From assembly GCA_008477525.1 (NCBI GenBank), contig SPDT01000004.1, forward strand, positions 1,860,001 to 1,924,000: a stretch of 64,000 nt of DNA, in the 5' to 3' direction. Shown piece by piece: positions 1-64,000 of this stretch; positions within the stretch are counted from its first letter, which is position 1; every line of letters starts with the position of its first letter. Made by a program: the position numbers and the translations under genes. Under the pieces are notes generated by a model. The model was given only the letters and a program-made list of their open reading frames with translations, was not told the origin of the DNA and ran no database searches. The stretch comes from Hypomyces perniciosus (taxonomy: Eukaryota; Ascomycota; Sordariomycetes; Hypocreales; Hypocreaceae).

Positions 1-494
1 AGTCAGGCATGGCTTGAGGAGGGGCTGGTGCTCGTGATGAGAGGAGTAGGAAATAATGTGTGAGGTTTAGGAGATGGAAGAACTAAGAAGACTGGATCGT
101 AGTTCGGATTCTTCTCTTCTTTTACGGGGAAGTTGGGGGGTTTTATATTAGTACAACCCCCCTCTTGTGTCTGATCACATGTACTTCAGACGGCATCAAT
201 ACTATTCATATGGGTACTACTCCATTATCTTGGCGCTGTGATGGCGTCGAATGCGTGGGCTCGGTGTGCAAAATGCAATAATAATCTGCACGAGTATGGG
301 GATATTGACGCTGTCTCAGTACACCGCATCAGCTGAAAACACGTACTACCAGATCTATTGGATGTCATTTGAGATGGTGGTGGTGTCACTGCCCAAGTGC
401 CCCATCCGGTCTGACAACAACTGATCTGGCCTGCTTCGTTCGTTGCATTGACATCATCGAGGGCTTCGTCTAATATCCAATCAGCAGCTCCAAG
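1..494. other. Left edge, non-coding
   Basis: I see no supported gene here. An ATG on the minus strand at positions 8-10 would read out of the window to the left and could be the start of a neighbouring gene, but only about three codons are visible, so it cannot be assessed. Confidence 0.3.
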
Positions 495-816
495 ATGCGT
501 CTCGCAGCTGTTTTCTCCGCACTCGTCTACGCCCGACGTCTGAACTCAACTGCAGAGATACACCCAGCCAACCCATTGAGACATCCGTTTGGCCGAAACC
601 GCGTACAACCTCAGCATCGCTTCCTCCTCCTCTATCGTCTCCTACGAGGCCCCCGAGCTCCCCCGAGCCCTCCGAGTCTGCACAGCTCTCGCCCGCATTG
701 GTATCCATGACGCCATCTCCTCGTCTTAGATCTCCGGTACGACCATCGCCTTTGTGGAGAACCTTGGCAAGGGCTATCTACTCGCCCAATCTCATTCTGT
801 CGATGCACGCCCGCGG
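495..816 (+). pseudogene. Possible remnant of a secreted-protein gene
   Basis: At 495 an ATG starts a short signal-peptide-like stretch (MRLAAVFSALVYA). A different frame, from about 601, reads a coherent run of codons (AYNLSIASSSSIV, then ELPRALRVCTALARIGIHD) up to an in-frame TAG at 727-729. It stays open afterwards to about 816 (ISGTTIAFVENLGKGYLLAQ). The frame change and internal stop suggest a decayed gene, but I recognise no family. A chance open frame in GC-rich sequence is possible. Confidence 0.25.
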
Positions 817-849
817 GGAAGTGCTTAGCAGCATCGCAAAGCCCCTCAT

Positions 850-1757
850 TCGCCCCTCATTAGCTCCTCATTGGGGCGACGCTCGGATCGGACCGTTTGA
901 TTCGCTCCTTCGGCCCGCCCATTGTGTGTGTTCTAATAAACTGTAGCTGGCCGTGCCGTGCCATTGTCCCAGACGTGCTTGAGCACTGTATCGGCAAGTG
1001 GTTATTCACAATAGCTCGAAATGACGGCATCTTTACGTTGCTCTTCACCTGAGAGAAGGGGCATATCGTATCGCCTTGGTTCTCTATCTGTTGCTGCCTG
1101 GTTGCTTAAGCTTGGGCTGTGATCTTGCGCGAGCTTGCGACACCTGCATTCCGGGACATATTCGCCACGCCTGTCAGGCACTTAGGTACTCCCACGCTAA
1201 CACTAGCTACCGTGAAATGGTGGGCCTCTTTGACATTGCTGCTACCTTAGGGTTAGTACGAGTACGTACGCCGTCTCGCTCACCAGCAACACTATACATA
1301 CTTGTACGAGTAGAATATGCTACGATTACTCCGTAGTGTCTAAAGGTTCCCGCTTCAATCACATGCAGAGGCTCCTAAAGTGAATATATACTATTTCGTT
1401 AGCTTCGGTTGAGGCGGGGGCGGCAATCGCGCGAGGCGTCAAGACCCACCACGTGCAGGAAATGGCCGATTTTGAGGTCCCCAAGTATTATTACTCCTCC
1501 ATTCATTATCTTATACTACTAGCAAGTTCTTTATAACCGGTTTATTATACTAGCAACATAGAGCATAAAAGAACAAGGAAAGAAACTTTCACTCTAAGCA
1601 GCCTAACTTGGATTAGTAGTAAGTATAATCCGTGCGAAGAACTGATACGCCTGGAGAAAAGGGGAAAAGCAAAGGTAAAAAGAAAAGGGAACAATAAAAA
1701 AGAGGAAAAAGGAAAAAGGAGAAGGGGAAAGAGGAAAGGGAAAAAAAGTAAAAAGAG
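850..1757. other. Intergenic, with a polypurine tract
   Basis: No gene is supported. One TACGGAGTA-type palindrome lies at 1327-1335. A polypurine tract of about 100 bases (A/G runs with almost no C or T) occupies roughly 1658-1757. Read on the minus strand it is a pyrimidine tract immediately downstream of the tRNA gene, and its T runs would serve as a Pol III terminator. Confidence 0.5.
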
Positions 1758-1758
1758 C

Positions 1759-1867
1759 TGACAGGTGTGGGATTCGAACCCACGCCTCTTGCGAGATGCG
1801 AAATCCTTTTAAAGGATCAAGATCTGAATCTTGAGTCGCACGTGTTAGACCACTCCACCAACCTGCC
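1759..1867 (-). tRNA. tRNA-Leu(CAA) with intron
   Basis: The minus strand folds as a 109-base leucine tRNA gene. The acceptor stem GGCAGGT pairs with ACCTGTC (one G-U pair), followed by discriminator A. Box A-like GTGGAGTGGTC and box B GGTTCGAATCC are present. A long variable arm marks a class II tRNA. The anticodon CAA is encoded at 1831-1833. The anticodon stem TGCGA/TCGCA is interrupted by an intron of about 27 bases one base 3' of the anticodon, the usual nuclear position. A T-rich stretch follows downstream on the minus strand. A nearly identical copy lies at 3560-3668 in the opposite orientation. Confidence 0.93.
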
Positions 1868-2358
1868 CTAGCTTGTTCAATGATGAGTGTGGCCAAAACA
1901 GACCCTACATTTCATGTGCTTTCCCGATCCTTGCTTGTTAGGCAGATGCGTCTACTCCTGGCTCTCCCAAACTCATACCTACCAAGTATGCATAACGTGC
2001 CATTGGATGCTAAGGTAGTATATGGTACCGTTTCTCACTTCTCTTCGAAGTATAGCTTGCTGAAGGAGGTCAGGGTTACACAAACCATGTAGATCTCAGG
2101 AGGAGGTGACGCCACTGCAACCCGTATGATGGTGATTCCTTATCAATCTAGGCAGGCATACTCGGAACCCGACAATGGCAAGCTAGGACAAGGTTTTTTG
2201 GTACTTCTGGGCTGTAACCTGGGCCTGGGTCTATATATATATCTGTATGAGTACTGCAATCCGACTGCTCTCTGACGCTCAACATGAAGGCAGTTGCCTG
2301 ATGGCTTTTTGCCGTGATACTATTACATGAATGAGGGATGTCTCAAGAGTCCATGCTA

Positions 2359-2888
2359 CTATGAGAACCTTGAAGAAGTCAATTCAGAGTTCACCATGTA
2401 AATGCACTGAAACACGTCCGCCGGTACGAAATGCAGACACATGAATAAGGTCCAGTCTGGAGTCAAATGCCTGTGGGAACAAGCCCTCGGCGACTCGAAT
2501 CTCATGAACAACAGAAAAGTGGTAATTAGCCACCGCTTGGGGATGTTCCCACCAAGCTGTGTGAGCACAGGTGTCTTTTCCATGTTGGTGCGAGCATTCA
2601 TTCAACGTCCCCTGAAGGGTTGCATGTTGGTGATGAACTCATCCTCGCTGCGTATCCTACGGAACCGGGCGGGAAAATGAGCACTTTCAAACAACAGTTC
2701 GAAAAGGGCCTCTCGTCTATGCAGTGGTGAAGGGTCATAGTAGCCTGGTGGAAAAGCACCATCGTTGTTGTCAACTTCAGTAACGGATAGTTCCACATCA
2801 CGGCACATTCCTTCATTCCTACGAATATTCCTTGATTCCCAACTAGCTTGCAACAATAGCCGGATCCGTAAGTCAATGACGATATCAT
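2359..2888 (-). pseudogene. Unrecognised degenerate coding remnant
   Basis: Two adjacent minus-strand segments have protein-like composition. The segment about 2602-2856 contains a stretch such as GYYDPSPLHRREALFELLFE and ends in a stop. A second open stretch follows at about 2359-2605. No start, splice sites or known domain can be made out, so this is offered only as a possible decayed gene of unknown family. Confidence 0.2.
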
Positions 2889-3065
2889 GACAGCTAGATT
2901 TCCTAGATCCAGATGGTCATGATCAATTAGTTAGCAAGTTTTCATGTATTTAAGCAGCAGCTTTTCCCACCTAACTTGGGATCAGCAAGAGTGTCGAATT
3001 CAATCATTTCAATCCACCACATGAGCCCTCATACTGTTGATCTGTGATTGATAGTTGTGGTGCCG

Positions 3066-3280
3066 ACCCGAACCCCATGGACGAAGATGGAGACCCCACA
3101 GTCATCCAAGCAGCGGCTCAAGGAGTTATGGACCTTGTCAAGGTCCTTACTATCTCTAGTGACACCCTTGATCTCAAAGGTGGTTCTGAAAGACCCCCGT
3201 GGTCGTATGCTTAGCAATGGCCACCCGGATATCATGAACTTGCTGGTGAGGGAGATGGTGCGCAAATTTACCAAATGATA
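3066..3280 (+). pseudogene. Possible ankyrin-repeat remnant
   Basis: One frame from about 3078 reads PTVIQAAAQGVMDLVKVLT, which resembles the helix pair of an ankyrin repeat. It meets a stop (TAG near 3210). Another frame then reads NGHPDIMNLLVRE, like the following ankyrin repeat. The repeat continues only if the frame shifts, so this looks like a decayed gene. The similarity is judged by eye and is weak. Confidence 0.3.
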
Positions 3281-3559
3281 TCTTCAGACAAGTGGTTCAG
3301 GCACTCTTACACTACACAGGTGGATGTCATCACAGGCATTGGTAGTACGGTAGATATGGTTTGGTAGGCAGATGATCTTCATATGTCCGGATTGCACTGG
3401 AGCGAGATAATGATATGGTCACTTCCGACATACCCTCCTAACCAAACTGTGCTGAGAGTCAACTATTGACGGGCTTTACAAATCCATGCCATGCCCTTCT
3501 CGGGGACCTGAACTCCAGGGTGCATGAGCGACTCGATCATTGCAAGACAGGCAAGCTAA

Positions 3560-3668
3560 GGCGGGTTGGTGGAGTGGTCTAACACGTGCGACTCAAGATT
3601 CAGATCTTGATCCTTTGAAAGGATTTCGCATCTCGCAAGAGGCGTGGGTTCGAATCCCACACCCGTCA
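3560..3668 (+). tRNA. tRNA-Leu(CAA) with intron
   Basis: This is a second leucine tRNA gene of the same 109-base length. The acceptor stem GGCGGGT pairs with ACCCGTC, discriminator A at 3668. Anticodon CAA is at 3594-3596 and the intron of about 27 bases is at about 3598-3624. The TTCGAATCC of box B is present, and a T5 terminator follows at about 3672. Against the copy at 1759-1867 the acceptor stem differs by a compensatory A-T to G-C pair and the intron by one base. The 5' flanks are also alike (both contain CAAGCTA), so the two copies look like an inverted duplication about 1.7 kb apart. Confidence 0.93.
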
Positions 3669-5516
3669 CTATCTTTTTGCCGATATTCCTATGGTCGCAG
3701 TGGTGGTCGTAGTCGTCGGTCGTTGCGAAGCCTGAATGTAGACAGCACGGGTGGTCAGGGTCTTCTCGCCCTCCCGAGCTCAGATCTGGAGCTGCTGCTG
3801 GTTAGTGGGAACCATATCAAATGAGGTTCGGGGGTTCCCTTATGACAAAGTACTTCTTGTTGGGCTTGTCCTCGCAAACGCTCATCGGGCCTTACAAAAA
3901 GTATATTTTAATGTATCTTGGCAGCAAACTGTTGAGAAAATTATCACTCTTTGAGGATTTCGACTCGACCTACGGATTTCTTATCGTCTCTGGAACAGTC
4001 AAGTCTGAAAAGGAAATATTACGTCTCGAAGACGTCAATATCCCATGGTGATGCATCAGTCTGAGAGCAGCTTCATCGTAGTCGCTTCACTCCTTGACCA
4101 TGATTATGTCCTTTTCCATATCCCGGAGGACGCTGCAGGCAGTAAGTATCCTGCGAGAACAATACCCAAATCCACACCAGAGGTTATCTGCTGGATAGCG
4201 ATGGAGTAGAGGGCAATGTCCCGTTTGGGAGCACATGCACAGACTTTGTGAAGTACTCATACTGGGATCGGTGATCATTCAAGGATAAGATGCATCAACT
4301 GCCCATTTTTGTCTTGCGGTGGCCTCGTCGGTAACGAATTAGACCCCAGCTGAGAGGCTTGGTCATAATCTCTGGCGATAGTGGCACTATATGGATCATC
4401 AATCCAATCTATTCCACCTCTTTTGTTCTCCTCGTAGACACCCCCTAGTAATGGGTTTGATCATTTCCACTCACAGATTGACTGAAAAGCTTTGCAAGGT
4501 CGGCACTGAGGACCTCTGGAGGGCCGATCAATAGCTCTGTTTATCGCGAACTCCTCATCGCCTCAGACTCATTGGCGCCAAATTGTCAACATCGAGCGCG
4601 ATGGCCTCCCTCACCACCCAATGCAGTCTAGCCATTACTTTTATTGCCAGTTATTGCTTCAATTCTCAGTTTTTTCTTGTATTGCTAGCCATTGCTTTGC
4701 CTGTTCTCCCACTGGCTGCCAGACTGCCTGTTTTATATCAACATAGTCGGTAGTCGGTAAAGACCAGGGAATATCTTTCAATTCGCAATAGTGTTTGTGT
4801 CCATAAAGGCCTGGCGAAGGCTAGCATTGCCGGTAAAGTCACTGGCTGGCTGCCGTGAAATCGGAATGCGTCGATTCCTGCTTTTCTTTTATAAAAAAAA
4901 ACTGTAATCTCTCCTGCTCCAAGACAAAACATCTACGTCTTCCAACTCGTCCCCCTTCCCTTTTTAGATGGGAGACCTCGTTCGAAGTATCAGAACGGTC
5001 AATAATTGAGGCAGATAAGCTTCATCGCCTTCCCCCCATACTCATGCTATTTCGGGTGTGATGTTTTCTCCCCGTTCTGGGCTTTGATATGGTCAAAATA
5101 TGGAAGCCATCCAGGAATTCTTTCCATACGATATCTATTATCTTTAAGCTCCGCTTAACTTGCAGCCTCACGTAGTAACGTGCTACTCTTTACGTTTGGT
5201 AACTTGATATTCACTTTTCTTTATGTCTGAACAGATCAGAAAACATGACGTCTTGTTTATTGCCACACAATACTGTTCAGTCAGCATAGCTCGCGATGAT
5301 CAAAAAACCTGCCTTTGGAATTAAGCAGTTCGCTTTCCGGTCAAACAACCGAAAATTCGTTATCATCATCCATAGTAGTTTTTAAGGAAAATATATACCA
5401 ACGAAAATAGCAGAGAAAAGAGCAATTCAAGGAACCATATCGAGGTTGATCATCTCAAGATTATCAGTACAAACTCATAACAGTACCCCAGTCTTTCTCA
5501 CTGCGTAAAATAACCC
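3669..5516. other. Intergenic, no supported gene
   Basis: Only short open frames without recognisable motifs are present, on both strands. The sequence is A/T-rich in the right half (about 5100-5450). I see no RNA gene and no clear repeat. Confidence 0.5.
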
Positions 5517-6509
5517 CTAAGATTGGTTCTCATACTCTTCCCGAATGCTTCCAGACCTGTGATATATGTTCCCGTTCACTCGCTTATAAACATGGATCAT
5601 CCATGCCAGATCCATCGGGGAACCCTCATATCCAAAATCGCGCCAGGCCCGTATTAACATACGCTCTGGAGACGCCTGTATAGAGAATTCGGTGGGGCAG
5701 AGAGAGCAGGAACCGCGAATTTCAACGTTTTCTGCATAAAAAGCCGCGTTGATTGCCCTCTCTAGAGCTTCCCTCGGATGTAGGGAATCTGGTTCGGTAT
5801 TGTCACCATCAAAAGCTTGGTGTTTGCAGATATATACAAACCCTAAAGCCCGCTTCGACACCACTTCAATGTCCATAGTATAAGTCCAGGTCGATAACAT
5901 GAGATATTTCCCCCCCACCACTTTGGGATGATGCGAGGACTGCGCCTTTATCACCTTTGGTTCCCTTGGCGACGGATTAAATGAGTTTTGATATGGTCTG
6001 AGTAATCTGTCGAGATATTCTTTATGTTTGCCGAGGCGAGTAAGCTTTAAGGTAAGCTGAAGGTGTCGGTGGTTCAGAGAGAATGTTCCAGACCAAGGCT
6101 CGAATTCCGGGTACCCCCATGCTTGACGACACCCAACGGAGCGCCAAGGTGTTGGAGCATCGTCCTTATTTATTCGGTGAAGTTTTAGACAACCCTGACA
6201 TACAAAATAGTCCGCAGAGTCGCGGGCAATAAGAGAAAGATACTCTAAGTGCTGTTTAGTATTCAGATACACAGCTGTATCGGAAAGGCTGCCGCGAAGA
6301 ATGCTATGTAATGGGCGACAAGTCCTAGAAAGCAATATCCAGTTTCGTATTAGAAGTCGATCCGAAATCTAGAGAATTAATTCGGGAGGAAGCTTCAGAA
6401 AAGCGCAACTTGAGTTCTGCTGCGTGTCCTTGTCCTGGTGCCTTCCGTGATCTTGTTTCTTTTCATTACGCTTGCGAAATAGAAGACGTGCTATCCGGAG
6501 TAGACCCAT
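5517..6509 (-). pseudogene. F-box-type gene with one in-frame stop
   Basis: Reading from an ATG at 6509-6507, a single frame of 331 codons runs to the stop at 5517 and is broken only by TAG at 6371-6369 (codon 47). Around the break the frame reads FLKLPPELIL, stop, ISDRLL, then LLSRTCRPLHSIL. That is the pattern of a fungal F-box motif (LPPELILxIxDxL) followed by its second helix. The rest (CQGCLKLHRI and C-terminal IHVYKRVNGNIYH) resembles the Cys-containing fungal F-box-associated proteins of unknown function. The stop is one C-to-T change from CAG (Gln). An alternative reading is a short intron ending at this TAG, but it would delete the conserved LPPELIL part. F-box proteins normally act as substrate adaptors of SCF ubiquitin ligases. 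A downstream start would give a protein without the F-box. Confidence 0.6.
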
Positions 6510-8872
6510 GATGACTTTGAGTTGAAGTAAAGATCTGTCAGCTGTTGTACAAGGCCAGTTAAAGTGAAGTGTATACTTCAGAAATTATACCTGATAGCGC
6601 AAGTTATATTGCGCGTGACAGTCCTTGGAATTTTGGTCTTGTGAGTAGAACCAACAATGTGAGAGAACTACACGTCTTATTTATAAAATCTATGTAGTGT
6701 AAAGTTAACCTTAGAGTTTCACCCTCATGAAACCTTTGAGACCCAGTTTAATCACACTTTAGCTAGGTACGGCCTTTGCATGCATGGAACAACTTACTAT
6801 ACCAAAATGTGGATATTTGTGGAGAATGATGGCCTTGAACACGAAGCCTCTATTAAGTACACGAGCTCGCACCGGGGTATTCTTTATTATCCAAGCTGTA
6901 CTCCGTAATCGTGTTGAATATGCCTGAATAAAGGCGCGCACTCTTTTATCTCTCGTAATGATCAATCATGAAACCTGAAAAAGATATATTGCCACTGATT
7001 CAGTAGATTATGCCTGTATATTCTCCCATTGTCGCATTCCAATCATATCTATTATCTGACCCGAATTTAGCACTAGACTTGCGTATTTAAATTTATCTAG
7101 TCCATCATACTCATTTCAATTTCGGCAGCGTGACTGACAACCTTGGCTTAGCGGCTCACTCAAATGCATGAAGAAACGATAAATCTTAAGTGTATTAGAC
7201 ATGAGCGTGATATCGATTACCTAAAGCTTCGGTCCAAAATACGATATTATGGCTTGTGGAACTAGCAGGACATCATGACCAGCACGACGATGTTGAGGGA
7301 TCTGCTCTGCTGTGGAAGTACCGGCCCTGTGAATGTTAGCCTTGGTGATTGATGCATTTATCGTGATGAAGCTATATACACCTATATCGCAACTAAATCG
7401 CGTGTACGTACAGGTTGGTCTAATAACACCCAGATACAAGTGTCAAGTTACAATTATTCTCAAGTCGTAGACACGATTGAACTTGACAAATCCATCGCAG
7501 TTGTTTGGCACTCCTATTCCTCCGATAGAAATACACACGCGCGCCAAGTTAAACGTGTTAGCATGTGCGACGTTCTGTAACATAAGCGATATACATGCAC
7601 CGAAAACCATGGGATCCCCTCAACTTCTTTCTCCTGCTTTTGGGTTTTTTTTTATCTTGATACTGCCTCCAACTTCCATAAATGGTGGTCCCTCACAGGC
7701 GCCTCTCGCCCCCACCGCGTGGTCATTCAGCCGTTTCATCATCTGAGTTGCAGTCACGGCTGCGCATCTATACCGCAATGGGATTAATCATCTAGAGCCA
7801 TGAGACTGGCTGCCTGTGTAGGCGCGCTACAATAGGCCCTAAAAGTGAGTCAAGATGGTAGTGTGTATCACATATCTCTTCAGAGGATCTTGGGGATCTG
7901 TCACACTTTGCGCCTCGTAGCACTAGTCATATAGTCATAATGGACTTGCTGACCATGATGTTGGCGGGCCGGGCCGGGCTGGAGCTATTGATCCGGTGAA
8001 TCCGCTCTAAAACAAAACGCACTTTAGCAATAGGAACACTACGGGTACAGGTACAGTTACGGGTACAGGTACTGGATGTAAAGGCAGCAAGACGCGGCCT
8101 TGTTCTCCGCAAGTTGCTATAGACAGGCCTGCGGGCCTTTGCCCACTTCGAGCCCCCCCTCCGATCCAACACTTATTCCTGCATATGCGGGCAATTACTT
8201 CGTTCTCCATACGGAGGGAGTACTCCGTAGCATGTACCGCAATGCATGTGAGCGAGGGCTGCGCACAAACGAATCAGCTGCTACATAGCCCGCGCGATAC
8301 AGCCACTGTAGCCGGAATGAGCCATAGAGACACGTGGAGTACGGAATAACGGTCTTGTACAAGGCAGTTGAGGTATCCACTCGTACTAGTACCGCCCGCA
8401 AGCATTATATAGTAATACAGGATTCTGCTACTACTAATAATATGTCTGCATGTTTCTGCTGTGGACACTTCGTGCACACGGGTCGTACTCCGTATTATCC
8501 TCTTCATCTCATTCTATGTATACATAAAACTCTCCCTCATCTTACATACCCGGGTAGGTACTATATATGTACTCCGTACCTCGTGTTGGTTCTCTAAGAT
8601 AGAGATGGCTTGCTTGCTAAGCGCGTCAGCCCTCCCTTAAGCAAGCCCTCCCTTGAGCACAAGGCATCCTATGTATAGCTACATGAGCAGAACAAGCACC
8701 CCGTAGGAAGTACTCCGTACAGAGTAATAAATACACGTCCTGGCGGCCAGTCTGTTTGGCTGTATGTGATGCAGGCTGCTTCTCCAACCTACCATCTGCA
8801 TCATTTCCTATTCCAAGAGTCTGCCACTCTTTGATGGCATAGAACCTTATTCTCACGGTCTGCACCGCTACC
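6510..8872. other. Intergenic, palindrome-bearing
   Basis: No coding gene is supported. The right part carries several copies of the TACGGAGTA palindrome (6899-6907, 8221-8229, 8486-8494, 8570-8578, 8711-8719). The last 160 bases should hold the promoter and 5' leader of the MFS gene at 8873. An octamer-like alternation of GGGTACAGGTACAG at about 8043-8075 is a short local repeat. Confidence 0.45.
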
Positions 8873-10554
8873 ATGAAAACGCTTGATTTGGCGCCGCGGC
8901 GGCCGGCGATGCTGGTTCTGGCCGTTGCTGCTCTTGGAACGGCCATAATGAGAAGCGCCAGGCTCTTCCTGATCGAACAGGCACTTTGCCGCGCCTACTT
9001 TGAGGCCTCGGACCCCGCAGTTGTACGCCCAGATGGCAGTGTGGAGGAGTCGCTGTGCAAGTCCAACGACCTGCAGGCTGATGTCGCGCTGGTCTCGGGC
9101 TTGTTTGAAGTGATGACGTTGATCTCTGGTAAGAGAACCGCACACAATGGCCATTAATGTTAAGAACAGATCCCTAACGTTTGCGTCATTAAACTAGGCT
9201 TGGTTGCCACTCCGGCGTATACGCGACTGGTGCCTACGTTTGGCAAACGCAAGATATTGTTCATCAATGTGTGCAGCTTAACGGTCGGGGCCTGCTACGC
9301 GACAGCAGTGTGTAGGTGTCTGCCCAGACTCTTTTGATGTGACGTGACGAGACGGCTGATGATGCATAAAGGCTTCTTCCATGGCATCTTTGACATTCGC
9401 CTGATCTGGTTGACCGGACTATTTGACTTGCTGGGTGGCGGTTTGCCTGTCAGAAACTCTCTGCTGTATACCTACATTGCCGAGGTCGTGGAACCCGATG
9501 TTCTGTATGACCTGGCTATTCCCAAATCCCACTCAAGTTTGTCTGACAAGATCTATGCAGGAGTAACACCCTGTACCAACTCAGCGCTTTTGTGCTGGGG
9601 ATGAACTTTCTGGGAACAGCTATGGGCGCCGCACTATTGAACGTCGATGTATGGCTGCTGTCCTCCATCGGAATAGGTGTCAGTGCCTTGACTATTCCGC
9701 TGGTCTTCTTGCTTGCCAATCCCAGTCAAGTCGAAAGACAGGCTCAGGCGATGATCCCTAGTACCGCCCAGACGCCATATGAAGCGTTGCCTCAAGACAA
9801 CGAGCAGGAGCATCTACCGTTATCTGGCGCTGTGGATGCTTGGGCCAAGAAATCGACCATCACCCAAATCCTTCGCACCATGGTGATGGAAGCGCACCTC
9901 TCATTCCGCCTTCTCATTGACCTCCTTCGAGATCCCTTGAAGTGCATAACACTGCTCACATATCTGAGCAACGAAACCGCCATCTTCGTCCGCGTAATCT
10001 TCGCACAGTGGGCCACGAAGCGGTTCGGCTGGTCATTGGCGGATGCAAACGCCATCACCTCATTTCAGATCCTGGTCAACGGCGGCACGCTGCTGTTCAT
10101 GCCCCTGTTCTCCAAGCACGTTTTATGGCCGCAGCTGCGGTCTCAGCCACTGGTCGATTTCTGGGTCACGAACATCAGCCTCGGCTTCAACATTGTTGGC
10201 ATTTTTTGTGTGGGAATCGCACCCGTAGGGGTCTTCTACATCGTCTCGATGGGCATTTACTCTCTCGGAGCTGGGCTCTCTGACTCACTGCGATCATTCG
10301 CCACCAGTGCGATGTATGATGAGGAGAGTGTTCGGAAGTTGTACATGGGAATCAGCATCGTTGAAACCGTTGCTGGGCTGATTGGCACGTCCTTGTGGAG
10401 CGCCATCTTTTCTGCTGGAATACGAAGCGGTGAAACTGCTTTAGGAAGCATTCCCTTTTTCGCAGCTGGGGGGCTGTTCAGCCTGGCGTTATGGCTGACA
10501 TACATCCTACACAATCTTGTAAAGAAGAGGCAATCGGGAGTTATGGAAGTTTGA
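8873..10554 (+). CDS. MFS transporter
   Basis: I assemble four exons: 8873-9128, 9198-9311, 9372-9504 and 9561-10554, giving 498 residues. Every junction uses GT...AG and keeps one frame; the introns are 69, 60 and 56 bases. The protein begins with a hydrophobic helix (residues about 10-30) and a Cys-containing loop ending CKSNDLQADVALVSG. It continues with PAYTRLVPTFGKRK and FDLLGGGLPVRNSL, and has a central hydrophilic loop (about residues 235-275) between two sets of membrane helices. This is the layout of major facilitator transporters, and the N-terminal part recalls the fungal PCFT/SLC46-like branch. It probably exports the NRPS product or moves a precursor across a membrane. It is convergent with the aminotransferase gene (459 bases between stops), and is here placed at the left end of the cluster. 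The substrate is unknown. Confidence 0.85.
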
Positions 10555-11013
10555 TCGTATACGGAGTACGAAGTACTTGATGATGATGATACGAATGGTT
10601 GTGCGGATTTCCTTTGTCATAGGCCCTATGGGACAATTTGTTCGAGGGTTAGAGCTACTCGTTTACTTAGATCGCTTTTTATCACTGCAAGCAAGGGCTG
10701 CTTGCTGTTGGGCATGTCAGGATGCGTTATGCAATCGCATCTTTTATTATCGTCGGCATCGGCGTCGGAGTCGTTTGAGATTGTCACGACCATCAAGGCA
10801 ACTAACTGCCTCGTCTAGATTCGGATACTATCTCCATTAGATGTACGAAGTACTCCGTACAAAGTACTAATATTGTCTAATAGAAGATACAGAGGCATCG
10901 TGAAAGCGAAGCTTGATAGGCTGACTCCAGCTTGGGGTGATCCTTGACGCCAAAGTGCTCATTTTGTGCAAAAGTGTCCAGCCCAACAAATTTATTGCGC
11001 CCATATTAATATC
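10555..11013. other. Convergent 3' region
   Basis: Non-coding sequence lies between the stops of the MFS and aminotransferase genes. It contains two TACGGAGTA palindromes (10560-10568 and 10851-10859) and is otherwise featureless to my reading. Confidence 0.5.
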
Positions 11014-12207
11014 TCATCCTCGGAGCGCCTTGGAAATGGCCTCCAGTCCCGTCTCCAATTCCTCCCATGTAGGCCAGCCATAGCCCAAGCGGAAGAAGGT
11101 ATCATCTCGTTCAAACCACCGACCTGGTCCGACATAGGCACCATGTTCTTCCAAAAGTCGCTTATAAAAGGCCGCCGTGCCTCCAACGGGTTCGCGCTTC
11201 ATATGGATGAAACACATCACCCCAGCCTCTGGGCGCACCCATTCGATCAACTCACTCTCAGCTTCGACCCATGCTGCGACACGGTCCCTTCGGCGACGCA
11301 TCTCAGCCTTGGTCCCCGCCAGCAATTCTTCGCGGCGCGATAAAATTTGTTCGGCAATGAGCTCATCCAAAACACTGCCGCTAATGCTAATCTGTTCTTT
11401 GGCTGCCAGGAAGGTATCCTGAAGGACTTTGTTGGTTGTAGACAACCAGCCGATCCGGATCCCTGGCACACCGTAGGCCTTGGACATGGAAGAGACGCCG
11501 ATGACATGCTCACCGAGAGAAGCTGCCGCTGGAATCGCGAGTTCCTGGTTGTTGTGGTCGCTGTAGGTGAGATCTATGTATGTTTCGTCTATCAGAAGAT
11601 AGCATCCCTTGTCTTTGGCGAGAGAAGCTAGAGCTCGGAGCTCTGCGGCACTGTACATTGTGCCAGTTGGGTTGTTAGGCGAGCAAATGCTAATAAGCTT
11701 GGTGACGCCTGGACGAATTACCGCAGTGATACGTTCAATGTCCAAGCGGAAGTCTGATTCAAACGCCAGGTCGACAAAGGTAATATTGCATCCAATAGCG
11801 CGGGGCGTTTCTAAATTGGTCGCATAATTGGGCCGAGTAACCACAAGGTGGTCTTTGGGACCGAGCAACGACGTCGCAACGATGAACAGAGATGTCGAAG
11901 CGCCCGCGGTAACGAGAATGTCTTCTGCGGTCAGAGAGCCCTTCGAAGCCCCGGCGACTAGAGACCGGATCTTGCTGCTCCCTTTGTGTTCCGTATAGGT
12001 GAGGACGAGGCTTTGTGGGATGGAGATTCCCAAGCTATCAAGCGTCTGGTCAGAGATGGCGCTCTCGGACAAATTATAACGAATGACGGCGCCGACTTCC
12101 TCAGGCGCCTCTTTCTCAATTGCCATGCGTTGATAGTTCATTTTGATAGTTTGTCTTGGAAGTGGGGGGCGATGAATTGTGGATGATGACAGGACGACTG
12201 GAAGCAT
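11014..12207 (-). CDS. PLP-dependent class I/II aminotransferase-fold enzyme
   Basis: A single-exon gene of 397 residues. It has the hallmarks of a fold-type I PLP enzyme. SPNNPTG (residues 177-183) supplies the cofactor-ring asparagine. LIDETY contains Asp207, which pairs with the pyridine nitrogen. SMSKAYG places the Schiff-base lysine at 243. RIGW (Arg251) and FFRLGYG (Arg373) are the phosphate and carboxylate contacts. The start at 12207 is an ATG; a second ATG (MNYQRMAIEK, residue 23) is also plausible because the conserved part starts at VRYNLSES-like sequence. The SKAYGVPGIRIGW signature and C-terminal region resemble the branch that includes capreomycidine-synthase-like enzymes. So it may make or cyclise an unusual amino acid rather than simply transaminate. 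It is co-directional with the P450 gene behind it (269 bases apart). The substrate is unknown. Confidence 0.88.
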   Translation of the reverse strand: MLPVVLSSSTIHRPPLPRQTIKMNYQRMAIEKEAPEEVGAVIRYNLSESAISDQTLDSLGISIPQSLVLTYTEHKGSSKIRSLVAGASKGSLTAEDILVTAGASTSLFIVATSLLGPKDHLVVTRPNYATNLETPRAIGCNITFVDLAFESDFRLDIERITAVIRPGVTKLISICSPNNPTGTMYSAAELRALASLAKDKGCYLLIDETYIDLTYSDHNNQELAIPAAASLGEHVIGVSSMSKAYGVPGIRIGWLSTTNKVLQDTFLAAKEQISISGSVLDELIAEQILSRREELLAGTKAEMRRRRDRVAAWVEAESELIEWVRPEAGVMCFIHMKREPVGGTAAFYKRLLEEHGAYVGPGRWFERDDTFFRLGYGWPTWEELETGLEAISKALRG

Positions 12208-12476
12208 GTGAGTGGGATGGCCTTGTTTCTATATCTATTACATCCTTATAATGGATCTGTCAAAGGTAACATCAAATGTGGGGCAGTTAATGCTGTGGAA
12301 TCTAGTGACAATGCGGCTTTTACTGTTTTACTATTCCGAGCTTTGGTGTGATGGAGAGTCGCACAACAGGCTGGGCATTACGTGTCACAAGATCCGATCT
12401 TCAGAACCAACATCATAAGCGACTCCTCTACCTTTCCACAGAGTCTGAGGCCTATATCAATTAAAATCCCCTTCTA

Positions 12477-14078
12477 CTAATTCGATTGGACTGGTCCATC
12501 TTGCTTCTCAATGCTCTCAAATCGAACCACGCATTCCAGGGCTTTTGGCACTGCGTCATGGGTGCTGCATTGCCACATCGATTCCGCATTCGAAGATGCC
12601 GTCATGATAGTCTCATATCGCATATACAACGTCGCAATGAGCAACTTTATCTCCATTGTAGCGAGCGCTTTGCCCAGACATATACGTCCACCGTACCCAA
12701 AGGGAATGAGCTGAGCTTCACGAATCTTCAGACTCTGTTCGTCCCCGTCAAGCCACCGTTCAGGAATGAACTGATCAGGGTCTGGGAAAATTTCCTCATC
12801 TTTGTGGAGAGCTACAATCGAGCTGGTAACAATGGTGTCTTCCGGGAGGTGAACACCAGAGAGAGTATATCCTCCCTTGGGGATGATGCGCTCGGCTCGC
12901 CCACTGGACGCCGGATGTAGGCGATAGACCTCACGCAAGCAGGCCTCCAATATCGGAGCTCCGTCGTTGACATCGGCAAATGACAAAGAGCCATCGCTCT
13001 GTAAAGGCAAGGCATTTAATTCTTCTCGAATCTTCTGCTGCCACTGCGGATGCTCAGTCAATCGCCAGATCAGATAAGTAGCCGTCACAGCGACCGTAGC
13101 CTCGGCGGCGTTGATGTTATCGAGGACTTCGGCAGCGATAAATCCGGGTTCAAGAGGCTCGGAATCCCCACCTTCGTGAGTCTGCAACAGGCGTCGAAGC
13201 AGAGATCGTGAATTAAAAAGGAGAGGGTCATTCATGGCTGCGGAAATCCGCCCCTGGCACCAGCTTTCAAGCTTGTCATCCGCCAGGAGGTAGCCAAGAC
13301 TTGGACTCAATCTCCCAAAGAACTTTGAAAGGTACGAGAAGGCAGTCGGATAGCGGACGCGAAATGGACCAGCGAACTGTAGATGCTTGAGTTCCTTGAG
13401 GAGGCTACGTTCGGGACAGACACGCTCAACGCATTGTGTGCAGTGATCCGGCCCCAGGACTAGGTAGGTAATGATGTCCAGCGCAAACCAGTCCGTCAGG
13501 CTATAGACATCGATATCTTGACCAGATTGTATTTGCTTGAGGACTGCTTGCGATCGGTCTTGGACGTGTTGCTCGATCTCGGGTAGCTTATAGATGGTTG
13601 ATGCCTGGTAGAAGGCGGAGGTCAACTTGCGCTTCTTGCGATGCTCCTCGTAGGGCTTTGTTGCAAAGACAGACCGCTTGCTGTATCCTATGAAGTTGTC
13701 AAAATAGTTGCTCTTCGCCCAACCGCGAGTGGCTCCATAGACCTCCCGCGTCGCTTCCAGGGTGGCCACGGAGACCTCGTTGGGCGCGATGCAGACAACA
13801 GGGCCATACTGCTTATGCCATTCGAAAATCTGATTGTTCCGGCAGTATCTGAGATCATAGGAGGCAAGATGGAAACTGGAAACCTTGCTCAACCACGGTC
13901 CGGGGACATGACCAAGCCGGACAGACCAAAGCGGATACGATATCCATCCGTAGGTCAGCAGGAGAATAGCCACCGCAATCAGAATAGGATACACTTCTGG
14001 TATAGGCAGGTAGCCTTCGATTGAAGCAATTGACGGTCGAGCGGTCCCATTGTACTGAATGGTAGAAACAAATCCCAT
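12477..14078 (-). CDS. Cytochrome P450 (intronless)
   Basis: This is a single exon of 533 residues, taking the first in-frame ATG (14078). An N-terminal membrane anchor lies at about residues 28-52 (YPILIAVAILLLTYGW), followed by a proline hinge (LGHVPGPWL). The K-helix reads LREVYRLHP (ExxR). The PERW segment is FIPERWL. The heme loop PFGYGGRICLGKA places the thiolate cysteine at about residue 467. The I-helix oxygen-activation motif reads NAAEAT: the acidic residue is kept, but the usual first threonine is alanine. It is an ER-bound monooxygenase by family. It is divergent from the second P450, sharing a 1.7-kb intergenic region, and sits head-to-tail upstream of the aminotransferase. I infer a tailoring role on the NRPS product or on a precursor amino acid; the substrate cannot be read from the sequence. 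Confidence 0.92.
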   Translation of the reverse strand: MGFVSTIQYNGTARPSIASIEGYLPIPEVYPILIAVAILLLTYGWISYPLWSVRLGHVPGPWLSKVSSFHLASYDLRYCRNNQIFEWHKQYGPVVCIAPNEVSVATLEATREVYGATRGWAKSNYFDNFIGYSKRSVFATKPYEEHRKKRKLTSAFYQASTIYKLPEIEQHVQDRSQAVLKQIQSGQDIDVYSLTDWFALDIITYLVLGPDHCTQCVERVCPERSLLKELKHLQFAGPFRVRYPTAFSYLSKFFGRLSPSLGYLLADDKLESWCQGRISAAMNDPLLFNSRSLLRRLLQTHEGGDSEPLEPGFIAAEVLDNINAAEATVAVTATYLIWRLTEHPQWQQKIREELNALPLQSDGSLSFADVNDGAPILEACLREVYRLHPASSGRAERIIPKGGYTLSGVHLPEDTIVTSSIVALHKDEEIFPDPDQFIPERWLDGDEQSLKIREAQLIPFGYGGRICLGKALATMEIKLLIATLYMRYETIMTASSNAESMWQCSTHDAVPKALECVVRFESIEKQDGPVQSN

Positions 14079-15776
14079 TATGGAGGGCGTAGGAGGTCGT
14101 GGTACGTGTAGCACGTGTTATTACTTGTGATTTATTTGCTCAATTGGACAAGATCAAACATATATCTACCATCAGGCGGTGGGTCGCAGATGGGAAAAAG
14201 CTTGGCCTCATCTGTATCAATTAAATAAACAATGGACCGGCAGTGAGGTGCCTTGTCTTGCCTAACAGCTAGCCATTCATTCTTGAGAGCCAGCGCAGCA
14301 GTGAAGTCATCTCTGATGCCCTGCCCTCCCCAGCGAACAAGACTCTCTCATGTAATCATTTTACCAAATCATAAATACCAGGCAAATCACATCATTGTAG
14401 GTCTCTGTCTTATCAGCCTATTATGTTTAGTACTTGGGGAAAATATCATCTAGGGGGCAGGTACGGAGGCGGAGTCATCTTCAGCTCTCCACTTTCAAAG
14501 AAGCGCATGAAGGAGCTGTAAGAGATGTGGATAGGTAGGAATAAAAGGCTCTTGGCAGCATCGATGTGCCGGTCGTTTTGAGAGGGGAAGCGAAAGTTCC
14601 AACGGAATGCATTCATACCTGCAGATATTTCGTAACGTTGCGTCATTAAGAGTCAAATTGCAACCAACCCTGCTGGGCATACGAAGCACAAAGCGGAGAG
14701 AATATCTAGTCGATAGAATTTTGACATGGAAGTTGGGGGCGACCTTGCGTGCTCGCGAGGCTCTCGATTATTGGAGGAGTGGCCCCCAATGGTGTCAATC
14801 GTCTACGACTGTAAATGTACCGAAGCCCGCTCTTGGGCATGAGAAACACATGCCCATGCTGCTCCGACAGCCAAAGCAATGTAGAGTGACAATGTGTTAT
14901 AGTTTAGTGTGACAACCTTTACGTTTGCAAACACAGCTCCGCTTGCAAGGTGCGTTTAGGCACGTAATGCAAGGTGCCTCAGCCAGCCATAGTAATTCCT
15001 CGGGCAGGTTTAGTCCTCAGAAACTTATGTACATCCCAGCCAACACCCTCTTCTGAAGATTTGCGTCAGCCATTATGGAGACAATACAGCCATTCGTTTC
15101 GTCATGGACCTGGTTTGAGAAGCTCGACAATTGTCATGGTGCAAGACAATGAAGCTATTGGCCACTAACGGCTGACCGAGATGCGGCCCGCAGGAGCTAG
15201 GAATGCCAAGCTTCGGCAGCTAATGAGCTCGCATATGTATTCCCCTCTTTCTACGGAGTAATGCTACCCTTTTAGATTACTAAAACTAACACGGAGAGCC
15301 CGCTTACCGGGGCACCGGTCTGACGACTCCAGTGGCCACCACAGTGTCGCATTTCAGATGGAGAAAAAACTACCTTGGCACGGAGTACCGTTTCGACGGA
15401 GCTTAATATAGCAGCGGGATGAGTTCTGGTACATTTGTTCCGCGTTTGTAGGGCTAGGTAATGTGATACTAGTGCCTGAGAAAATACCCCAGAGCGGCTT
15501 AATGTATCAACTGCTAGTAGTTTTACTGTTATATAGATGTATTATTTTATCATTTAAAAGTTAACACATAAATATTAGTTATTATTTTATAAAGCATTAT
15601 GGAAAATACACGACATAGGTACTCCGTACCTTTACTTACCTACTTGGTTCAGAAAACTGTGTGATGGCATGCATTTCTATTCGGTCCGCAGATTACACCA
15701 CCTAAAAACACAGAACAACGCATCATTTTACGAGAGCACGCTGTTTTATTCTTTTGTCAATCAAGCATCACCAACA
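14079..15776. promoter_or_regulatory. Divergent promoter region between the two P450 genes
   Basis: This 1.7-kb region separates oppositely transcribed P450 genes and must hold both promoters. It carries the palindrome TACGGAGTA at 15252-15260 and 15620-15628, and an A/T-rich block at about 15520-15610. No gene is supported; short open frames here lack motifs. I cannot assign individual binding sites. Confidence 0.45.
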
Positions 15777-18700
15777 ATGTCTCCGGTCCTTGTCCAAACC
15801 GAATTCTTTGACTTGCCCATCAAGATACCTTGGCTCGTTCTAGGCCTAACAGGTTTTGTCCTATGGAAAACTGCGGCTATCTTTTATAGACTCTGGTTCC
15901 ATCCTCTCTCTCACTTTCCCGGTCCGTTTCTGGGTCGCGCCTCTAGCATCTATCGCTCGTACTGGTTTCTTCATGGCAATGAGCAGGAAAACCATCTTCG
16001 GCTTCATCGCAAATATGGTATGCTCCCCCGTCTCAATCAGGCTGGCGATCCATTCCATTTCCATCCACGCAGCCTTAGCTGAGTGGATGGACGTCCATTT
16101 CAGTCAACGTGCAGTGGAATGGGTGGAATGGACGCCCAGAGCAGTCGCATGGAATGGATGGAAATGGAAATGGATGCGTGGATGGGGTTACCTAAATAGG
16201 AAAGGTATCGCGCTAATAGATTAGTTACTATATATAGTACTCACCACAGTCACTGTAACCATCTCAATGATCACCAAGCAACAAAATTCATTATACAGGA
16301 TATCTCTCTTATTATACATAATTAAAACAAGCACTTTCTTAATGAGCCCAGGCTCTAGCCAGTGCGCTATAAATAAAGTCTAGAGAGGGATAGTACATAC
16401 AATTCGCCCACCTGTTACTTCACGAGCTTCTATAAAGCTCAGTTCGGCAAGCGGATCGGTATCCGATAACTCAACCTCTTCAAGAAGCTTCTCCACACTT
16501 CGAATATATCCCCCACGAAGCCACGATCTCACCGTCTGCGTCATTCCAATTGTACTAGCATCCAGATTTGCCCGGTCATCTCGAACCATTCTGCCGGCCG
16601 TAGAGAAAAGTCTCTCAACGTCAGCAGACATTGGAAGAGTAGAAAGAACATCAAGGGCCATCCGTGATAGGCGAGGATATTCCTCCCGTCTGTCGCACCA
16701 ATAGCTGATGGGATCCAGGATCCTCTGATCCGATTTATGTACGTCTCGAAACCAATCGTTATATTCATCTCCCACAGCTGACGAAGCAGGAGTGAATGGC
16801 GACTGTAATAATGCCGGCGCCTGACGAGACTCCTCGCAGTACTCGTTGAAGGGATTTCGATAAGTTCGCTGCTTCTTCATAACCGGTTCTCGGTCTCGAG
16901 AAACGACCTGCGGATCGTATTGAGACCTATACAGCCCCTCCACAAGGGACTTTGCAGTCTGGATCCATTCTGGGCGATCTGCCCATATGTCCTCAAAGTA
17001 TCCCCAACGATATGCTGGATGAAGCGCGACAGCTGCATAATAGACCGGTGTCTCATCAAGCCGCGAGTAGTACTCATCAAGTTTCTTCCAGCAGAGATTA
17101 ATATTGACCTTGAAGTGCTCAGGGTCGGGATATCGATGAGCAGCGGCCTTATATACCTCCATTTTATTAAGCAGGTACTCGTAGCCAAACATAAGATCCC
17201 AAGAGCATCCATATGCTTTAGTATAGCCATACTTTCGCATCCGCTGTCGACCGTCACCTTCAAGGGTAATTAAAACATGCTCAAAATGTTGGAGGACCTC
17301 GTTAAAAAGAGCGATAATATTCCAATCCTTCTCATCGAGTTTGTTGTCATCCCTGAGACAAAGTGGCATTTCACTCCTCGACTTCTTTCCCCTTAAAATT
17401 GACCCTTCCCACTCGTTTTTCTGCCTATACCAGAGTTCTTCAAGGAAGTCCTTCAGGAGAAGAGCGCGTCGGATCATGTAAAGAGTAGAAAGCCAACGAG
17501 TTACCACATCAGTAATGACATCTAGAGGCTTTTTTGCTTGTATTGTCGGATCCTCAGACTTCTCGAACGCGACCAACTGAAGAGACCGAAGGAGATTAGT
17601 TAGTAAGTCTGAACGATGAATCCAAACGACAAGGTTATGGAGTTTCCCAATAGGGCCTTTCCGTCTCCACATCTCATGGGCCTTCGCATTAAGCGCCTCA
17701 TTTCCAAGGATATCATCCTCAAATGCCTCAGAGTCATGGCCAAATAGCAGCGCTTTAACAGCAAGATTAAGGATATGGCCAAAGCAGCGTAATCGCCGGG
17801 TTTCTCCCTTAAAGCCCAGCGCTTTTCCGATTTCCTTCATCGCTGTATCGTTGTTGCTGGCGTTATCAAGTGTAAAGTATCCGACCTTCTGGGTTATATC
17901 ATAGCTCCGAAGGATATCGACAACATGAGCAGCAATATTCTCCCCAGAATGACGATCGACAAGCTCTGGAAGTCCAAGGACAAGTTTTTGTGGCTGGCCA
18001 ACGGTATCAAGAAAATAGCAAACGATTCCATATAGAGCATGGCGATTATTCGACCTCCAGCCATCGAACGCTATGTGAATCAGCCCTGGGGCTGCCGCCA
18101 ACACTCGCTTTATTTCCTCTATGTTTTCTTCGTACACCTTAAGGATGCGTCTGCGAACGGTATCGTGGGTGATATGTGCCTCGGTCGTCTTCACGAGGGG
18201 ATTGAGGTACTCGAAAACTGCGCGGAGGTACGGATCTTCGCTTTGTCGGAAGGAGGAATTACTGTTGATGATCCAACAGACTACCAAGCGCTGGAAGGCT
18301 AATCGATCAAAACGGCCGATGATCTGGTTGGCAATCTGCTGTTCTCGCGAGTTATATGTGTTCAGCTTCATCATCTCGGCGATATTCCTTGATGACGTAT
18401 TCTCTTTTGCTTTACTTGGCGGCTTCCGCCTGCCTGAAGGATCCCAGATACTGTGGTCGGTCCAGAGGTGGATCTCTGCGTTCTGTGTGCCATTCGAGGC
18501 AGTCGAGTGAGGTTTTTGCTTACTACTCTTTACGCAGACCTTGCAAACCCATCGCCGCTTTGTATCATCGTCGCTCTTCTCGATATCGTAACCGAATTGC
18601 CATATCCATGACGATATGGATGCGCAACGCTGGGATTGAGTATACCCAGGGAAGTATTTCCAAGGGAAAAGGTCCCACAGGTTCTCCTGGTCCTCCTGGG

Positions 18701-21057
18701 CCTGTATCTGAGGATGCATAGGGTTAATAAATTATGCTTATGGCGATTCCATTAATAAAAAATTCATATACGAAGTACATAGAACCCTTTCTCCTAATAG
18801 AAGTTCAACGCGCCTGAACGCGGTAACTAAGAACGCGAAATCTCCACGCTCCTGGCTACCAAAAAAAAAAAATCTTCCATAATCACTACTAACATATGTA
18901 AGAGCAAAATGTATAGTGATTTGTTAGTGGTGACTTAAGTTTAGCGTCCCTCTAGTTTTATACTAGGCTAAGTGATGCAGGTATTTTTATAGCTTAACTT
19001 GATGCGAAAACCTGACAGTTATTACGGAGTACATAAATACAGTTTTTAAAAAAGATATTTATTATAATTGGAATAGAGTTGGCCTTTCTAGCAATATACT
19101 AAAATATATATAATAAGATTCATTTCTCTCTATATAGCTATATATTAAATGCATATAGATTTAGTTTCGTTTACCTACTCTTCCAATGATATATAGGGTA
19201 TGTTGGCGGAGGGTCAGGTAGAACAAGCACGGAGTCTCTGGTAATGATGTCACTGACTTGGGCAATGGTAAGTATACTATTTTAGGGTGATGATTAAGCG
19301 CCCCCCTGCTTCCATTTCCATCCACGGGACCCTTCCGTGGATGGATGGATTATGTAATGGCAGGCGCGATGGAATGGATGGAAATGGATGCACGGGCCAT
19401 TCATTTCCATAAATGGACGCCCGTGGAAATGGACGTGGAATGGATCGCCACCCTGGTCTCAATGTCCATGTGCTCTTAAGCCAAGCCTGAGTCCCGACCT
19501 CCGTTACTAACCACAGCGTATTTCCAGGGCCTGTTGTGCGATACAGTCCCAATGGCCTCATCGTCAATGACCCAACACTCATTCCTGTCATCTATCATAT
19601 GAAAGCAGACAAGACAAATTTCAATGCAGCAAACTTCGGGTCTGTAACCACTTTCACAATGATGAGCCACAAGGACCACGTTGCATCAAAGAAAAGGATC
19701 AGCCATGCGGTAAGGCTTCGAACTTTAGGGCGATCCCAACTGGTAGAAATACATCAGCCAGCTAATGAAGATACAACAATATCCAGTATACAATGAAGAA
19801 CATGCTGATCTTTGAGACCGAGATCGATAATCGCCTGGATGAATTGATCGCGATCCTTTCAAGGGCCGCCGCGAAGGAGAAAGGAATCGACTCCCTATTC
19901 CATTTACAGTAGGTGGAACCAGTCAGCATCTCATCAAGCCAGAACGCTAACTCATCTCTCAAAGTTGGTTCAACTTTGACGTTGTCAGTCAGCTGTGTTT
20001 TGGCAAACCTTTTGGCTTCCTAAAAGAAGAAAGAGACGTCCATGGTTTGATCCAAAAGTTCGCAGATACTATCTGGCTTGGGGAATTCCTGGCTATTCAG
20101 GAGAACCTGGCTTGGTATGTGCGCTGTACCAAAATTGGGCGGTATCTGTTCATGGTTCGCCCTACAGATACCCGGGGCATTGGAGCGGTGATGGGACAAA
20201 GAGACCGAGTCGTCGACTCAATGGTAGGCCCCAACCGCGAGATCAAAGAGGAGCTGGTAGAAAATAGTCTCCTGTCCAGGTTTCTATCAGCACGAAATGC
20301 CGACGGTTCCCCCATGGACATGAGGGAGATCAAAAACGAGTTACTAACCGCGATGTTAGGCTCCCCTTCCCCTTACATTAGCACAAGTTTGAATTGACAC
20401 AATGAGTTAGACAAGCCGGGTCTGAAACCACGTCGCTCAATCTCGCCCAGATAGTCTTTCACATTGCCCGCAATGCCGACATTCAAAAAACCCTTCAAAA
20501 GGAACTTGACGACGCCGAGAACTCAGGAACCATTCCCTCGCGAGAATCCATCGTTAGCTACCACCAAGTGTCCCACTTACCCTACCTTAGTGCTTGCATT
20601 CGCGAATCGTTGCGTTACTGTCCCTCAAACGCACAAATTCCACGTGCATCTCCTGAGATGGGGCTGGAGCTTGACGGGAAATACGTGCCCCCAGGCACGT
20701 ATGTCTCCACAAGCGCATGGATTGTCGGCCGTGACGAAAAGTTGTATGGTGATGACCCCCATGTCTTCCGACCTACCCGTTGGCTGGAGGCATCACCAGA
20801 TCAACTTAAGCAAAGGGACAGGTTCGACATGATATTTGGATATGGGGCGAGGAAATGTCTCGGAAGGCATCTAGCGTCTATCCAACTTTGGAAGGTCATC
20901 GCAGAAGTATGTCTTTTAGAGCAATGGTGCAAACCGATCTCATGCTGATGTTTTTCAGATATTCCGTCGATTTGAGGTTGAAGTTGAGGACCAAAACTTT
21001 CAACCCTGTGGGATCCCATTGAACTGGCATGTGACCTTCCGCGCCCGAGAGGCATAA
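15777..21057 (+). CDS. Cytochrome P450 with a hAT transposon in intron 1
   Basis: I assemble six exons: 15777-16017, 19528-19709, 19787-19908, 19965-20354, 20411-20906 and 20959-21057, giving 509 residues with no stop. Exon 1 encodes the membrane anchor (IPWLVLGLTGFVLW) and hinge (FHPLSHFPGP), and ends in KYG. Exon 2 resumes PVVRYSPNGL, the expected continuation. Later motifs are I-helix AGSETTS, K-helix RESLR (ExxR), FRPTRW, and heme loop FGYGARKCLG with Cys461. Intron 1 is 3,510 bases because it contains a 3,418-bp hAT element; without it and one target-site copy the intron is 84 bases, with branch-like TTACTAAC and an AG at 19526-19527. Intron 4 is the least certain: I use GT at 20355 and AG at 20410; a GC-AG intron with slightly different ends would read MLAGSET. 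If intron 1 is not spliced, translation stops at 16082 after 101 residues. By position it is a tailoring monooxygenase of the cluster. Confidence 0.85.
16030..16037 (+). repeat. hAT target-site duplication, left copy
   Basis: GTCTCAAT precedes the left terminal repeat and is identical to 19456-19463. Eight bases is the length typical of hAT insertions. Confidence 0.92.
16038..16190. repeat. Left terminal and subterminal repeats of hAT
   Basis: After the 20-bp terminal repeat come several ATTCCATTTCCATCC / GGAATGGATGGAAATGG units in both orientations. They are likely transposase-binding sites, by analogy with other hAT elements. Confidence 0.7.
16380..18719 (-). CDS. hAT family transposase
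   Basis: This is a single frame of 779 residues from ATG at 18719. A BED-type zinc finger lies at about residues 35-95: CKVC, then H-x5-H in IHLWTDHSIW. The RNase H-like catalytic core includes the first Asp region IAFDGWRSNNRHALYG, the second Asp in FTLDNASNND, and the conserved CFGHILNLAVKALL helix. The C-terminal hAT dimerisation domain reads YPRLSRMALDVLSTLPMS, then ADVERLFSTAGRM with the catalytic Glu near residue 702. No stop or frameshift is seen, so the enzyme looks functional. It would cut and reinsert the surrounding element by a hairpin-forming hAT mechanism. Its transcription runs opposite to the host P450 gene, so antisense interference is possible. Confidence 0.95.
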   Translation of the reverse strand: MHPQIQAQEDQENLWDLFPWKYFPGYTQSQRCASISSWIWQFGYDIEKSDDDTKRRWVCKVCVKSSKQKPHSTASNGTQNAEIHLWTDHSIWDPSGRRKPPSKAKENTSSRNIAEMMKLNTYNSREQQIANQIIGRFDRLAFQRLVVCWIINSNSSFRQSEDPYLRAVFEYLNPLVKTTEAHITHDTVRRRILKVYEENIEEIKRVLAAAPGLIHIAFDGWRSNNRHALYGIVCYFLDTVGQPQKLVLGLPELVDRHSGENIAAHVVDILRSYDITQKVGYFTLDNASNNDTAMKEIGKALGFKGETRRLRCFGHILNLAVKALLFGHDSEAFEDDILGNEALNAKAHEMWRRKGPIGKLHNLVVWIHRSDLLTNLLRSLQLVAFEKSEDPTIQAKKPLDVITDVVTRWLSTLYMIRRALLLKDFLEELWYRQKNEWEGSILRGKKSRSEMPLCLRDDNKLDEKDWNIIALFNEVLQHFEHVLITLEGDGRQRMRKYGYTKAYGCSWDLMFGYEYLLNKMEVYKAAAHRYPDPEHFKVNINLCWKKLDEYYSRLDETPVYYAAVALHPAYRWGYFEDIWADRPEWIQTAKSLVEGLYRSQYDPQVVSRDREPVMKKQRTYRNPFNEYCEESRQAPALLQSPFTPASSAVGDEYNDWFRDVHKSDQRILDPISYWCDRREEYPRLSRMALDVLSTLPMSADVERLFSTAGRMVRDDRANLDASTIGMTQTVRSWLRGGYIRSVEKLLEEVELSDTDPLAELSFIEAREVTGGRIVCTIPL
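19297..19455. repeat. Right terminal and subterminal repeats of hAT
   Basis: Dense GGATGGA / GGAAATGGA / CCATTTCCATCC units run into the right terminal inverted repeat at 19436-19455, mirroring the left end. Confidence 0.7.
19456..19463 (+). repeat. hAT target-site duplication, right copy
   Basis: GTCTCAAT immediately follows the right terminal repeat, a perfect match to 16030-16037. Confidence 0.92.
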
Positions 21058-21551
21058 AGCATCTCTCCATCGTGGAGTTTATACTCATGTTGGATAACGC
21101 CCACCTTGTTGTTGGCTATCGGTGCTCAGGTAGTAAGTAATTTGGTGAACTCTGGGATTAGATGTCAATAGCTGTGGATAGGCGGATTATATGTTGTTTT
21201 CTAGGACATACTTCGTATATACGAGCGAATTGGCCATTAGACAAACTGGGAATATTGGAGGAACAAGGGACCGAAGATTACAGCCAGAGCGGCTAATTGA
21301 GCTGGAATTAAGGTCCTTGAAGTCCCTCATCTTGTGCGATATCACTGACTGTACGAAGTACGAAGTACTAGTACAGCGCATTAAGGTTTTAAACGGTGAT
21401 AGTGTCTTTCACAACTATAACATAGTTTGCAAGCAAGTAAATTGTTAATTTTATGACATCAACCGAATATTACAGAATCCATTTGATTCAACTCTTCGTA
21501 CTCCGTACTGGTTTCTTAACCCCAACCCTGGAGCCTAGGATTACATTAGGT

Positions 21552-22035
21552 AGTACGAAGGTTGAGGACGAAAGACCTGGGTCACTTTGCAACTGGCGGC
21601 ACCCTTGCCACACAGTATAAGAGTTCATCTTCCTGATCAAGACTCCTAAAGTCAACTAAGCCTGCTGTAACCCATTAGAATAAGGCACATTCCCTATAAA
21701 GCTCGCTATAGCTACCCCCCTTTAGCAAACATTTTAAATCCCCAGGGCTCAGGCTTATTATTATCTCTCCAATCGCTGTCGCCACCACTATTGCTGCCGC
21801 TATTGCTACTTACTGTTACTATAGGTATCTTTCTCAGTAATTACAGTTAGGTTTATCTTTGAGGATAGTATTCTTAATTCGTGATAAAAGTTATCGTCTT
21901 ATGAAGTATTATGATAGAGATTTAGCCTTGTATTGCAAGGAAAATACTGTATAGAAGCTAGCAAGTTAATACTGTATAGCAGGGGTGCTGCCAGTTGCAA
22001 AGTGACCCAGGTCTTTCGTCCCCAACCTTCGTACT
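21552..22035. mobile_element. 484-bp MITE-like inverted-repeat element
   Basis: Positions 21552-21618 and 21969-22035 form a 67-bp inverted repeat without gaps, beginning AGTACGAAGGTTG. I count five mismatches, all transitions. The interior (about 350 bases) is A/T-rich and has no coding capacity. It contains a short direct repeat ATACTGTATAG near 21948 and 21969. The size and structure fit a non-autonomous DNA transposon. I could not find a convincing target-site duplication, so the exact ends and superfamily are open. Confidence 0.7.
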
Positions 22036-23153
22036 CAGGTACATGTACTCCGTACGGAGTACTTTATAATACTGGAGTAGTAGTGGTGGTAAAGCACACC
22101 CTCTACGGAGTACTCCGTACTTCGTACGGAGAGGAGAGTTGCCTAATTGGTTGAAATGCCGGGTCTACTTCGGGGGTATGTACCACCACCAACACCAGCA
22201 GGTGGTATTTATAACAGAGGGAAATCAATTAAAATGATATTAAATTTTGTTCTCAAAACAGTACGGAGTACGGAGTACTCCGTAGCTCATTCGATATTAT
22301 GTTGTATAATTTATTCATTTATTATCCAGTTTACAGAATGTGCCAACTAAATCCACTCAACATGCTTCATATGCTCGTGATCATGTACTGTACTCCGCTG
22401 TGAGGTACCTGTCACAGTATTGTAACAAGCGCTTTGCACTGTGCGGGAGAGATACTCCGTAGTGCCGACGTAACTGAGCGACTTCAACATCCTTGTTCTC
22501 TCCTCCTTATTTTGGTTGCCCCCTCAGATATTGCCTGCATCTTGGGCTACTGAGGTTACACTGCATGGTGAACCTGTAGCTTGGAGTAGTTCATATGTGC
22601 CTCTACTATTTATTACATTACATCGCATTGCCAAGCACGAATCCTCTCCGTCTCCATTATCGTATCTGCCGGGCAAAACCGCGATGTGATGATCGTGGTT
22701 TGGTATGTCACCCAGATGTGGGACACATCTGCAACCCACAGGCATGCGAATCTCAGCCAGCCACGAACAGCCGATGCCGCGTCATTAGATGAAGATTATC
22801 ACCGGTAGCTGATCTCGTTACTTCGTACTCTGGCTCGAAAAGGGGAGATGTGGAGTATCGGTAGATATGCATGCATCTGCAAAGGTGTTGCGGGACGACA
22901 CTTCGCGTCATTTTCACGATTGGAAACGTGTTGCGAGATGTTTCTGCTGCCAAGGTATGGATGTAGAGCAAGGCCGGGGCGCACAAATCGTGGGCTTGTT
23001 GTAAACGCGTGGTAGGTGAGTGACATCTGCAGGCGTCTTCTCTCCAAGGACGGCTCATGAACAGAGAAACCAACAGTGTTACATATTCGCGGTTACTATC
23101 GACCTATCACACAAGGCTCTTTTCTTTGTAGTTTTCTTCCTCCTCGGCGTCCA
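22036..23153. promoter_or_regulatory. NRPS upstream region with clustered palindromes
   Basis: About 1.1 kb precede the NRPS start. It is unusually rich in TACTCCGTA/TACGGAGTA units. These include the 16-bp perfect palindrome TACTCCGTACGGAGTA (22046-22061), a group at about 22103-22130, another at about 22260-22285, and single copies near 22453. The segment from about 22500 is featureless to me apart from short meaningless frames. It must contain the NRPS promoter, but no TATA box or factor site can be assigned with confidence. Confidence 0.45.
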
Positions 23154-26100
23154 ATGTTGCTGCAAAGAATCGTCGAACGCCGAGCGCGTCAGCACCCCCA
23201 TCGGGAAGCAATTGAGTATCAAGGCGCGACCATCACGTATGGAGAACTCAATGGATCTGCAAATCAGTTGGCCGCGTACATCAAACATGTCCGTGGGCTG
23301 AAATCAGGCGTAGTGGCACTGAGCCTGGACAAAGGGCCTTGGATGGTCGTAGCAGTACTCGGAGTGCTCAAAGCGGGATTGGCATGGGTGCCTCTCCCCA
23401 TCGATGCCCCGAGGCTACGCATCCAGAAGATTCTCGAGATTGCGAGACCTTGTCTGGTGCTCAGTTCACAAGATACGCAATATGTCGCCGATGGTTTGTG
23501 TACATCAGTAGTGCTTGATGACTTCGAAACGAAGAACGATCTTGCACAACAGTCAGCTGCGGATCTGTCTACTGCGGAAGATGAAATCAGCCCTAATGAT
23601 CTTTGCCATATCCTCTTCACCTCGGGCTCGACGGGGACTCCCAAAGGCGTCCTAATCGAACATCAGGCAGTGGCTCACAATGCGCAACTTCTGGCGGACC
23701 TCTTTGGTCTGGATGAAAATACCAGAACATTGCAATTTGCCGCGTACACCTTTGACATATTTGGCCTGGACATGTTCATGACCTTTACTGTTGGCGGGTG
23801 TTTGGTTATGGATACTTTCTCGAATATGATGTCTGATCTGACTGGTTTCATAAACCGAACTCGCATCAATTACGCCCAGCTCACACCTACAATCATTTCC
23901 CTCATAGACGCCAAAAACGCATCCAGTCTTCGTGTTCTGGCGAGCTCCGGTGAGCCTATGACGGCAGAAATCATTCACCAATGGAGCCGTCGCGTTCGGT
24001 TGATCAATGCCTATGGACCGACTGAGACCATCGTTTGCACCGTTCAAGACATGAGTGCAACCAATTCAGTCAAACCACAGTTTATCGGCACTGCGCTTCC
24101 TGGCCTGGAGGTCATCTTGATGCGGGAAGGGTGCACAGAGGAGGTTCCCCCAGGCACTGTTGGGGAGATCTGCGTTGCTGGCGTTCAGATATTTCGTGGA
24201 TATCTCGGAACCGACCAGAGCCTTTCTGGATTCTTTCCTTATAAATCCCAGAAGTTCTATTGCACTGGCGATTTGGGCGTTCTAACTTCGATATCTGATT
24301 CGGAGAGCACAATTTGCTGTCTGGGTCGAAGAGACGGACAGGTAAAGGTCCATGGGGTGCGGGTAGATCTTGGCGATGTTGAACAGGCCCTAGGAAGTTG
24401 CGAGGCCACTCAACACTGCATTGCCCTGATCCCCAAGGTTGGCCTCACCCATGGTAGACTTTCTGCTGTTTTGTCAGTCAATCATCCCGGGCCATGGGAG
24501 CAGGTCGCGACAGGAGTGCCTGAGATGAATCTTCTTCACCCCACTCAATCTACACAGCAAGCAATTCTGAGAGAATTGGTAGGCTGGGTGCAAAAGATTT
24601 TGCCCCCTCAGGCTGTACCAAGCACCTGGTGGATTGTCGACAAGTTGCCACTCACTATTAGTGGTAAACTTGACCGCATGTCTATCCAAGGATGGTTGGA
24701 GACAATTGCTGACCAGGATTATACGCGATTTATACATTCTTGGAACACCAACGAAGAAGGCGCTACCCTTCCTGACGGTAGAGATTCAGCACTACAGCGA
24801 CAAATGGTCGACTTGTGCGGCAGAGTCTTGGGTTTAAGTCCTGAGGCAATAAATCCCCAAATATCGCTCCTACAGCTTGGATTTGACTCTCTGGCAATCA
24901 TCCGACTAGTATCCTTAGCTCGCCACCAGGGAATCAGTCTGACCGTGCAACAAGTGCTCCGTGAAAGCTCGATAGCGCAACTCAGTGTGTCCGTATCTGC
25001 CGCGCAGCCTGACCTGGAGTCCACAGACGGCCTCCCTGATGAGCCCTTCAGTCTGGCACCTGTAGGCGTTGATTTACTGGCATTGAGAATCTCCATTGCC
25101 GACCAATGTCACGTCGAACTTGAGGACATTATGGATGTTTATCCTTGCACCCCTTTGCAATCAGGTATGATGGCTCTGGCCGCCCGAAGCTCCAACGCCT
25201 ACATTTGTGAAATGAGCTTCGTTTTATCACCAACCGTTGATCAGAGTCGGTTTCAGAAAGCGTGGGAGCAACTACTATCCGCAATTCCTCTCCTACGAAA
25301 TCGCATCGTGCACGATCCTGAAACCAGTCGTCTGTTGCAAGCTACAGTTCGTTACCAAGCGTCATCCTATGGTGATGATGCCTTCAATGCTCCCATGTCA
25401 TTCGGAGACACACTGTGCAGAGGCGCATTTACATGGAATGCGACCATACAGAAATGGATATTCAAACTGAAAATTCATCATTCTTTGTTTGATGGCTGGA
25501 GTAAGAGCCTGATGTTGCTTGAGCTCAAAAGGATCTACGACACGGGTGAACACTCTGCTGCGGCTACTTTTTTCAAGATATTCATCAAACACCTCATTCA
25601 GGATGTCAAATACAATGAGACTGTGCATCTTTCTTTTTGGAGAGATAACCTGGATGGCTCTACGGTCACAAATTTCCCTCCGATTCCTCCGTCGTGGAAG
25701 GGAGAACTCATGGCACATGAAGGTCTTGCCCACAAAGTCAACATGGACGTGTCATCTGTAGCGAGAAAACACAAAGTCACAGCTGCTACAGTAATACAGG
25801 CGGCCTGGGCCATCGTTCTGGGCAATCATGCCGCTACAGATGATGTTGTATTTGGTGTTACCCTTTCCGGCCGTGATGCTCCTATAAAGGACCTTGAGTT
25901 TACTATTGGCCCAACAATGGTGACCGTTCCTTACCGAGCTCGCTGGGACAGGTCGGTCACCTTGCGCGAGTTCCTGCAGAACCTCCACCAACAGTCTATT
26001 GACATGATCCCACATAAATACTATGGATTACAGAACATTGGAAATGCAGGGCAGAGCGCGAAGAATGCATGCTCCTTTCGTTGCTTGGTGGTGATTCAGC

Positions 26101-29100
26101 CTGAGGATACCGCAGCCGATGATCTCTCTCATTTCATGAACGAGGAAGAATACTTCAGCTCCGACATGCTCCGGACCTATCCCGTCACCATTGAGTTCAT
26201 ACTAAACCCAGCCAACCTAGAGATAAAAGCTCACTACGATGCATCTGTCATGCCAAAGAAGGAGCTGCTCTGGGTGCTTCGTCATTTCGAGTCGGCCTTG
26301 AGTAGAATTGACTCGGCAGACCCCCTCATACCTGTCCCCGATATTGAAATCATCGGCAAAATCGACATCGAACAAGCCCTAGGTTTCAACGACATCTGCC
26401 CACCGATTATTGATCGGTGTCTCCATGAGCTCATCCAAGACGCAGCTCGGAAATTCCCAGATCACGTTGCCATCCTTCAACAGTCACCAGCGAAGAGTCT
26501 TTCCTATCAAGAACTTGATCAAGCATCAACGAATCTGTCTAGGCGCCTTCAGCGCCTCCATGGTATTGGACCAGGGGAGATAGTACCGATTTGCTTTGAG
26601 AAATCCGCCCTAGGAATCATTGCAATGTTAGCTATTCTCAAGGCTGGAGCTGCGTATGCGCCACTAGAGGCAACTCAACCTATCCAGCGCCTATCATACA
26701 TGACCAAACTTGTGGAGTCAAGGCTTGCACTCTGCTCATCCGCAACTTCTTCAAAAATGAGGGAGGTTGTAGATCAGGTTTTGGAGATCAATGAGAACTG
26801 GCTTTTTGATGAACCAGACCATGTCATATCGCCCAAAGAAGACCGTCAAGCGTCGCCGGGTGATTTTGCCTTTGTTTTCTTCACATCAGGCAGTACTGGT
26901 CAACCGAAAGCCATAGCCTCTACACACTCCGCCATTAGTACAAATGTGGTTCACTATGGGGAGTTGCTACGCCTCGAGCCGGGAGCCCGTGTATTGCAGT
27001 TCACCTCCTTTACCTTTGATATGTCTCTCAAGGATATTTACAATACCTTACTGTCTGGAGGGTGTATATGCCTGCCTAGTGAACAAGATCGCTTGACGTC
27101 CTTGTCAGAAGCCATGCAGCAAATGCATATCGATGTCGCCTTTCTGACTCCAAGCATTGCAGACCTCATCAACCCTGATGACGTCCCTAAGCTCCAAATC
27201 CTGGATCTAGGTGGCGAACGGGCCACTGTGTCTGTTGTCCGCAAGTGGGCTGTACGAACGAGGTTGATCAATTCATATGGCCCTACAGAGACCGTCTGTT
27301 GTCTGACAGCTTCCGATCGCCTGAGAGAAGACTCTGACCCGGACAATATTGGCCATGGAGTTGCCGGGCGGACATGGATCGTTCAAAGAAACCCCAACGG
27401 CCCTCTCCTTCCAGTACCGATTGGATGCATCGGTGAGATTGCCCTCTCCGGCTTCACTGTTGCTCAAGGATATCTCCACGACCCAGTGAAAACTGATGAA
27501 TCGTTTGTTGAGCAACCCCCATGGATGCAACCTGATGCCGATTCCCGTCTGTATCTCACCGGCGATTTGGGCCTTCAAAAGCCGGATGGTAGCATCAAAT
27601 ACATTGGTAGAAATGACCGACAGGTCAAGATTCACGGAATCCGTATTGAGCCAGCCGAAGTGGAACATCATCTTCGACAACTAGGTGGAATTTTCTCTTC
27701 GTCTGTTGTTGAAGCTGTTCATCTTACAGATCCACCCTCGTCGCTTTCTCTTGTTACATTTGTCTTGGTCCAAGATCCAGACGGACAGACATCGCTGGAT
27801 TCACGACCCATGTTTGCTGGTGCCGATTCTCTTCCGGAAGCATTCGATGCAGAATGCCGTGGTGTGCAAGATCGCCTGACAGAAAAAGTACCAAGATATC
27901 TGGTACCCAGTGTCTTCGTTCCAGTCAACTATTTTCCGTTGACCGTGTCTAGTAAAACAGACCGCAAAACTCTTCGAGAAACATTTGAGAAAGACACGGA
28001 GCGCAGTCGGTACACCACAACAAAATCTGTGCATGATCCTGTGCACTCGCCTCCTCAGACCAACCGAGAGCGTCTTCTCTGCGATGCCTGGAAGGATGTG
28101 CTTACCGTGAACAAGGATTTTGGGCTCGGTGACGACTTTTTCCGAGTTGGAGGCGATTCCTTCACCGCGATCAGGCTGGTTCTCCTCTGTAAGAAGCAAG
28201 GGCTGGAGATTTCCGTTGCACAGATCTATGGGAACTCGACTCTTGGGAAAATGGCAGCTATCGCAGTAGACGCGTCTGATGAACAGTTATCAATGAAGGC
28301 AGAGAGTCTGACTCCTTTCTCGCTGGCAACGGAGAATGTTGAAGCTCTTTTGGACGAAGTTTCACAAATTTGCAATATCGACGCTCAAGAAATTGAAGAC
28401 GTGTATCCGGCATCGCCATTCCAAGAAGGATTGGCTGCAATCAATTTGCACACGAAAGCAGCCTATATGGCTCAATGGGTTTACTCGTTGCCAAGTGCAA
28501 CGGATCTGGAGCGGCTCCAGGACGCCATGGAGATTGTGATTGCTCGGAATCCGATCCTTCGAACGACTTTGGCTCATACTTCCAGAGGCACTGTTCAAGT
28601 GGTGCTCAAGTATCGTTTCCAGGCTGACAAGGAATCACAATGGAGGATGCAACAACCGGATAGTCAAGACGGAGAGGAGGTGCGCATGGAAGGCAAAAGA
28701 CTATTCAGCTATTGTTCATTCCGTAATGAGGAAGGTAAAGCGTATCTGCAAATTCACATACATCACGTTCTCTATGACGAATGGGTGATGGACTTCTTAT
28801 TGGACGACTTGGCGTACAACTACGGTCATCCGGGGAGCGAACGATCAGGAAGGCCCAGTTACGCCAACTTCATCCATCATCTCACAAGCATAGATGCCGA
28901 AGCCTCGGCCACTTTCTGGAGACGCAACTTGGAACATGCTGGGGTGTTGGAGTTTCCTCGTCTCCCTTCATCTAACCGCCAGCCCCAGACAAATGCCGTA
29001 GTTCAGTCATCCACCTCAATATCACTGAAGCATTTAAAGCACGCAGCAGTAACTCCAGCTGCTGTCGCTGCTGCGGCGTTGACTCTTCTTTTGTCATCAT

Positions 29101-32100
29101 ATGGCGATACCGAAGATGTTATTTTTGGTCTGACGCTTTCCGGGCGAGATGTTGCCGGCATGGAAGAAGTGGCTGGGCCAACTATTTCCACTCTTCCACT
29201 CAGACTACAGACCAACGGGAGACAGAACACTGTCGACTTTGTCAGAGATGTGCAGTCAAAAATGCGTGCAGTACAAAGTTTTCAGCATTTTGGCTTACAA
29301 AAAATTGCACAGCTGAATGGAGAAGGACCTCGAAATGCGGGTGCATTCCGGACCTTGCTTGTCGTACAACAAGTATCGACGGTCTCTTCGAAAACCGATG
29401 CCCTTCATCTCACCACTGTTGATGAAGAGACTTCCATGTCCCTGAATTACGGTCTCGTAGTAATTCTGACGACCGATCAATCGGCTGGACGTGTAAAACT
29501 CCGAATCGAATACGATTCGGATTGCGTTGTCGAACAACAGGCACACCGGATTCTCTGCCAGCTTAACCAGATCGTTGGCCAACTGTCTTCGGTTCAAGGG
29601 ACTGTTGACATGATCAATATGGTTCCCAAGGAAGACTTGAAAGAAATTTTGGAGTTGAATCATCCCAAACTCGCCCTGACAAAGCTCGATCAGTGTCTGC
29701 ATCACATATTCGAGGAACGAGCGGTGCAGATGCCAGATAAGATAGCAATTGAGTGCAGAGGGCCCCTCGGCAGTCTGACGTACCGTCAACTTGACGAGTA
29801 TGCCAACAAAACTGCGCATTACTTGATACGCCATGGTTCTTCCTCCAAATTCGTACCCATCTTCTTCGGGAAATCCTCATTGGCCATTGTGGCAATGTTG
29901 GCTGTCCTCAAAACCGGGCGTGCATATGTCCCAATCGACCCATTGATGCCAGAATCCCGTTTGACAAGTATACTGCAAGACCTGGGATCTGGTGTTACCG
30001 TCTTGACGGAAAAGTCCCCTAGCCACATGTTTTCTGGGCTGAATTGCCTAGTTTTGGACTCGGCGCTCCTGACCGATCTGGACATATCTACACCTTTAGA
30101 CTTGCCAGTATCAGCTTCTGATAATGCTTATGTCCTGTACACATCAGGGAGCACTGGGAAGCCAAAAGGAGTCCTCGTCAGTCACGGTTCGATAGTCATT
30201 GCACTAGTATCTCAAGTGGAGGTCGCCGATCTTGACTTCGAGTCTCGAGTATTGCAGTTTGCATCTTTCATGTTTGACATTAGCATCTTCGACATATTTG
30301 GTTCATTTATTGCTGGGGCATGCGTATGCATGCTGAGCGATGACGAAAAACGTTCAGGCGCTCTTGCTCAAGTCATCAGTTCGCTACGAGTCAATATCTT
30401 GAACATCACCCCGAGCGTCGCGCAGCTACTGCGTTCTGCTGATGTTCCAACAGTGAAAACGATGATTCTTGGAGGCGCACCAATCCCTCGACATATTGTT
30501 GAGGAGTGGACCAAAGATGGTGTTCGTCTCATCAATGGGTATGGTCCGACAGAGGCTTGTATCTATGCGGCAATGGATCCAAATGTTTCCCTGGATACTC
30601 ATGGGACGATTGGTGGATCCACTGCGTGCAGCAACTGGATCGTTGATGCTACAGACCATAACAAACTGGCTCCATTTGGTTGCACTGGAGAACTTGTGAT
30701 TTGCGGTCCAGCAGTCGCCGATGGGTATCTAAACGACCCTGAGAAGACGGCAGGGGCTTTTGGAGTCGATCCGCCATGGCTCTCATTCCAAGAACAGAAG
30801 GGTATGCGCTACTACCGAAGTGGAGATCTTGTTCAATATCGTCCCGACGGTTCTATCGCGTACTTGGGACGGAAGGACACACAAATTAAGATTCGTGGGC
30901 AAAGAGTGGAAGCTGGCGAGATTGAGTCAGCTATACGTGATATCAGCTCATTCGATGCCGTGGTTGAGCTCCTCCCTGGAGACAATCTCATTGCTTTTGT
31001 GAAGCCAGACCAAGCTGCTCCAGCTGAGCCCGGCCAAATACTATTGCCCTTGGAGACCATCCCCATTGAACTAATTGGCGACCTCATCCACAAGCTACGA
31101 TCCCGTCTGCCCGTCTACATGGTACCCTCGGTCTTCGTTCCAGTAGGGACGTTTCCCACGACGACCACATCATTCAAGATTGATCGAAAGGCATTACGTG
31201 CTGCCCTGGATGGACACATCGACACCTATAGGAAAACGAAGGGACAAATCAAGAGGACACCGCAGACGACGTCCCAGAGGCAAATGAGGGATCTTTGGGC
31301 CAACGTGCTCAATATTGCAGCAGAAGAAATTGGTCTGGATGACGAAATTCACACACTTGGTGGAGATTCGATCAGTATGATACGATTGCTTTCTACAACA
31401 AGGAAAATGGGGCTGCGACTTAATGTTGGCGATGTGAATCAGTTTATAACACTGGAGGAGATGTCGCGAGCATTAGATTCCTCCGAATCAGTCCAAGTTG
31501 AAGAAGATGTACCGCCCCCGTTTTCTTTGGTCAAAGAAATGTCCAAGGAACAATGCGCGAGCGATGCGGCAACGAAATGTGGTGTAAATCCAAATTCCAT
31601 CGTGGATGTATATCCTTGCACATCTCTGCAGGAAGGTCTCATGGCTTTGAGCTCGAAGGAGCCAGGGTCATATCTGATGCAACATCCATTTGAGATCCTC
31701 GAGAGCATTGACCCAGCCAGGCTTGAGTCTGCACTTCGTCGCGTGTGGCAAAAGGAGCCTGTTCTCCGCACCCGCATATTTATCGGCGCGAGACTTGACA
31801 GTCTGCAAGCAGTGATCAATGATCAAGACCTCCCGTTCAAAGTTTATCACGGTACTCTAGACGAACACATACAGAGTGACAGGCGAATCCCATTCGAATA
31901 CGGAAAGCCCTTAAGCCGATTCGCCCTGGTGTCTAATGATCAAGGTCAAAGATACTTGGTCATATCCCAGCACCACGCAATAAGCGACGGATGGACGACA
32001 AACCTGCTGGTGGAGGCAATAAAGCATGAATATGCCCAGAAACTTCAGGACGATCGATGTAGTCTGGTAAATCGCATACCATCGTTCGTCAAATTTGTTA

Positions 32101-35100
32101 GTGATATTCAGAATTCGACAGATGCCGCACGCTTTTGGAGAACAGCCTTGGACGGTGCCCCTGCTACAAATTTCCCATCCCTGAAGAAGAACACTTTTCA
32201 AGCCGCTGCGTGGAGCAACACGTCATGTGAAATTCCAAGTTTGTCTAGGGTGTCTCTTCCCACTCTGCTCGAAGCTGCATGGGGTTTCGTGCTTGGTAAA
32301 TATTCTGATACGGATGACGTCTGCTTTGGCGTTGTCCGATCAGGAAGGATAGCACCCATTCCAGAGATTGAACACATGATGGGTCCAGCAATCGTCACGA
32401 TTCCCAGGCGTCTCAAGCCGCAGTCCGCACTCAATGTCTCAGAGTATCTGGAGCAAGTACATTCTCTTGTAAACCAGGCTGTGCCATTCGAGCACTTTGG
32501 CCTCCAGAACATACGCACGCTGAGCGAAGATGCTAGGAATGCCTGTGATTTCCAGACATTACTCATCATCCAACCGGAAGAAGAGTCGCATGAAGCTCCT
32601 AGCCAGCTCTCCCTCAAAGCTTTGGATGCTGATTCAATGCTTGGCACTTATGGCTTGTCTGTTACCTGTCAACCCCACAGAGACGGAACCTTGTCGATCC
32701 ATGTGAACTACGACGATACTGTTGTTTCTGAGGCAGAGGTTCAATGGATATCCTATCATCTCGTACAGACTCTCTCCCAACTTACCAAAATAACGGACAA
32801 GTTAATAAGTGATGTTGATATCTGCGGGGAGCTAGATAAAAGACAAGTTGCTACTTGGAACACCCCAACAGTCGAAGCGACAAACGAGCGTGTTGAGACA
32901 GTGTTCCAGCAGCACCTTGTGCAATGGGCTGACCTGACTGCTATCGACGCAGATGATCGACAGCTGTCATATGCAGAGCTTAACCGAGCGGCAGATAGCA
33001 TCGCGCAAGTGCTCAATAGCCATGGCGCAGGCCCTGGAGATTTGATCCCTATCTGCATGGAGAAATCTGCGTTGATGATCGCCACACTGTTGGGCATCTT
33101 CAAAGTGGGTGCAGGCTACACTCCTCTTGCCATCGACAATCCAATCGACCGTTCAAGGAGGATATTAGATCATGGATCCGCCCGCATCCTCGTCTGTTCG
33201 CCAAAACAGGAAGAACTCTGTCGTAACTTGATGCCGGGCGCAGTTGTCGTTCTGGATTGGGACTCCCTACAAGACTCTGCCTCCTCCGGAATTGATGTCC
33301 AACAGGCACAAGCGACTGATCTCGCCTATGTCATGTATACTTCTGGCAGCACCGGCACCCCGAAAGGAGTGATGCTGCCGCATGTCGCAGTCACTACTAC
33401 TCTTTTGGCACAAGGGAAACGTCTGGGCTATGAGCCAGGTACAAGAACCCTTCAATTCTGTTCATACACTTTCGATTGCAGTGTGACTGAGATATTCATG
33501 ACCTTGCTGCACGGTGGCTGTCTCTGCATTCCGACAGAGGAGGAAAGATTGACATCACTCATCGACTTTATTAACAAGAAGAATATCGGCATGGCAGTTC
33601 TAACGGCCACAGTTGTCTCTACCATGCTTCAACATCCTTCCCACGTGCCAGGATTGTCAACGCTCATGCTCGTTGGTGAAGCCATGACTCAGGTTATCGT
33701 GGACAATTGGAGCGACAAGGTCCGTGTGATCAATGACTACGGTCCTACAGAGGCCTGCATCGACGCGGTGGTCAACATGGATGTGAAGCCAGATACCCAA
33801 CCCGGCAACATCGGATATCCGATCGCAGCATACGTCTGGGTTGTCAACAAGGATGACAGGTCTAAATTGGCACCAATCGGTTGCCCTGGAGAGTTGTTGA
33901 TTTCAGGGCCTACACTCGCTGTTGGTTATCTTAAAGACAAGACTAAAACTGATGCCGTCTTCTTGGACGCGTCACGATTTGATTGGGCTCGACCGGATGA
34001 CCCCCGCCTCTATGCCACGGGAGATATAGTTCGTCAGAGCCCAGATGGATCTCTCATCTTTATTTCACGGAATGACACCCAGGTGAAGTTGCGTGGCCTT
34101 CGAGTAGAGTTGGGCGAGATTGAATTCTATCTTGGGAAGTGCAAAGGCATTACGGCCGCTGTTGTAGATATGGTCAATGACAAGAACAGTGGTGATCCTG
34201 TGCTTGCAGCCTTTGTCACGATAGTGGGCCGTGAGATGGAGGCTGCCCAGCCAATCGTACCAGATGATAGTATTCGCCAGACTACTCAGGCCGCACTCAA
34301 CCTCCTGAGCACGAGCATCCCGAGGTATATGATGCCACAAGTCGTCTTGCCGTTGGGGAAGATACCCTCGACGACAAGTGGCAAAACAGACAGGGGTACT
34401 CTCAGACGAGTATACGAATCAGCAGCACAGAAAGACCTCATCGCCCACTCGGCCACAGCCTCATCCTCATCAAAGAGACCACCAGAAAACAACACTCAAA
34501 CAATTCTACAACACCTGTGGGCCGAGGTTCTACATCTCGATGCTGAGGCAATCGGGCTCGACGACGACTTCGTCATGCTGGGCGGAAATTCCATTTCGGC
34601 TATAAAATTGTCCTCCGTTGCGCGAGATAAGGGATTCTCTCTGCCCGCACAATCAATATTTCAGAATTCAGGCCTCGAAAAAATGTCGCTCCATATGAAT
34701 ACGGCTAGACATCTGATTGACCCAGAGGAGCCACACGCGATGAAACGAACAAACACGGCTTTTTACCAGTCGCAAGTGAAAGAAACATATGGTATTGCCA
34801 TGGAAGAGATCGAGGACATCTATCCGTGCACACCACTCCAGTCCGGTCTGATGGCACTTACGCTTCGTATGCCAAAGGCGTATGTTGCTACGGAGACGTT
34901 TCAATTGTCCGGCTCTATTGACCTTGATCGATTCAAGAAGGCCTGGGAATTGGTGTACCAGAAACACGAGACGCTGCGTACCAGGCTGTGCCAAGTAAAT
35001 GACGATGATGGATACAGCGAGCTTGTCCAGGTTGTCTGTTCTGGTGGCAACATGACATGGTCTGTTGTGGAAACCTCGAACGTGCCACCTGGGAATCAAG

Positions 35101-38100
35101 ACGCGGGAGTAATAGGCCTCGGCACTCCTCTCTGTCGCTACAGCCTGCTACGAACTCCGGAAGGATACCGCTTCCAATTAACAAGACATCACTCAATATA
35201 CGACGGATGGTCCTCTAAATTACTATGGGATGACCTGGAGTATGCTTATGTGAGTGGCCAGAGTCCGCCGCCAAGACCACCGTTCCGCTCCTATGTCCGG
35301 TATTTGCAAAGTATGGAGAGTGACGCTGCGATGGGTTTCTGGAAAGGAGAGCTCCAGGGATACTGTGCCGAGCACTTCCCTAAGCTTCCCCCAGGCAAAT
35401 TTTCGCCAGAGGTCAATTCATCTTTAGAATTAGCCATTGAGATGGACCCCAACATCTCAAGGACAAAGACCCTGACATTTGCCAGCGTTGTTAGGGCTGC
35501 CTGGGCCCTGGCTCTGTCGGTCCTGGGCAGATCGCCCTCCCAGACTCACGACATTTGTTTTGGTGCTACAGTGTCCGGGAGGATGGCTCCAGTTGCTGCG
35601 ATCGAAGAAATTGCAGGTCCTACAATAAGTACAGTTCCGGTTCGTGTACATGTCGACATGAACGAGCCAGTAGGTCAATATCTCAACCGGGTCAGTGATC
35701 ATGCATTGGCTACGGCACCGTTCGAGCACATCGGCCTCAGCGACATTGGGAAAATTAGCGAAAACGCAAAAGCGGCATGTCAGTTCAGAAACATATTGGT
35801 GATCCAACCCCCAGACTCTCAAAGCGAGAGTATAATGGAAGGAGTACGCCAAATAGTCGACTCTAGCCAGATGTTGCAATTGTATGGGATCGTCATGGAG
35901 TGCAGAGAAGCCGCCGACAACAGTGGTTTTTACCTCGAGGCTAGTTTCGATGAAAGTCTACTGACCAAATCCGAGATGCGCATAATCCTTCGACACTTTT
36001 CACGAATCATCACACACCTCTACGACTCAGGACGAAATGGCACGTCAGTAGGTTACCTATTACGAGACATGATCACGGTTGAAGACTACGATCAAGTACT
36101 TTCGTTCAATGGGCCTGCCCTTCCGCAGTCTACCTTGTGCCTTCACGAACTTGTGGAAAAAAGTGTTCAGCTTCACCCGCACCGCCTTGCAGTGCTCGCG
36201 CATGATCGAGAACTCACATACAAGGAGCTGGACGAATGCTCTAGTCGGCTCGCTGCACATCTTCGACAAAATTGTGGCGTTCGCCTAGAAACTTTGGTTC
36301 CAATATGCTTTGAGAAGTCCAGTTGGATGATCATTGCGATGTTGGGGGTGTTGAAAGCTGGGGGAGGCTACGTTCCGCTTGATCCATCCCATCCAACAAT
36401 GCGACTGAGACACATTGTCAACCAAACCAATTCGAATCTTGTCCTTGTATCTGCTGCGCAAAATCACCGTATTTCCAAAGATATTGGTGTAAACACCTTT
36501 GTTGTGGACTTCCCAAGTCTCTCGTCTTGCCCAACAAACACAGATACGGTGGTGGAACTACCAGGCCCACAGCATATCGCCTACGTGATATTCACATCTG
36601 GGAGTACTGGCAACCCCAAAGGGGTGGTCATGGAACATGGAAGTGTTAGTTTGAGCATGATGGAGCATGGAAGGGTACTTGGGTATCAGCGTGAGAAGGG
36701 AATAAGAACACTGCAGTTCAGCACCTACACGTTCGATGTTAGTGTCGCAGAGATCTTTGCCACATTGGCCTTTGGTGGTACAGTCTGCATCCCAACGGAA
36801 GAAGATCGCCTGAGCAATCTCCCTGGCGTAATCTCAACGATGAGAGTGAGCAATGCTTTTATAACTCCGACGATGGCCAGAACCATTCAACCAGACGAGG
36901 TTCCCACTCTCGAGGTTCTTTGCCTTACAGGAGAGTCTGCGACACCTTCACTCATACAAACGTGGACGCCGACGGACAAATTCTCAAAGAGGAAAATTCG
37001 GAATACATACGGGCCTACAGAAGCTGCCGTGCACTGTGCTGCCGCGGACATGACGAAGCCTAATTCCATTCCTAACAACATTGGGTCACCTTTTGGTGGG
37101 CAATTGTGGATTGTGGATCTTGAAGACCACACGAGATTGCTGCCGGTGGGATGTATGGGAGAATTGGTGATCTCGGGTGCAACTCTTGCTCGAGAATACT
37201 TACATCTTCCCGAAGAAACGGCAAAAGCCTTTATCAATGATGTGTCATGGTTCGAGAATACTGAGCCTCGAAGGATATACAAAACAGGCGATATGGCGAG
37301 ATTCACTGGTGAAGGCACTATTGAGTTCCTGGGTCGAAAGGGACATCAACAAGTCAAGCTTCACGGCTTGCGAATTGAGTTGGGCGAAATCGAGTCCGCC
37401 ATACACTCATGCGATAGCGCTTTCTTGAATCTGGTCGTTGAAAAGGTTGCCATTACCGCAAATGAATCACTCGTGGCTTTCTTCCAGACTGCGGAAACGA
37501 CGTCAGCATGCGACCCTGATTCGCAGCATATCCTCGCACCCTTACTCACACAAAACTTGAAGTCTTTCATTCGAAATGTCGAGAAATCTCTCTTGAAATT
37601 CCTACCAAGTTATATGATCCCATCAATCTTTTTGCCCGTAATAAAGTGGCCGCGGACCACTTCTGGCAAAACGGATCGCCAGCTGCTCAGGACGTTGGCC
37701 AGCGAGCTTACTACTGTGGATGTGGACTTGTACCGAGGCATCAATGGTGTCACTCATAAAGCGGCCACCAATGGTTCGAAAGAGGAATACAACGGTAGTA
37801 CTGAAGGGAAAGGTGCAAATGGAATTAAGAATCACGCCGTTGCCAGGTCTCCGTCAGACTTGAAAGGTCTGGTGGCCAAGCTTTGGCGACGAACACTGCG
37901 TCGTGATTCCAGTTTTCAGCCTGACTTGCAGGACGACTTCTTCCGCATTGGGGGCGATTCAGTTTCGGCCATTTTCTTGGTTGCAGAATTCCGTAAGGAG
38001 AACTTTCACGTCACCGTTAGTGATCTCTACAAAATGAGGACACTGGCAGACATGGTTGATCTGATAAGCCACGACGACTACGGTGTCGATGCTGGGCAAA

Positions 38101-41100
38101 CAAATCTATACTCTTTAGTGCAGGTCAAGGGCGAACAACTTCGGTCTCTCCGGAATGACGCCGCAGCAGAGCTTGAAGTAAGCTTGGACTCAATTGAAGA
38201 CATCTATCCATGCACGCCCCTTCAGGAAGGCATCATGTTTTTATCAGAAAGGGTTGCAGGATCATATCATGGTCGCTTCCGTTTGCTGATGCCTCGCGAA
38301 CTTGACATGGAGAGAGTGTACCTCGCCTGGCGGAGGTTGGTCGAGTTGCATGAAATTCTTCGCATAAGGATCATCTTTGACCAGAATCTCGGGAGCTTAC
38401 AAGTTGTCTTGAGCCCTGCATCTCATTTTCAGGTCATCCAGAAAACAAATGGAACGGACGGAACTCGCTTTGGCTATGGACTTCCGCTCTACAAACATCG
38501 CTTAATGGCGCAGAATGATAGGATCTACCTTGAGCTGGAATGCCACCACTCCATGTATGATGGTTGGTCGCTGCCACTCCTGGTTCAAGATTTTCACAGT
38601 CTATACCAAGATCTCAACTTTTCCCCAGAGCATATGCCCTTCAAGGATTTCGTTGCCTACCTCTCTGACTCGTCTGTTGTCAAAGCAGAAGAAGAATTCT
38701 GGAACAGGCACTTGGAGGGTGCAGTCGTCTCCGATTTCCCCGAGCTTGTTGGTCGCGCACATCACGCTATTTGTGCGACTGCATATCATAAGCACAGCAT
38801 CTCGGCAGTCACTAAAAATGATTCTCTAGATGTCACGATAGCAACAATACTAACCGCCGCTTGGTCATTTGTGGTATCCAAGTATACCGGATCCGATGAC
38901 GTATGCTTTGGCCTGCTGCTCTCAGGACGCAATGCCCCAATTCCAGGAATCGATAGTATGAGGGGACCAACGATCAACACGGTCCCCTTCAGAGTGATAT
39001 TAGACCCGACAAGTACGACGACTGACATCCTCGGCCATGTCCAGGCTCACATTATTGACATGGTGCCCCATCAATTCAGGAGCCTCGCAAAACTTCGCAA
39101 AGCTTTCCCAGACGGTCATCGCGACTTTGGAAGCCTGTTGGCAATCCATCCGGGAATGGATGAGCAGCATGATGGGAACGATTTCGGTCTTTCATCAGTG
39201 CCCTCAGAACAGAATGAAGTCGCAGCCATCTTCGGAGAACCATACCCCTTATTTTTGGAAGCAAACTTCGACGACGCTGGCAACGTGGTACTCGGTGCTC
39301 AATATGATCCAGAAATCCTGTCAATTGATCAGTTGAAGCGTATTCTCAACCAGTATGAGGTTTCCATTCGTCTATTGGCTACCAAGGGCCCTACTCCTCT
39401 AACGGAGATGTCGCTACTTTCTGAATTTGACGAAAAATGCCTTCTCGACTGGGCTGGGAAGCCTGTCCAGGTAGAAAATGTCTGTGTGCATGAGATGATT
39501 CAACAGATCGCTGTCTCTTATCCCGATCGCCAAGCTATCGAAGGCTTCGGCGAGTCGGTGACATATGCGCAGCTAGAACAACGGGCAAATTCACTGGCCT
39601 ACAATTTGCTACAGCTTGGCAAGAACATAGGGCCAGGAGTGACAATTCCGGTTTGGATGGAGACCTCTCCTGCTGCCGTTGTGGCACTACTAGCCATCCT
39701 CAAGCTAGGGGCAAGCTACGTGCCTCTTGATTTCCGTCTTCCTGTCACGCGAGCCCAATACATTGTCAGTGATGTCGGCGCCGAGGTCATGCTTGTCTCA
39801 CAAGCAAAGCTTGATACCGCGTGCCAACTAGTGCAGACAAACCTGGCCGTTGTCGAGGTCAACGACAAACTGATGGAAAGCTCTCATAGTGTACCACCAA
39901 GCCCGGCCCGGTCCACCGATCTAGCCTATGTCATTTATACGTCTGGGAGCACAGGCAAGCCAAAGGGAGTGATGATGGAACACTGGGCACTCACGGCTAC
40001 CATTAAGGAACAAGCTGCCACGTACGAGATCGGACTTAATACCCGTATGTTTGGCCTCGCCAGTCTTAGTTGGGATCCCAGCCTGTTAGAGATCTTTGTG
40101 CCCCTCTCTCACGGTGGCTGTTTGTGCATTCCAACGGAACATGAGCGCACACATGACTTGGTTGGTGCTATTAACCGACTTAAGGCAGACCAAATCAGCA
40201 CGTCGCCCGCCGTAGCCTCTTTAATCGATCTCAAAACAACGCCTACTGTCACAGCCATCAGCCTTGGAGGTGAATCGATTCGAGAAGAAAATATCCGGAA
40301 TGCCTACGAGGCCGGCGTTCGTCTCTTCAACATTTACGGCCCGAGCGAGGCTTGTATCGACGCAATTGTTCACCGGAATGTCATACCTGGTGTTGGTTTG
40401 CAAAATATCGGCCAGCCCATGTCAAGTCAAGCTTGGATCGTAGACCTTCGCAACCCACACTTGTTGGTGCCTCCAGGTTGTGTTGGTGAGATCGCGCTAT
40501 CTGGGACCCTGGCCCGTGGTTATTTAAACGATCCAGTGAAAACAGCAAAGAGCTTTTTGAAGGACTGTCCGTTTGCCTCGCCGGTTTACCTAACTGGTGA
40601 TCTGGGCCGTCACGATATGGATGGATCAATTCACTTTCTAGGACGGAAAGACCGGCAGGTCAAGCTGAATGGTCAACGAGTGGAGCTGGGCGAGATTGAG
40701 AACGCAATAAAGACTCTGTGCCCAGAGATGGAAGTTGTGGTCGATTACTTCCCTGTTGAAGCCAAAAAGTTGTTGGCTGTCTTCTTCTTCCTCAAACGAG
40801 ATGGCCGTTCCGCATCCCCAGTCGAAGTCGTATCCCAAATGCGATCAGATTCTCAGGAGTTTCAACATCTGCAATCACAATTAAAGGACATGTTACCCAG
40901 ATATATGGTGCCGCGCATCTTTGTTACTCTCTCGCGTTTACCTCTATCGAATGCGGACAAAGTTGATTTCCAAGTACTCAGAGACGCATATACCAAATGG
41001 GCCAATGAGTCTGTGGAACAAAACGGGAAGCCGGACGAACCAGAGGCGGCGCCTCTGACCCAAAACGAAGCCGTATTGCGGAATCTATGGGCGACAGCAA

Positions 41101-43013
41101 TTGGCTGTCAGGAAGAATCAATTCGCGCTCACAATGACTTTTTCGACCTGGGTGCAGATTCTTTAACTGTAATCAAACTGGTAACTCTCGCAGCCCAGAG
41201 GGAAATTCGCATTTCGGTCGTTGATATCTACGGTTCGCCGGTGCTGGTGCATATGGCCAAGCTTCTAGAGGCAAATGACAGCTTTCCAAGTGATCCCAAC
41301 GCTCCGCCACCATTTTCCTTGATTGCAGACTCCATTTTGGAGAAGGAGAGAGTTGGCGACGATGTAGTCGAAATGCTCCCCTGTACCACTGCTCAAACGT
41401 CGTCGCTCATCCAGGGTCAGAAGAGACACAAGGCTGACTATGCGTGGTTCCTGGTTGAGATCAAAGGATCTGTCGACGATCAGCGGCTGCGCGATGCTTG
41501 TGAGCTGCTGAGTGAGAGACATGTTGCCTTGCGTACAAGTTTTTGTATGATTGATGGTCAGCTGTTTCAACAAGTTCACAGGCAACCGATAGTCGATCTT
41601 CAACGTCTGGATAGGTGCGACTCTGTCGAAGAATTTTGTTCCCTAATTGATTGCGACGTCAAAGATCCGGTCAAATTTAGACAAGTCATGACCAAGTTCA
41701 GGATAGCAGCCTATACTGGTGAAGCCCATCTGTTGGCAATTGGCATGTCTCATGCACAGTACGATGGATTCTGCTTTAACACGATCCTTAACGATCTTCA
41801 TGCTGCCTATCTTGGAGAACTGGAAAGCGCAGTACAAACCTCAACCTATTCTCGCTTCATTGACCATGTGTTCAGAACCTCCTGGGACGCGAAGACTGCA
41901 TCGTTCTGGGCCGACCTCCTGCAAGAATCCACTATGACGATGATGGCACCACAGTCAGAGACACATTTGCGGCTGGTACTGGACAAGAAGCAGGTGAGAA
42001 CCCTACCATTATATCACTCAAGGCCCAGAAATGCCACGTTTGCCATGATTGTCAAGGCAGCTTGGTCAATTGTCTTGTCTTGTCTTTCGGGCACTACCGA
42101 CGTCGTCTTTGGCTCGTTGGTCTTTGGCCGCGATCCGCAAGTTGACGGGATTGGTGAAATGGTCGGGGCTTCCGTCAATGTAGTCCCTAACCGCGTTCCA
42201 TTCGGGAGCCAGTGGACTATCGAAGATCTGCTCGAGCACATCAAACAACAACAGGTCTCAATCATTCCATTCGAAAACACTGTTCTCCGGGCGGTCTGCC
42301 AGTATGCGTCCTGGCCGTCAACGACGAGATTTGGAAGCATTGTGCAGCATCAGAACATAGATGAAAGCGTTATTAAAGCACAAAATGGCGGAAATCACAG
42401 CTCTTGGTCTTTCATCGGAAATGCTTCTTATCCAGGGCTCTGCGACGATGTCGATTGTTGGATCACCACAGTCCCTCTTCCCCATGAAACCCAGCTTCAC
42501 TTCGAATACAACAACGCGGTCTTTTCTGACGAGATAGCCACTAACATCACAAAACTCCTCTGTGATATTATTGCTGCCATCTACACAGACCCAACTCACC
42601 AGATTACATCTCTGCAAGCATATGAGCTGGCAGCTTCTATCCAGCTGCCACGATTAGGTTCAAATGGTTCGATCGCTAAACCGCAAAAGTCTCTTAATGG
42701 TGTCTCAGATGGACAAGCTCATCTAATTTCCAGACTACGGGATCTATGGAGTGAGGTGCTACATTTACCGGAAGGGAACGAAACCGAAACAGCTCTTCGC
42801 GATGTCGACGTCTCTTTCTTCGCACTTGGAGGAGACTCTGCCTTAGCCACGCAGCTAGCGGTCACTTGTCAAAAAGATGGCCTTTCTTTGGATATCCAGG
42901 GGGCGTTTGATCACCCAACGCTGAGGTCGCAGGCAGCTCACCTTCTCAGTCGAGACAACTCTGGGGATAGATCCGACGAGGTACACCTCGTTTTTGAGCC
43001 CAAGATCATATAG
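23154..43013 (+). CDS. Six-module non-ribosomal peptide synthetase
   Basis: One intronless frame of 6,619 residues runs from the first ATG (23154); the frame is open 78 bases further upstream, but without ATG. Domain order is A-T-(C-A-T)x5-C-T. A domains start near residues 1, 1090, 2182, 3247, 4330 and 5445, all with (Y/F)TSGSTGxPK, YGP(T/S)E, GD and the A10 lysine. Carrier serines are at about 579, 1669, 2739, 3813, 4936, 6003 and 6562 (FDSL, GGDSF, GGDSI, GGNSI, GGDSV, GADSL, GGDSA). Condensation His motifs are at about 775 (HHSLFDG), 1870 (HHVLYDE), 2940 (HHAISDG), 4012 (HHSIYDG), 5131 (HHSMYDG) and 6200 (SHAQYDG, the fungal terminal-C form). I see no E, methyltransferase, TE or reductase domain. 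All six A domains keep the Asp that holds the substrate amino group, so each should activate an alpha-amino acid. The expected product is a hexapeptide started without an acyl cap. The C-T end resembles GliP-type synthetases. The product is not recognised. Confidence 0.97.
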   Translation: MLLQRIVERRARQHPHREAIEYQGATITYGELNGSANQLAAYIKHVRGLKSGVVALSLDKGPWMVVAVLGVLKAGLAWVPLPIDAPRLRIQKILEIARPCLVLSSQDTQYVADGLCTSVVLDDFETKNDLAQQSAADLSTAEDEISPNDLCHILFTSGSTGTPKGVLIEHQAVAHNAQLLADLFGLDENTRTLQFAAYTFDIFGLDMFMTFTVGGCLVMDTFSNMMSDLTGFINRTRINYAQLTPTIISLIDAKNASSLRVLASSGEPMTAEIIHQWSRRVRLINAYGPTETIVCTVQDMSATNSVKPQFIGTALPGLEVILMREGCTEEVPPGTVGEICVAGVQIFRGYLGTDQSLSGFFPYKSQKFYCTGDLGVLTSISDSESTICCLGRRDGQVKVHGVRVDLGDVEQALGSCEATQHCIALIPKVGLTHGRLSAVLSVNHPGPWEQVATGVPEMNLLHPTQSTQQAILRELVGWVQKILPPQAVPSTWWIVDKLPLTISGKLDRMSIQGWLETIADQDYTRFIHSWNTNEEGATLPDGRDSALQRQMVDLCGRVLGLSPEAINPQISLLQLGFDSLAIIRLVSLARHQGISLTVQQVLRESSIAQLSVSVSAAQPDLESTDGLPDEPFSLAPVGVDLLALRISIADQCHVELEDIMDVYPCTPLQSGMMALAARSSNAYICEMSFVLSPTVDQSRFQKAWEQLLSAIPLLRNRIVHDPETSRLLQATVRYQASSYGDDAFNAPMSFGDTLCRGAFTWNATIQKWIFKLKIHHSLFDGWSKSLMLLELKRIYDTGEHSAAATFFKIFIKHLIQDVKYNETVHLSFWRDNLDGSTVTNFPPIPPSWKGELMAHEGLAHKVNMDVSSVARKHKVTAATVIQAAWAIVLGNHAATDDVVFGVTLSGRDAPIKDLEFTIGPTMVTVPYRARWDRSVTLREFLQNLHQQSIDMIPHKYYGLQNIGNAGQSAKNACSFRCLVVIQPEDTAADDLSHFMNEEEYFSSDMLRTYPVTIEFILNPANLEIKAHYDASVMPKKELLWVLRHFESALSRIDSADPLIPVPDIEIIGKIDIEQALGFNDICPPIIDRCLHELIQDAARKFPDHVAILQQSPAKSLSYQELDQASTNLSRRLQRLHGIGPGEIVPICFEKSALGIIAMLAILKAGAAYAPLEATQPIQRLSYMTKLVESRLALCSSATSSKMREVVDQVLEINENWLFDEPDHVISPKEDRQASPGDFAFVFFTSGSTGQPKAIASTHSAISTNVVHYGELLRLEPGARVLQFTSFTFDMSLKDIYNTLLSGGCICLPSEQDRLTSLSEAMQQMHIDVAFLTPSIADLINPDDVPKLQILDLGGERATVSVVRKWAVRTRLINSYGPTETVCCLTASDRLREDSDPDNIGHGVAGRTWIVQRNPNGPLLPVPIGCIGEIALSGFTVAQGYLHDPVKTDESFVEQPPWMQPDADSRLYLTGDLGLQKPDGSIKYIGRNDRQVKIHGIRIEPAEVEHHLRQLGGIFSSSVVEAVHLTDPPSSLSLVTFVLVQDPDGQTSLDSRPMFAGADSLPEAFDAECRGVQDRLTEKVPRYLVPSVFVPVNYFPLTVSSKTDRKTLRETFEKDTERSRYTTTKSVHDPVHSPPQTNRERLLCDAWKDVLTVNKDFGLGDDFFRVGGDSFTAIRLVLLCKKQGLEISVAQIYGNSTLGKMAAIAVDASDEQLSMKAESLTPFSLATENVEALLDEVSQICNIDAQEIEDVYPASPFQEGLAAINLHTKAAYMAQWVYSLPSATDLERLQDAMEIVIARNPILRTTLAHTSRGTVQVVLKYRFQADKESQWRMQQPDSQDGEEVRMEGKRLFSYCSFRNEEGKAYLQIHIHHVLYDEWVMDFLLDDLAYNYGHPGSERSGRPSYANFIHHLTSIDAEASATFWRRNLEHAGVLEFPRLPSSNRQPQTNAVVQSSTSISLKHLKHAAVTPAAVAAAALTLLLSSYGDTEDVIFGLTLSGRDVAGMEEVAGPTISTLPLRLQTNGRQNTVDFVRDVQSKMRAVQSFQHFGLQKIAQLNGEGPRNAGAFRTLLVVQQVSTVSSKTDALHLTTVDEETSMSLNYGLVVILTTDQSAGRVKLRIEYDSDCVVEQQAHRILCQLNQIVGQLSSVQGTVDMINMVPKEDLKEILELNHPKLALTKLDQCLHHIFEERAVQMPDKIAIECRGPLGSLTYRQLDEYANKTAHYLIRHGSSSKFVPIFFGKSSLAIVAMLAVLKTGRAYVPIDPLMPESRLTSILQDLGSGVTVLTEKSPSHMFSGLNCLVLDSALLTDLDISTPLDLPVSASDNAYVLYTSGSTGKPKGVLVSHGSIVIALVSQVEVADLDFESRVLQFASFMFDISIFDIFGSFIAGACVCMLSDDEKRSGALAQVISSLRVNILNITPSVAQLLRSADVPTVKTMILGGAPIPRHIVEEWTKDGVRLINGYGPTEACIYAAMDPNVSLDTHGTIGGSTACSNWIVDATDHNKLAPFGCTGELVICGPAVADGYLNDPEKTAGAFGVDPPWLSFQEQKGMRYYRSGDLVQYRPDGSIAYLGRKDTQIKIRGQRVEAGEIESAIRDISSFDAVVELLPGDNLIAFVKPDQAAPAEPGQILLPLETIPIELIGDLIHKLRSRLPVYMVPSVFVPVGTFPTTTTSFKIDRKALRAALDGHIDTYRKTKGQIKRTPQTTSQRQMRDLWANVLNIAAEEIGLDDEIHTLGGDSISMIRLLSTTRKMGLRLNVGDVNQFITLEEMSRALDSSESVQVEEDVPPPFSLVKEMSKEQCASDAATKCGVNPNSIVDVYPCTSLQEGLMALSSKEPGSYLMQHPFEILESIDPARLESALRRVWQKEPVLRTRIFIGARLDSLQAVINDQDLPFKVYHGTLDEHIQSDRRIPFEYGKPLSRFALVSNDQGQRYLVISQHHAISDGWTTNLLVEAIKHEYAQKLQDDRCSLVNRIPSFVKFVSDIQNSTDAARFWRTALDGAPATNFPSLKKNTFQAAAWSNTSCEIPSLSRVSLPTLLEAAWGFVLGKYSDTDDVCFGVVRSGRIAPIPEIEHMMGPAIVTIPRRLKPQSALNVSEYLEQVHSLVNQAVPFEHFGLQNIRTLSEDARNACDFQTLLIIQPEEESHEAPSQLSLKALDADSMLGTYGLSVTCQPHRDGTLSIHVNYDDTVVSEAEVQWISYHLVQTLSQLTKITDKLISDVDICGELDKRQVATWNTPTVEATNERVETVFQQHLVQWADLTAIDADDRQLSYAELNRAADSIAQVLNSHGAGPGDLIPICMEKSALMIATLLGIFKVGAGYTPLAIDNPIDRSRRILDHGSARILVCSPKQEELCRNLMPGAVVVLDWDSLQDSASSGIDVQQAQATDLAYVMYTSGSTGTPKGVMLPHVAVTTTLLAQGKRLGYEPGTRTLQFCSYTFDCSVTEIFMTLLHGGCLCIPTEEERLTSLIDFINKKNIGMAVLTATVVSTMLQHPSHVPGLSTLMLVGEAMTQVIVDNWSDKVRVINDYGPTEACIDAVVNMDVKPDTQPGNIGYPIAAYVWVVNKDDRSKLAPIGCPGELLISGPTLAVGYLKDKTKTDAVFLDASRFDWARPDDPRLYATGDIVRQSPDGSLIFISRNDTQVKLRGLRVELGEIEFYLGKCKGITAAVVDMVNDKNSGDPVLAAFVTIVGREMEAAQPIVPDDSIRQTTQAALNLLSTSIPRYMMPQVVLPLGKIPSTTSGKTDRGTLRRVYESAAQKDLIAHSATASSSSKRPPENNTQTILQHLWAEVLHLDAEAIGLDDDFVMLGGNSISAIKLSSVARDKGFSLPAQSIFQNSGLEKMSLHMNTARHLIDPEEPHAMKRTNTAFYQSQVKETYGIAMEEIEDIYPCTPLQSGLMALTLRMPKAYVATETFQLSGSIDLDRFKKAWELVYQKHETLRTRLCQVNDDDGYSELVQVVCSGGNMTWSVVETSNVPPGNQDAGVIGLGTPLCRYSLLRTPEGYRFQLTRHHSIYDGWSSKLLWDDLEYAYVSGQSPPPRPPFRSYVRYLQSMESDAAMGFWKGELQGYCAEHFPKLPPGKFSPEVNSSLELAIEMDPNISRTKTLTFASVVRAAWALALSVLGRSPSQTHDICFGATVSGRMAPVAAIEEIAGPTISTVPVRVHVDMNEPVGQYLNRVSDHALATAPFEHIGLSDIGKISENAKAACQFRNILVIQPPDSQSESIMEGVRQIVDSSQMLQLYGIVMECREAADNSGFYLEASFDESLLTKSEMRIILRHFSRIITHLYDSGRNGTSVGYLLRDMITVEDYDQVLSFNGPALPQSTLCLHELVEKSVQLHPHRLAVLAHDRELTYKELDECSSRLAAHLRQNCGVRLETLVPICFEKSSWMIIAMLGVLKAGGGYVPLDPSHPTMRLRHIVNQTNSNLVLVSAAQNHRISKDIGVNTFVVDFPSLSSCPTNTDTVVELPGPQHIAYVIFTSGSTGNPKGVVMEHGSVSLSMMEHGRVLGYQREKGIRTLQFSTYTFDVSVAEIFATLAFGGTVCIPTEEDRLSNLPGVISTMRVSNAFITPTMARTIQPDEVPTLEVLCLTGESATPSLIQTWTPTDKFSKRKIRNTYGPTEAAVHCAAADMTKPNSIPNNIGSPFGGQLWIVDLEDHTRLLPVGCMGELVISGATLAREYLHLPEETAKAFINDVSWFENTEPRRIYKTGDMARFTGEGTIEFLGRKGHQQVKLHGLRIELGEIESAIHSCDSAFLNLVVEKVAITANESLVAFFQTAETTSACDPDSQHILAPLLTQNLKSFIRNVEKSLLKFLPSYMIPSIFLPVIKWPRTTSGKTDRQLLRTLASELTTVDVDLYRGINGVTHKAATNGSKEEYNGSTEGKGANGIKNHAVARSPSDLKGLVAKLWRRTLRRDSSFQPDLQDDFFRIGGDSVSAIFLVAEFRKENFHVTVSDLYKMRTLADMVDLISHDDYGVDAGQTNLYSLVQVKGEQLRSLRNDAAAELEVSLDSIEDIYPCTPLQEGIMFLSERVAGSYHGRFRLLMPRELDMERVYLAWRRLVELHEILRIRIIFDQNLGSLQVVLSPASHFQVIQKTNGTDGTRFGYGLPLYKHRLMAQNDRIYLELECHHSMYDGWSLPLLVQDFHSLYQDLNFSPEHMPFKDFVAYLSDSSVVKAEEEFWNRHLEGAVVSDFPELVGRAHHAICATAYHKHSISAVTKNDSLDVTIATILTAAWSFVVSKYTGSDDVCFGLLLSGRNAPIPGIDSMRGPTINTVPFRVILDPTSTTTDILGHVQAHIIDMVPHQFRSLAKLRKAFPDGHRDFGSLLAIHPGMDEQHDGNDFGLSSVPSEQNEVAAIFGEPYPLFLEANFDDAGNVVLGAQYDPEILSIDQLKRILNQYEVSIRLLATKGPTPLTEMSLLSEFDEKCLLDWAGKPVQVENVCVHEMIQQIAVSYPDRQAIEGFGESVTYAQLEQRANSLAYNLLQLGKNIGPGVTIPVWMETSPAAVVALLAILKLGASYVPLDFRLPVTRAQYIVSDVGAEVMLVSQAKLDTACQLVQTNLAVVEVNDKLMESSHSVPPSPARSTDLAYVIYTSGSTGKPKGVMMEHWALTATIKEQAATYEIGLNTRMFGLASLSWDPSLLEIFVPLSHGGCLCIPTEHERTHDLVGAINRLKADQISTSPAVASLIDLKTTPTVTAISLGGESIREENIRNAYEAGVRLFNIYGPSEACIDAIVHRNVIPGVGLQNIGQPMSSQAWIVDLRNPHLLVPPGCVGEIALSGTLARGYLNDPVKTAKSFLKDCPFASPVYLTGDLGRHDMDGSIHFLGRKDRQVKLNGQRVELGEIENAIKTLCPEMEVVVDYFPVEAKKLLAVFFFLKRDGRSASPVEVVSQMRSDSQEFQHLQSQLKDMLPRYMVPRIFVTLSRLPLSNADKVDFQVLRDAYTKWANESVEQNGKPDEPEAAPLTQNEAVLRNLWATAIGCQEESIRAHNDFFDLGADSLTVIKLVTLAAQREIRISVVDIYGSPVLVHMAKLLEANDSFPSDPNAPPPFSLIADSILEKERVGDDVVEMLPCTTAQTSSLIQGQKRHKADYAWFLVEIKGSVDDQRLRDACELLSERHVALRTSFCMIDGQLFQQVHRQPIVDLQRLDRCDSVEEFCSLIDCDVKDPVKFRQVMTKFRIAAYTGEAHLLAIGMSHAQYDGFCFNTILNDLHAAYLGELESAVQTSTYSRFIDHVFRTSWDAKTASFWADLLQESTMTMMAPQSETHLRLVLDKKQVRTLPLYHSRPRNATFAMIVKAAWSIVLSCLSGTTDVVFGSLVFGRDPQVDGIGEMVGASVNVVPNRVPFGSQWTIEDLLEHIKQQQVSIIPFENTVLRAVCQYASWPSTTRFGSIVQHQNIDESVIKAQNGGNHSSWSFIGNASYPGLCDDVDCWITTVPLPHETQLHFEYNNAVFSDEIATNITKLLCDIIAAIYTDPTHQITSLQAYELAASIQLPRLGSNGSIAKPQKSLNGVSDGQAHLISRLRDLWSEVLHLPEGNETETALRDVDVSFFALGGDSALATQLAVTCQKDGLSLDIQGAFDHPTLRSQAAHLLSRDNSGDRSDEVHLVFEPKII

Positions 43014-44678
43014 ATTACATCCTTCTTGATTAATTTTAGGATTTCTCTATAAGCATAGGATGAGCAGCATTTGAAATTGTTTTTGGGGGCGTTGGGCGCT
43101 GGGTGTGGGTCGGAAGGTGTTATGCCATCTTGAGGCAGCTACTTTTGTATATGAGAATCGGGCTACAACGCAGTATTATGAATGGAATCTGCAGTGTCAT
43201 TTGGGTTTTTTTCTTCTCTTTAGCTATATCATTTCTCCTTGGCTATCTATAATAACGACCATCCGCTTGAGATCAAGCTCAATGCCATTTACAAAGATAC
43301 ATTCGATGGGTCCTGAGATGTTGTGAGTTGACGAAGGCTCCATGAAAGAGTATATATCTACCACGGTGGCACTTTTAGTACTAGTTGAACTCACATAAGA
43401 GTTTCAAAGCCCACATCCGTGTGTGACCAGACGGATGTCGGTCTGCTGGCATGGAGGGTTGATCATCAAATCTTCAAGGCCATGGGCCAAGGCTAAAGAA
43501 TGGTAGTATATTGGGTGATGATCGATGAATTGAGTCTCCAGGGCTCATATACCAAAATCGAGACCCAGAGGGCGATACACAAATATAGTGGAGGACCAAG
43601 TCCCAGACACACTACCACATGATACCACATATACGAGTACTGGCATACCATTCTCCAAAATCGTTATCAGCCAGCTATTGCACCTTTCTTTCATGTCATT
43701 GGTGCTCACCATGAGGGCCTTGAGTCAGACGTAAGAGTATTTTGAGGAATCCCAGGCGACGCATCTATCTTGGCTGGTCTGGTCTGTTGGCCGCGATCTC
43801 GGGCATGTCGTCGAGCCTCCTGATAAGCCTCGTGGCCGGGGTGGCTAGGGCCACGTTGTTGATGTCGACAGACGCCGTGGATAGGCGCCACAGGACGGTC
43901 GAGTTGATAATGGCTCCCGGCGTACCGACATCGTGCGCAGGATGGGGCCTACTGCCTCGCTGGAGATTATTGTGTTGAAGTTGTTCGGTGATCGCGGATT
44001 TCTGGAGGAAAGGCCCGAAGAGAATATCTATCCGATACTTATAGTTGTTGCAAACGGACAAAACCATACAATTTCCAGACCACGAGAGCTGCGGACCAAG
44101 GTGTGCAACTATCGGAAGGGGATGGACTCAAAACAGCTCATCTCTTTCTTTGTACTTAGAGGAGATTCCGATACTCCCTTGCTCTTTCTAAGATACATAT
44201 AGATCGAACCTGCCAGAAAGGCTCAAGGAAGTTGCTATCATTTGCGGAAAGCCTGCCACTCACGTCCATGGCCCCCCAGGACTAAGGATGTGCTTTCGCA
44301 TCACCACAAATCTCGCCATGGCCATGATCTTCGGAGCCGCTGCTACATTAAAACAGGTCAGAACGGGGAATACTTGGACTCAGTAATATCACTGTAATAA
44401 AATGAAAATTGAGCTGCGATATACGCTACAGACTGCTGTCTTGTGCTATCGAATACTTGCGACTTGGGCACTAAAAATAAGTCGCTACTCTGTACGGAGT
44501 ATACGGATACACTTCTCCATCCTATTTCATATGGTGTATGAACTTCCCAATACCATATACAACACTGAAAGAAACAAATCGCTAGGGTATTTCAACACCC
44601 TGCAGAAAACACAACTCCCATATCATCATCATCATCTGCACAAACCCCCAGCCCCATCTCTCACCCAAAGAAGGATGA
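43014..44678. other. Intergenic region right of the NRPS
   Basis: It probably begins with the NRPS 3' untranslated region. Short frames at about 43700-44070 and 44220-44350 have somewhat protein-like composition (for example RMCFRITTNLAMAMIFGAAA on the plus strand) but no start, splice pattern or family that I can support. One palindrome lies near 44490. This looks like the right-hand boundary of the cluster. Confidence 0.4.
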
Positions 44679-45173
44679 TCAGTTCATCTCCTTCTTGGGC
44701 CTAGAGATAATCTGCCAGATCATCCTCTCCGGTGTGTCCTCCAGCAACGACACATGCAAAACTCCCACATCCTTCCAGGAAACCCTGATATCCTTGGTGA
44801 GGGACTTGATATTTCGGAGAAGCTCGCCTCGTTTGCCTTTGTCGCGGTGCTGCTTGGTGGGGACGATGACGTTGATCTTGCGGTTTTTGATGACTCTTTC
44901 GTACTTGTTGATCATGTTGACCTTGCTGGTGTAGATGCTATTGGAGGTCTTTTTCTTCCCAGCGGCTATGACCTTGGTCTGGTGGTGGCTGCAGATCAAG
45001 ATGTTTCCGTTTGGTTGTTCAACCCACTCGAGAATGTGTTTTGGGAGGTTGTCATCCTGCTCAGTCACCTCATGATAGAAGGCGACATTGTCAAGATCAT
45101 AGGCATGGCGCAGGTAGGGTAGCTGCCGAAGGACCAAGGGGTCCTGGCACTCCTGAGCTGGCCGAGCAACCAT
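44679..45173 (-). CDS. Hypothetical basic protein, 164 residues
   Basis: A single exon runs from ATG at 45173 to TGA at 44679. The N-terminal third is acidic (LDNVAFYHEVTEQDDNLPKHILEWVEQP). The middle and C-terminal parts are lysine/arginine-rich (GKKKTSNSIYTSK, KQHRDKGKRGELLRNIKSLTK). No signal peptide, membrane segment or known domain is visible. The frame is longer than expected by chance and has sensible composition, so I accept it as a likely gene without a function. It could be a lineage-specific gene. Confidence 0.5.
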   Translation of the reverse strand: MVARPAQECQDPLVLRQLPYLRHAYDLDNVAFYHEVTEQDDNLPKHILEWVEQPNGNILICSHHQTKVIAAGKKKTSNSIYTSKVNMINKYERVIKNRKINVIVPTKQHRDKGKRGELLRNIKSLTKDIRVSWKDVGVLHVSLLEDTPERMIWQIISRPKKEMN

Positions 45174-46090
45174 TTTGGGTAGTGTTGTGGACGAGAGGAA
45201 TTTGGAGTGTACTACGGTAGTAGTATTGAGACTCGTAGTGAATAAGGGTATATGAGCGCGTGTGTGCGTAATTAGACTTGGTGATAGAAACTGATATCAG
45301 ACAAAGGAATTTCTATTGACTGGTGTGCAGCAGTGATAGACTTGATGTGCAATGCTGTGAAGAGGATTGAAAGATGTCTGGAAGGAATGGGCTCATCACG
45401 GAGGGAAGAGCTATTCATACAAATAAAAAGTTATGGAAATAAGTTAAGCTCTAGGTATCAAGCCCCAGACATGATGGAAATGCGAGGTCAAAGCCAATAT
45501 TCTGGGTATTTCAAGTCCATACACCCGATTATGCTGGATTAGCTGATGTAGTTTGAGTTGGAGTATTTGGATTGGCTATATTTTTGGAATAAGGTATGGA
45601 TCGTGCATCTGCTTCAGCAGTCTACTTTGATCAGGGGCGTATCGGACAACGCTTTGGGCCGACGTCCGACGAGGAAGAAATGCATCAAAGGACCACCAAG
45701 TGATGAATACAGAACTGTTGGCGATATTTTGTTGTTATATTAATTGATAGCAAAGCGTCTTTCAAGTGTGGCACTGGGGTCGAATTTGCCCGGTTAAGGA
45801 AGTCTACGTGAGGATGCGATTCCCCCCTGAACTTGATGTTTGGGCAGGAAGAATTAAACGCTTTACATATGGCCGAATTCTCGGGCACCCAACTTCGGAA
45901 AATGAATAACTTTATGCAACCTCGACTAGGGAGACTTAGGGATGTAACTTTTTGAGGGAGCCTACATTCCGAGGTATGCCGAAGCGTGGCCAATGTCCTG
46001 ACACGTCCTCGGAGATCTTCACTTGAGGAAGTGTCAATGACGGATTCGTGGGCGTCTACTGCCTGCCAGTGTTTGACAACTGACTCTAAA
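45174..46090. other. Intergenic, no supported gene
   Basis: This holds the 5' side of the hypothetical gene at 44679 and the 3' side of the gene at 46091. Only short frames without motifs are seen. Confidence 0.45.
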
Positions 46091-47783
46091 TCACACAGGA
46101 GCCATCCTTCCCACCGATTCAATGTTCATTAGCTGAGTGAGCCAGAAGTCCCTTCTCGCAGCGTGGATTTGCTCTACATAGAACTGCGCACAAGCAGCCT
46201 CATCACACCCTCCGGCAACATCTGCCTCGTACTGCTGAAGTAGCCTGGAGATGGCTTCATTGGCACGCTGCAACATCGCGGTATCAGCAACCAACATAGT
46301 AGGCACCTCCGCTGCTTGTGAGGAAAGATACTGTTGTGCTGGAGAGTCACTCAACGGGCCGGCCGGATGAGAGCTCGTTGGAGGAGATTCGGTTTGGCAT
46401 TCAGCATTAGAGATCTCCACTGATGATTGTGTCGGGGCATCCTTCTTCACGTTCTTTTTTGAGACTTTGTGAATGGTTCTATTGTCCTTGGATCCTCCCC
46501 TAGGTCTCATTTGTGCCTCCTTGTTGCGGCTCGTACCTGCCCTCTGCCGGGCCACGGATGATTCAGCTTGTTTGTGTGTTGTTTTCGATGTAGTTATTTT
46601 GTCTGCAATTTTCTGACGTCGCACAAACGGAAGACTGCGAGGCCGTGGCATGAGTTCGCGAAAATCCTGCATTGATACAGGCGAAGTATTACTTGTCCCC
46701 GATTTGGCTTCCGATAGGCTCTCCAAATCGCTTGATTGAAGGTCCTGGGCAGGAGGAGTTTGCTTGTTCCATGGCTCTTGAATAGAATAATCGAGTCTCT
46801 GCAGAGAGCTTGATGGAATAATGGGCGCTGAAAATGATCGATGGTTCTGAAGTGCTCTCGTTGGTGACTGATTGGCATGATATAAATGGCTAAATGTTAT
46901 GGTCGGCGTAGTAGTTGTCGGGGTTTCGGCATCGAAAGAATGTCGCAGGGGAGAGCTCACACGTGGTTGGTGGAAGTAGTTCCCTTGCTTGCCTAAGAAC
47001 ACGTTATATGGATTAAGGTACGGGTGAGATGCCATCGATGACGGGGCCTGTTGGGGATTTTGCGATGGAGATGCCTGCATGAATTGACTTGAGATGATTG
47101 AAGATGTAGGATCGAAGTGCTGGTAAACATGGTCTGAATGGGCAGGTATAAAGTCAGAATTCAACATTGAAGTAAATGAGAATGCCTGGTGGACTTCTGG
47201 ATCAACTAGCGAGTCGGGCTCTGGAAGGGGGGTAATGGCCGACAAACGCGGTCCAAAGTTAGCACCTGGTGGAACGAGATGTAATGGAGATGTCGGCTGA
47301 CTCGAGGCTCTGGTGAACGACGCGGATATCTCATCCTTGACCTGAAAGCCGAACTTCTTGAGCATGCATACTGCTACATTAAAATCTCTGGTCTCCTCGA
47401 AATCTGCTAGAATCGTCTGGCCTTGTTGGTGGACATTGATGCATAGCCGCTGAGAGCGTCTTTCAGTACTGATAGTCTCTGCCTCATCATGGCGTGGTCT
47501 CAAGAGGTCCGTGAGCTTTATAGACAACTAACAAAGACGATTAGCTTGTTGAACACATCCTGCCAGGGGTAATGAAATGATGGCAGCTTACCACTCGTTG
47601 CAGCCCGCAATGCACCTGAAGCACGAGGCTATGGTTTACCGCATTGACCAAACGCTGTGCTTCCAAGGTGAAGGTCAAAGAATTGGCCAACTGAATGGTG
47701 TCATAAACCCTGCTGGTGGACCTGTCATGGATTTCCAATCGCTTGAGAGGACATCCTGACAGTGGCGTCGGCGGTCCTGGCAT
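46091..47783 (-). CDS. Hypothetical protein, possibly Rec114-like
   Basis: Two exons, 47783-47592 and 47527-46091, are joined in phase across a 64-base intron (GTAAGC...TTAG), giving 542 residues. The N-terminal ~130 residues form a compact, beta-rich region: LVNAVNHSLVLQVHCGLQRV, joined to LSIKLTDLLRP, then SQRLCINVHQQGQTILADFE and CMLKKFGFQVKD. It is followed by a long low-complexity Ser/Pro/Gln-rich middle. The C-terminal part is helical (AISRLLQQYEADVAGG, then FYVEQIHAARRDFWLTQLMN). A folded N-terminal PH-like region, disordered linker and C-terminal helix is the layout of meiotic recombination protein Rec114, which binds Mei4 and promotes Spo11 breaks. The identification is by layout and impression only. 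It is divergent from the Rsc9 gene. Confidence 0.55.
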
Positions 47784-48388
47784 GGTGCAAACGCGACTGT
47801 GCTATCAGTGTTTGGCTCTCGTGAACAGTTGCTATTGATAGACATGAGAGAGACGTAAAATGGCCGTGATCATGTTCATGACAGTTATCAGGCTTGTAAT
47901 TGTAAGAGCACGCTTGATGAGAAGTCGGAAATCGATCTGTTTGGATGTCACGAAGGGAGTGTGAGATGGAAACGAGCCGATTGGCTGGATACTTCGTGGA
48001 ACATCTCACGTGCAGATAAGATTATTCCCTGCAGACCATCGATTCTCGTCGCGCGCGCGCCAACATCTCCTGGTATATACGGAGTACTAGCTCAAGCTAG
48101 GAATGCAGTGATCGCGAAACAACGCTTCGCGACCGAAGAGCTCCTCCGATTCTCAAGCCTCGAGGGCATATTTGGTGGGGGAGACCTGGGATTTGGCGGG
48201 TACAGAACCGGTCAGGGCCAGAATCGACGCCTGCGCAACGCGGACCAGCAAGTTCTCAACGACACGCGCGCATCTCCAACCCAGACACCATCGATTGCTG
48301 CGCTGCGCTTGGTATCGCGCCGATTAATATCTCCAATTCCCTCTATACTCAGGGCTGCGCCTGTTAAGGACAGCATTGACCGGGCAGA
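47784..48388. promoter_or_regulatory. Divergent promoter, Rec114-like / Rsc9
   Basis: 605 bases separate two divergent start codons. It contains an ATACGGAGTAC palindrome near 48078. An open frame that overlaps the Rsc9 start (about 47961-48458) is out of frame with it and has no motif. Confidence 0.5.
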
Positions 48389-51335
48389 ATGGCTCCGTCA
48401 TCTCAGGAGGTGCCGCCGCACGCCATCGACCGCACGGCCGAGTACGAGGACTTCATGAACAAGCTGAAAGAGTACCATACAAAGCGAGGAACGATCTTAG
48501 ATCCAGAGCCCAAGGTTGGCATGATACACCTCGACCTGTTCAAAGTCTTCAATCACATTGTCGCAAATGGTGGCTATGATAAGGTGTCGGAGGAAAAGCT
48601 GGCGTGGCGTCGCATGGCCGCCGAGCTCGGCTTGTACTCGAACAATGAGGCTTCAACGGCGTTTGCTTTGAAAGAGAAATTCTACAAGAACTTGGCGGCA
48701 TATGAAATCAGCACTGTCCACGGCAAGGAGCCGCCACCCAAGGATATTCTCGAGGACGTGACGGCGAAGGGGGCGAGTTTGTTGACCCGCACGAGGGAGA
48801 ATTTCCGAGGCAAGCGAGAAAGTAACGTTGGGACTACAGACAGCGCAGCCTCTGGCGATGATGGAACTCCTGCTCGCGAAAAGCCGGTCTTAGATGCTGC
48901 TGCCAGTGCACGTGCTTCCCGAGGTCTTCGCGAGGCTCCTCCGCAGAGAGTGATCTTCCAGCCAGATACTGGGCCGGCTCGAGCCACAAGGCAAAGCTCC
49001 AACCAGCAAAATAACCATACTGCTTCGCCAGCTGTAAACCACACACAACAACAACCTTCTCATCACCAAAACAACATGCCGCCCATGCCGCCCGCAAGCC
49101 ATCACGGGTCACGGGGCCCTTCCATCATGCATCATCCCCCAAATTCCGAGAATATTTCACATCTCGTCGCATCCTATCAGCCAAGACATATGAAGCCGCT
49201 TCAGCTTCGTGCTGTTGCGACTCCTAGCAATGCACCGAACGAATTTCTGAAGACCCGTTTACCACATCGCCTCGCAAGCGAGCCTGCCAACCGACAACAG
49301 CCCATGCAACCTGGTAGTAAGTGACGGAAGCAAGCAGCGTTGTGGGAAGATGGAACTGACTTTTTTTTGCAGCCGGATTTGATGGACCAAATATCTACAC
49401 ACGTTGTCTCAATGCCCTTCGATCCGGCCTTCACGCCGAGCAGGCTTTCGCACTTAACCACCTTGTGAAAATGTCCTTCGAACGAGGTGACAAGTACAAA
49501 TTCGACTCGTTTCCAGGCCTGGCTGAGGGACTTGTGGAGAAGGCCCTTCAAATATGCAGTCTCTTCTATCACATCAACTGGACACTATCATGGGATCACT
49601 TGACCGAGTCCAGAGACATTGGTTGTTTGAATGGTAATTATGGGACACCCGATATCTTGGAGAGGATCCAGAATTTGATTGAACGAGATATGCCGGATGC
49701 TCTCCAGACCGAGAAGTACGCCGATGACTTGGTCATGACGACGGAGGCAGTTCTCACCATCCGGAACATGGTGACACTACCGGAAAATGCCCAGAACATG
49801 GCTGACTTTTGCCCCCTGAAGGACCTGATTTGCATTCTCTTGCACTTGCCGGTCAGGGACTCGCTCGTCGAAATCAAACATTTGGCGCTTGACATTGCAG
49901 AACAGTTGACCCCCTTCATGGTGTTGGAGTCGGATGACCCGCTATACAAGACACTCTTGTCTCAACTAATGTCCGAAGACCGAGGGATTATCCTGACCGC
50001 GCTGCGTGCGCTTGGCCGAATTTCAGTGAATCTGGAAGCGACCAACAAGCTAGGAGAAGTCCCAGGATTGACTCTTCAGCGGGTCGTGAACTGGCTCTTG
50101 CTCAACGACGACGAGCTCATTGATGCCTGTCTCGATTTTCTCTATCAATACACCGCAGTGGTACCCAATGTGGACAATCTAATACGATCCATTATCCCGG
50201 ATAACTTGGTTGAGCAACTCATTCGCTTGTTAGCCCACGGAGCTCGCAGAGTGACGAGAGAATACACGATAACACCGGAGCAGAGATTGCCGGCACGAGA
50301 CGAAATTGCGCCGATGCCCGAGGATCTTCTCCAGGAGATGCTGAAGTTGGAAGAACCAGATAGAGTGCACCAGTGGGTTAAGTGCTTCTTTGAGGAAGAC
50401 GGCAGGTCCTTTATTACGCAGCTGGCCGCCTGGCAGGCATATCAAACTGCCTTTGCTACTCCCCTGAAGACCATTGGACAAGCAATGATCACGCCTGCGG
50501 ACTTCATTCGGAACAGTACCTCAGTGTACAAAGATTCCAATGCACAAGTTCTCCGAGAGCCTGGCGATCCGCAGCAGAAGTTCATCATTCATGGCATACG
50601 AGCACGACCACGACCCCTCGCCTTTGATGGGACGGAATACGGCCGTTGCCTGTGGGCAACAAATCCGGATAGGAAGATTGAGAAATGCGGACATTTTTTC
50701 CTGAAACAGGAACAAATGTGGAATCACATCCTAACGACTCATCTCAACGAGAAGAAGGGCGAGAACGGCCACTACGACAATATCGAGAACGAATTTAGGT
50801 GCACTTGGGGCGAGTGCTTTAAGTATGAGAAGCCCACCAAGATGCATCTGCAAAATTTCGCCCGGCACATCAACACCCATATCTCAGCCATGTTACCTAG
50901 CCTGAACGGGCCTGGTAAGCGTGTGCAAAACCCATGGGTGATTCCTGCAAAGACAATGGTTGTGTCGTTGCAGGAGACGGCCATATTCAGGGATGAGCGG
51001 ACGCCAGATGCCCCAGCTCAGGCTGGAGGGATTCCATTGAGCGCTGTGCTTGTCCTTCGAAATATTGCCCGCAATGTTGTCAAAACCGAGGCTGAAGAGG
51101 ATCTGCTCAAGGAACAGACGAGGACTGAGGAAAAAGGCGGGTGGAACGAGAGGCTATTCCGACCTTTCCTACCAAGATTGTACGGGATCCTCGCCGAGAA
51201 TATCGTTCTGGTATGTTAACTTGTCATTTGGAGCACGCATGTGATTTGCCACTAACAAAGGACTTGTAGAGCCCGTACATTGCGTCATTGTTAGAACTGA
51301 TCCGGCCTGAGATTGATGACGACGGCGATCGATAA
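48389..51335 (+). CDS. rsc9: RSC chromatin-remodelling complex subunit Rsc9
   Basis: Three exons, 48389-49316, 49373-51210 and 51270-51335, give 943 residues; all splice sites are GT...AG and in phase. The N-terminus is an ARID DNA-binding domain (about residues 20-110): YEDFMNKLKEYHTKRGT, HLDLFKVFNHIVANGGYDKV, then WRRMAAELGL. A disordered Pro/Gln/His-rich linker follows. The middle is helical, armadillo-like (about 330-620), consistent with the RSC9/BAF200 family. The C-terminal third has an RFX-type region and two C2H2-like fingers (CLWATNPDRKIEKCGHFF...H and CTWGECFKYEKPT...H). Rsc9 is a DNA-contacting subunit of the nuclear RSC remodeller. Nothing looks broken. Confidence 0.92.
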
Positions 51336-52836
51336 GCGATCCATTCAAGGACCCGACCGCCATCCCTGATGACTCGATCTTGGGGGATTCCTCGATAAGC
51401 TCGACTTTCGTTGAACAAAGAGGAACCAAGCAGGGCGGACGGGAAAACATTGAAGGAGTTTCTTGGTTTCGACTTGGCGATTTTGTTTTGATGTAAACGG
51501 TACATACGAGACTTGGGTTGCGTGATAATACCCTACGCGGCGGCGTTCTGGACGACGATGGGATGAGCACAATAGGCAATGGCCTGGGCAGTTAGTTAGT
51601 TGCACCCAGTGGTAGCCTTTGGCCAGGGAAGGGCGGCTTAGAGTTAATTGTAAATCAAGGTATTTTCGCAGCATCTCCCTCGATAGAGCTTCCACAACGT
51701 AGCCGTATGCTAATTCCTGTCAAGCGCTCGGGGGAGTGGGGTGCTTTGTGTCTCAACCGTGAGCGACCAAGGGCAATGTATGCTCACGCCCGTTTTAAAC
51801 TGAAGCCCTTGGACCAAGTAGGTGTTTGCATTTTCAACAAGTTGTGACATAGCATCTACTTAGGAATGCCGCATTATCAGAGCTCACGCACGAATTGGAC
51901 AGACGAGTGAACACGGAATATCTTATGCAAGTGAACTATAGACAGTCGATAGACGCGGCGATACTGACGACAGACGGGAGAGAAAGAGTAATTAATACAG
52001 ACGCCAGGCTTAGTATAGAAATCCTTTTCTGCCATTATACCCTTTTTTTTCTTTTCTTTTCTTTTTCTTTTCCTTTTCTTCTCTTTACGAGCAGCTTTAT
52101 ATATTCGTTAGACCCTAGAGAACTACAACTTTATTTCTATCTTTAACCACCAGCCAAATCGCTCTTTAAGGCTATTATATCTCAAGTTCATTTCATTCCA
52201 TTATTTACCTCTACCTCCTACTCTTTCCTCCTCCCCTCTGATAACCCTATTAGGCCGTTCGTTGTGGACATGCAGGTTTTGCAGATCCGTGGGCGCCATC
52301 TTCGCGACTCACACAGACTAATCATTTAGAAGCACAAGCTTTCCAAAAAGAAAGAAAGGAAAAAAGAACCGACGGTGGAAGCAGCTCAGAACGCGGATCA
52401 AAGGTATACTTTGACCTACAGCGCAGCCGAAGATAGATTTTGCCTTCAACGGAAACTACCTTTGGTAGGGGAAACGGGGAGGTCGGTAGGTTGGGTAATA
52501 GCTCGTGAGTTGTTGGTCGGCGGACACAGTACCACTAGAGTGCTTATAGAGGAAGGTGAGGAGTCTTGGTTTATGTCACTGTGCTATTCTGGGAAGAAGA
52601 TGTAGAAACTAGGTAGCTTTGTCATTTCAAACCGTCTCACTCTCCCTCTCCCTCTCTCTCGCCATCCTCCAGGCCTCGCCATTTCTCGTCACAGCTGAGC
52701 CGGCACGGAAGAGCGTATGAGCAAAGCCATCGCCTTATTTTGCCACTCCAGCCTCAGCCACTGTATCTTCAAGACGCTTCTCTAACCCGGGTATCAACTC
52801 TTCCTTCAGCTTCACCAGACCCTCCAGGAACTTGGC
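51336..52836. other. Intergenic with pyrimidine tracts and a dispersed repeat copy
   Basis: A T/C-rich tract lies at about 52036-52087 and another at about 52640-52665. Positions 52394-52449 form one copy of a 56-58-base sequence repeated in inverted orientation at 54270-54327. No gene is supported; the open frame over the repeat (about 52375-52605) has no independent evidence. Confidence 0.4.
52394..52449 (+). repeat. Dispersed repeat, copy A
   Basis: The sequence starts CGGATCAAAG and runs through TATACTTTGACCTAC to CCTTCAA. It matches the minus strand of 54270-54327 with a few substitutions and a small indel. An ACAAGCTTTCC motif also lies upstream of both copies (near 52334 and 54357). 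The nature of the repeat is unknown. Confidence 0.6.
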
Positions 52837-53274
52837 CTAGATTTGCTCCCTCTGGGGCCTTTGTGCTTCGATTGCCTGGTTTCTGCCTGTCTCCGTGATT
52901 TGCTTCTTCATTTCAACGTTGCGAGGCGACTCGTCCCACCACAGGCGCAGAAATTTCCGCCAGCGACGTTGGCCATCCTTTACGAGAAGCCACCGCCCTT
53001 CGTTTGCTGCTGCTGAGACGCTGTATGCATCGGCCTTGACCTTCTTGTACATGCGGTCCAGTTCGACATCCAAAGCCTCTAGCTCTGCGTCTCTCTCCTT
53101 TCGTATCAGTGCCTTTTTGGAGAGGTATTCCTTGGCAAGTCTAGCAGCTTCATCATACGTATACACCTGTAGCATGGCGTCCAGGGTGTGGACTGGTAGG
53201 GTTATCGAATCATCTAGGTCCGTCAGCGGGGGGTACGGCTTGCTGTCGGCTTCTGTGTAAGAGGGCGGATCCAT
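52837..53274 (-). CDS. Hypothetical coiled-coil protein, 145 residues
   Basis: A single exon runs from ATG at 53274 to a stop at 52837. The N-terminus is Pro/Asp-rich (MDPPSYTEADSKPYPPLTD). The middle is a strongly charged helix likely to form a coiled coil (LAKEYLSKKALIRKERDAELEALD and following), and the C-terminus contains GRWLLVKDGQRRWRKFLRLWW. No signal peptide or membrane helix is seen. I do not recognise the family. Composition and length support a real gene. Confidence 0.55.
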   Translation of the reverse strand: MDPPSYTEADSKPYPPLTDLDDSITLPVHTLDAMLQVYTYDEAARLAKEYLSKKALIRKERDAELEALDVELDRMYKKVKADAYSVSAAANEGRWLLVKDGQRRWRKFLRLWWDESPRNVEMKKQITETGRNQAIEAQRPQREQI

Positions 53275-54269
53275 ATTTGTGTTATTCGGTGTTATTGCTG
53301 GCTTATAAACTTGTTTTCCCGCTTGTTGATGCTATGGAGTAGTATTGAAAATTAACTTGCCGTCCGTGTCACCGAGAAAAGGGAGTCTGGAAAGCGTTAC
53401 TGGTGAGAACGCGGTGGTCTTCAAACGTGCAGAACTGATTGGAGAGAACAATGAACAGAGCGCATAGCTTTATAGATCATGTACCGAAATGGCCCTCAAC
53501 GTTAACATAGCGGTAAAGTTACAGAAGCCAAACTTTCCTCTGCAAACTTTAGACTTGCTGGATAAAGAATATACTACTAACAAATGTCGCGTAGTGGTAG
53601 TGCGGAACTAAAACACAGATGAGGCAGATCTAAATTTTATCTACCTTGTCTCTACATCCTCCTCCCAGAACAGCACAATGACACAAACCAAAACTCTTCA
53701 TCTTCCTCCACATGCACCCTAGTAGTAGTGCTGCGTCTAACCTTCTGCATATTACCGCTGGCCAACGAGGTCAGACATCACTTGACACTCATAATAGTGT
53801 ATCTCTACCCAAACCATGAACCTCCTTGTCCCTCCCATGACATCATGTAACAACGTCCCATAAGGTCATCTCCAGCCTCCAGCCTCTGTCAAATACTCGA
53901 CTTTGACGGCTTGGATCCTACTGGGAGGCAAATTAGTGGCGCCGCGTTGATGCCAAACGCCATAGTAATTAACGAAGCCAATTGTTCAGTGTATTCTTCG
54001 GACGATGGGGGTCAGACTGATTGATCCAGAAGGTTGTTAGGTCCTTGGAGGCGGGTGCTGAATAAAATTGGTGTGTGGACACCCTCTGGCTCTTCAGGGT
54101 TGGGGCAAAAATAAAAAGAGAACCGATCGAGTAGAGAGTAGGTTTGACTCTCCTTGGGGTTAGCACAATAACATGAGGATGTGGTGCGATGATGCTTACA
54201 GGTTGAGTCATTGGATCAGTGGGACAAATGAAACAGCAGAACGTTCCTGGAGCGAGCAAAGGGCCCATA
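53275..54269. other. Intergenic, no supported gene
   Basis: I see only short frames without motifs and no RNA gene. Confidence 0.45.
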
Positions 54270-54327
54270 TTGAAGGAAAAATCTATCTTCAGCTTCGCAG
54301 TAGGTCAAAGTATATTTCTTTGATCCG
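54270..54327 (-). repeat. Dispersed repeat, copy B
   Basis: This is the inverted partner of 52394-52449, about 1.85 kb away. Both copies happen to be open in one frame (reading YTLTY(C/S)(E/A)AEDRF), which might point to a decayed coding origin. Confidence 0.6.
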
Positions 54328-54512
54328 TATCCCAAGTTGGGTTTTCGGAAAGCTTGTACAGTTAGTCGGTGTGAATGGATTGATGATCGCCCGTGTGCAG
54401 CGCGTACCTTCACAGAACTGGAAGCTTCAAGACTTGAGACTGTAGACAAATAGGGTGTTGGAGAGATAGCAGACCAATGCTGCTGCCGGATGCTTGATCC
54501 CACTGCGGATTG

Positions 54513-55290
54513 TCAAGCAAATGGCTTGTCACGGTGCTTTCTTCGTGTGCGAGAATGGCGGGACTGTGGGCTGTTGGCTTCCGAGAAAGTGAATGGGCTA
54601 TTATTGCAGCCGCGACTTAGCGTATGCGTGATCGTTCTCTGATGTAGGGCTTCGCATGCACCACAGAGGAGATTCGCAGCAGGTGGTAACTTGGTAGTCG
54701 GTCTGATGCGATTGCGAGGGATATCGGCGATATCCTTGCAACATGGAATGAACTTGACCAGCTTTCTCGAAGAATACCCTGCCGCTTCAACGACCTCGTG
54801 TGTCCATATGTCAGAGTCGTCTGTTCGGCTGGACTGAGAGGAGTCCAAGACTAGCTTGATGAACACACTGAATGCAGATAGCAGTGCTGGAATTGAGTAC
54901 TCTCGGCTATCCTTGGATAGAAGGATCGTGCTATCAAGTTGCGGGAACCAGAAGATTATGTAACATGAAAAAGCATGCAGAAGGGTTTCGATTGTTATGG
55001 GGCAGATGGTGTTGTGTTTGGTAGACCCGATTAAGGCCGGGTAGATATTTTTTCAAGGTTGGAGGAACCTGGGACGCGATCAATCAGTTTGATCCGGACC
55101 TCTTCGAGTCATCAGGGACATGTCGCGAAAGAACAACGGAGATGTTCGAGGTCCCAGTTAATATGGTATGGTTTTTCTATAACAAAGGCAATCGGACGAT
55201 TGACGTCATGGGGTCCAGTGATAGTGGAAAGCCTCGAGGGGCGAGAGGTTCATCCCATGTGTAAGAGGTCCATTGATGTGAAGGGAGCCT
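54513..55290 (-). pseudogene. Degenerate coding remnant, family unknown
   Basis: On the minus strand the sequence reads long protein-like stretches in two frames. One runs from about 55220 as NRPIAFVIEKPYHINWDLEH and RCSFATCP, then two adjacent TGA codons, then LEEVRIKLIDRVPGSSNLEK. The second frame, to 54513, reads HNTICPITIETLLHAFSCYI and later FIKLVLDSS, GYSSRKLVKFIPCC and LPPAANLLCGACEALHQRT. A frame change plus stops that are one C-to-T step from Arg codons suggest a decayed gene. I recognise no domain. The last 117 codons from an internal ATG at 54866 are open and could be a short expressed fragment. Confidence 0.4.
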
Positions 55291-55529
55291 CCATGGGGCA
55301 AGAGGTACAGTGATTGATGGAAACCTCTAAGGGGCGTTCAGGCCAGAGTTCAGGAGTTCTTCTGATCTGAGGGAAGACTTCTTGTTTTTGACTTGCAAGA
55401 AGTATATTGTCATCCGTAGTCGATAGAGTGAGGGACAAGTGGATGAAAAGCGATTTGTGGGCGGGTTTGTGCAGGTTATATGGATTGATGACTGCAGTTT
55501 TTCTTGGGCTTGGCTGTCTGAAGACATGA

Positions 55530-55600
55530 TGTCGGCAATGCGAGGATATGTTGGCAATGCGAGGACATGTTGGCAATGCGAGGACATGTTGGTAATGCAT
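55530..55600. repeat. 19-bp tandem repeat, about four units
   Basis: The unit GGCAATGCGAGGACATGTT recurs at 55534, 55553 and 55572, with a diverged copy at 55591. The 19-base period is not a multiple of three, so it is not a coding repeat kept in frame. Confidence 0.8.
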
Positions 55601-56261
55601 GAATATTTGCTGTCTTGGGACATGACTATCTTGAGATGTCGCATTGTTTGTTGGTGGGTTGTTAACGACGTCGCGGCGGCCGTCCAACAATGGATGGTGG
55701 TTGGAAAGAGGATTTCCAGGTGAAGGACGTAGAAAGAAGTCCATGGACTGCTAGACCACACGCCAGTCAGCACAAGAGACCCAATGGTGGATAAGATGGG
55801 TAAGGTTGGACGCACCTAGATATGACTACCGCTGTGATTTTGGAAGTGGACAGAGGCCAGGATCGAAACGGAAGGATGCCAGTGATGCCAGTGATGCCAG
55901 TGATGCCAAAAAGCTGTTACTCAAAAGAACGAACGCAGGCATGTAACCAGTGTGGAGGATGCTTCTGTCCTGGGTATCAGCTGGACGTTCATAGACAACT
56001 TGTACAAGAAACATACCCTTAATCATCAAGGCCGGATGTGGTTCATATGAATGCACTTTGTTTCCCCTCCCCCAGGTGATAGAGGTGCCAAGAAGGGTGA
56101 GGGTACTCGTCCCCAATGCTACGCAGAAGCGGCATTCGTGTTGGGGTCTGTTTTTTATAGAGGTTTATCAGACTCCTCTACTGCCAAATCGCTCAAGTAG
56201 GGTTGGTTCGACAAAAACTGTCACGGCAGTCCCTCCTGCCGTGGCTCGACAAGGTCCGGCT
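55601..56261. other. Intergenic, with a 9-bp microsatellite
   Basis: GATGCCAGT is repeated nearly four times at 55875-55908. No gene is supported. Frames on either strand across the microsatellite lack motifs. Confidence 0.5.
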
Positions 56262-56792
56262 TCATGATTCCGTGTCGTGCAATGGACCATAGTCCTGACG
56301 TTGGAGATCGCCTTCTTCCCTAGTACCAACATCCGCACGAGCCCGAGGGCGACGGAAGATTGTCGGCATCACCATTGAGATGATTAGAGCTGCCGGCAGG
56401 ACGATCACCAAAACGGCTACTAGTCCGTCGACTCCCATTCCTAGTCTGACCAGGTATATTGCGAAGACGATCACTATGCCAACGCCACCTGCTAGAACCC
56501 CGAATTTAGCAAGGAAGAGGGCACGCCCCTAATGTGCAACCTCACAGCCAAAAGTCGAAGGAAACAGACATAGGATGCCGATCAATCCTAAGATGATGCT
56601 GAGCATCATGAGCGCTATAATCGCACCGCAAGTAGCCCCATGAAGGTGCTCCAGTGGCACAGCGGCTCCGAGGATTGCGGCCATGGCAAGATTTGCAGTG
56701 ACAAGGAACATGAGCTGCGAACGCAACTCGTCAATCCTGTCTGAGGGGTCAGCATCGACCATCTTGAACCAACCTACGACTCCTTCACCCAT
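56262..56792 (-). pseudogene. Multi-pass membrane protein gene with in-frame stop
   Basis: From ATG at 56792, one frame of 177 codons runs to a stop at 56262 and is interrupted only by TAG at 56531-56529 (codon 88). Before the stop it reads MGEGVVGWFKMVDADPSDRI and two hydrophobic helices (MFLVTANLAMAAILGAAVPL and IIALMMLSIILGLIGILCLF). After the stop it continues LFLAKFGVLAGGVGIVIVFA and VAVLVIVLPAALIISMV, two more helices, then a basic tail (FRRPRARADVG). The frame is also open upstream back to a TGA before SGLDSPTRLTMGEG, so the original protein may have been longer. TAG is one C-to-T step from CAG. The function of this fungal membrane-protein type is unknown to me. The first 87 residues could still be made as a two-helix protein. 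Confidence 0.55.
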
Positions 56793-57521
56793 CGTCAGTC
56801 GCGTCGGACTGTCCAGACCGCTTCGTCAGGTGTCGCTATACCAAAATAGGAGAATGGCAGCTTCCAATGATCTGAAAATCTCATCGCCTGAGCCTCCGAA
56901 GTAACAAGAAACGTCTTCGGTCTCACTTTCACCTGCTTGCTACCCGACTGCTTCATGTGTCAATGCTGCCAGAAACCTCTGAATACTGCAGTTTCCTGCC
57001 ACAAAGTCAATCGTTTTGTAATCTCTAGCACCATGGACCCTTAATTGCTGCAAACCAATAGTAGTGTCTTGCCAATAGGTAGTTCTCACCTATAGTTCAC
57101 TTGCTTGAAATGTTCTGTGTTCACTTGTCTGTCCAATTCCTGCGAGAGCTCTGATAATGCGATATTCCTAAGTAGATGCTGATATCACAACTTGTCGAAA
57201 ATGCAAAGATTTACTTAGTTCAAAGGCTACGAGTAAGGCAAGGCGGGGGCTGTACCTGCAAGGGCTTCGGTTTAAAACGGACGTGTAGATTGCCCTTGGT
57301 AGCATCGCGAGCTCAAAGTCAAAAGTCCACCTCTCCTGCCCAAAGGCTTTCCCTCCCAGACAAGATGTAAATGTATTTCAGCACAATAAAAAGCAACCTG
57401 TAGTGATCAATTTCACGCCCAGCCTGAAACAATATAACAAACAAGTTGGTATCCTTCAGATCGGAAACGGTTTTCCAGAACAGGAAATAGAGAAACAACA
57501 GCCCTGGTGGTATCAATCGTA
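56793..57521. other. Intergenic, no supported gene
   Basis: The left part may contain further decayed 5' sequence of the membrane-protein remnant. The right part is the 3' side of the Ysc84-like gene. Confidence 0.4.
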
Positions 57522-58875
57522 TCACTCTCTCATCTTAACGTAGTTGCTTGGGAATATGCCTTCCCTCGTTCCAATCCGACCGGTCCTAGATCTCTGTTAG
57601 AACTAGTCGCACAATGTTGGGATACAGCTTGGGCACAGATACTCACCACCAGTCATTATCGCTGTCCGTCTTCTTCACTATCGTGATGACCTCGCCCTTC
57701 TTGAACCCTAGATCACCTGGCTGGTCTGCGTCGAAGTTGTACAGGGCCACTGCTTCATTCGCTTTCAATGCGGCTTGTTTTGCCCCAAACACAGGCTTTG
57801 GCGCGGTTGGCCGTCCAGGGCCGACCTTTTTGTCCGGGGGCTTGTCCCGGTATGTGTAGTCATCATCCGTCCTGGTGAGTGCGTTGCTGGCAAGTGTGTT
57901 GGAGCGCGATGCGCTAAACTCCTGTCTGTCGTAGACGTCGTCCTGCCAAGTGCTTGACCTCTGCGGTGTCCCAAGGCCAGATCCTGCGCGATTGCGCTGC
58001 CCTCCTTCGCCATAGGCACTTCCTCGCCGGCCCTCCCAAACGACATCATCGTGGCCGTCGTCGTACACGGGTACGTCGTTGTACATGGTATCTTCAGCAG
58101 TGCCAGACCTCATGCCACTGAAAACCCGCGAATTGAGGATGCTCATGAGGGGGGCAGCTTGTGGCGGCGGCTGCACCGATCCCGTTAGCAGTTGCTGAGC
58201 TGTGTACCGAGTGCCATACAGCTTCTCGTTGGCATCGCGACGCTCGATAATGGCGGAGCCCTCCAGCGACACACCCGCAAATAGACCCTTGGTCTTGGAA
58301 TAGCTGAAAATTCCTGCGACACCCTTGAGCGACGCCGCGCCCGCCGCCTCGGCATTGCGCCCAACCGGGCCTGCGGCAAGCGATACGTTGCCTCCCAGTG
58401 TTATGGAGCCAGCCTGGGCGAACGTCTTGACAGCGGACGTATCGTTGAGGATGAAGACAAAGTCCGTCAGTTCGAAGCCAATTTGGCCGCCAAAACCGCC
58501 GCCGAGAGTCGCAATAGCGCTGGGCGCACTCCATGAGCCGTCGGGAAGTCGTGCGACAACGAGGCCGCTGCCAAAGCGACCAGACCCGAGAAACCCGGCC
58601 TTCAGCACGGTGATGATGGCGAGGCCCTTGGCATTGGAGAGGATGGAGGGAGGAATGACCTTGTCAGGACCGAAGGCTTGGCGAGGGTTTACGAAGGACG
58701 TGAGAATCTTGCCGCATTTTTTGCATTCCGCTGTGGTGGTTGGGCGACATGGTCAGCTTGCTCGATGACGGAGACAGCTCGCTATTGAGAGATATGACGC
58801 AGGTGGGTGGGTTTGTGGAGAGCGCGTGAATAACTTACAGGCCATAGAGCTCGGAAGAGGGTTGTTGATGCCCAT
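57522..58875 (-). CDS. Ysc84/Lsb3-type SYLF-SH3 protein
   Basis: Three exons, 58875-58839, 58730-57647 and 57585-57522, join in phase with GT...AG introns and give 394 residues. It starts MGINNPLPSS, as this family does. The SYLF (Ysc84) domain occupies about residues 15-225: PPSILSNAKGLAIITVLKAG, GSGRFGSGLVVARL, GSWSAPSAIA, then GQIGFELTDFVFIL. A disordered Arg/Ser/Thr/Asp-rich linker follows. The C-terminal SH3 domain is split by the last intron: ALYNFDADQPGDLGFKKGEV, DSDNDWW joined to TGRIGTREGIFPSNYVKM. Proteins of this type bind actin and phosphoinositides and act at cortical actin patches during endocytosis. The linker and SH3 positions match expectation, and nothing is broken. Confidence 0.93.
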
Positions 58876-59879
58876 CTTGCCGAGTGAGGGGGGGGCTGTC
58901 CAGGTGGTCGTCAAGCCAGCAGTGCAGTAGGTGAGGATCAGGAACAGAAACGAGGAAGAAAATCACGAACTGCAGATGAACTCCCAGGTTGGGAAAACGA
59001 TGTGGTGTGCTGACGCATAGAGGACAAGAATGGGCTGAGCTATGTACCTCTAATACTGGGCACTGCACACTCTGGGCTTTCTCGGCGGACGAAGGCGGGG
59101 TGGAGGGGAGGCTGTAACTGGTACGAGCCTCCAAGGAACCACAGGTTCGGCTACAAGGTTTCCTTTCCATATAAAATCAATTAATCAATACAAATGAACT
59201 CATGTACTATATACTAGTAGATAGAGAAGATACATGCATATAGCAACCTTAACGCAAAATTGAGAAAACGTATACTGCAATATTTACCACTACTACTGAG
59301 TATTTTCCATGTATTACAGCTCATTCTACTCCGTACTCCGTACAGAGAGAGTATCGAGATGAAGAATAATACGGAGCCCTGCACGCAATGTCCCCCAACC
59401 AACGGATCTCCGGCTCCACTGTAGCCTGTTCCGGCCGCGTAGCGCGTGGCGGTGCGGCATGCCTAATTGTGCCTGCTGACTGACAGTGGACACCCACTGC
59501 ACGAGCCGCTGGGAGAGCCACTGATGACACAGGCAGTGGCGCTCAACTGCTGCTCCAAGAGCGCTTCTAGCCTCGCTGAGAAGAAGCGACGCAGGGGCAT
59601 TTGGTCCATATTATCCTCCCTCCCAATCCATCATCACCAATCACCATATCCCGAGCCTCTTCGTCATCGTCATCGCTGTGCCACCACAACACGTACTACT
59701 ACCTTAGTCTTCTTCGCATCTCGACATCCGGCACCTACAGACCTTTACCGCTCCTACAGCGTACTCGCCTATCGGACGGGGCTGGCCTCTCGTTCCGTGG
59801 TGGCACCGACGACCATCGCGACCCAAAATCCGATCCCTCCCTCCCTCTCCCCAATCCCCAACACCGCCCACCATCCATC
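58876..59879. promoter_or_regulatory. Divergent promoter, Ysc84-like / Sft1
   Basis: About 1 kb lies between two divergent start codons. It includes TACTCCGTACTCCGTAC near 59327 and a C/T-rich leader (about 59600-59875) before the Sft1 start. The open frame through that leader is out of frame with Sft1 and has only low-complexity composition. Confidence 0.5.
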
Positions 59880-60251
59880 ATGTCCGAAGCCTACGAGCGC
59901 GAGCGGCAAAACAATTCTCGTCTGGAGGAGCTCTCCTCCAAGATCACCGCCCTGCGCGGCGTCACCGTCGACATCTACGACAATGCCCGCGCCCAAGACG
60001 TCATCGACAACACCGTACGCCCCCCGTTGCCTTGATCCCCGCCAACCATACAACGGGATTGCTGACTGACGTTTGTCTTTGTTGTTCTCTAGTCCGACAC
60101 ATTCACCTCCATGGCCTCGCAGATGAAAGGCTCCGCCAGTCGCCTGACCCGAATGGCTGCCTCGGGAAACAACATCGCCATAATGAAACTGGCTGCTATA
60201 GTCATCGGCGTCTTTTTGTTATTCTACTACGGGTTGAAGTTGATTTTCTGA
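59880..60251 (+). CDS. sft1: Golgi Qc-SNARE, Sft1-like
   Basis: Two exons, 59880-60014 and 60093-60251, give 97 residues, the size of Sft1/Bet1-type SNAREs. The SNARE helix runs from NNSRLEELSSKITALRGVTV through SDTFTSMASQMKGSASRLTR, with the conserved SRLTR close to the membrane. The protein ends in a single tail anchor (IMKLAAIVIGVFLLFYYGLK). By family it is a Qc-SNARE in retrograde intra-Golgi traffic. Bet1 is the main alternative, but the NNxRLEEL start, SRLTR segment and short tail favour Sft1. The start ATG lies in a TCATCATGTC context after a long C/T-rich leader. Confidence 0.87.
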
Positions 60252-60689
60252 GAACATCATTATGGCGTAAAAGTTGTTGGGAGTTCAATCGATCGTGGTG
60301 GTCCGGAGAATCTGTGCCGGGGTATAATAGGGGGGGGCGGAAGAAGGCCTCTTTTGCCCGCTAGAAGATATGCAATTATTCAGGGGAGTTGGCTGCATAG
60401 ATGGACTGTACTACTTAGGATATGGAAGATGTATCGGACTTCATCCGGCTGTCCGGTGGCAATACCCTCGGCGTGTTACTGGCGTTCAGAAATCGAGTTA
60501 CAAGGGCTTTTTTCAATACCGATCATGAAATGAAATGCACTATTAAAATACGCCGCTTCATAATCTAGTTAACATTTTGCAATCTACAGACCTCCAACAT
60601 GCAAAAAAAAACGCCGGTAACATGCCCGCCTACCCAATGGTTTAAAGGCATCTCCCTGAACTTTTTGTCAACGGTTATAGTCGATATCC
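60252..60689. other. Convergent 3' region of Sft1 and Age2
   Basis: Non-coding sequence with no repeat or RNA gene that I can see; it holds both 3' untranslated regions. Confidence 0.5.
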
Positions 60690-62416
60690 CTACTGCCAGA
60701 CGTTGGAGAACAGATCTTCATCAGCTCCAAAGCCTTTCGCCGTTGCGGTCGTGCCAGAGGTCGACGGCCCAGTGCTGCTTGTCCAACCACCGAATTCTTC
60801 ATCAGCTGCCACCTTAGGAGCAGGGTTGAAGCCACCGGTAGAACCAGGGACGATAGGAGTACTGGCGAATGAGCCGCCAGTGCTTCCCCATCCTAGAGAG
60901 CTAGAAGACGGCTTTGGCTGTGCAGAGCTCTTCTGCGCGGGTGGAGCCGCCGCTGAGGTCCCGCTGCTCCACTCATTACCACCACCCCAGACATCGGCCC
61001 CTGACAGGCCTGCCCCACCAAAGGCGCTCGAGGTTGTGGTGCTCGGCACAGCAGGTTTGCTCTGAGGAGCGGAGAGGTTGAAGGCCGAGTTGGTTGAGAC
61101 AGGAGGGCTCACTTGCGCGGGTGGCTGGGATGATGTTTGGGTGGTTGCTGTAGAAAAGTCAAACAAGTCGTTCATGGCAGAGGACGGCTTGGCTGGAGCT
61201 GCTACTGCTGCTACTGCTGCTGGGGTAGAAAACGATCCAAATCCTCCAAGTCCAGAGTTTGAGGGCTTCGATTGATGCGATACGCCTGATGCCTGAGCTG
61301 GCTTGGAGTCGAAGAAGCTGCCCCCGCTCAAACCGCCAAAAGCATTGCTGTTGGATTGTGGTGGCGAGGTTGCACGGGCGCTAGAGCCGAGGCTGGCAAA
61401 GGGGTCTGAAGGAGGTGGTTTGGCGGTGGTCGCGGCAGACAAGTTCAAGCTGCCGAAGGCATCGTTAAAGCCACCCATTGAACCTTGTTGCTGGTGACCC
61501 ATGGGAGCACCCATGCCCCCAAAGCCCCCTTGTTGCTGCGGTGCTTGAGGCTGAGGCTTGGGAGCAGAGGCGTATAGTGATAGAATCGATTGCTTGAGGT
61601 CCGGCCTCGACTGGCCGCCCGAAGAGCTAACTCCAGTAGTGCTCGCCGGCCGCGGTGGTGCGGTGGGCTGGCCAAAAAAGTCCAGTCCGAGCAAGGAGTC
61701 TTTGGTAGCGGTCGTCTTCGGTGGTGCCGGCTCAGCCTTGGGTGTGACCTTGGCAACTGGAGGTCCCGTATTCGCCCGCGGAGGAGCAGGATCGTCACCA
61801 CCGATTAGATCACCCACTGGCGCGGGGATGTTTCGAGGCGCTTGAGATTGTCCAGTGGAGGATTTCCTGATCGTCTCGTTCCTCTCCACAACTTGCTTCT
61901 CCTTGACTATACTCAGGGGAACGTCGTCATCGCCAGAAGCATCAAGGGTCGATGGGTCTGGCATCGGTCCATCCATTACCCAGCGCTTCAGCTCATATTT
62001 CGTTCGAATAAAGTTCTCGATCTTGGACTCGGAGGGGGTGTGGCCTTGTGCTAGCTTCGCTTCCCAGTACTTGTTCGCACGCGCATTGCCCCAGTTCAGC
62101 ACGCTCTGAAGTTGTTCGTCGGTCCATGAGTCCAGGTCGACTGATTTGACTCTGCTGATGTGGGTGCCCATGCCACGGTGAATGCCAGAGCATCGAATGC
62201 AGATGAAGATACCGAGATTCCAACTCGCCCATCGTGGATCTGCAATGGCAATTAGAATATCTCATTGGTGATTCGTATGGAATTGCCTTGGGACATACGC
62301 TTGTTCCTTTTACAATCAGCACAAACCTTGTTGGGCTCCAACTTCAGGAGGCTCTTGATAGTAGCTTGATTCTGCGCCGCCCGCTCGGCAGCGGGGTTTG
62401 GTGCCCTTCTCGACAT
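60690..62416 (-). CDS. age2: Arf GTPase-activating protein, Age2-like
   Basis: Two exons, 62416-62299 and 62239-60690, joined in phase across a 59-base intron, give 555 residues. The N-terminal ArfGAP domain (about residues 15-135) has the zinc motif C32-x2-C35-x17-C53-x2-C56 (VCADC, CIRC), then SGIHRGMGTHISRVKSVDLD, which includes the arginine-finger region. The HPRWASWNLG segment with 17 residues between the Cys pairs fits the Age2 branch. The rest is disordered, rich in Ser/Pro/Gly/Ala/Gln, with DLIGG, DSLLGLDFFG and WGGG-type short motifs like those that bind clathrin adaptors. It should stimulate GTP hydrolysis on Arf1 at the trans-Golgi. The intron falls inside the zinc finger. Confidence 0.92.
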
Positions 62417-63060
62417 GTCGGTGAGATGTTGTATGCGAGAGTAGAATTCGGGATGGGATTTCAGAGAAATTCGCGAGCCTAGAAGTATGCTATGCCAAAT
62501 GGCAGCCTAGGATGATGTCGTGTGGCCACTTGGATTATATCAAACAATGGGGTAAGTTAAAGTTGGCCACCCTACGAGCACCTCCTAGTTGCAACTCAAC
62601 TTGAGGGATAAGCCACACACCAGCCACGTCAGACTGATGTAACCTCAGGCAGCCATAGAATTATTAATAGTGCTACCCTACAATTACGAGGTCGATTTAC
62701 AGTGTCGGGTCAGTTTTGCAGTGACCTTGGGAAGAATACAAGTATGACGGTTGTTTTCCTGATTGACAGCTGAATTTACATGCTATGCTGGAAAAGATCT
62801 GGACGAGTTCCAAATAAATGCGGCACTGCGCCATAGCTCTGTATTAGTGGCTGTGTAGTGTTTATAGCAGGGTATGTGAGGAGCAGATGATGCCGATGGT
62901 TCCATAGCGGCGATACAGCATCAGTGATTTGTCAATACCCTCATTATTTCAAATAACGCTCACCCACGGTTCGATTGAGTATATCACCACCTAGGCACCG
63001 AGAGCTATAAATCCACATCCATCACCACCAACTCCAGGACCTTCTTCTACATCGCCTTTT
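62417..63060. promoter_or_regulatory. Divergent promoter, Age2 / MsrB
   Basis: 645 bases separate two divergent start codons. The MsrB-proximal end has a pyrimidine-rich leader (about 63020-63060). I see no repeat or RNA gene. Confidence 0.5.
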
Positions 63061-63733
63061 ATGCGTTTCATCCCAGTATTTGCAAGATTCATCCAAACAC
63101 TATCAAACGCCACTCGACTTAGGTCCCCGCATCAACGTCGTCTGAGCCCGTTCCAACCTCTTCGCTTACAATCCATGTCCGGCATCCCATTCCTCAGTGC
63201 CCTCTTTGGTTCTTCCTCGTCCAAACCACCCAACATGTCGTACCCTGATCAACGAACAGACGAGGACTGGCGTGCCGTCCTTAGTCCAGGTAGATAAATA
63301 ACCAATCCTATCGTTGCCACATTTAGCTCACTGACACCACTTACCAGAGCAATTCCGTGTCTTGAGAACGAAAGGCACAGAGGCTGCAGGAACCGGAAAG
63401 TTTGACAAGCACTATCCGAAGGAGGGCGTATACACCTGCGCAGGATGCGATGCGCCACTGTACAAGGCATCCCACAAGTTTAGCTCAGGCTGCGGGTGGC
63501 CGGCGTATTTCGATAGCGTTCCTGGAGCTGTCATCCGACACGAAGACCGAACCTTCGGCATGCTGAGGACGGAAATCGTTTGTTCAAACTGCGGTGGCCA
63601 CCTTGGTCATATCTTCAAAGGAGAAGGATTCCCGACGCCGACGGATGAGCGTCATTGTGTGAATAGCATCAGCTTAAAGTTCTCGCCCGAGGACAAGGTG
63701 GTGGAAAGCAAGGGTGAAGAGAGCAAGGCGTGA
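63061..63733 (+). CDS. Peptide-methionine (R)-S-oxide reductase (MsrB)
   Basis: Two exons, 63061-63289 and 63348-63733, give 204 residues. The N-terminal ~40 residues are Arg/Ser-rich and amphipathic (MRFIPVFARFIQTLSNATRL), consistent with a mitochondrial presequence; internal ATGs at residues 39 and 59 (MSGIPFL, MSYPDQR) could give a cytosolic form. The MsrB domain has DEDWRAVLSP, the zinc-binding CAGC and CSNC pairs, FSSGCGWPAYFD, GGHLGHIF, and the catalytic cysteine in DERHCVNS at about residue 180. It reduces the R-epimer of methionine sulfoxide in proteins. The second Cys in SGCGWP could be the resolving residue. The gene is complete. Confidence 0.95.
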
Positions 63734-64000
63734 GTTGCTATAATATAGTCATGCATACGGAGTACTGGGGGAATATCTGGCGTTGAGGGTGGAGGGAGTG
63801 TGTAAGTACATTGTCTTGGTCTAATGAGAGATGTATGTATTGAGAGTATAATCCTGCCAGTTCCACTGTGTGTCTGGTCAGCCAGGGTGTAATGAATTAT
63901 GTTCTAAATAAGTATAAAATAGCCCTCGTATCTTTTCGAAATAGAGGGGTATAACTGGAATAGATGGTGATCTTCCAACTTTATAACTAGTGATAACAGT
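63734..64000. other. Right edge, 3' region of MsrB
   Basis: This is non-coding to the end of the window, with one ATACGGAGTAC palindrome near 63758. Confidence 0.5.

What the first reader, a model, noticed from the sequence alone, without database searches (positions are those of the whole stretch)
16018..19527. Complete hAT transposon housed inside intron 1 of a tailoring P450
Removing the 3,418-bp element and one GTCTCAAT copy restores an 84-base intron with a TTACTAAC-like branch site. The P450 coding sequence is intact on both sides and joins KYG to PVVRYSPN. Unspliced mRNA gives a 101-residue stub. The P450 may thus be active only if a 3.5-kb intron, very long for these fungi, is spliced; this could switch the cluster between two products or act as a metabolic toggle on excision.
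Basis: partly seen in the sequence, partly recalled or inferred. Interest (0 to 1): 0.9.

Follow-up and report, generated by a model that had tools for sequence, protein, structure and literature searches.

The report
Young jumping gene in P450 intron
A complete, very recently copied hAT jumping gene sits inside the first intron of a fungal P450 gene beside a giant peptide-synthetase gene; the description is right, but the insertion looks like one chance hit of a recent genome-wide burst rather than an evolved switch.

Summary
A 3,418-bp hAT element (16038-19455) with 20-bp inverted ends (19 of 20 match) and the 8-bp duplication GTCTCAAT lies in intron 1 (16018-19527) of an otherwise open six-exon P450. 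Minus the element and one duplicate the intron is 84 nt. In 4 of 5 homologues that align to both sides, exon 1 and exon 2 meet exactly there; the fifth has an in-frame stretch there that looks like the same intron left in. Element ends occur there as 41 facing pairs; 22 copies read in full differ by 4.6 substitutions on average. The burst is so young that an intact P450 says little about whether the intron is spliced. A second copy sits in an intron of another P450-like gene; 2 of 32 sites in introns is about what random insertion would give. I found no evidence for a product switch. Most likely the element lowers correctly spliced P450 mRNA, reversibly if it excises; silent splicing remains possible, and RNA is needed. 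Verdict: real, well described, mostly ordinary.

The parts
15777..16017 (+). P450 exon 1 (80 aa plus one base; probable membrane anchor and FPGP hinge)
   Evidence: aligns to 5 homologues at 49-52% identity
16018..19527 (+). P450 intron 1, now 3,510 nt; 84 nt without the element and one duplicate
   Evidence: GTATGC donor, CTAAC branch, TTTCCAG acceptor
16030..16037 (.). target-site duplicate GTCTCAAT, left copy
16038..19455 (-). hAT transposon, 3,418 bp; transposase antisense to the P450
   Evidence: TIRs and TSD; 41 facing end pairs in the genome
16038..16057 (+). left terminal inverted repeat CAGGCTGGCGATCCATTCCA
16383..18731 (-). transposase frame, 783 codons from stop to stop (first ATG at 18719, about 779 aa, read by eye); hAT dimerisation domain near the C end
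   Evidence: PF05699 E 2.6e-14; Hermes transposase E 8.1e-6; tied with 17 other copies at the top score
19436..19455 (-). right terminal inverted repeat CAGGGTGGCGATCCATTCCA
19456..19463 (.). target-site duplicate GTCTCAAT, right copy
19528..19709 (+). P450 exon 2
19787..19908 (+). P450 exon 3
19965..20354 (+). P450 exon 4
20411..20906 (+). P450 exon 5, with AGSETT and FGYGARKCLG
   Evidence: PF00067 E 1.2e-36 for the frame 20406-20948
20959..21057 (+). P450 exon 6 with stop
23061..43013 (+). large NRPS frame, 6,650 codons from stop to stop, the cluster's likely core gene; product unknown
   Evidence: best listed hit 71% identical, searched with residues 600-1100 only (P0121)

Best explanation
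One member of a very young hAT family with intact frames inserted into the short intron 1 of a P450 that probably decorates the product of the neighbouring NRPS (shown: anatomy, copy number, youth, single-copy P450; inferred: cut-and-paste and the tailoring role). The P450's own splice signals survive, but the donor-to-branch distance rose from 66 nt to 3,492 nt, with acceptor-like and AATAAA sequences and an antisense gene in between. Most likely many or most transcripts stop or mis-splice inside the element, so the P450 is strongly reduced though its coding sequence is undamaged (inferred). Because the duplicate lies in an intron, excision with a small footprint would leave the exons untouched, so the allele is in principle reversible (inferred from general, recalled hAT behaviour).
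For: Complete element with TSD; 41 end pairs, and 37 of 59 listed transposase matches full length without stops; mean 4.6 and at most 14 substitutions between 22 copies, 1 private to this copy among the 22; P450 without a near paralogue in the genome; 8 acceptor-like sites, each followed by a stop within 4 to 144 residues, and 3 AATAAA on the sense strand inside the element; ascomycete introns average 68-134 nt.
Against: No RNA. The 8 acceptor-like sites are fewer than a first-order Markov expectation of 11.9, so the element is not enriched for decoys. Donor, branch and acceptor are intact. The minimum-energy fold pairs the two inverted ends and puts donor and branch 23 steps apart, but 6 shuffled elements gave 21-91, so this argues neither way.
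Confidence: 0.6

Rival explanations
1. Silent passenger: the 3.5-kb intron is spliced well enough and the P450 is fully active.
For: The gene's splice signals and exons are intact; a second copy is present in an intron of another P450-like gene; the best fold pairs the inverted ends.
Against: The intron is about 26-52 times the mean intron length of seven ascomycetes; youth means that persistence is no evidence; the fold is matched by shuffled controls.
Confidence: 0.27
2. Evolved switch or toggle: excision or regulated splicing lets the cluster choose between two products.
For: The element has an open transposase frame and sits where excision would not touch codons.
Against: Insertion probably too recent to have been shaped by selection; intron hits at chance level; I found no second product or regulatory signal, and did not search for one beyond the anatomy.
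Confidence: 0.05
3. The P450 was already dead before the insertion.
For: None found.
Against: All six exons open, heme motif FGYGARKCLG present, four short GT-AG introns, 50% identity to the Xylaria homologue over all of exons 2-6.
Confidence: 0.05
4. Assembly artefact: a repeat collapsed or placed wrongly here.
For: High-copy near-identical repeats are where assemblies go wrong (general knowledge).
Against: Perfect 8-bp duplication of local intron sequence, and one substitution private to this copy among the 22 read.
Confidence: 0.03

Closest known systems
Restless, hAT element of Tolypocladium inflatum, and Restless-like transposases
   Same: Fungal hAT; copy-number expansions reported (26 in T. 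inflatum, 55 in Fusarium oxysporum), and copies near or inside peptide clusters (PMC3688495, PMC6367777, passages seen). Nine of the 120 listed homologues are named 'restless-like', at 43-51% identity.
   Different: No direct alignment to Restless was made. The nearest named relatives here are a Zarea fungicola protein (86%) and a Fusarium oxysporum f. sp. cubense 'putative AC transposase' (81%); ours sits within an intron.
Restless beside the destruxin cluster of Metarhizium
   Same: hAT at a peptide cluster, linked there to loss of product (statement in PMC6367777, passage seen).
   Different: 5' flank with cluster degeneration; here the NRPS frame and the P450 exons are open.
Fot1 in an intron of niaD, Fusarium oxysporum (recalled; the listings did not show that paper)
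   Same: DNA transposon in a short intron of a fungal gene, recalled as loss of function reverting by excision.
   Different: Fot1 is a Tc1/mariner-type (pogo) element of about 1.9 kb (recalled).

Membership tests
hAT superfamily | 8-bp target-site duplication | tested here: met
   GTCTCAAT twice; 24 of 32 sites examined have matching 8-mers, 8 do not
hAT superfamily | short terminal inverted repeats | tested here: met
   20 bp, 19 match
hAT superfamily | hAT C-terminal dimerisation domain | tested here: met
   PF05699 E 2.6e-14; Hermes E 8.1e-6, best stretch residues 673-731
hAT superfamily | DDE catalytic residues | tested here: inconclusive
   the stretch 221-279 aligned to the Hermes core scored -2.5 bits; triad not mapped
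hAT superfamily | active excision and reinsertion | not testable with these tools
   youth of copies only
Restless family within hAT | closest relation to Restless itself | not tested
   only homologue names seen
spliceosomal intron of fungal P450s | GT-AG ends, branch site, conserved position | tested here: met
spliceosomal intron of fungal P450s | short length usual in ascomycetes | tested here: not met
   3,510 nt against published means of 68-134 nt
spliceosomal intron of fungal P450s | is actually removed from mRNA | not testable with these tools
   no RNA data

The most novel reading that the evidence does not exclude
The element's inverted ends pair in the pre-mRNA and loop it out, so that the spliceosome sees an almost normal short intron; a hAT family could then hide a 3.4-kb autonomous transposon in working genes, here in introns of two P450-like genes, and each excision or mis-splicing event would change the metabolite mix.
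Probability: 0.08. Interest if true: 0.65.

Novelty: new member of a known kind. Interest (0 to 1): 0.3.

Why it matters
If the intron is spliced, it is a clean test of how long an intron a filamentous fungus can remove. If it is not, it is a fresh, coding-intact, possibly reversible loss of one tailoring step, which could explain why a strain makes a simpler peptide than its cluster predicts. The young family also offers a natural before-and-after comparison between isolates.

Tried and rejected
Empty sites: the tool says this genome has no relatives in the held set, so no empty allele could be compared. A TIR-pairing explanation for splicing was folded and is kept only as the bold case, because 6 shuffled elements gave 21-91 steps against 23. 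Enrichment of decoy acceptors was tested and is absent (8 against 11.9 expected). A preference for introns was tested and dropped. That scan's top candidate was L043/044, the only 1 of 32 sites to pass the cut of 150 nt open on both sides; the window's own site did not pass and ranked fourth, because the scan takes the first AG after the branch. In the null 116 of 2,808 random window points passed, so single results from it are weak. For L043/044 a first script looked for the wrong donor string and missed it; I read the donor by eye from that printout and one search gave the same model. A coding-score scan found only one of the window P450's exons, so 'non-coding' labels at other sites are soft. 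Nine paper searches (titles and abstract starts only) listed no case that I recognised of a hAT in an intron of a fungal tailoring P450; subscription journals are mostly not held, and I saw passages of three papers only (PMC4832277, PMC6367777, PMC3688495).

Full report
What is there. The window belongs to an unnamed fungal genome of 44.0 Mb in 23 contigs. It holds an NRPS frame of 6,650 codons at 23061-43013 with repeated condensation, adenylation and carrier domains, a second P450 frame at 12477-14117 and an aminotransferase frame at 11014-12228. The P450 in question runs from ATG 15777 to its stop at 21055-21057 in six exons; its introns are 3,510, 77, 56, 56 and 52 nt, all GT-AG. Intron 1 holds a complete hAT element, 16038-19455, between two copies of GTCTCAAT. 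The transposase lies antisense to the P450, is open over 783 codons from stop to stop (about 779 aa from its first ATG, read by eye), carries the hAT dimerisation domain and has weak similarity to Hermes there.

Is the intron real? The P450 search with exons 2-6 listed 31 proteins; I compared the first eleven, P0242-P0252. Exons 2-6 align to all eleven and exon 1 to five. In four of the five (P0243, P0244, P0245, P0247) the two alignments stand exactly one residue apart, the G of KYG or EYG. In the fifth, P0246 of Cordyceps militaris, 26 residues stand there instead of one and look like the same intron left in the gene model.

Is the P450 part of the cluster? P0243 is named Xylaria cf. heliscus on a 420,065-base contig, as is NRPS hit P0189 (45% identity); P0247 and NRPS hit P0129 (35%) are both Sphaerosporella brunnea on a 106,423-base contig. 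The NRPS search used residues 600-1100 only and listed the best 120 of 1,849 hits. The best-scoring other P450 in this genome is 29% identical over residues 48-413, and none of the other listed matches outside this gene exceeds 39%, over short stretches; a DNA search with the part downstream of the element finds only itself.

A scan with the 20-base end found 88 matches, which I sort into 41 facing pairs and 6 singles; the reversed-pattern control gave 0. One pair (C9:850486-857174) encloses two transposase frames. The transposase search listed 59 matches, 37 of them full length and free of stops, 18 at the same top score, this copy included. Of the 32, 24 have an 8-bp duplication and 8 do not. 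Among the 22 copies read in full the mean pairwise difference is 4.6 substitutions and the maximum 14; the window copy has 3 differences from the majority, one of them private among the 22. At recalled fungal rates of 1e-9 to 1e-8 per site and year one private change means roughly 0.03-0.3 million years (upper limits 0.14-1.4 million); in that time the 1.5-kb coding sequence would be expected to gain about 0.45 neutral changes, at most about 2. So the intact exons do not show that the gene is still used.

Chance or design? A published table for seven ascomycetes gives 1.7-2.2 introns per gene, mean lengths of 68-134 nt and 259-369 genes per Mb (PMC3688495, passages), which I multiply to 4.9-6.0% intron. 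If that holds here, 32 random sites predict 1.6-1.9 intron hits. I found two: this one, which was given to me because it stood out, and L043/044, where the same element splits what reads as a 53-nt intron (donor GTGAGA, branch CTGAC, acceptor AACCAAG) of another gene; the fragment on one side matches the P450 family at 2.3e-10, the fragment on the other side matches no Pfam family. Other copies interrupt coding frames, for example an NmrA-like gene with Pfam matches on both sides (L035/036), or adjoin a methyltransferase-like fragment that scores below Pfam's cut-off (L020). The intron scan is rough and may have missed some, so two is a lower bound.

How it probably works. The spliceosome must now bridge 3,492 nt from donor to branch, instead of 66. 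Within the element, sense strand, are 8 acceptor-like sites (11.9 expected), each leading to a stop within 4 to 144 residues, and 3 AATAAA. The minimum-energy fold pairs the two inverted ends and shortens the donor-branch path to 23 steps, but six shuffled elements gave 21-91, one of them shorter. I judge reduced, largely mis-processed mRNA most likely, without having measured it. Since the duplicates lie in the intron, a footprint left by excision would not touch codons.

A further point. Of the six loci with a single end, L031 aligns nearly end to end with the element and differs at 236 of 3,396 sites, 143 of them C to T or G to A and mostly in the CpA context (41 of 63 C to T before A; 45 of 80 G to A after T), which resembles repeat-induced point mutation (RIP); L034, a partial copy, leans the same way (43 of 64, with 5 of 10 and 17 of 33 in that context); L029 holds a 101-column fragment, and L030, L032 and L033 gave no stretch of 60 or more. 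The 22 young copies have only 0-11 substitutions each against the majority; of these 56 in all, 30 are also C to T or G to A, and their context was not tested. Two cytosine methyltransferase loci are present. So the older copy was heavily mutated and the young ones are not; whether the burst escaped RIP or has simply not met it yet is open.

Verdict.

Noticed in passing
L043/L044 (G000:C9:1055879-1059296): A second copy of the same hAT inside what reads as a 53-nt intron of another P450-like gene (Pfam match on one side of the insertion only).
   Followed up: partly
L031 (C8:2599782-2606782) and L034 (C20:10990-17990): Older copies with RIP-like C-to-T change, while the 22 young copies read in full carry at most 11 substitutions each (30 of 56 in all are C to T or G to A): the burst has escaped RIP or not yet met it.
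   Followed up: partly
L014 and L015 (C4:5608715-5622242): Two opposite copies about 6.7 kb apart share an 8-mer only at their inner ends and one substitution (alignment column 2284), which they also share with L018; possibly a non-standard transposition or rearrangement.
   Followed up: no
L023, L024, L027, L041/042, L045/046, L053/054: Six further sites without matching 8-bp flanks, possible ectopic recombination between copies; no exchange partners among the 32 sites read. L041/042 is the compound pair of the next item.
   Followed up: partly
C9:850486-857174: Two transposase frames in opposite orientation within one facing pair of element ends.
   Followed up: no
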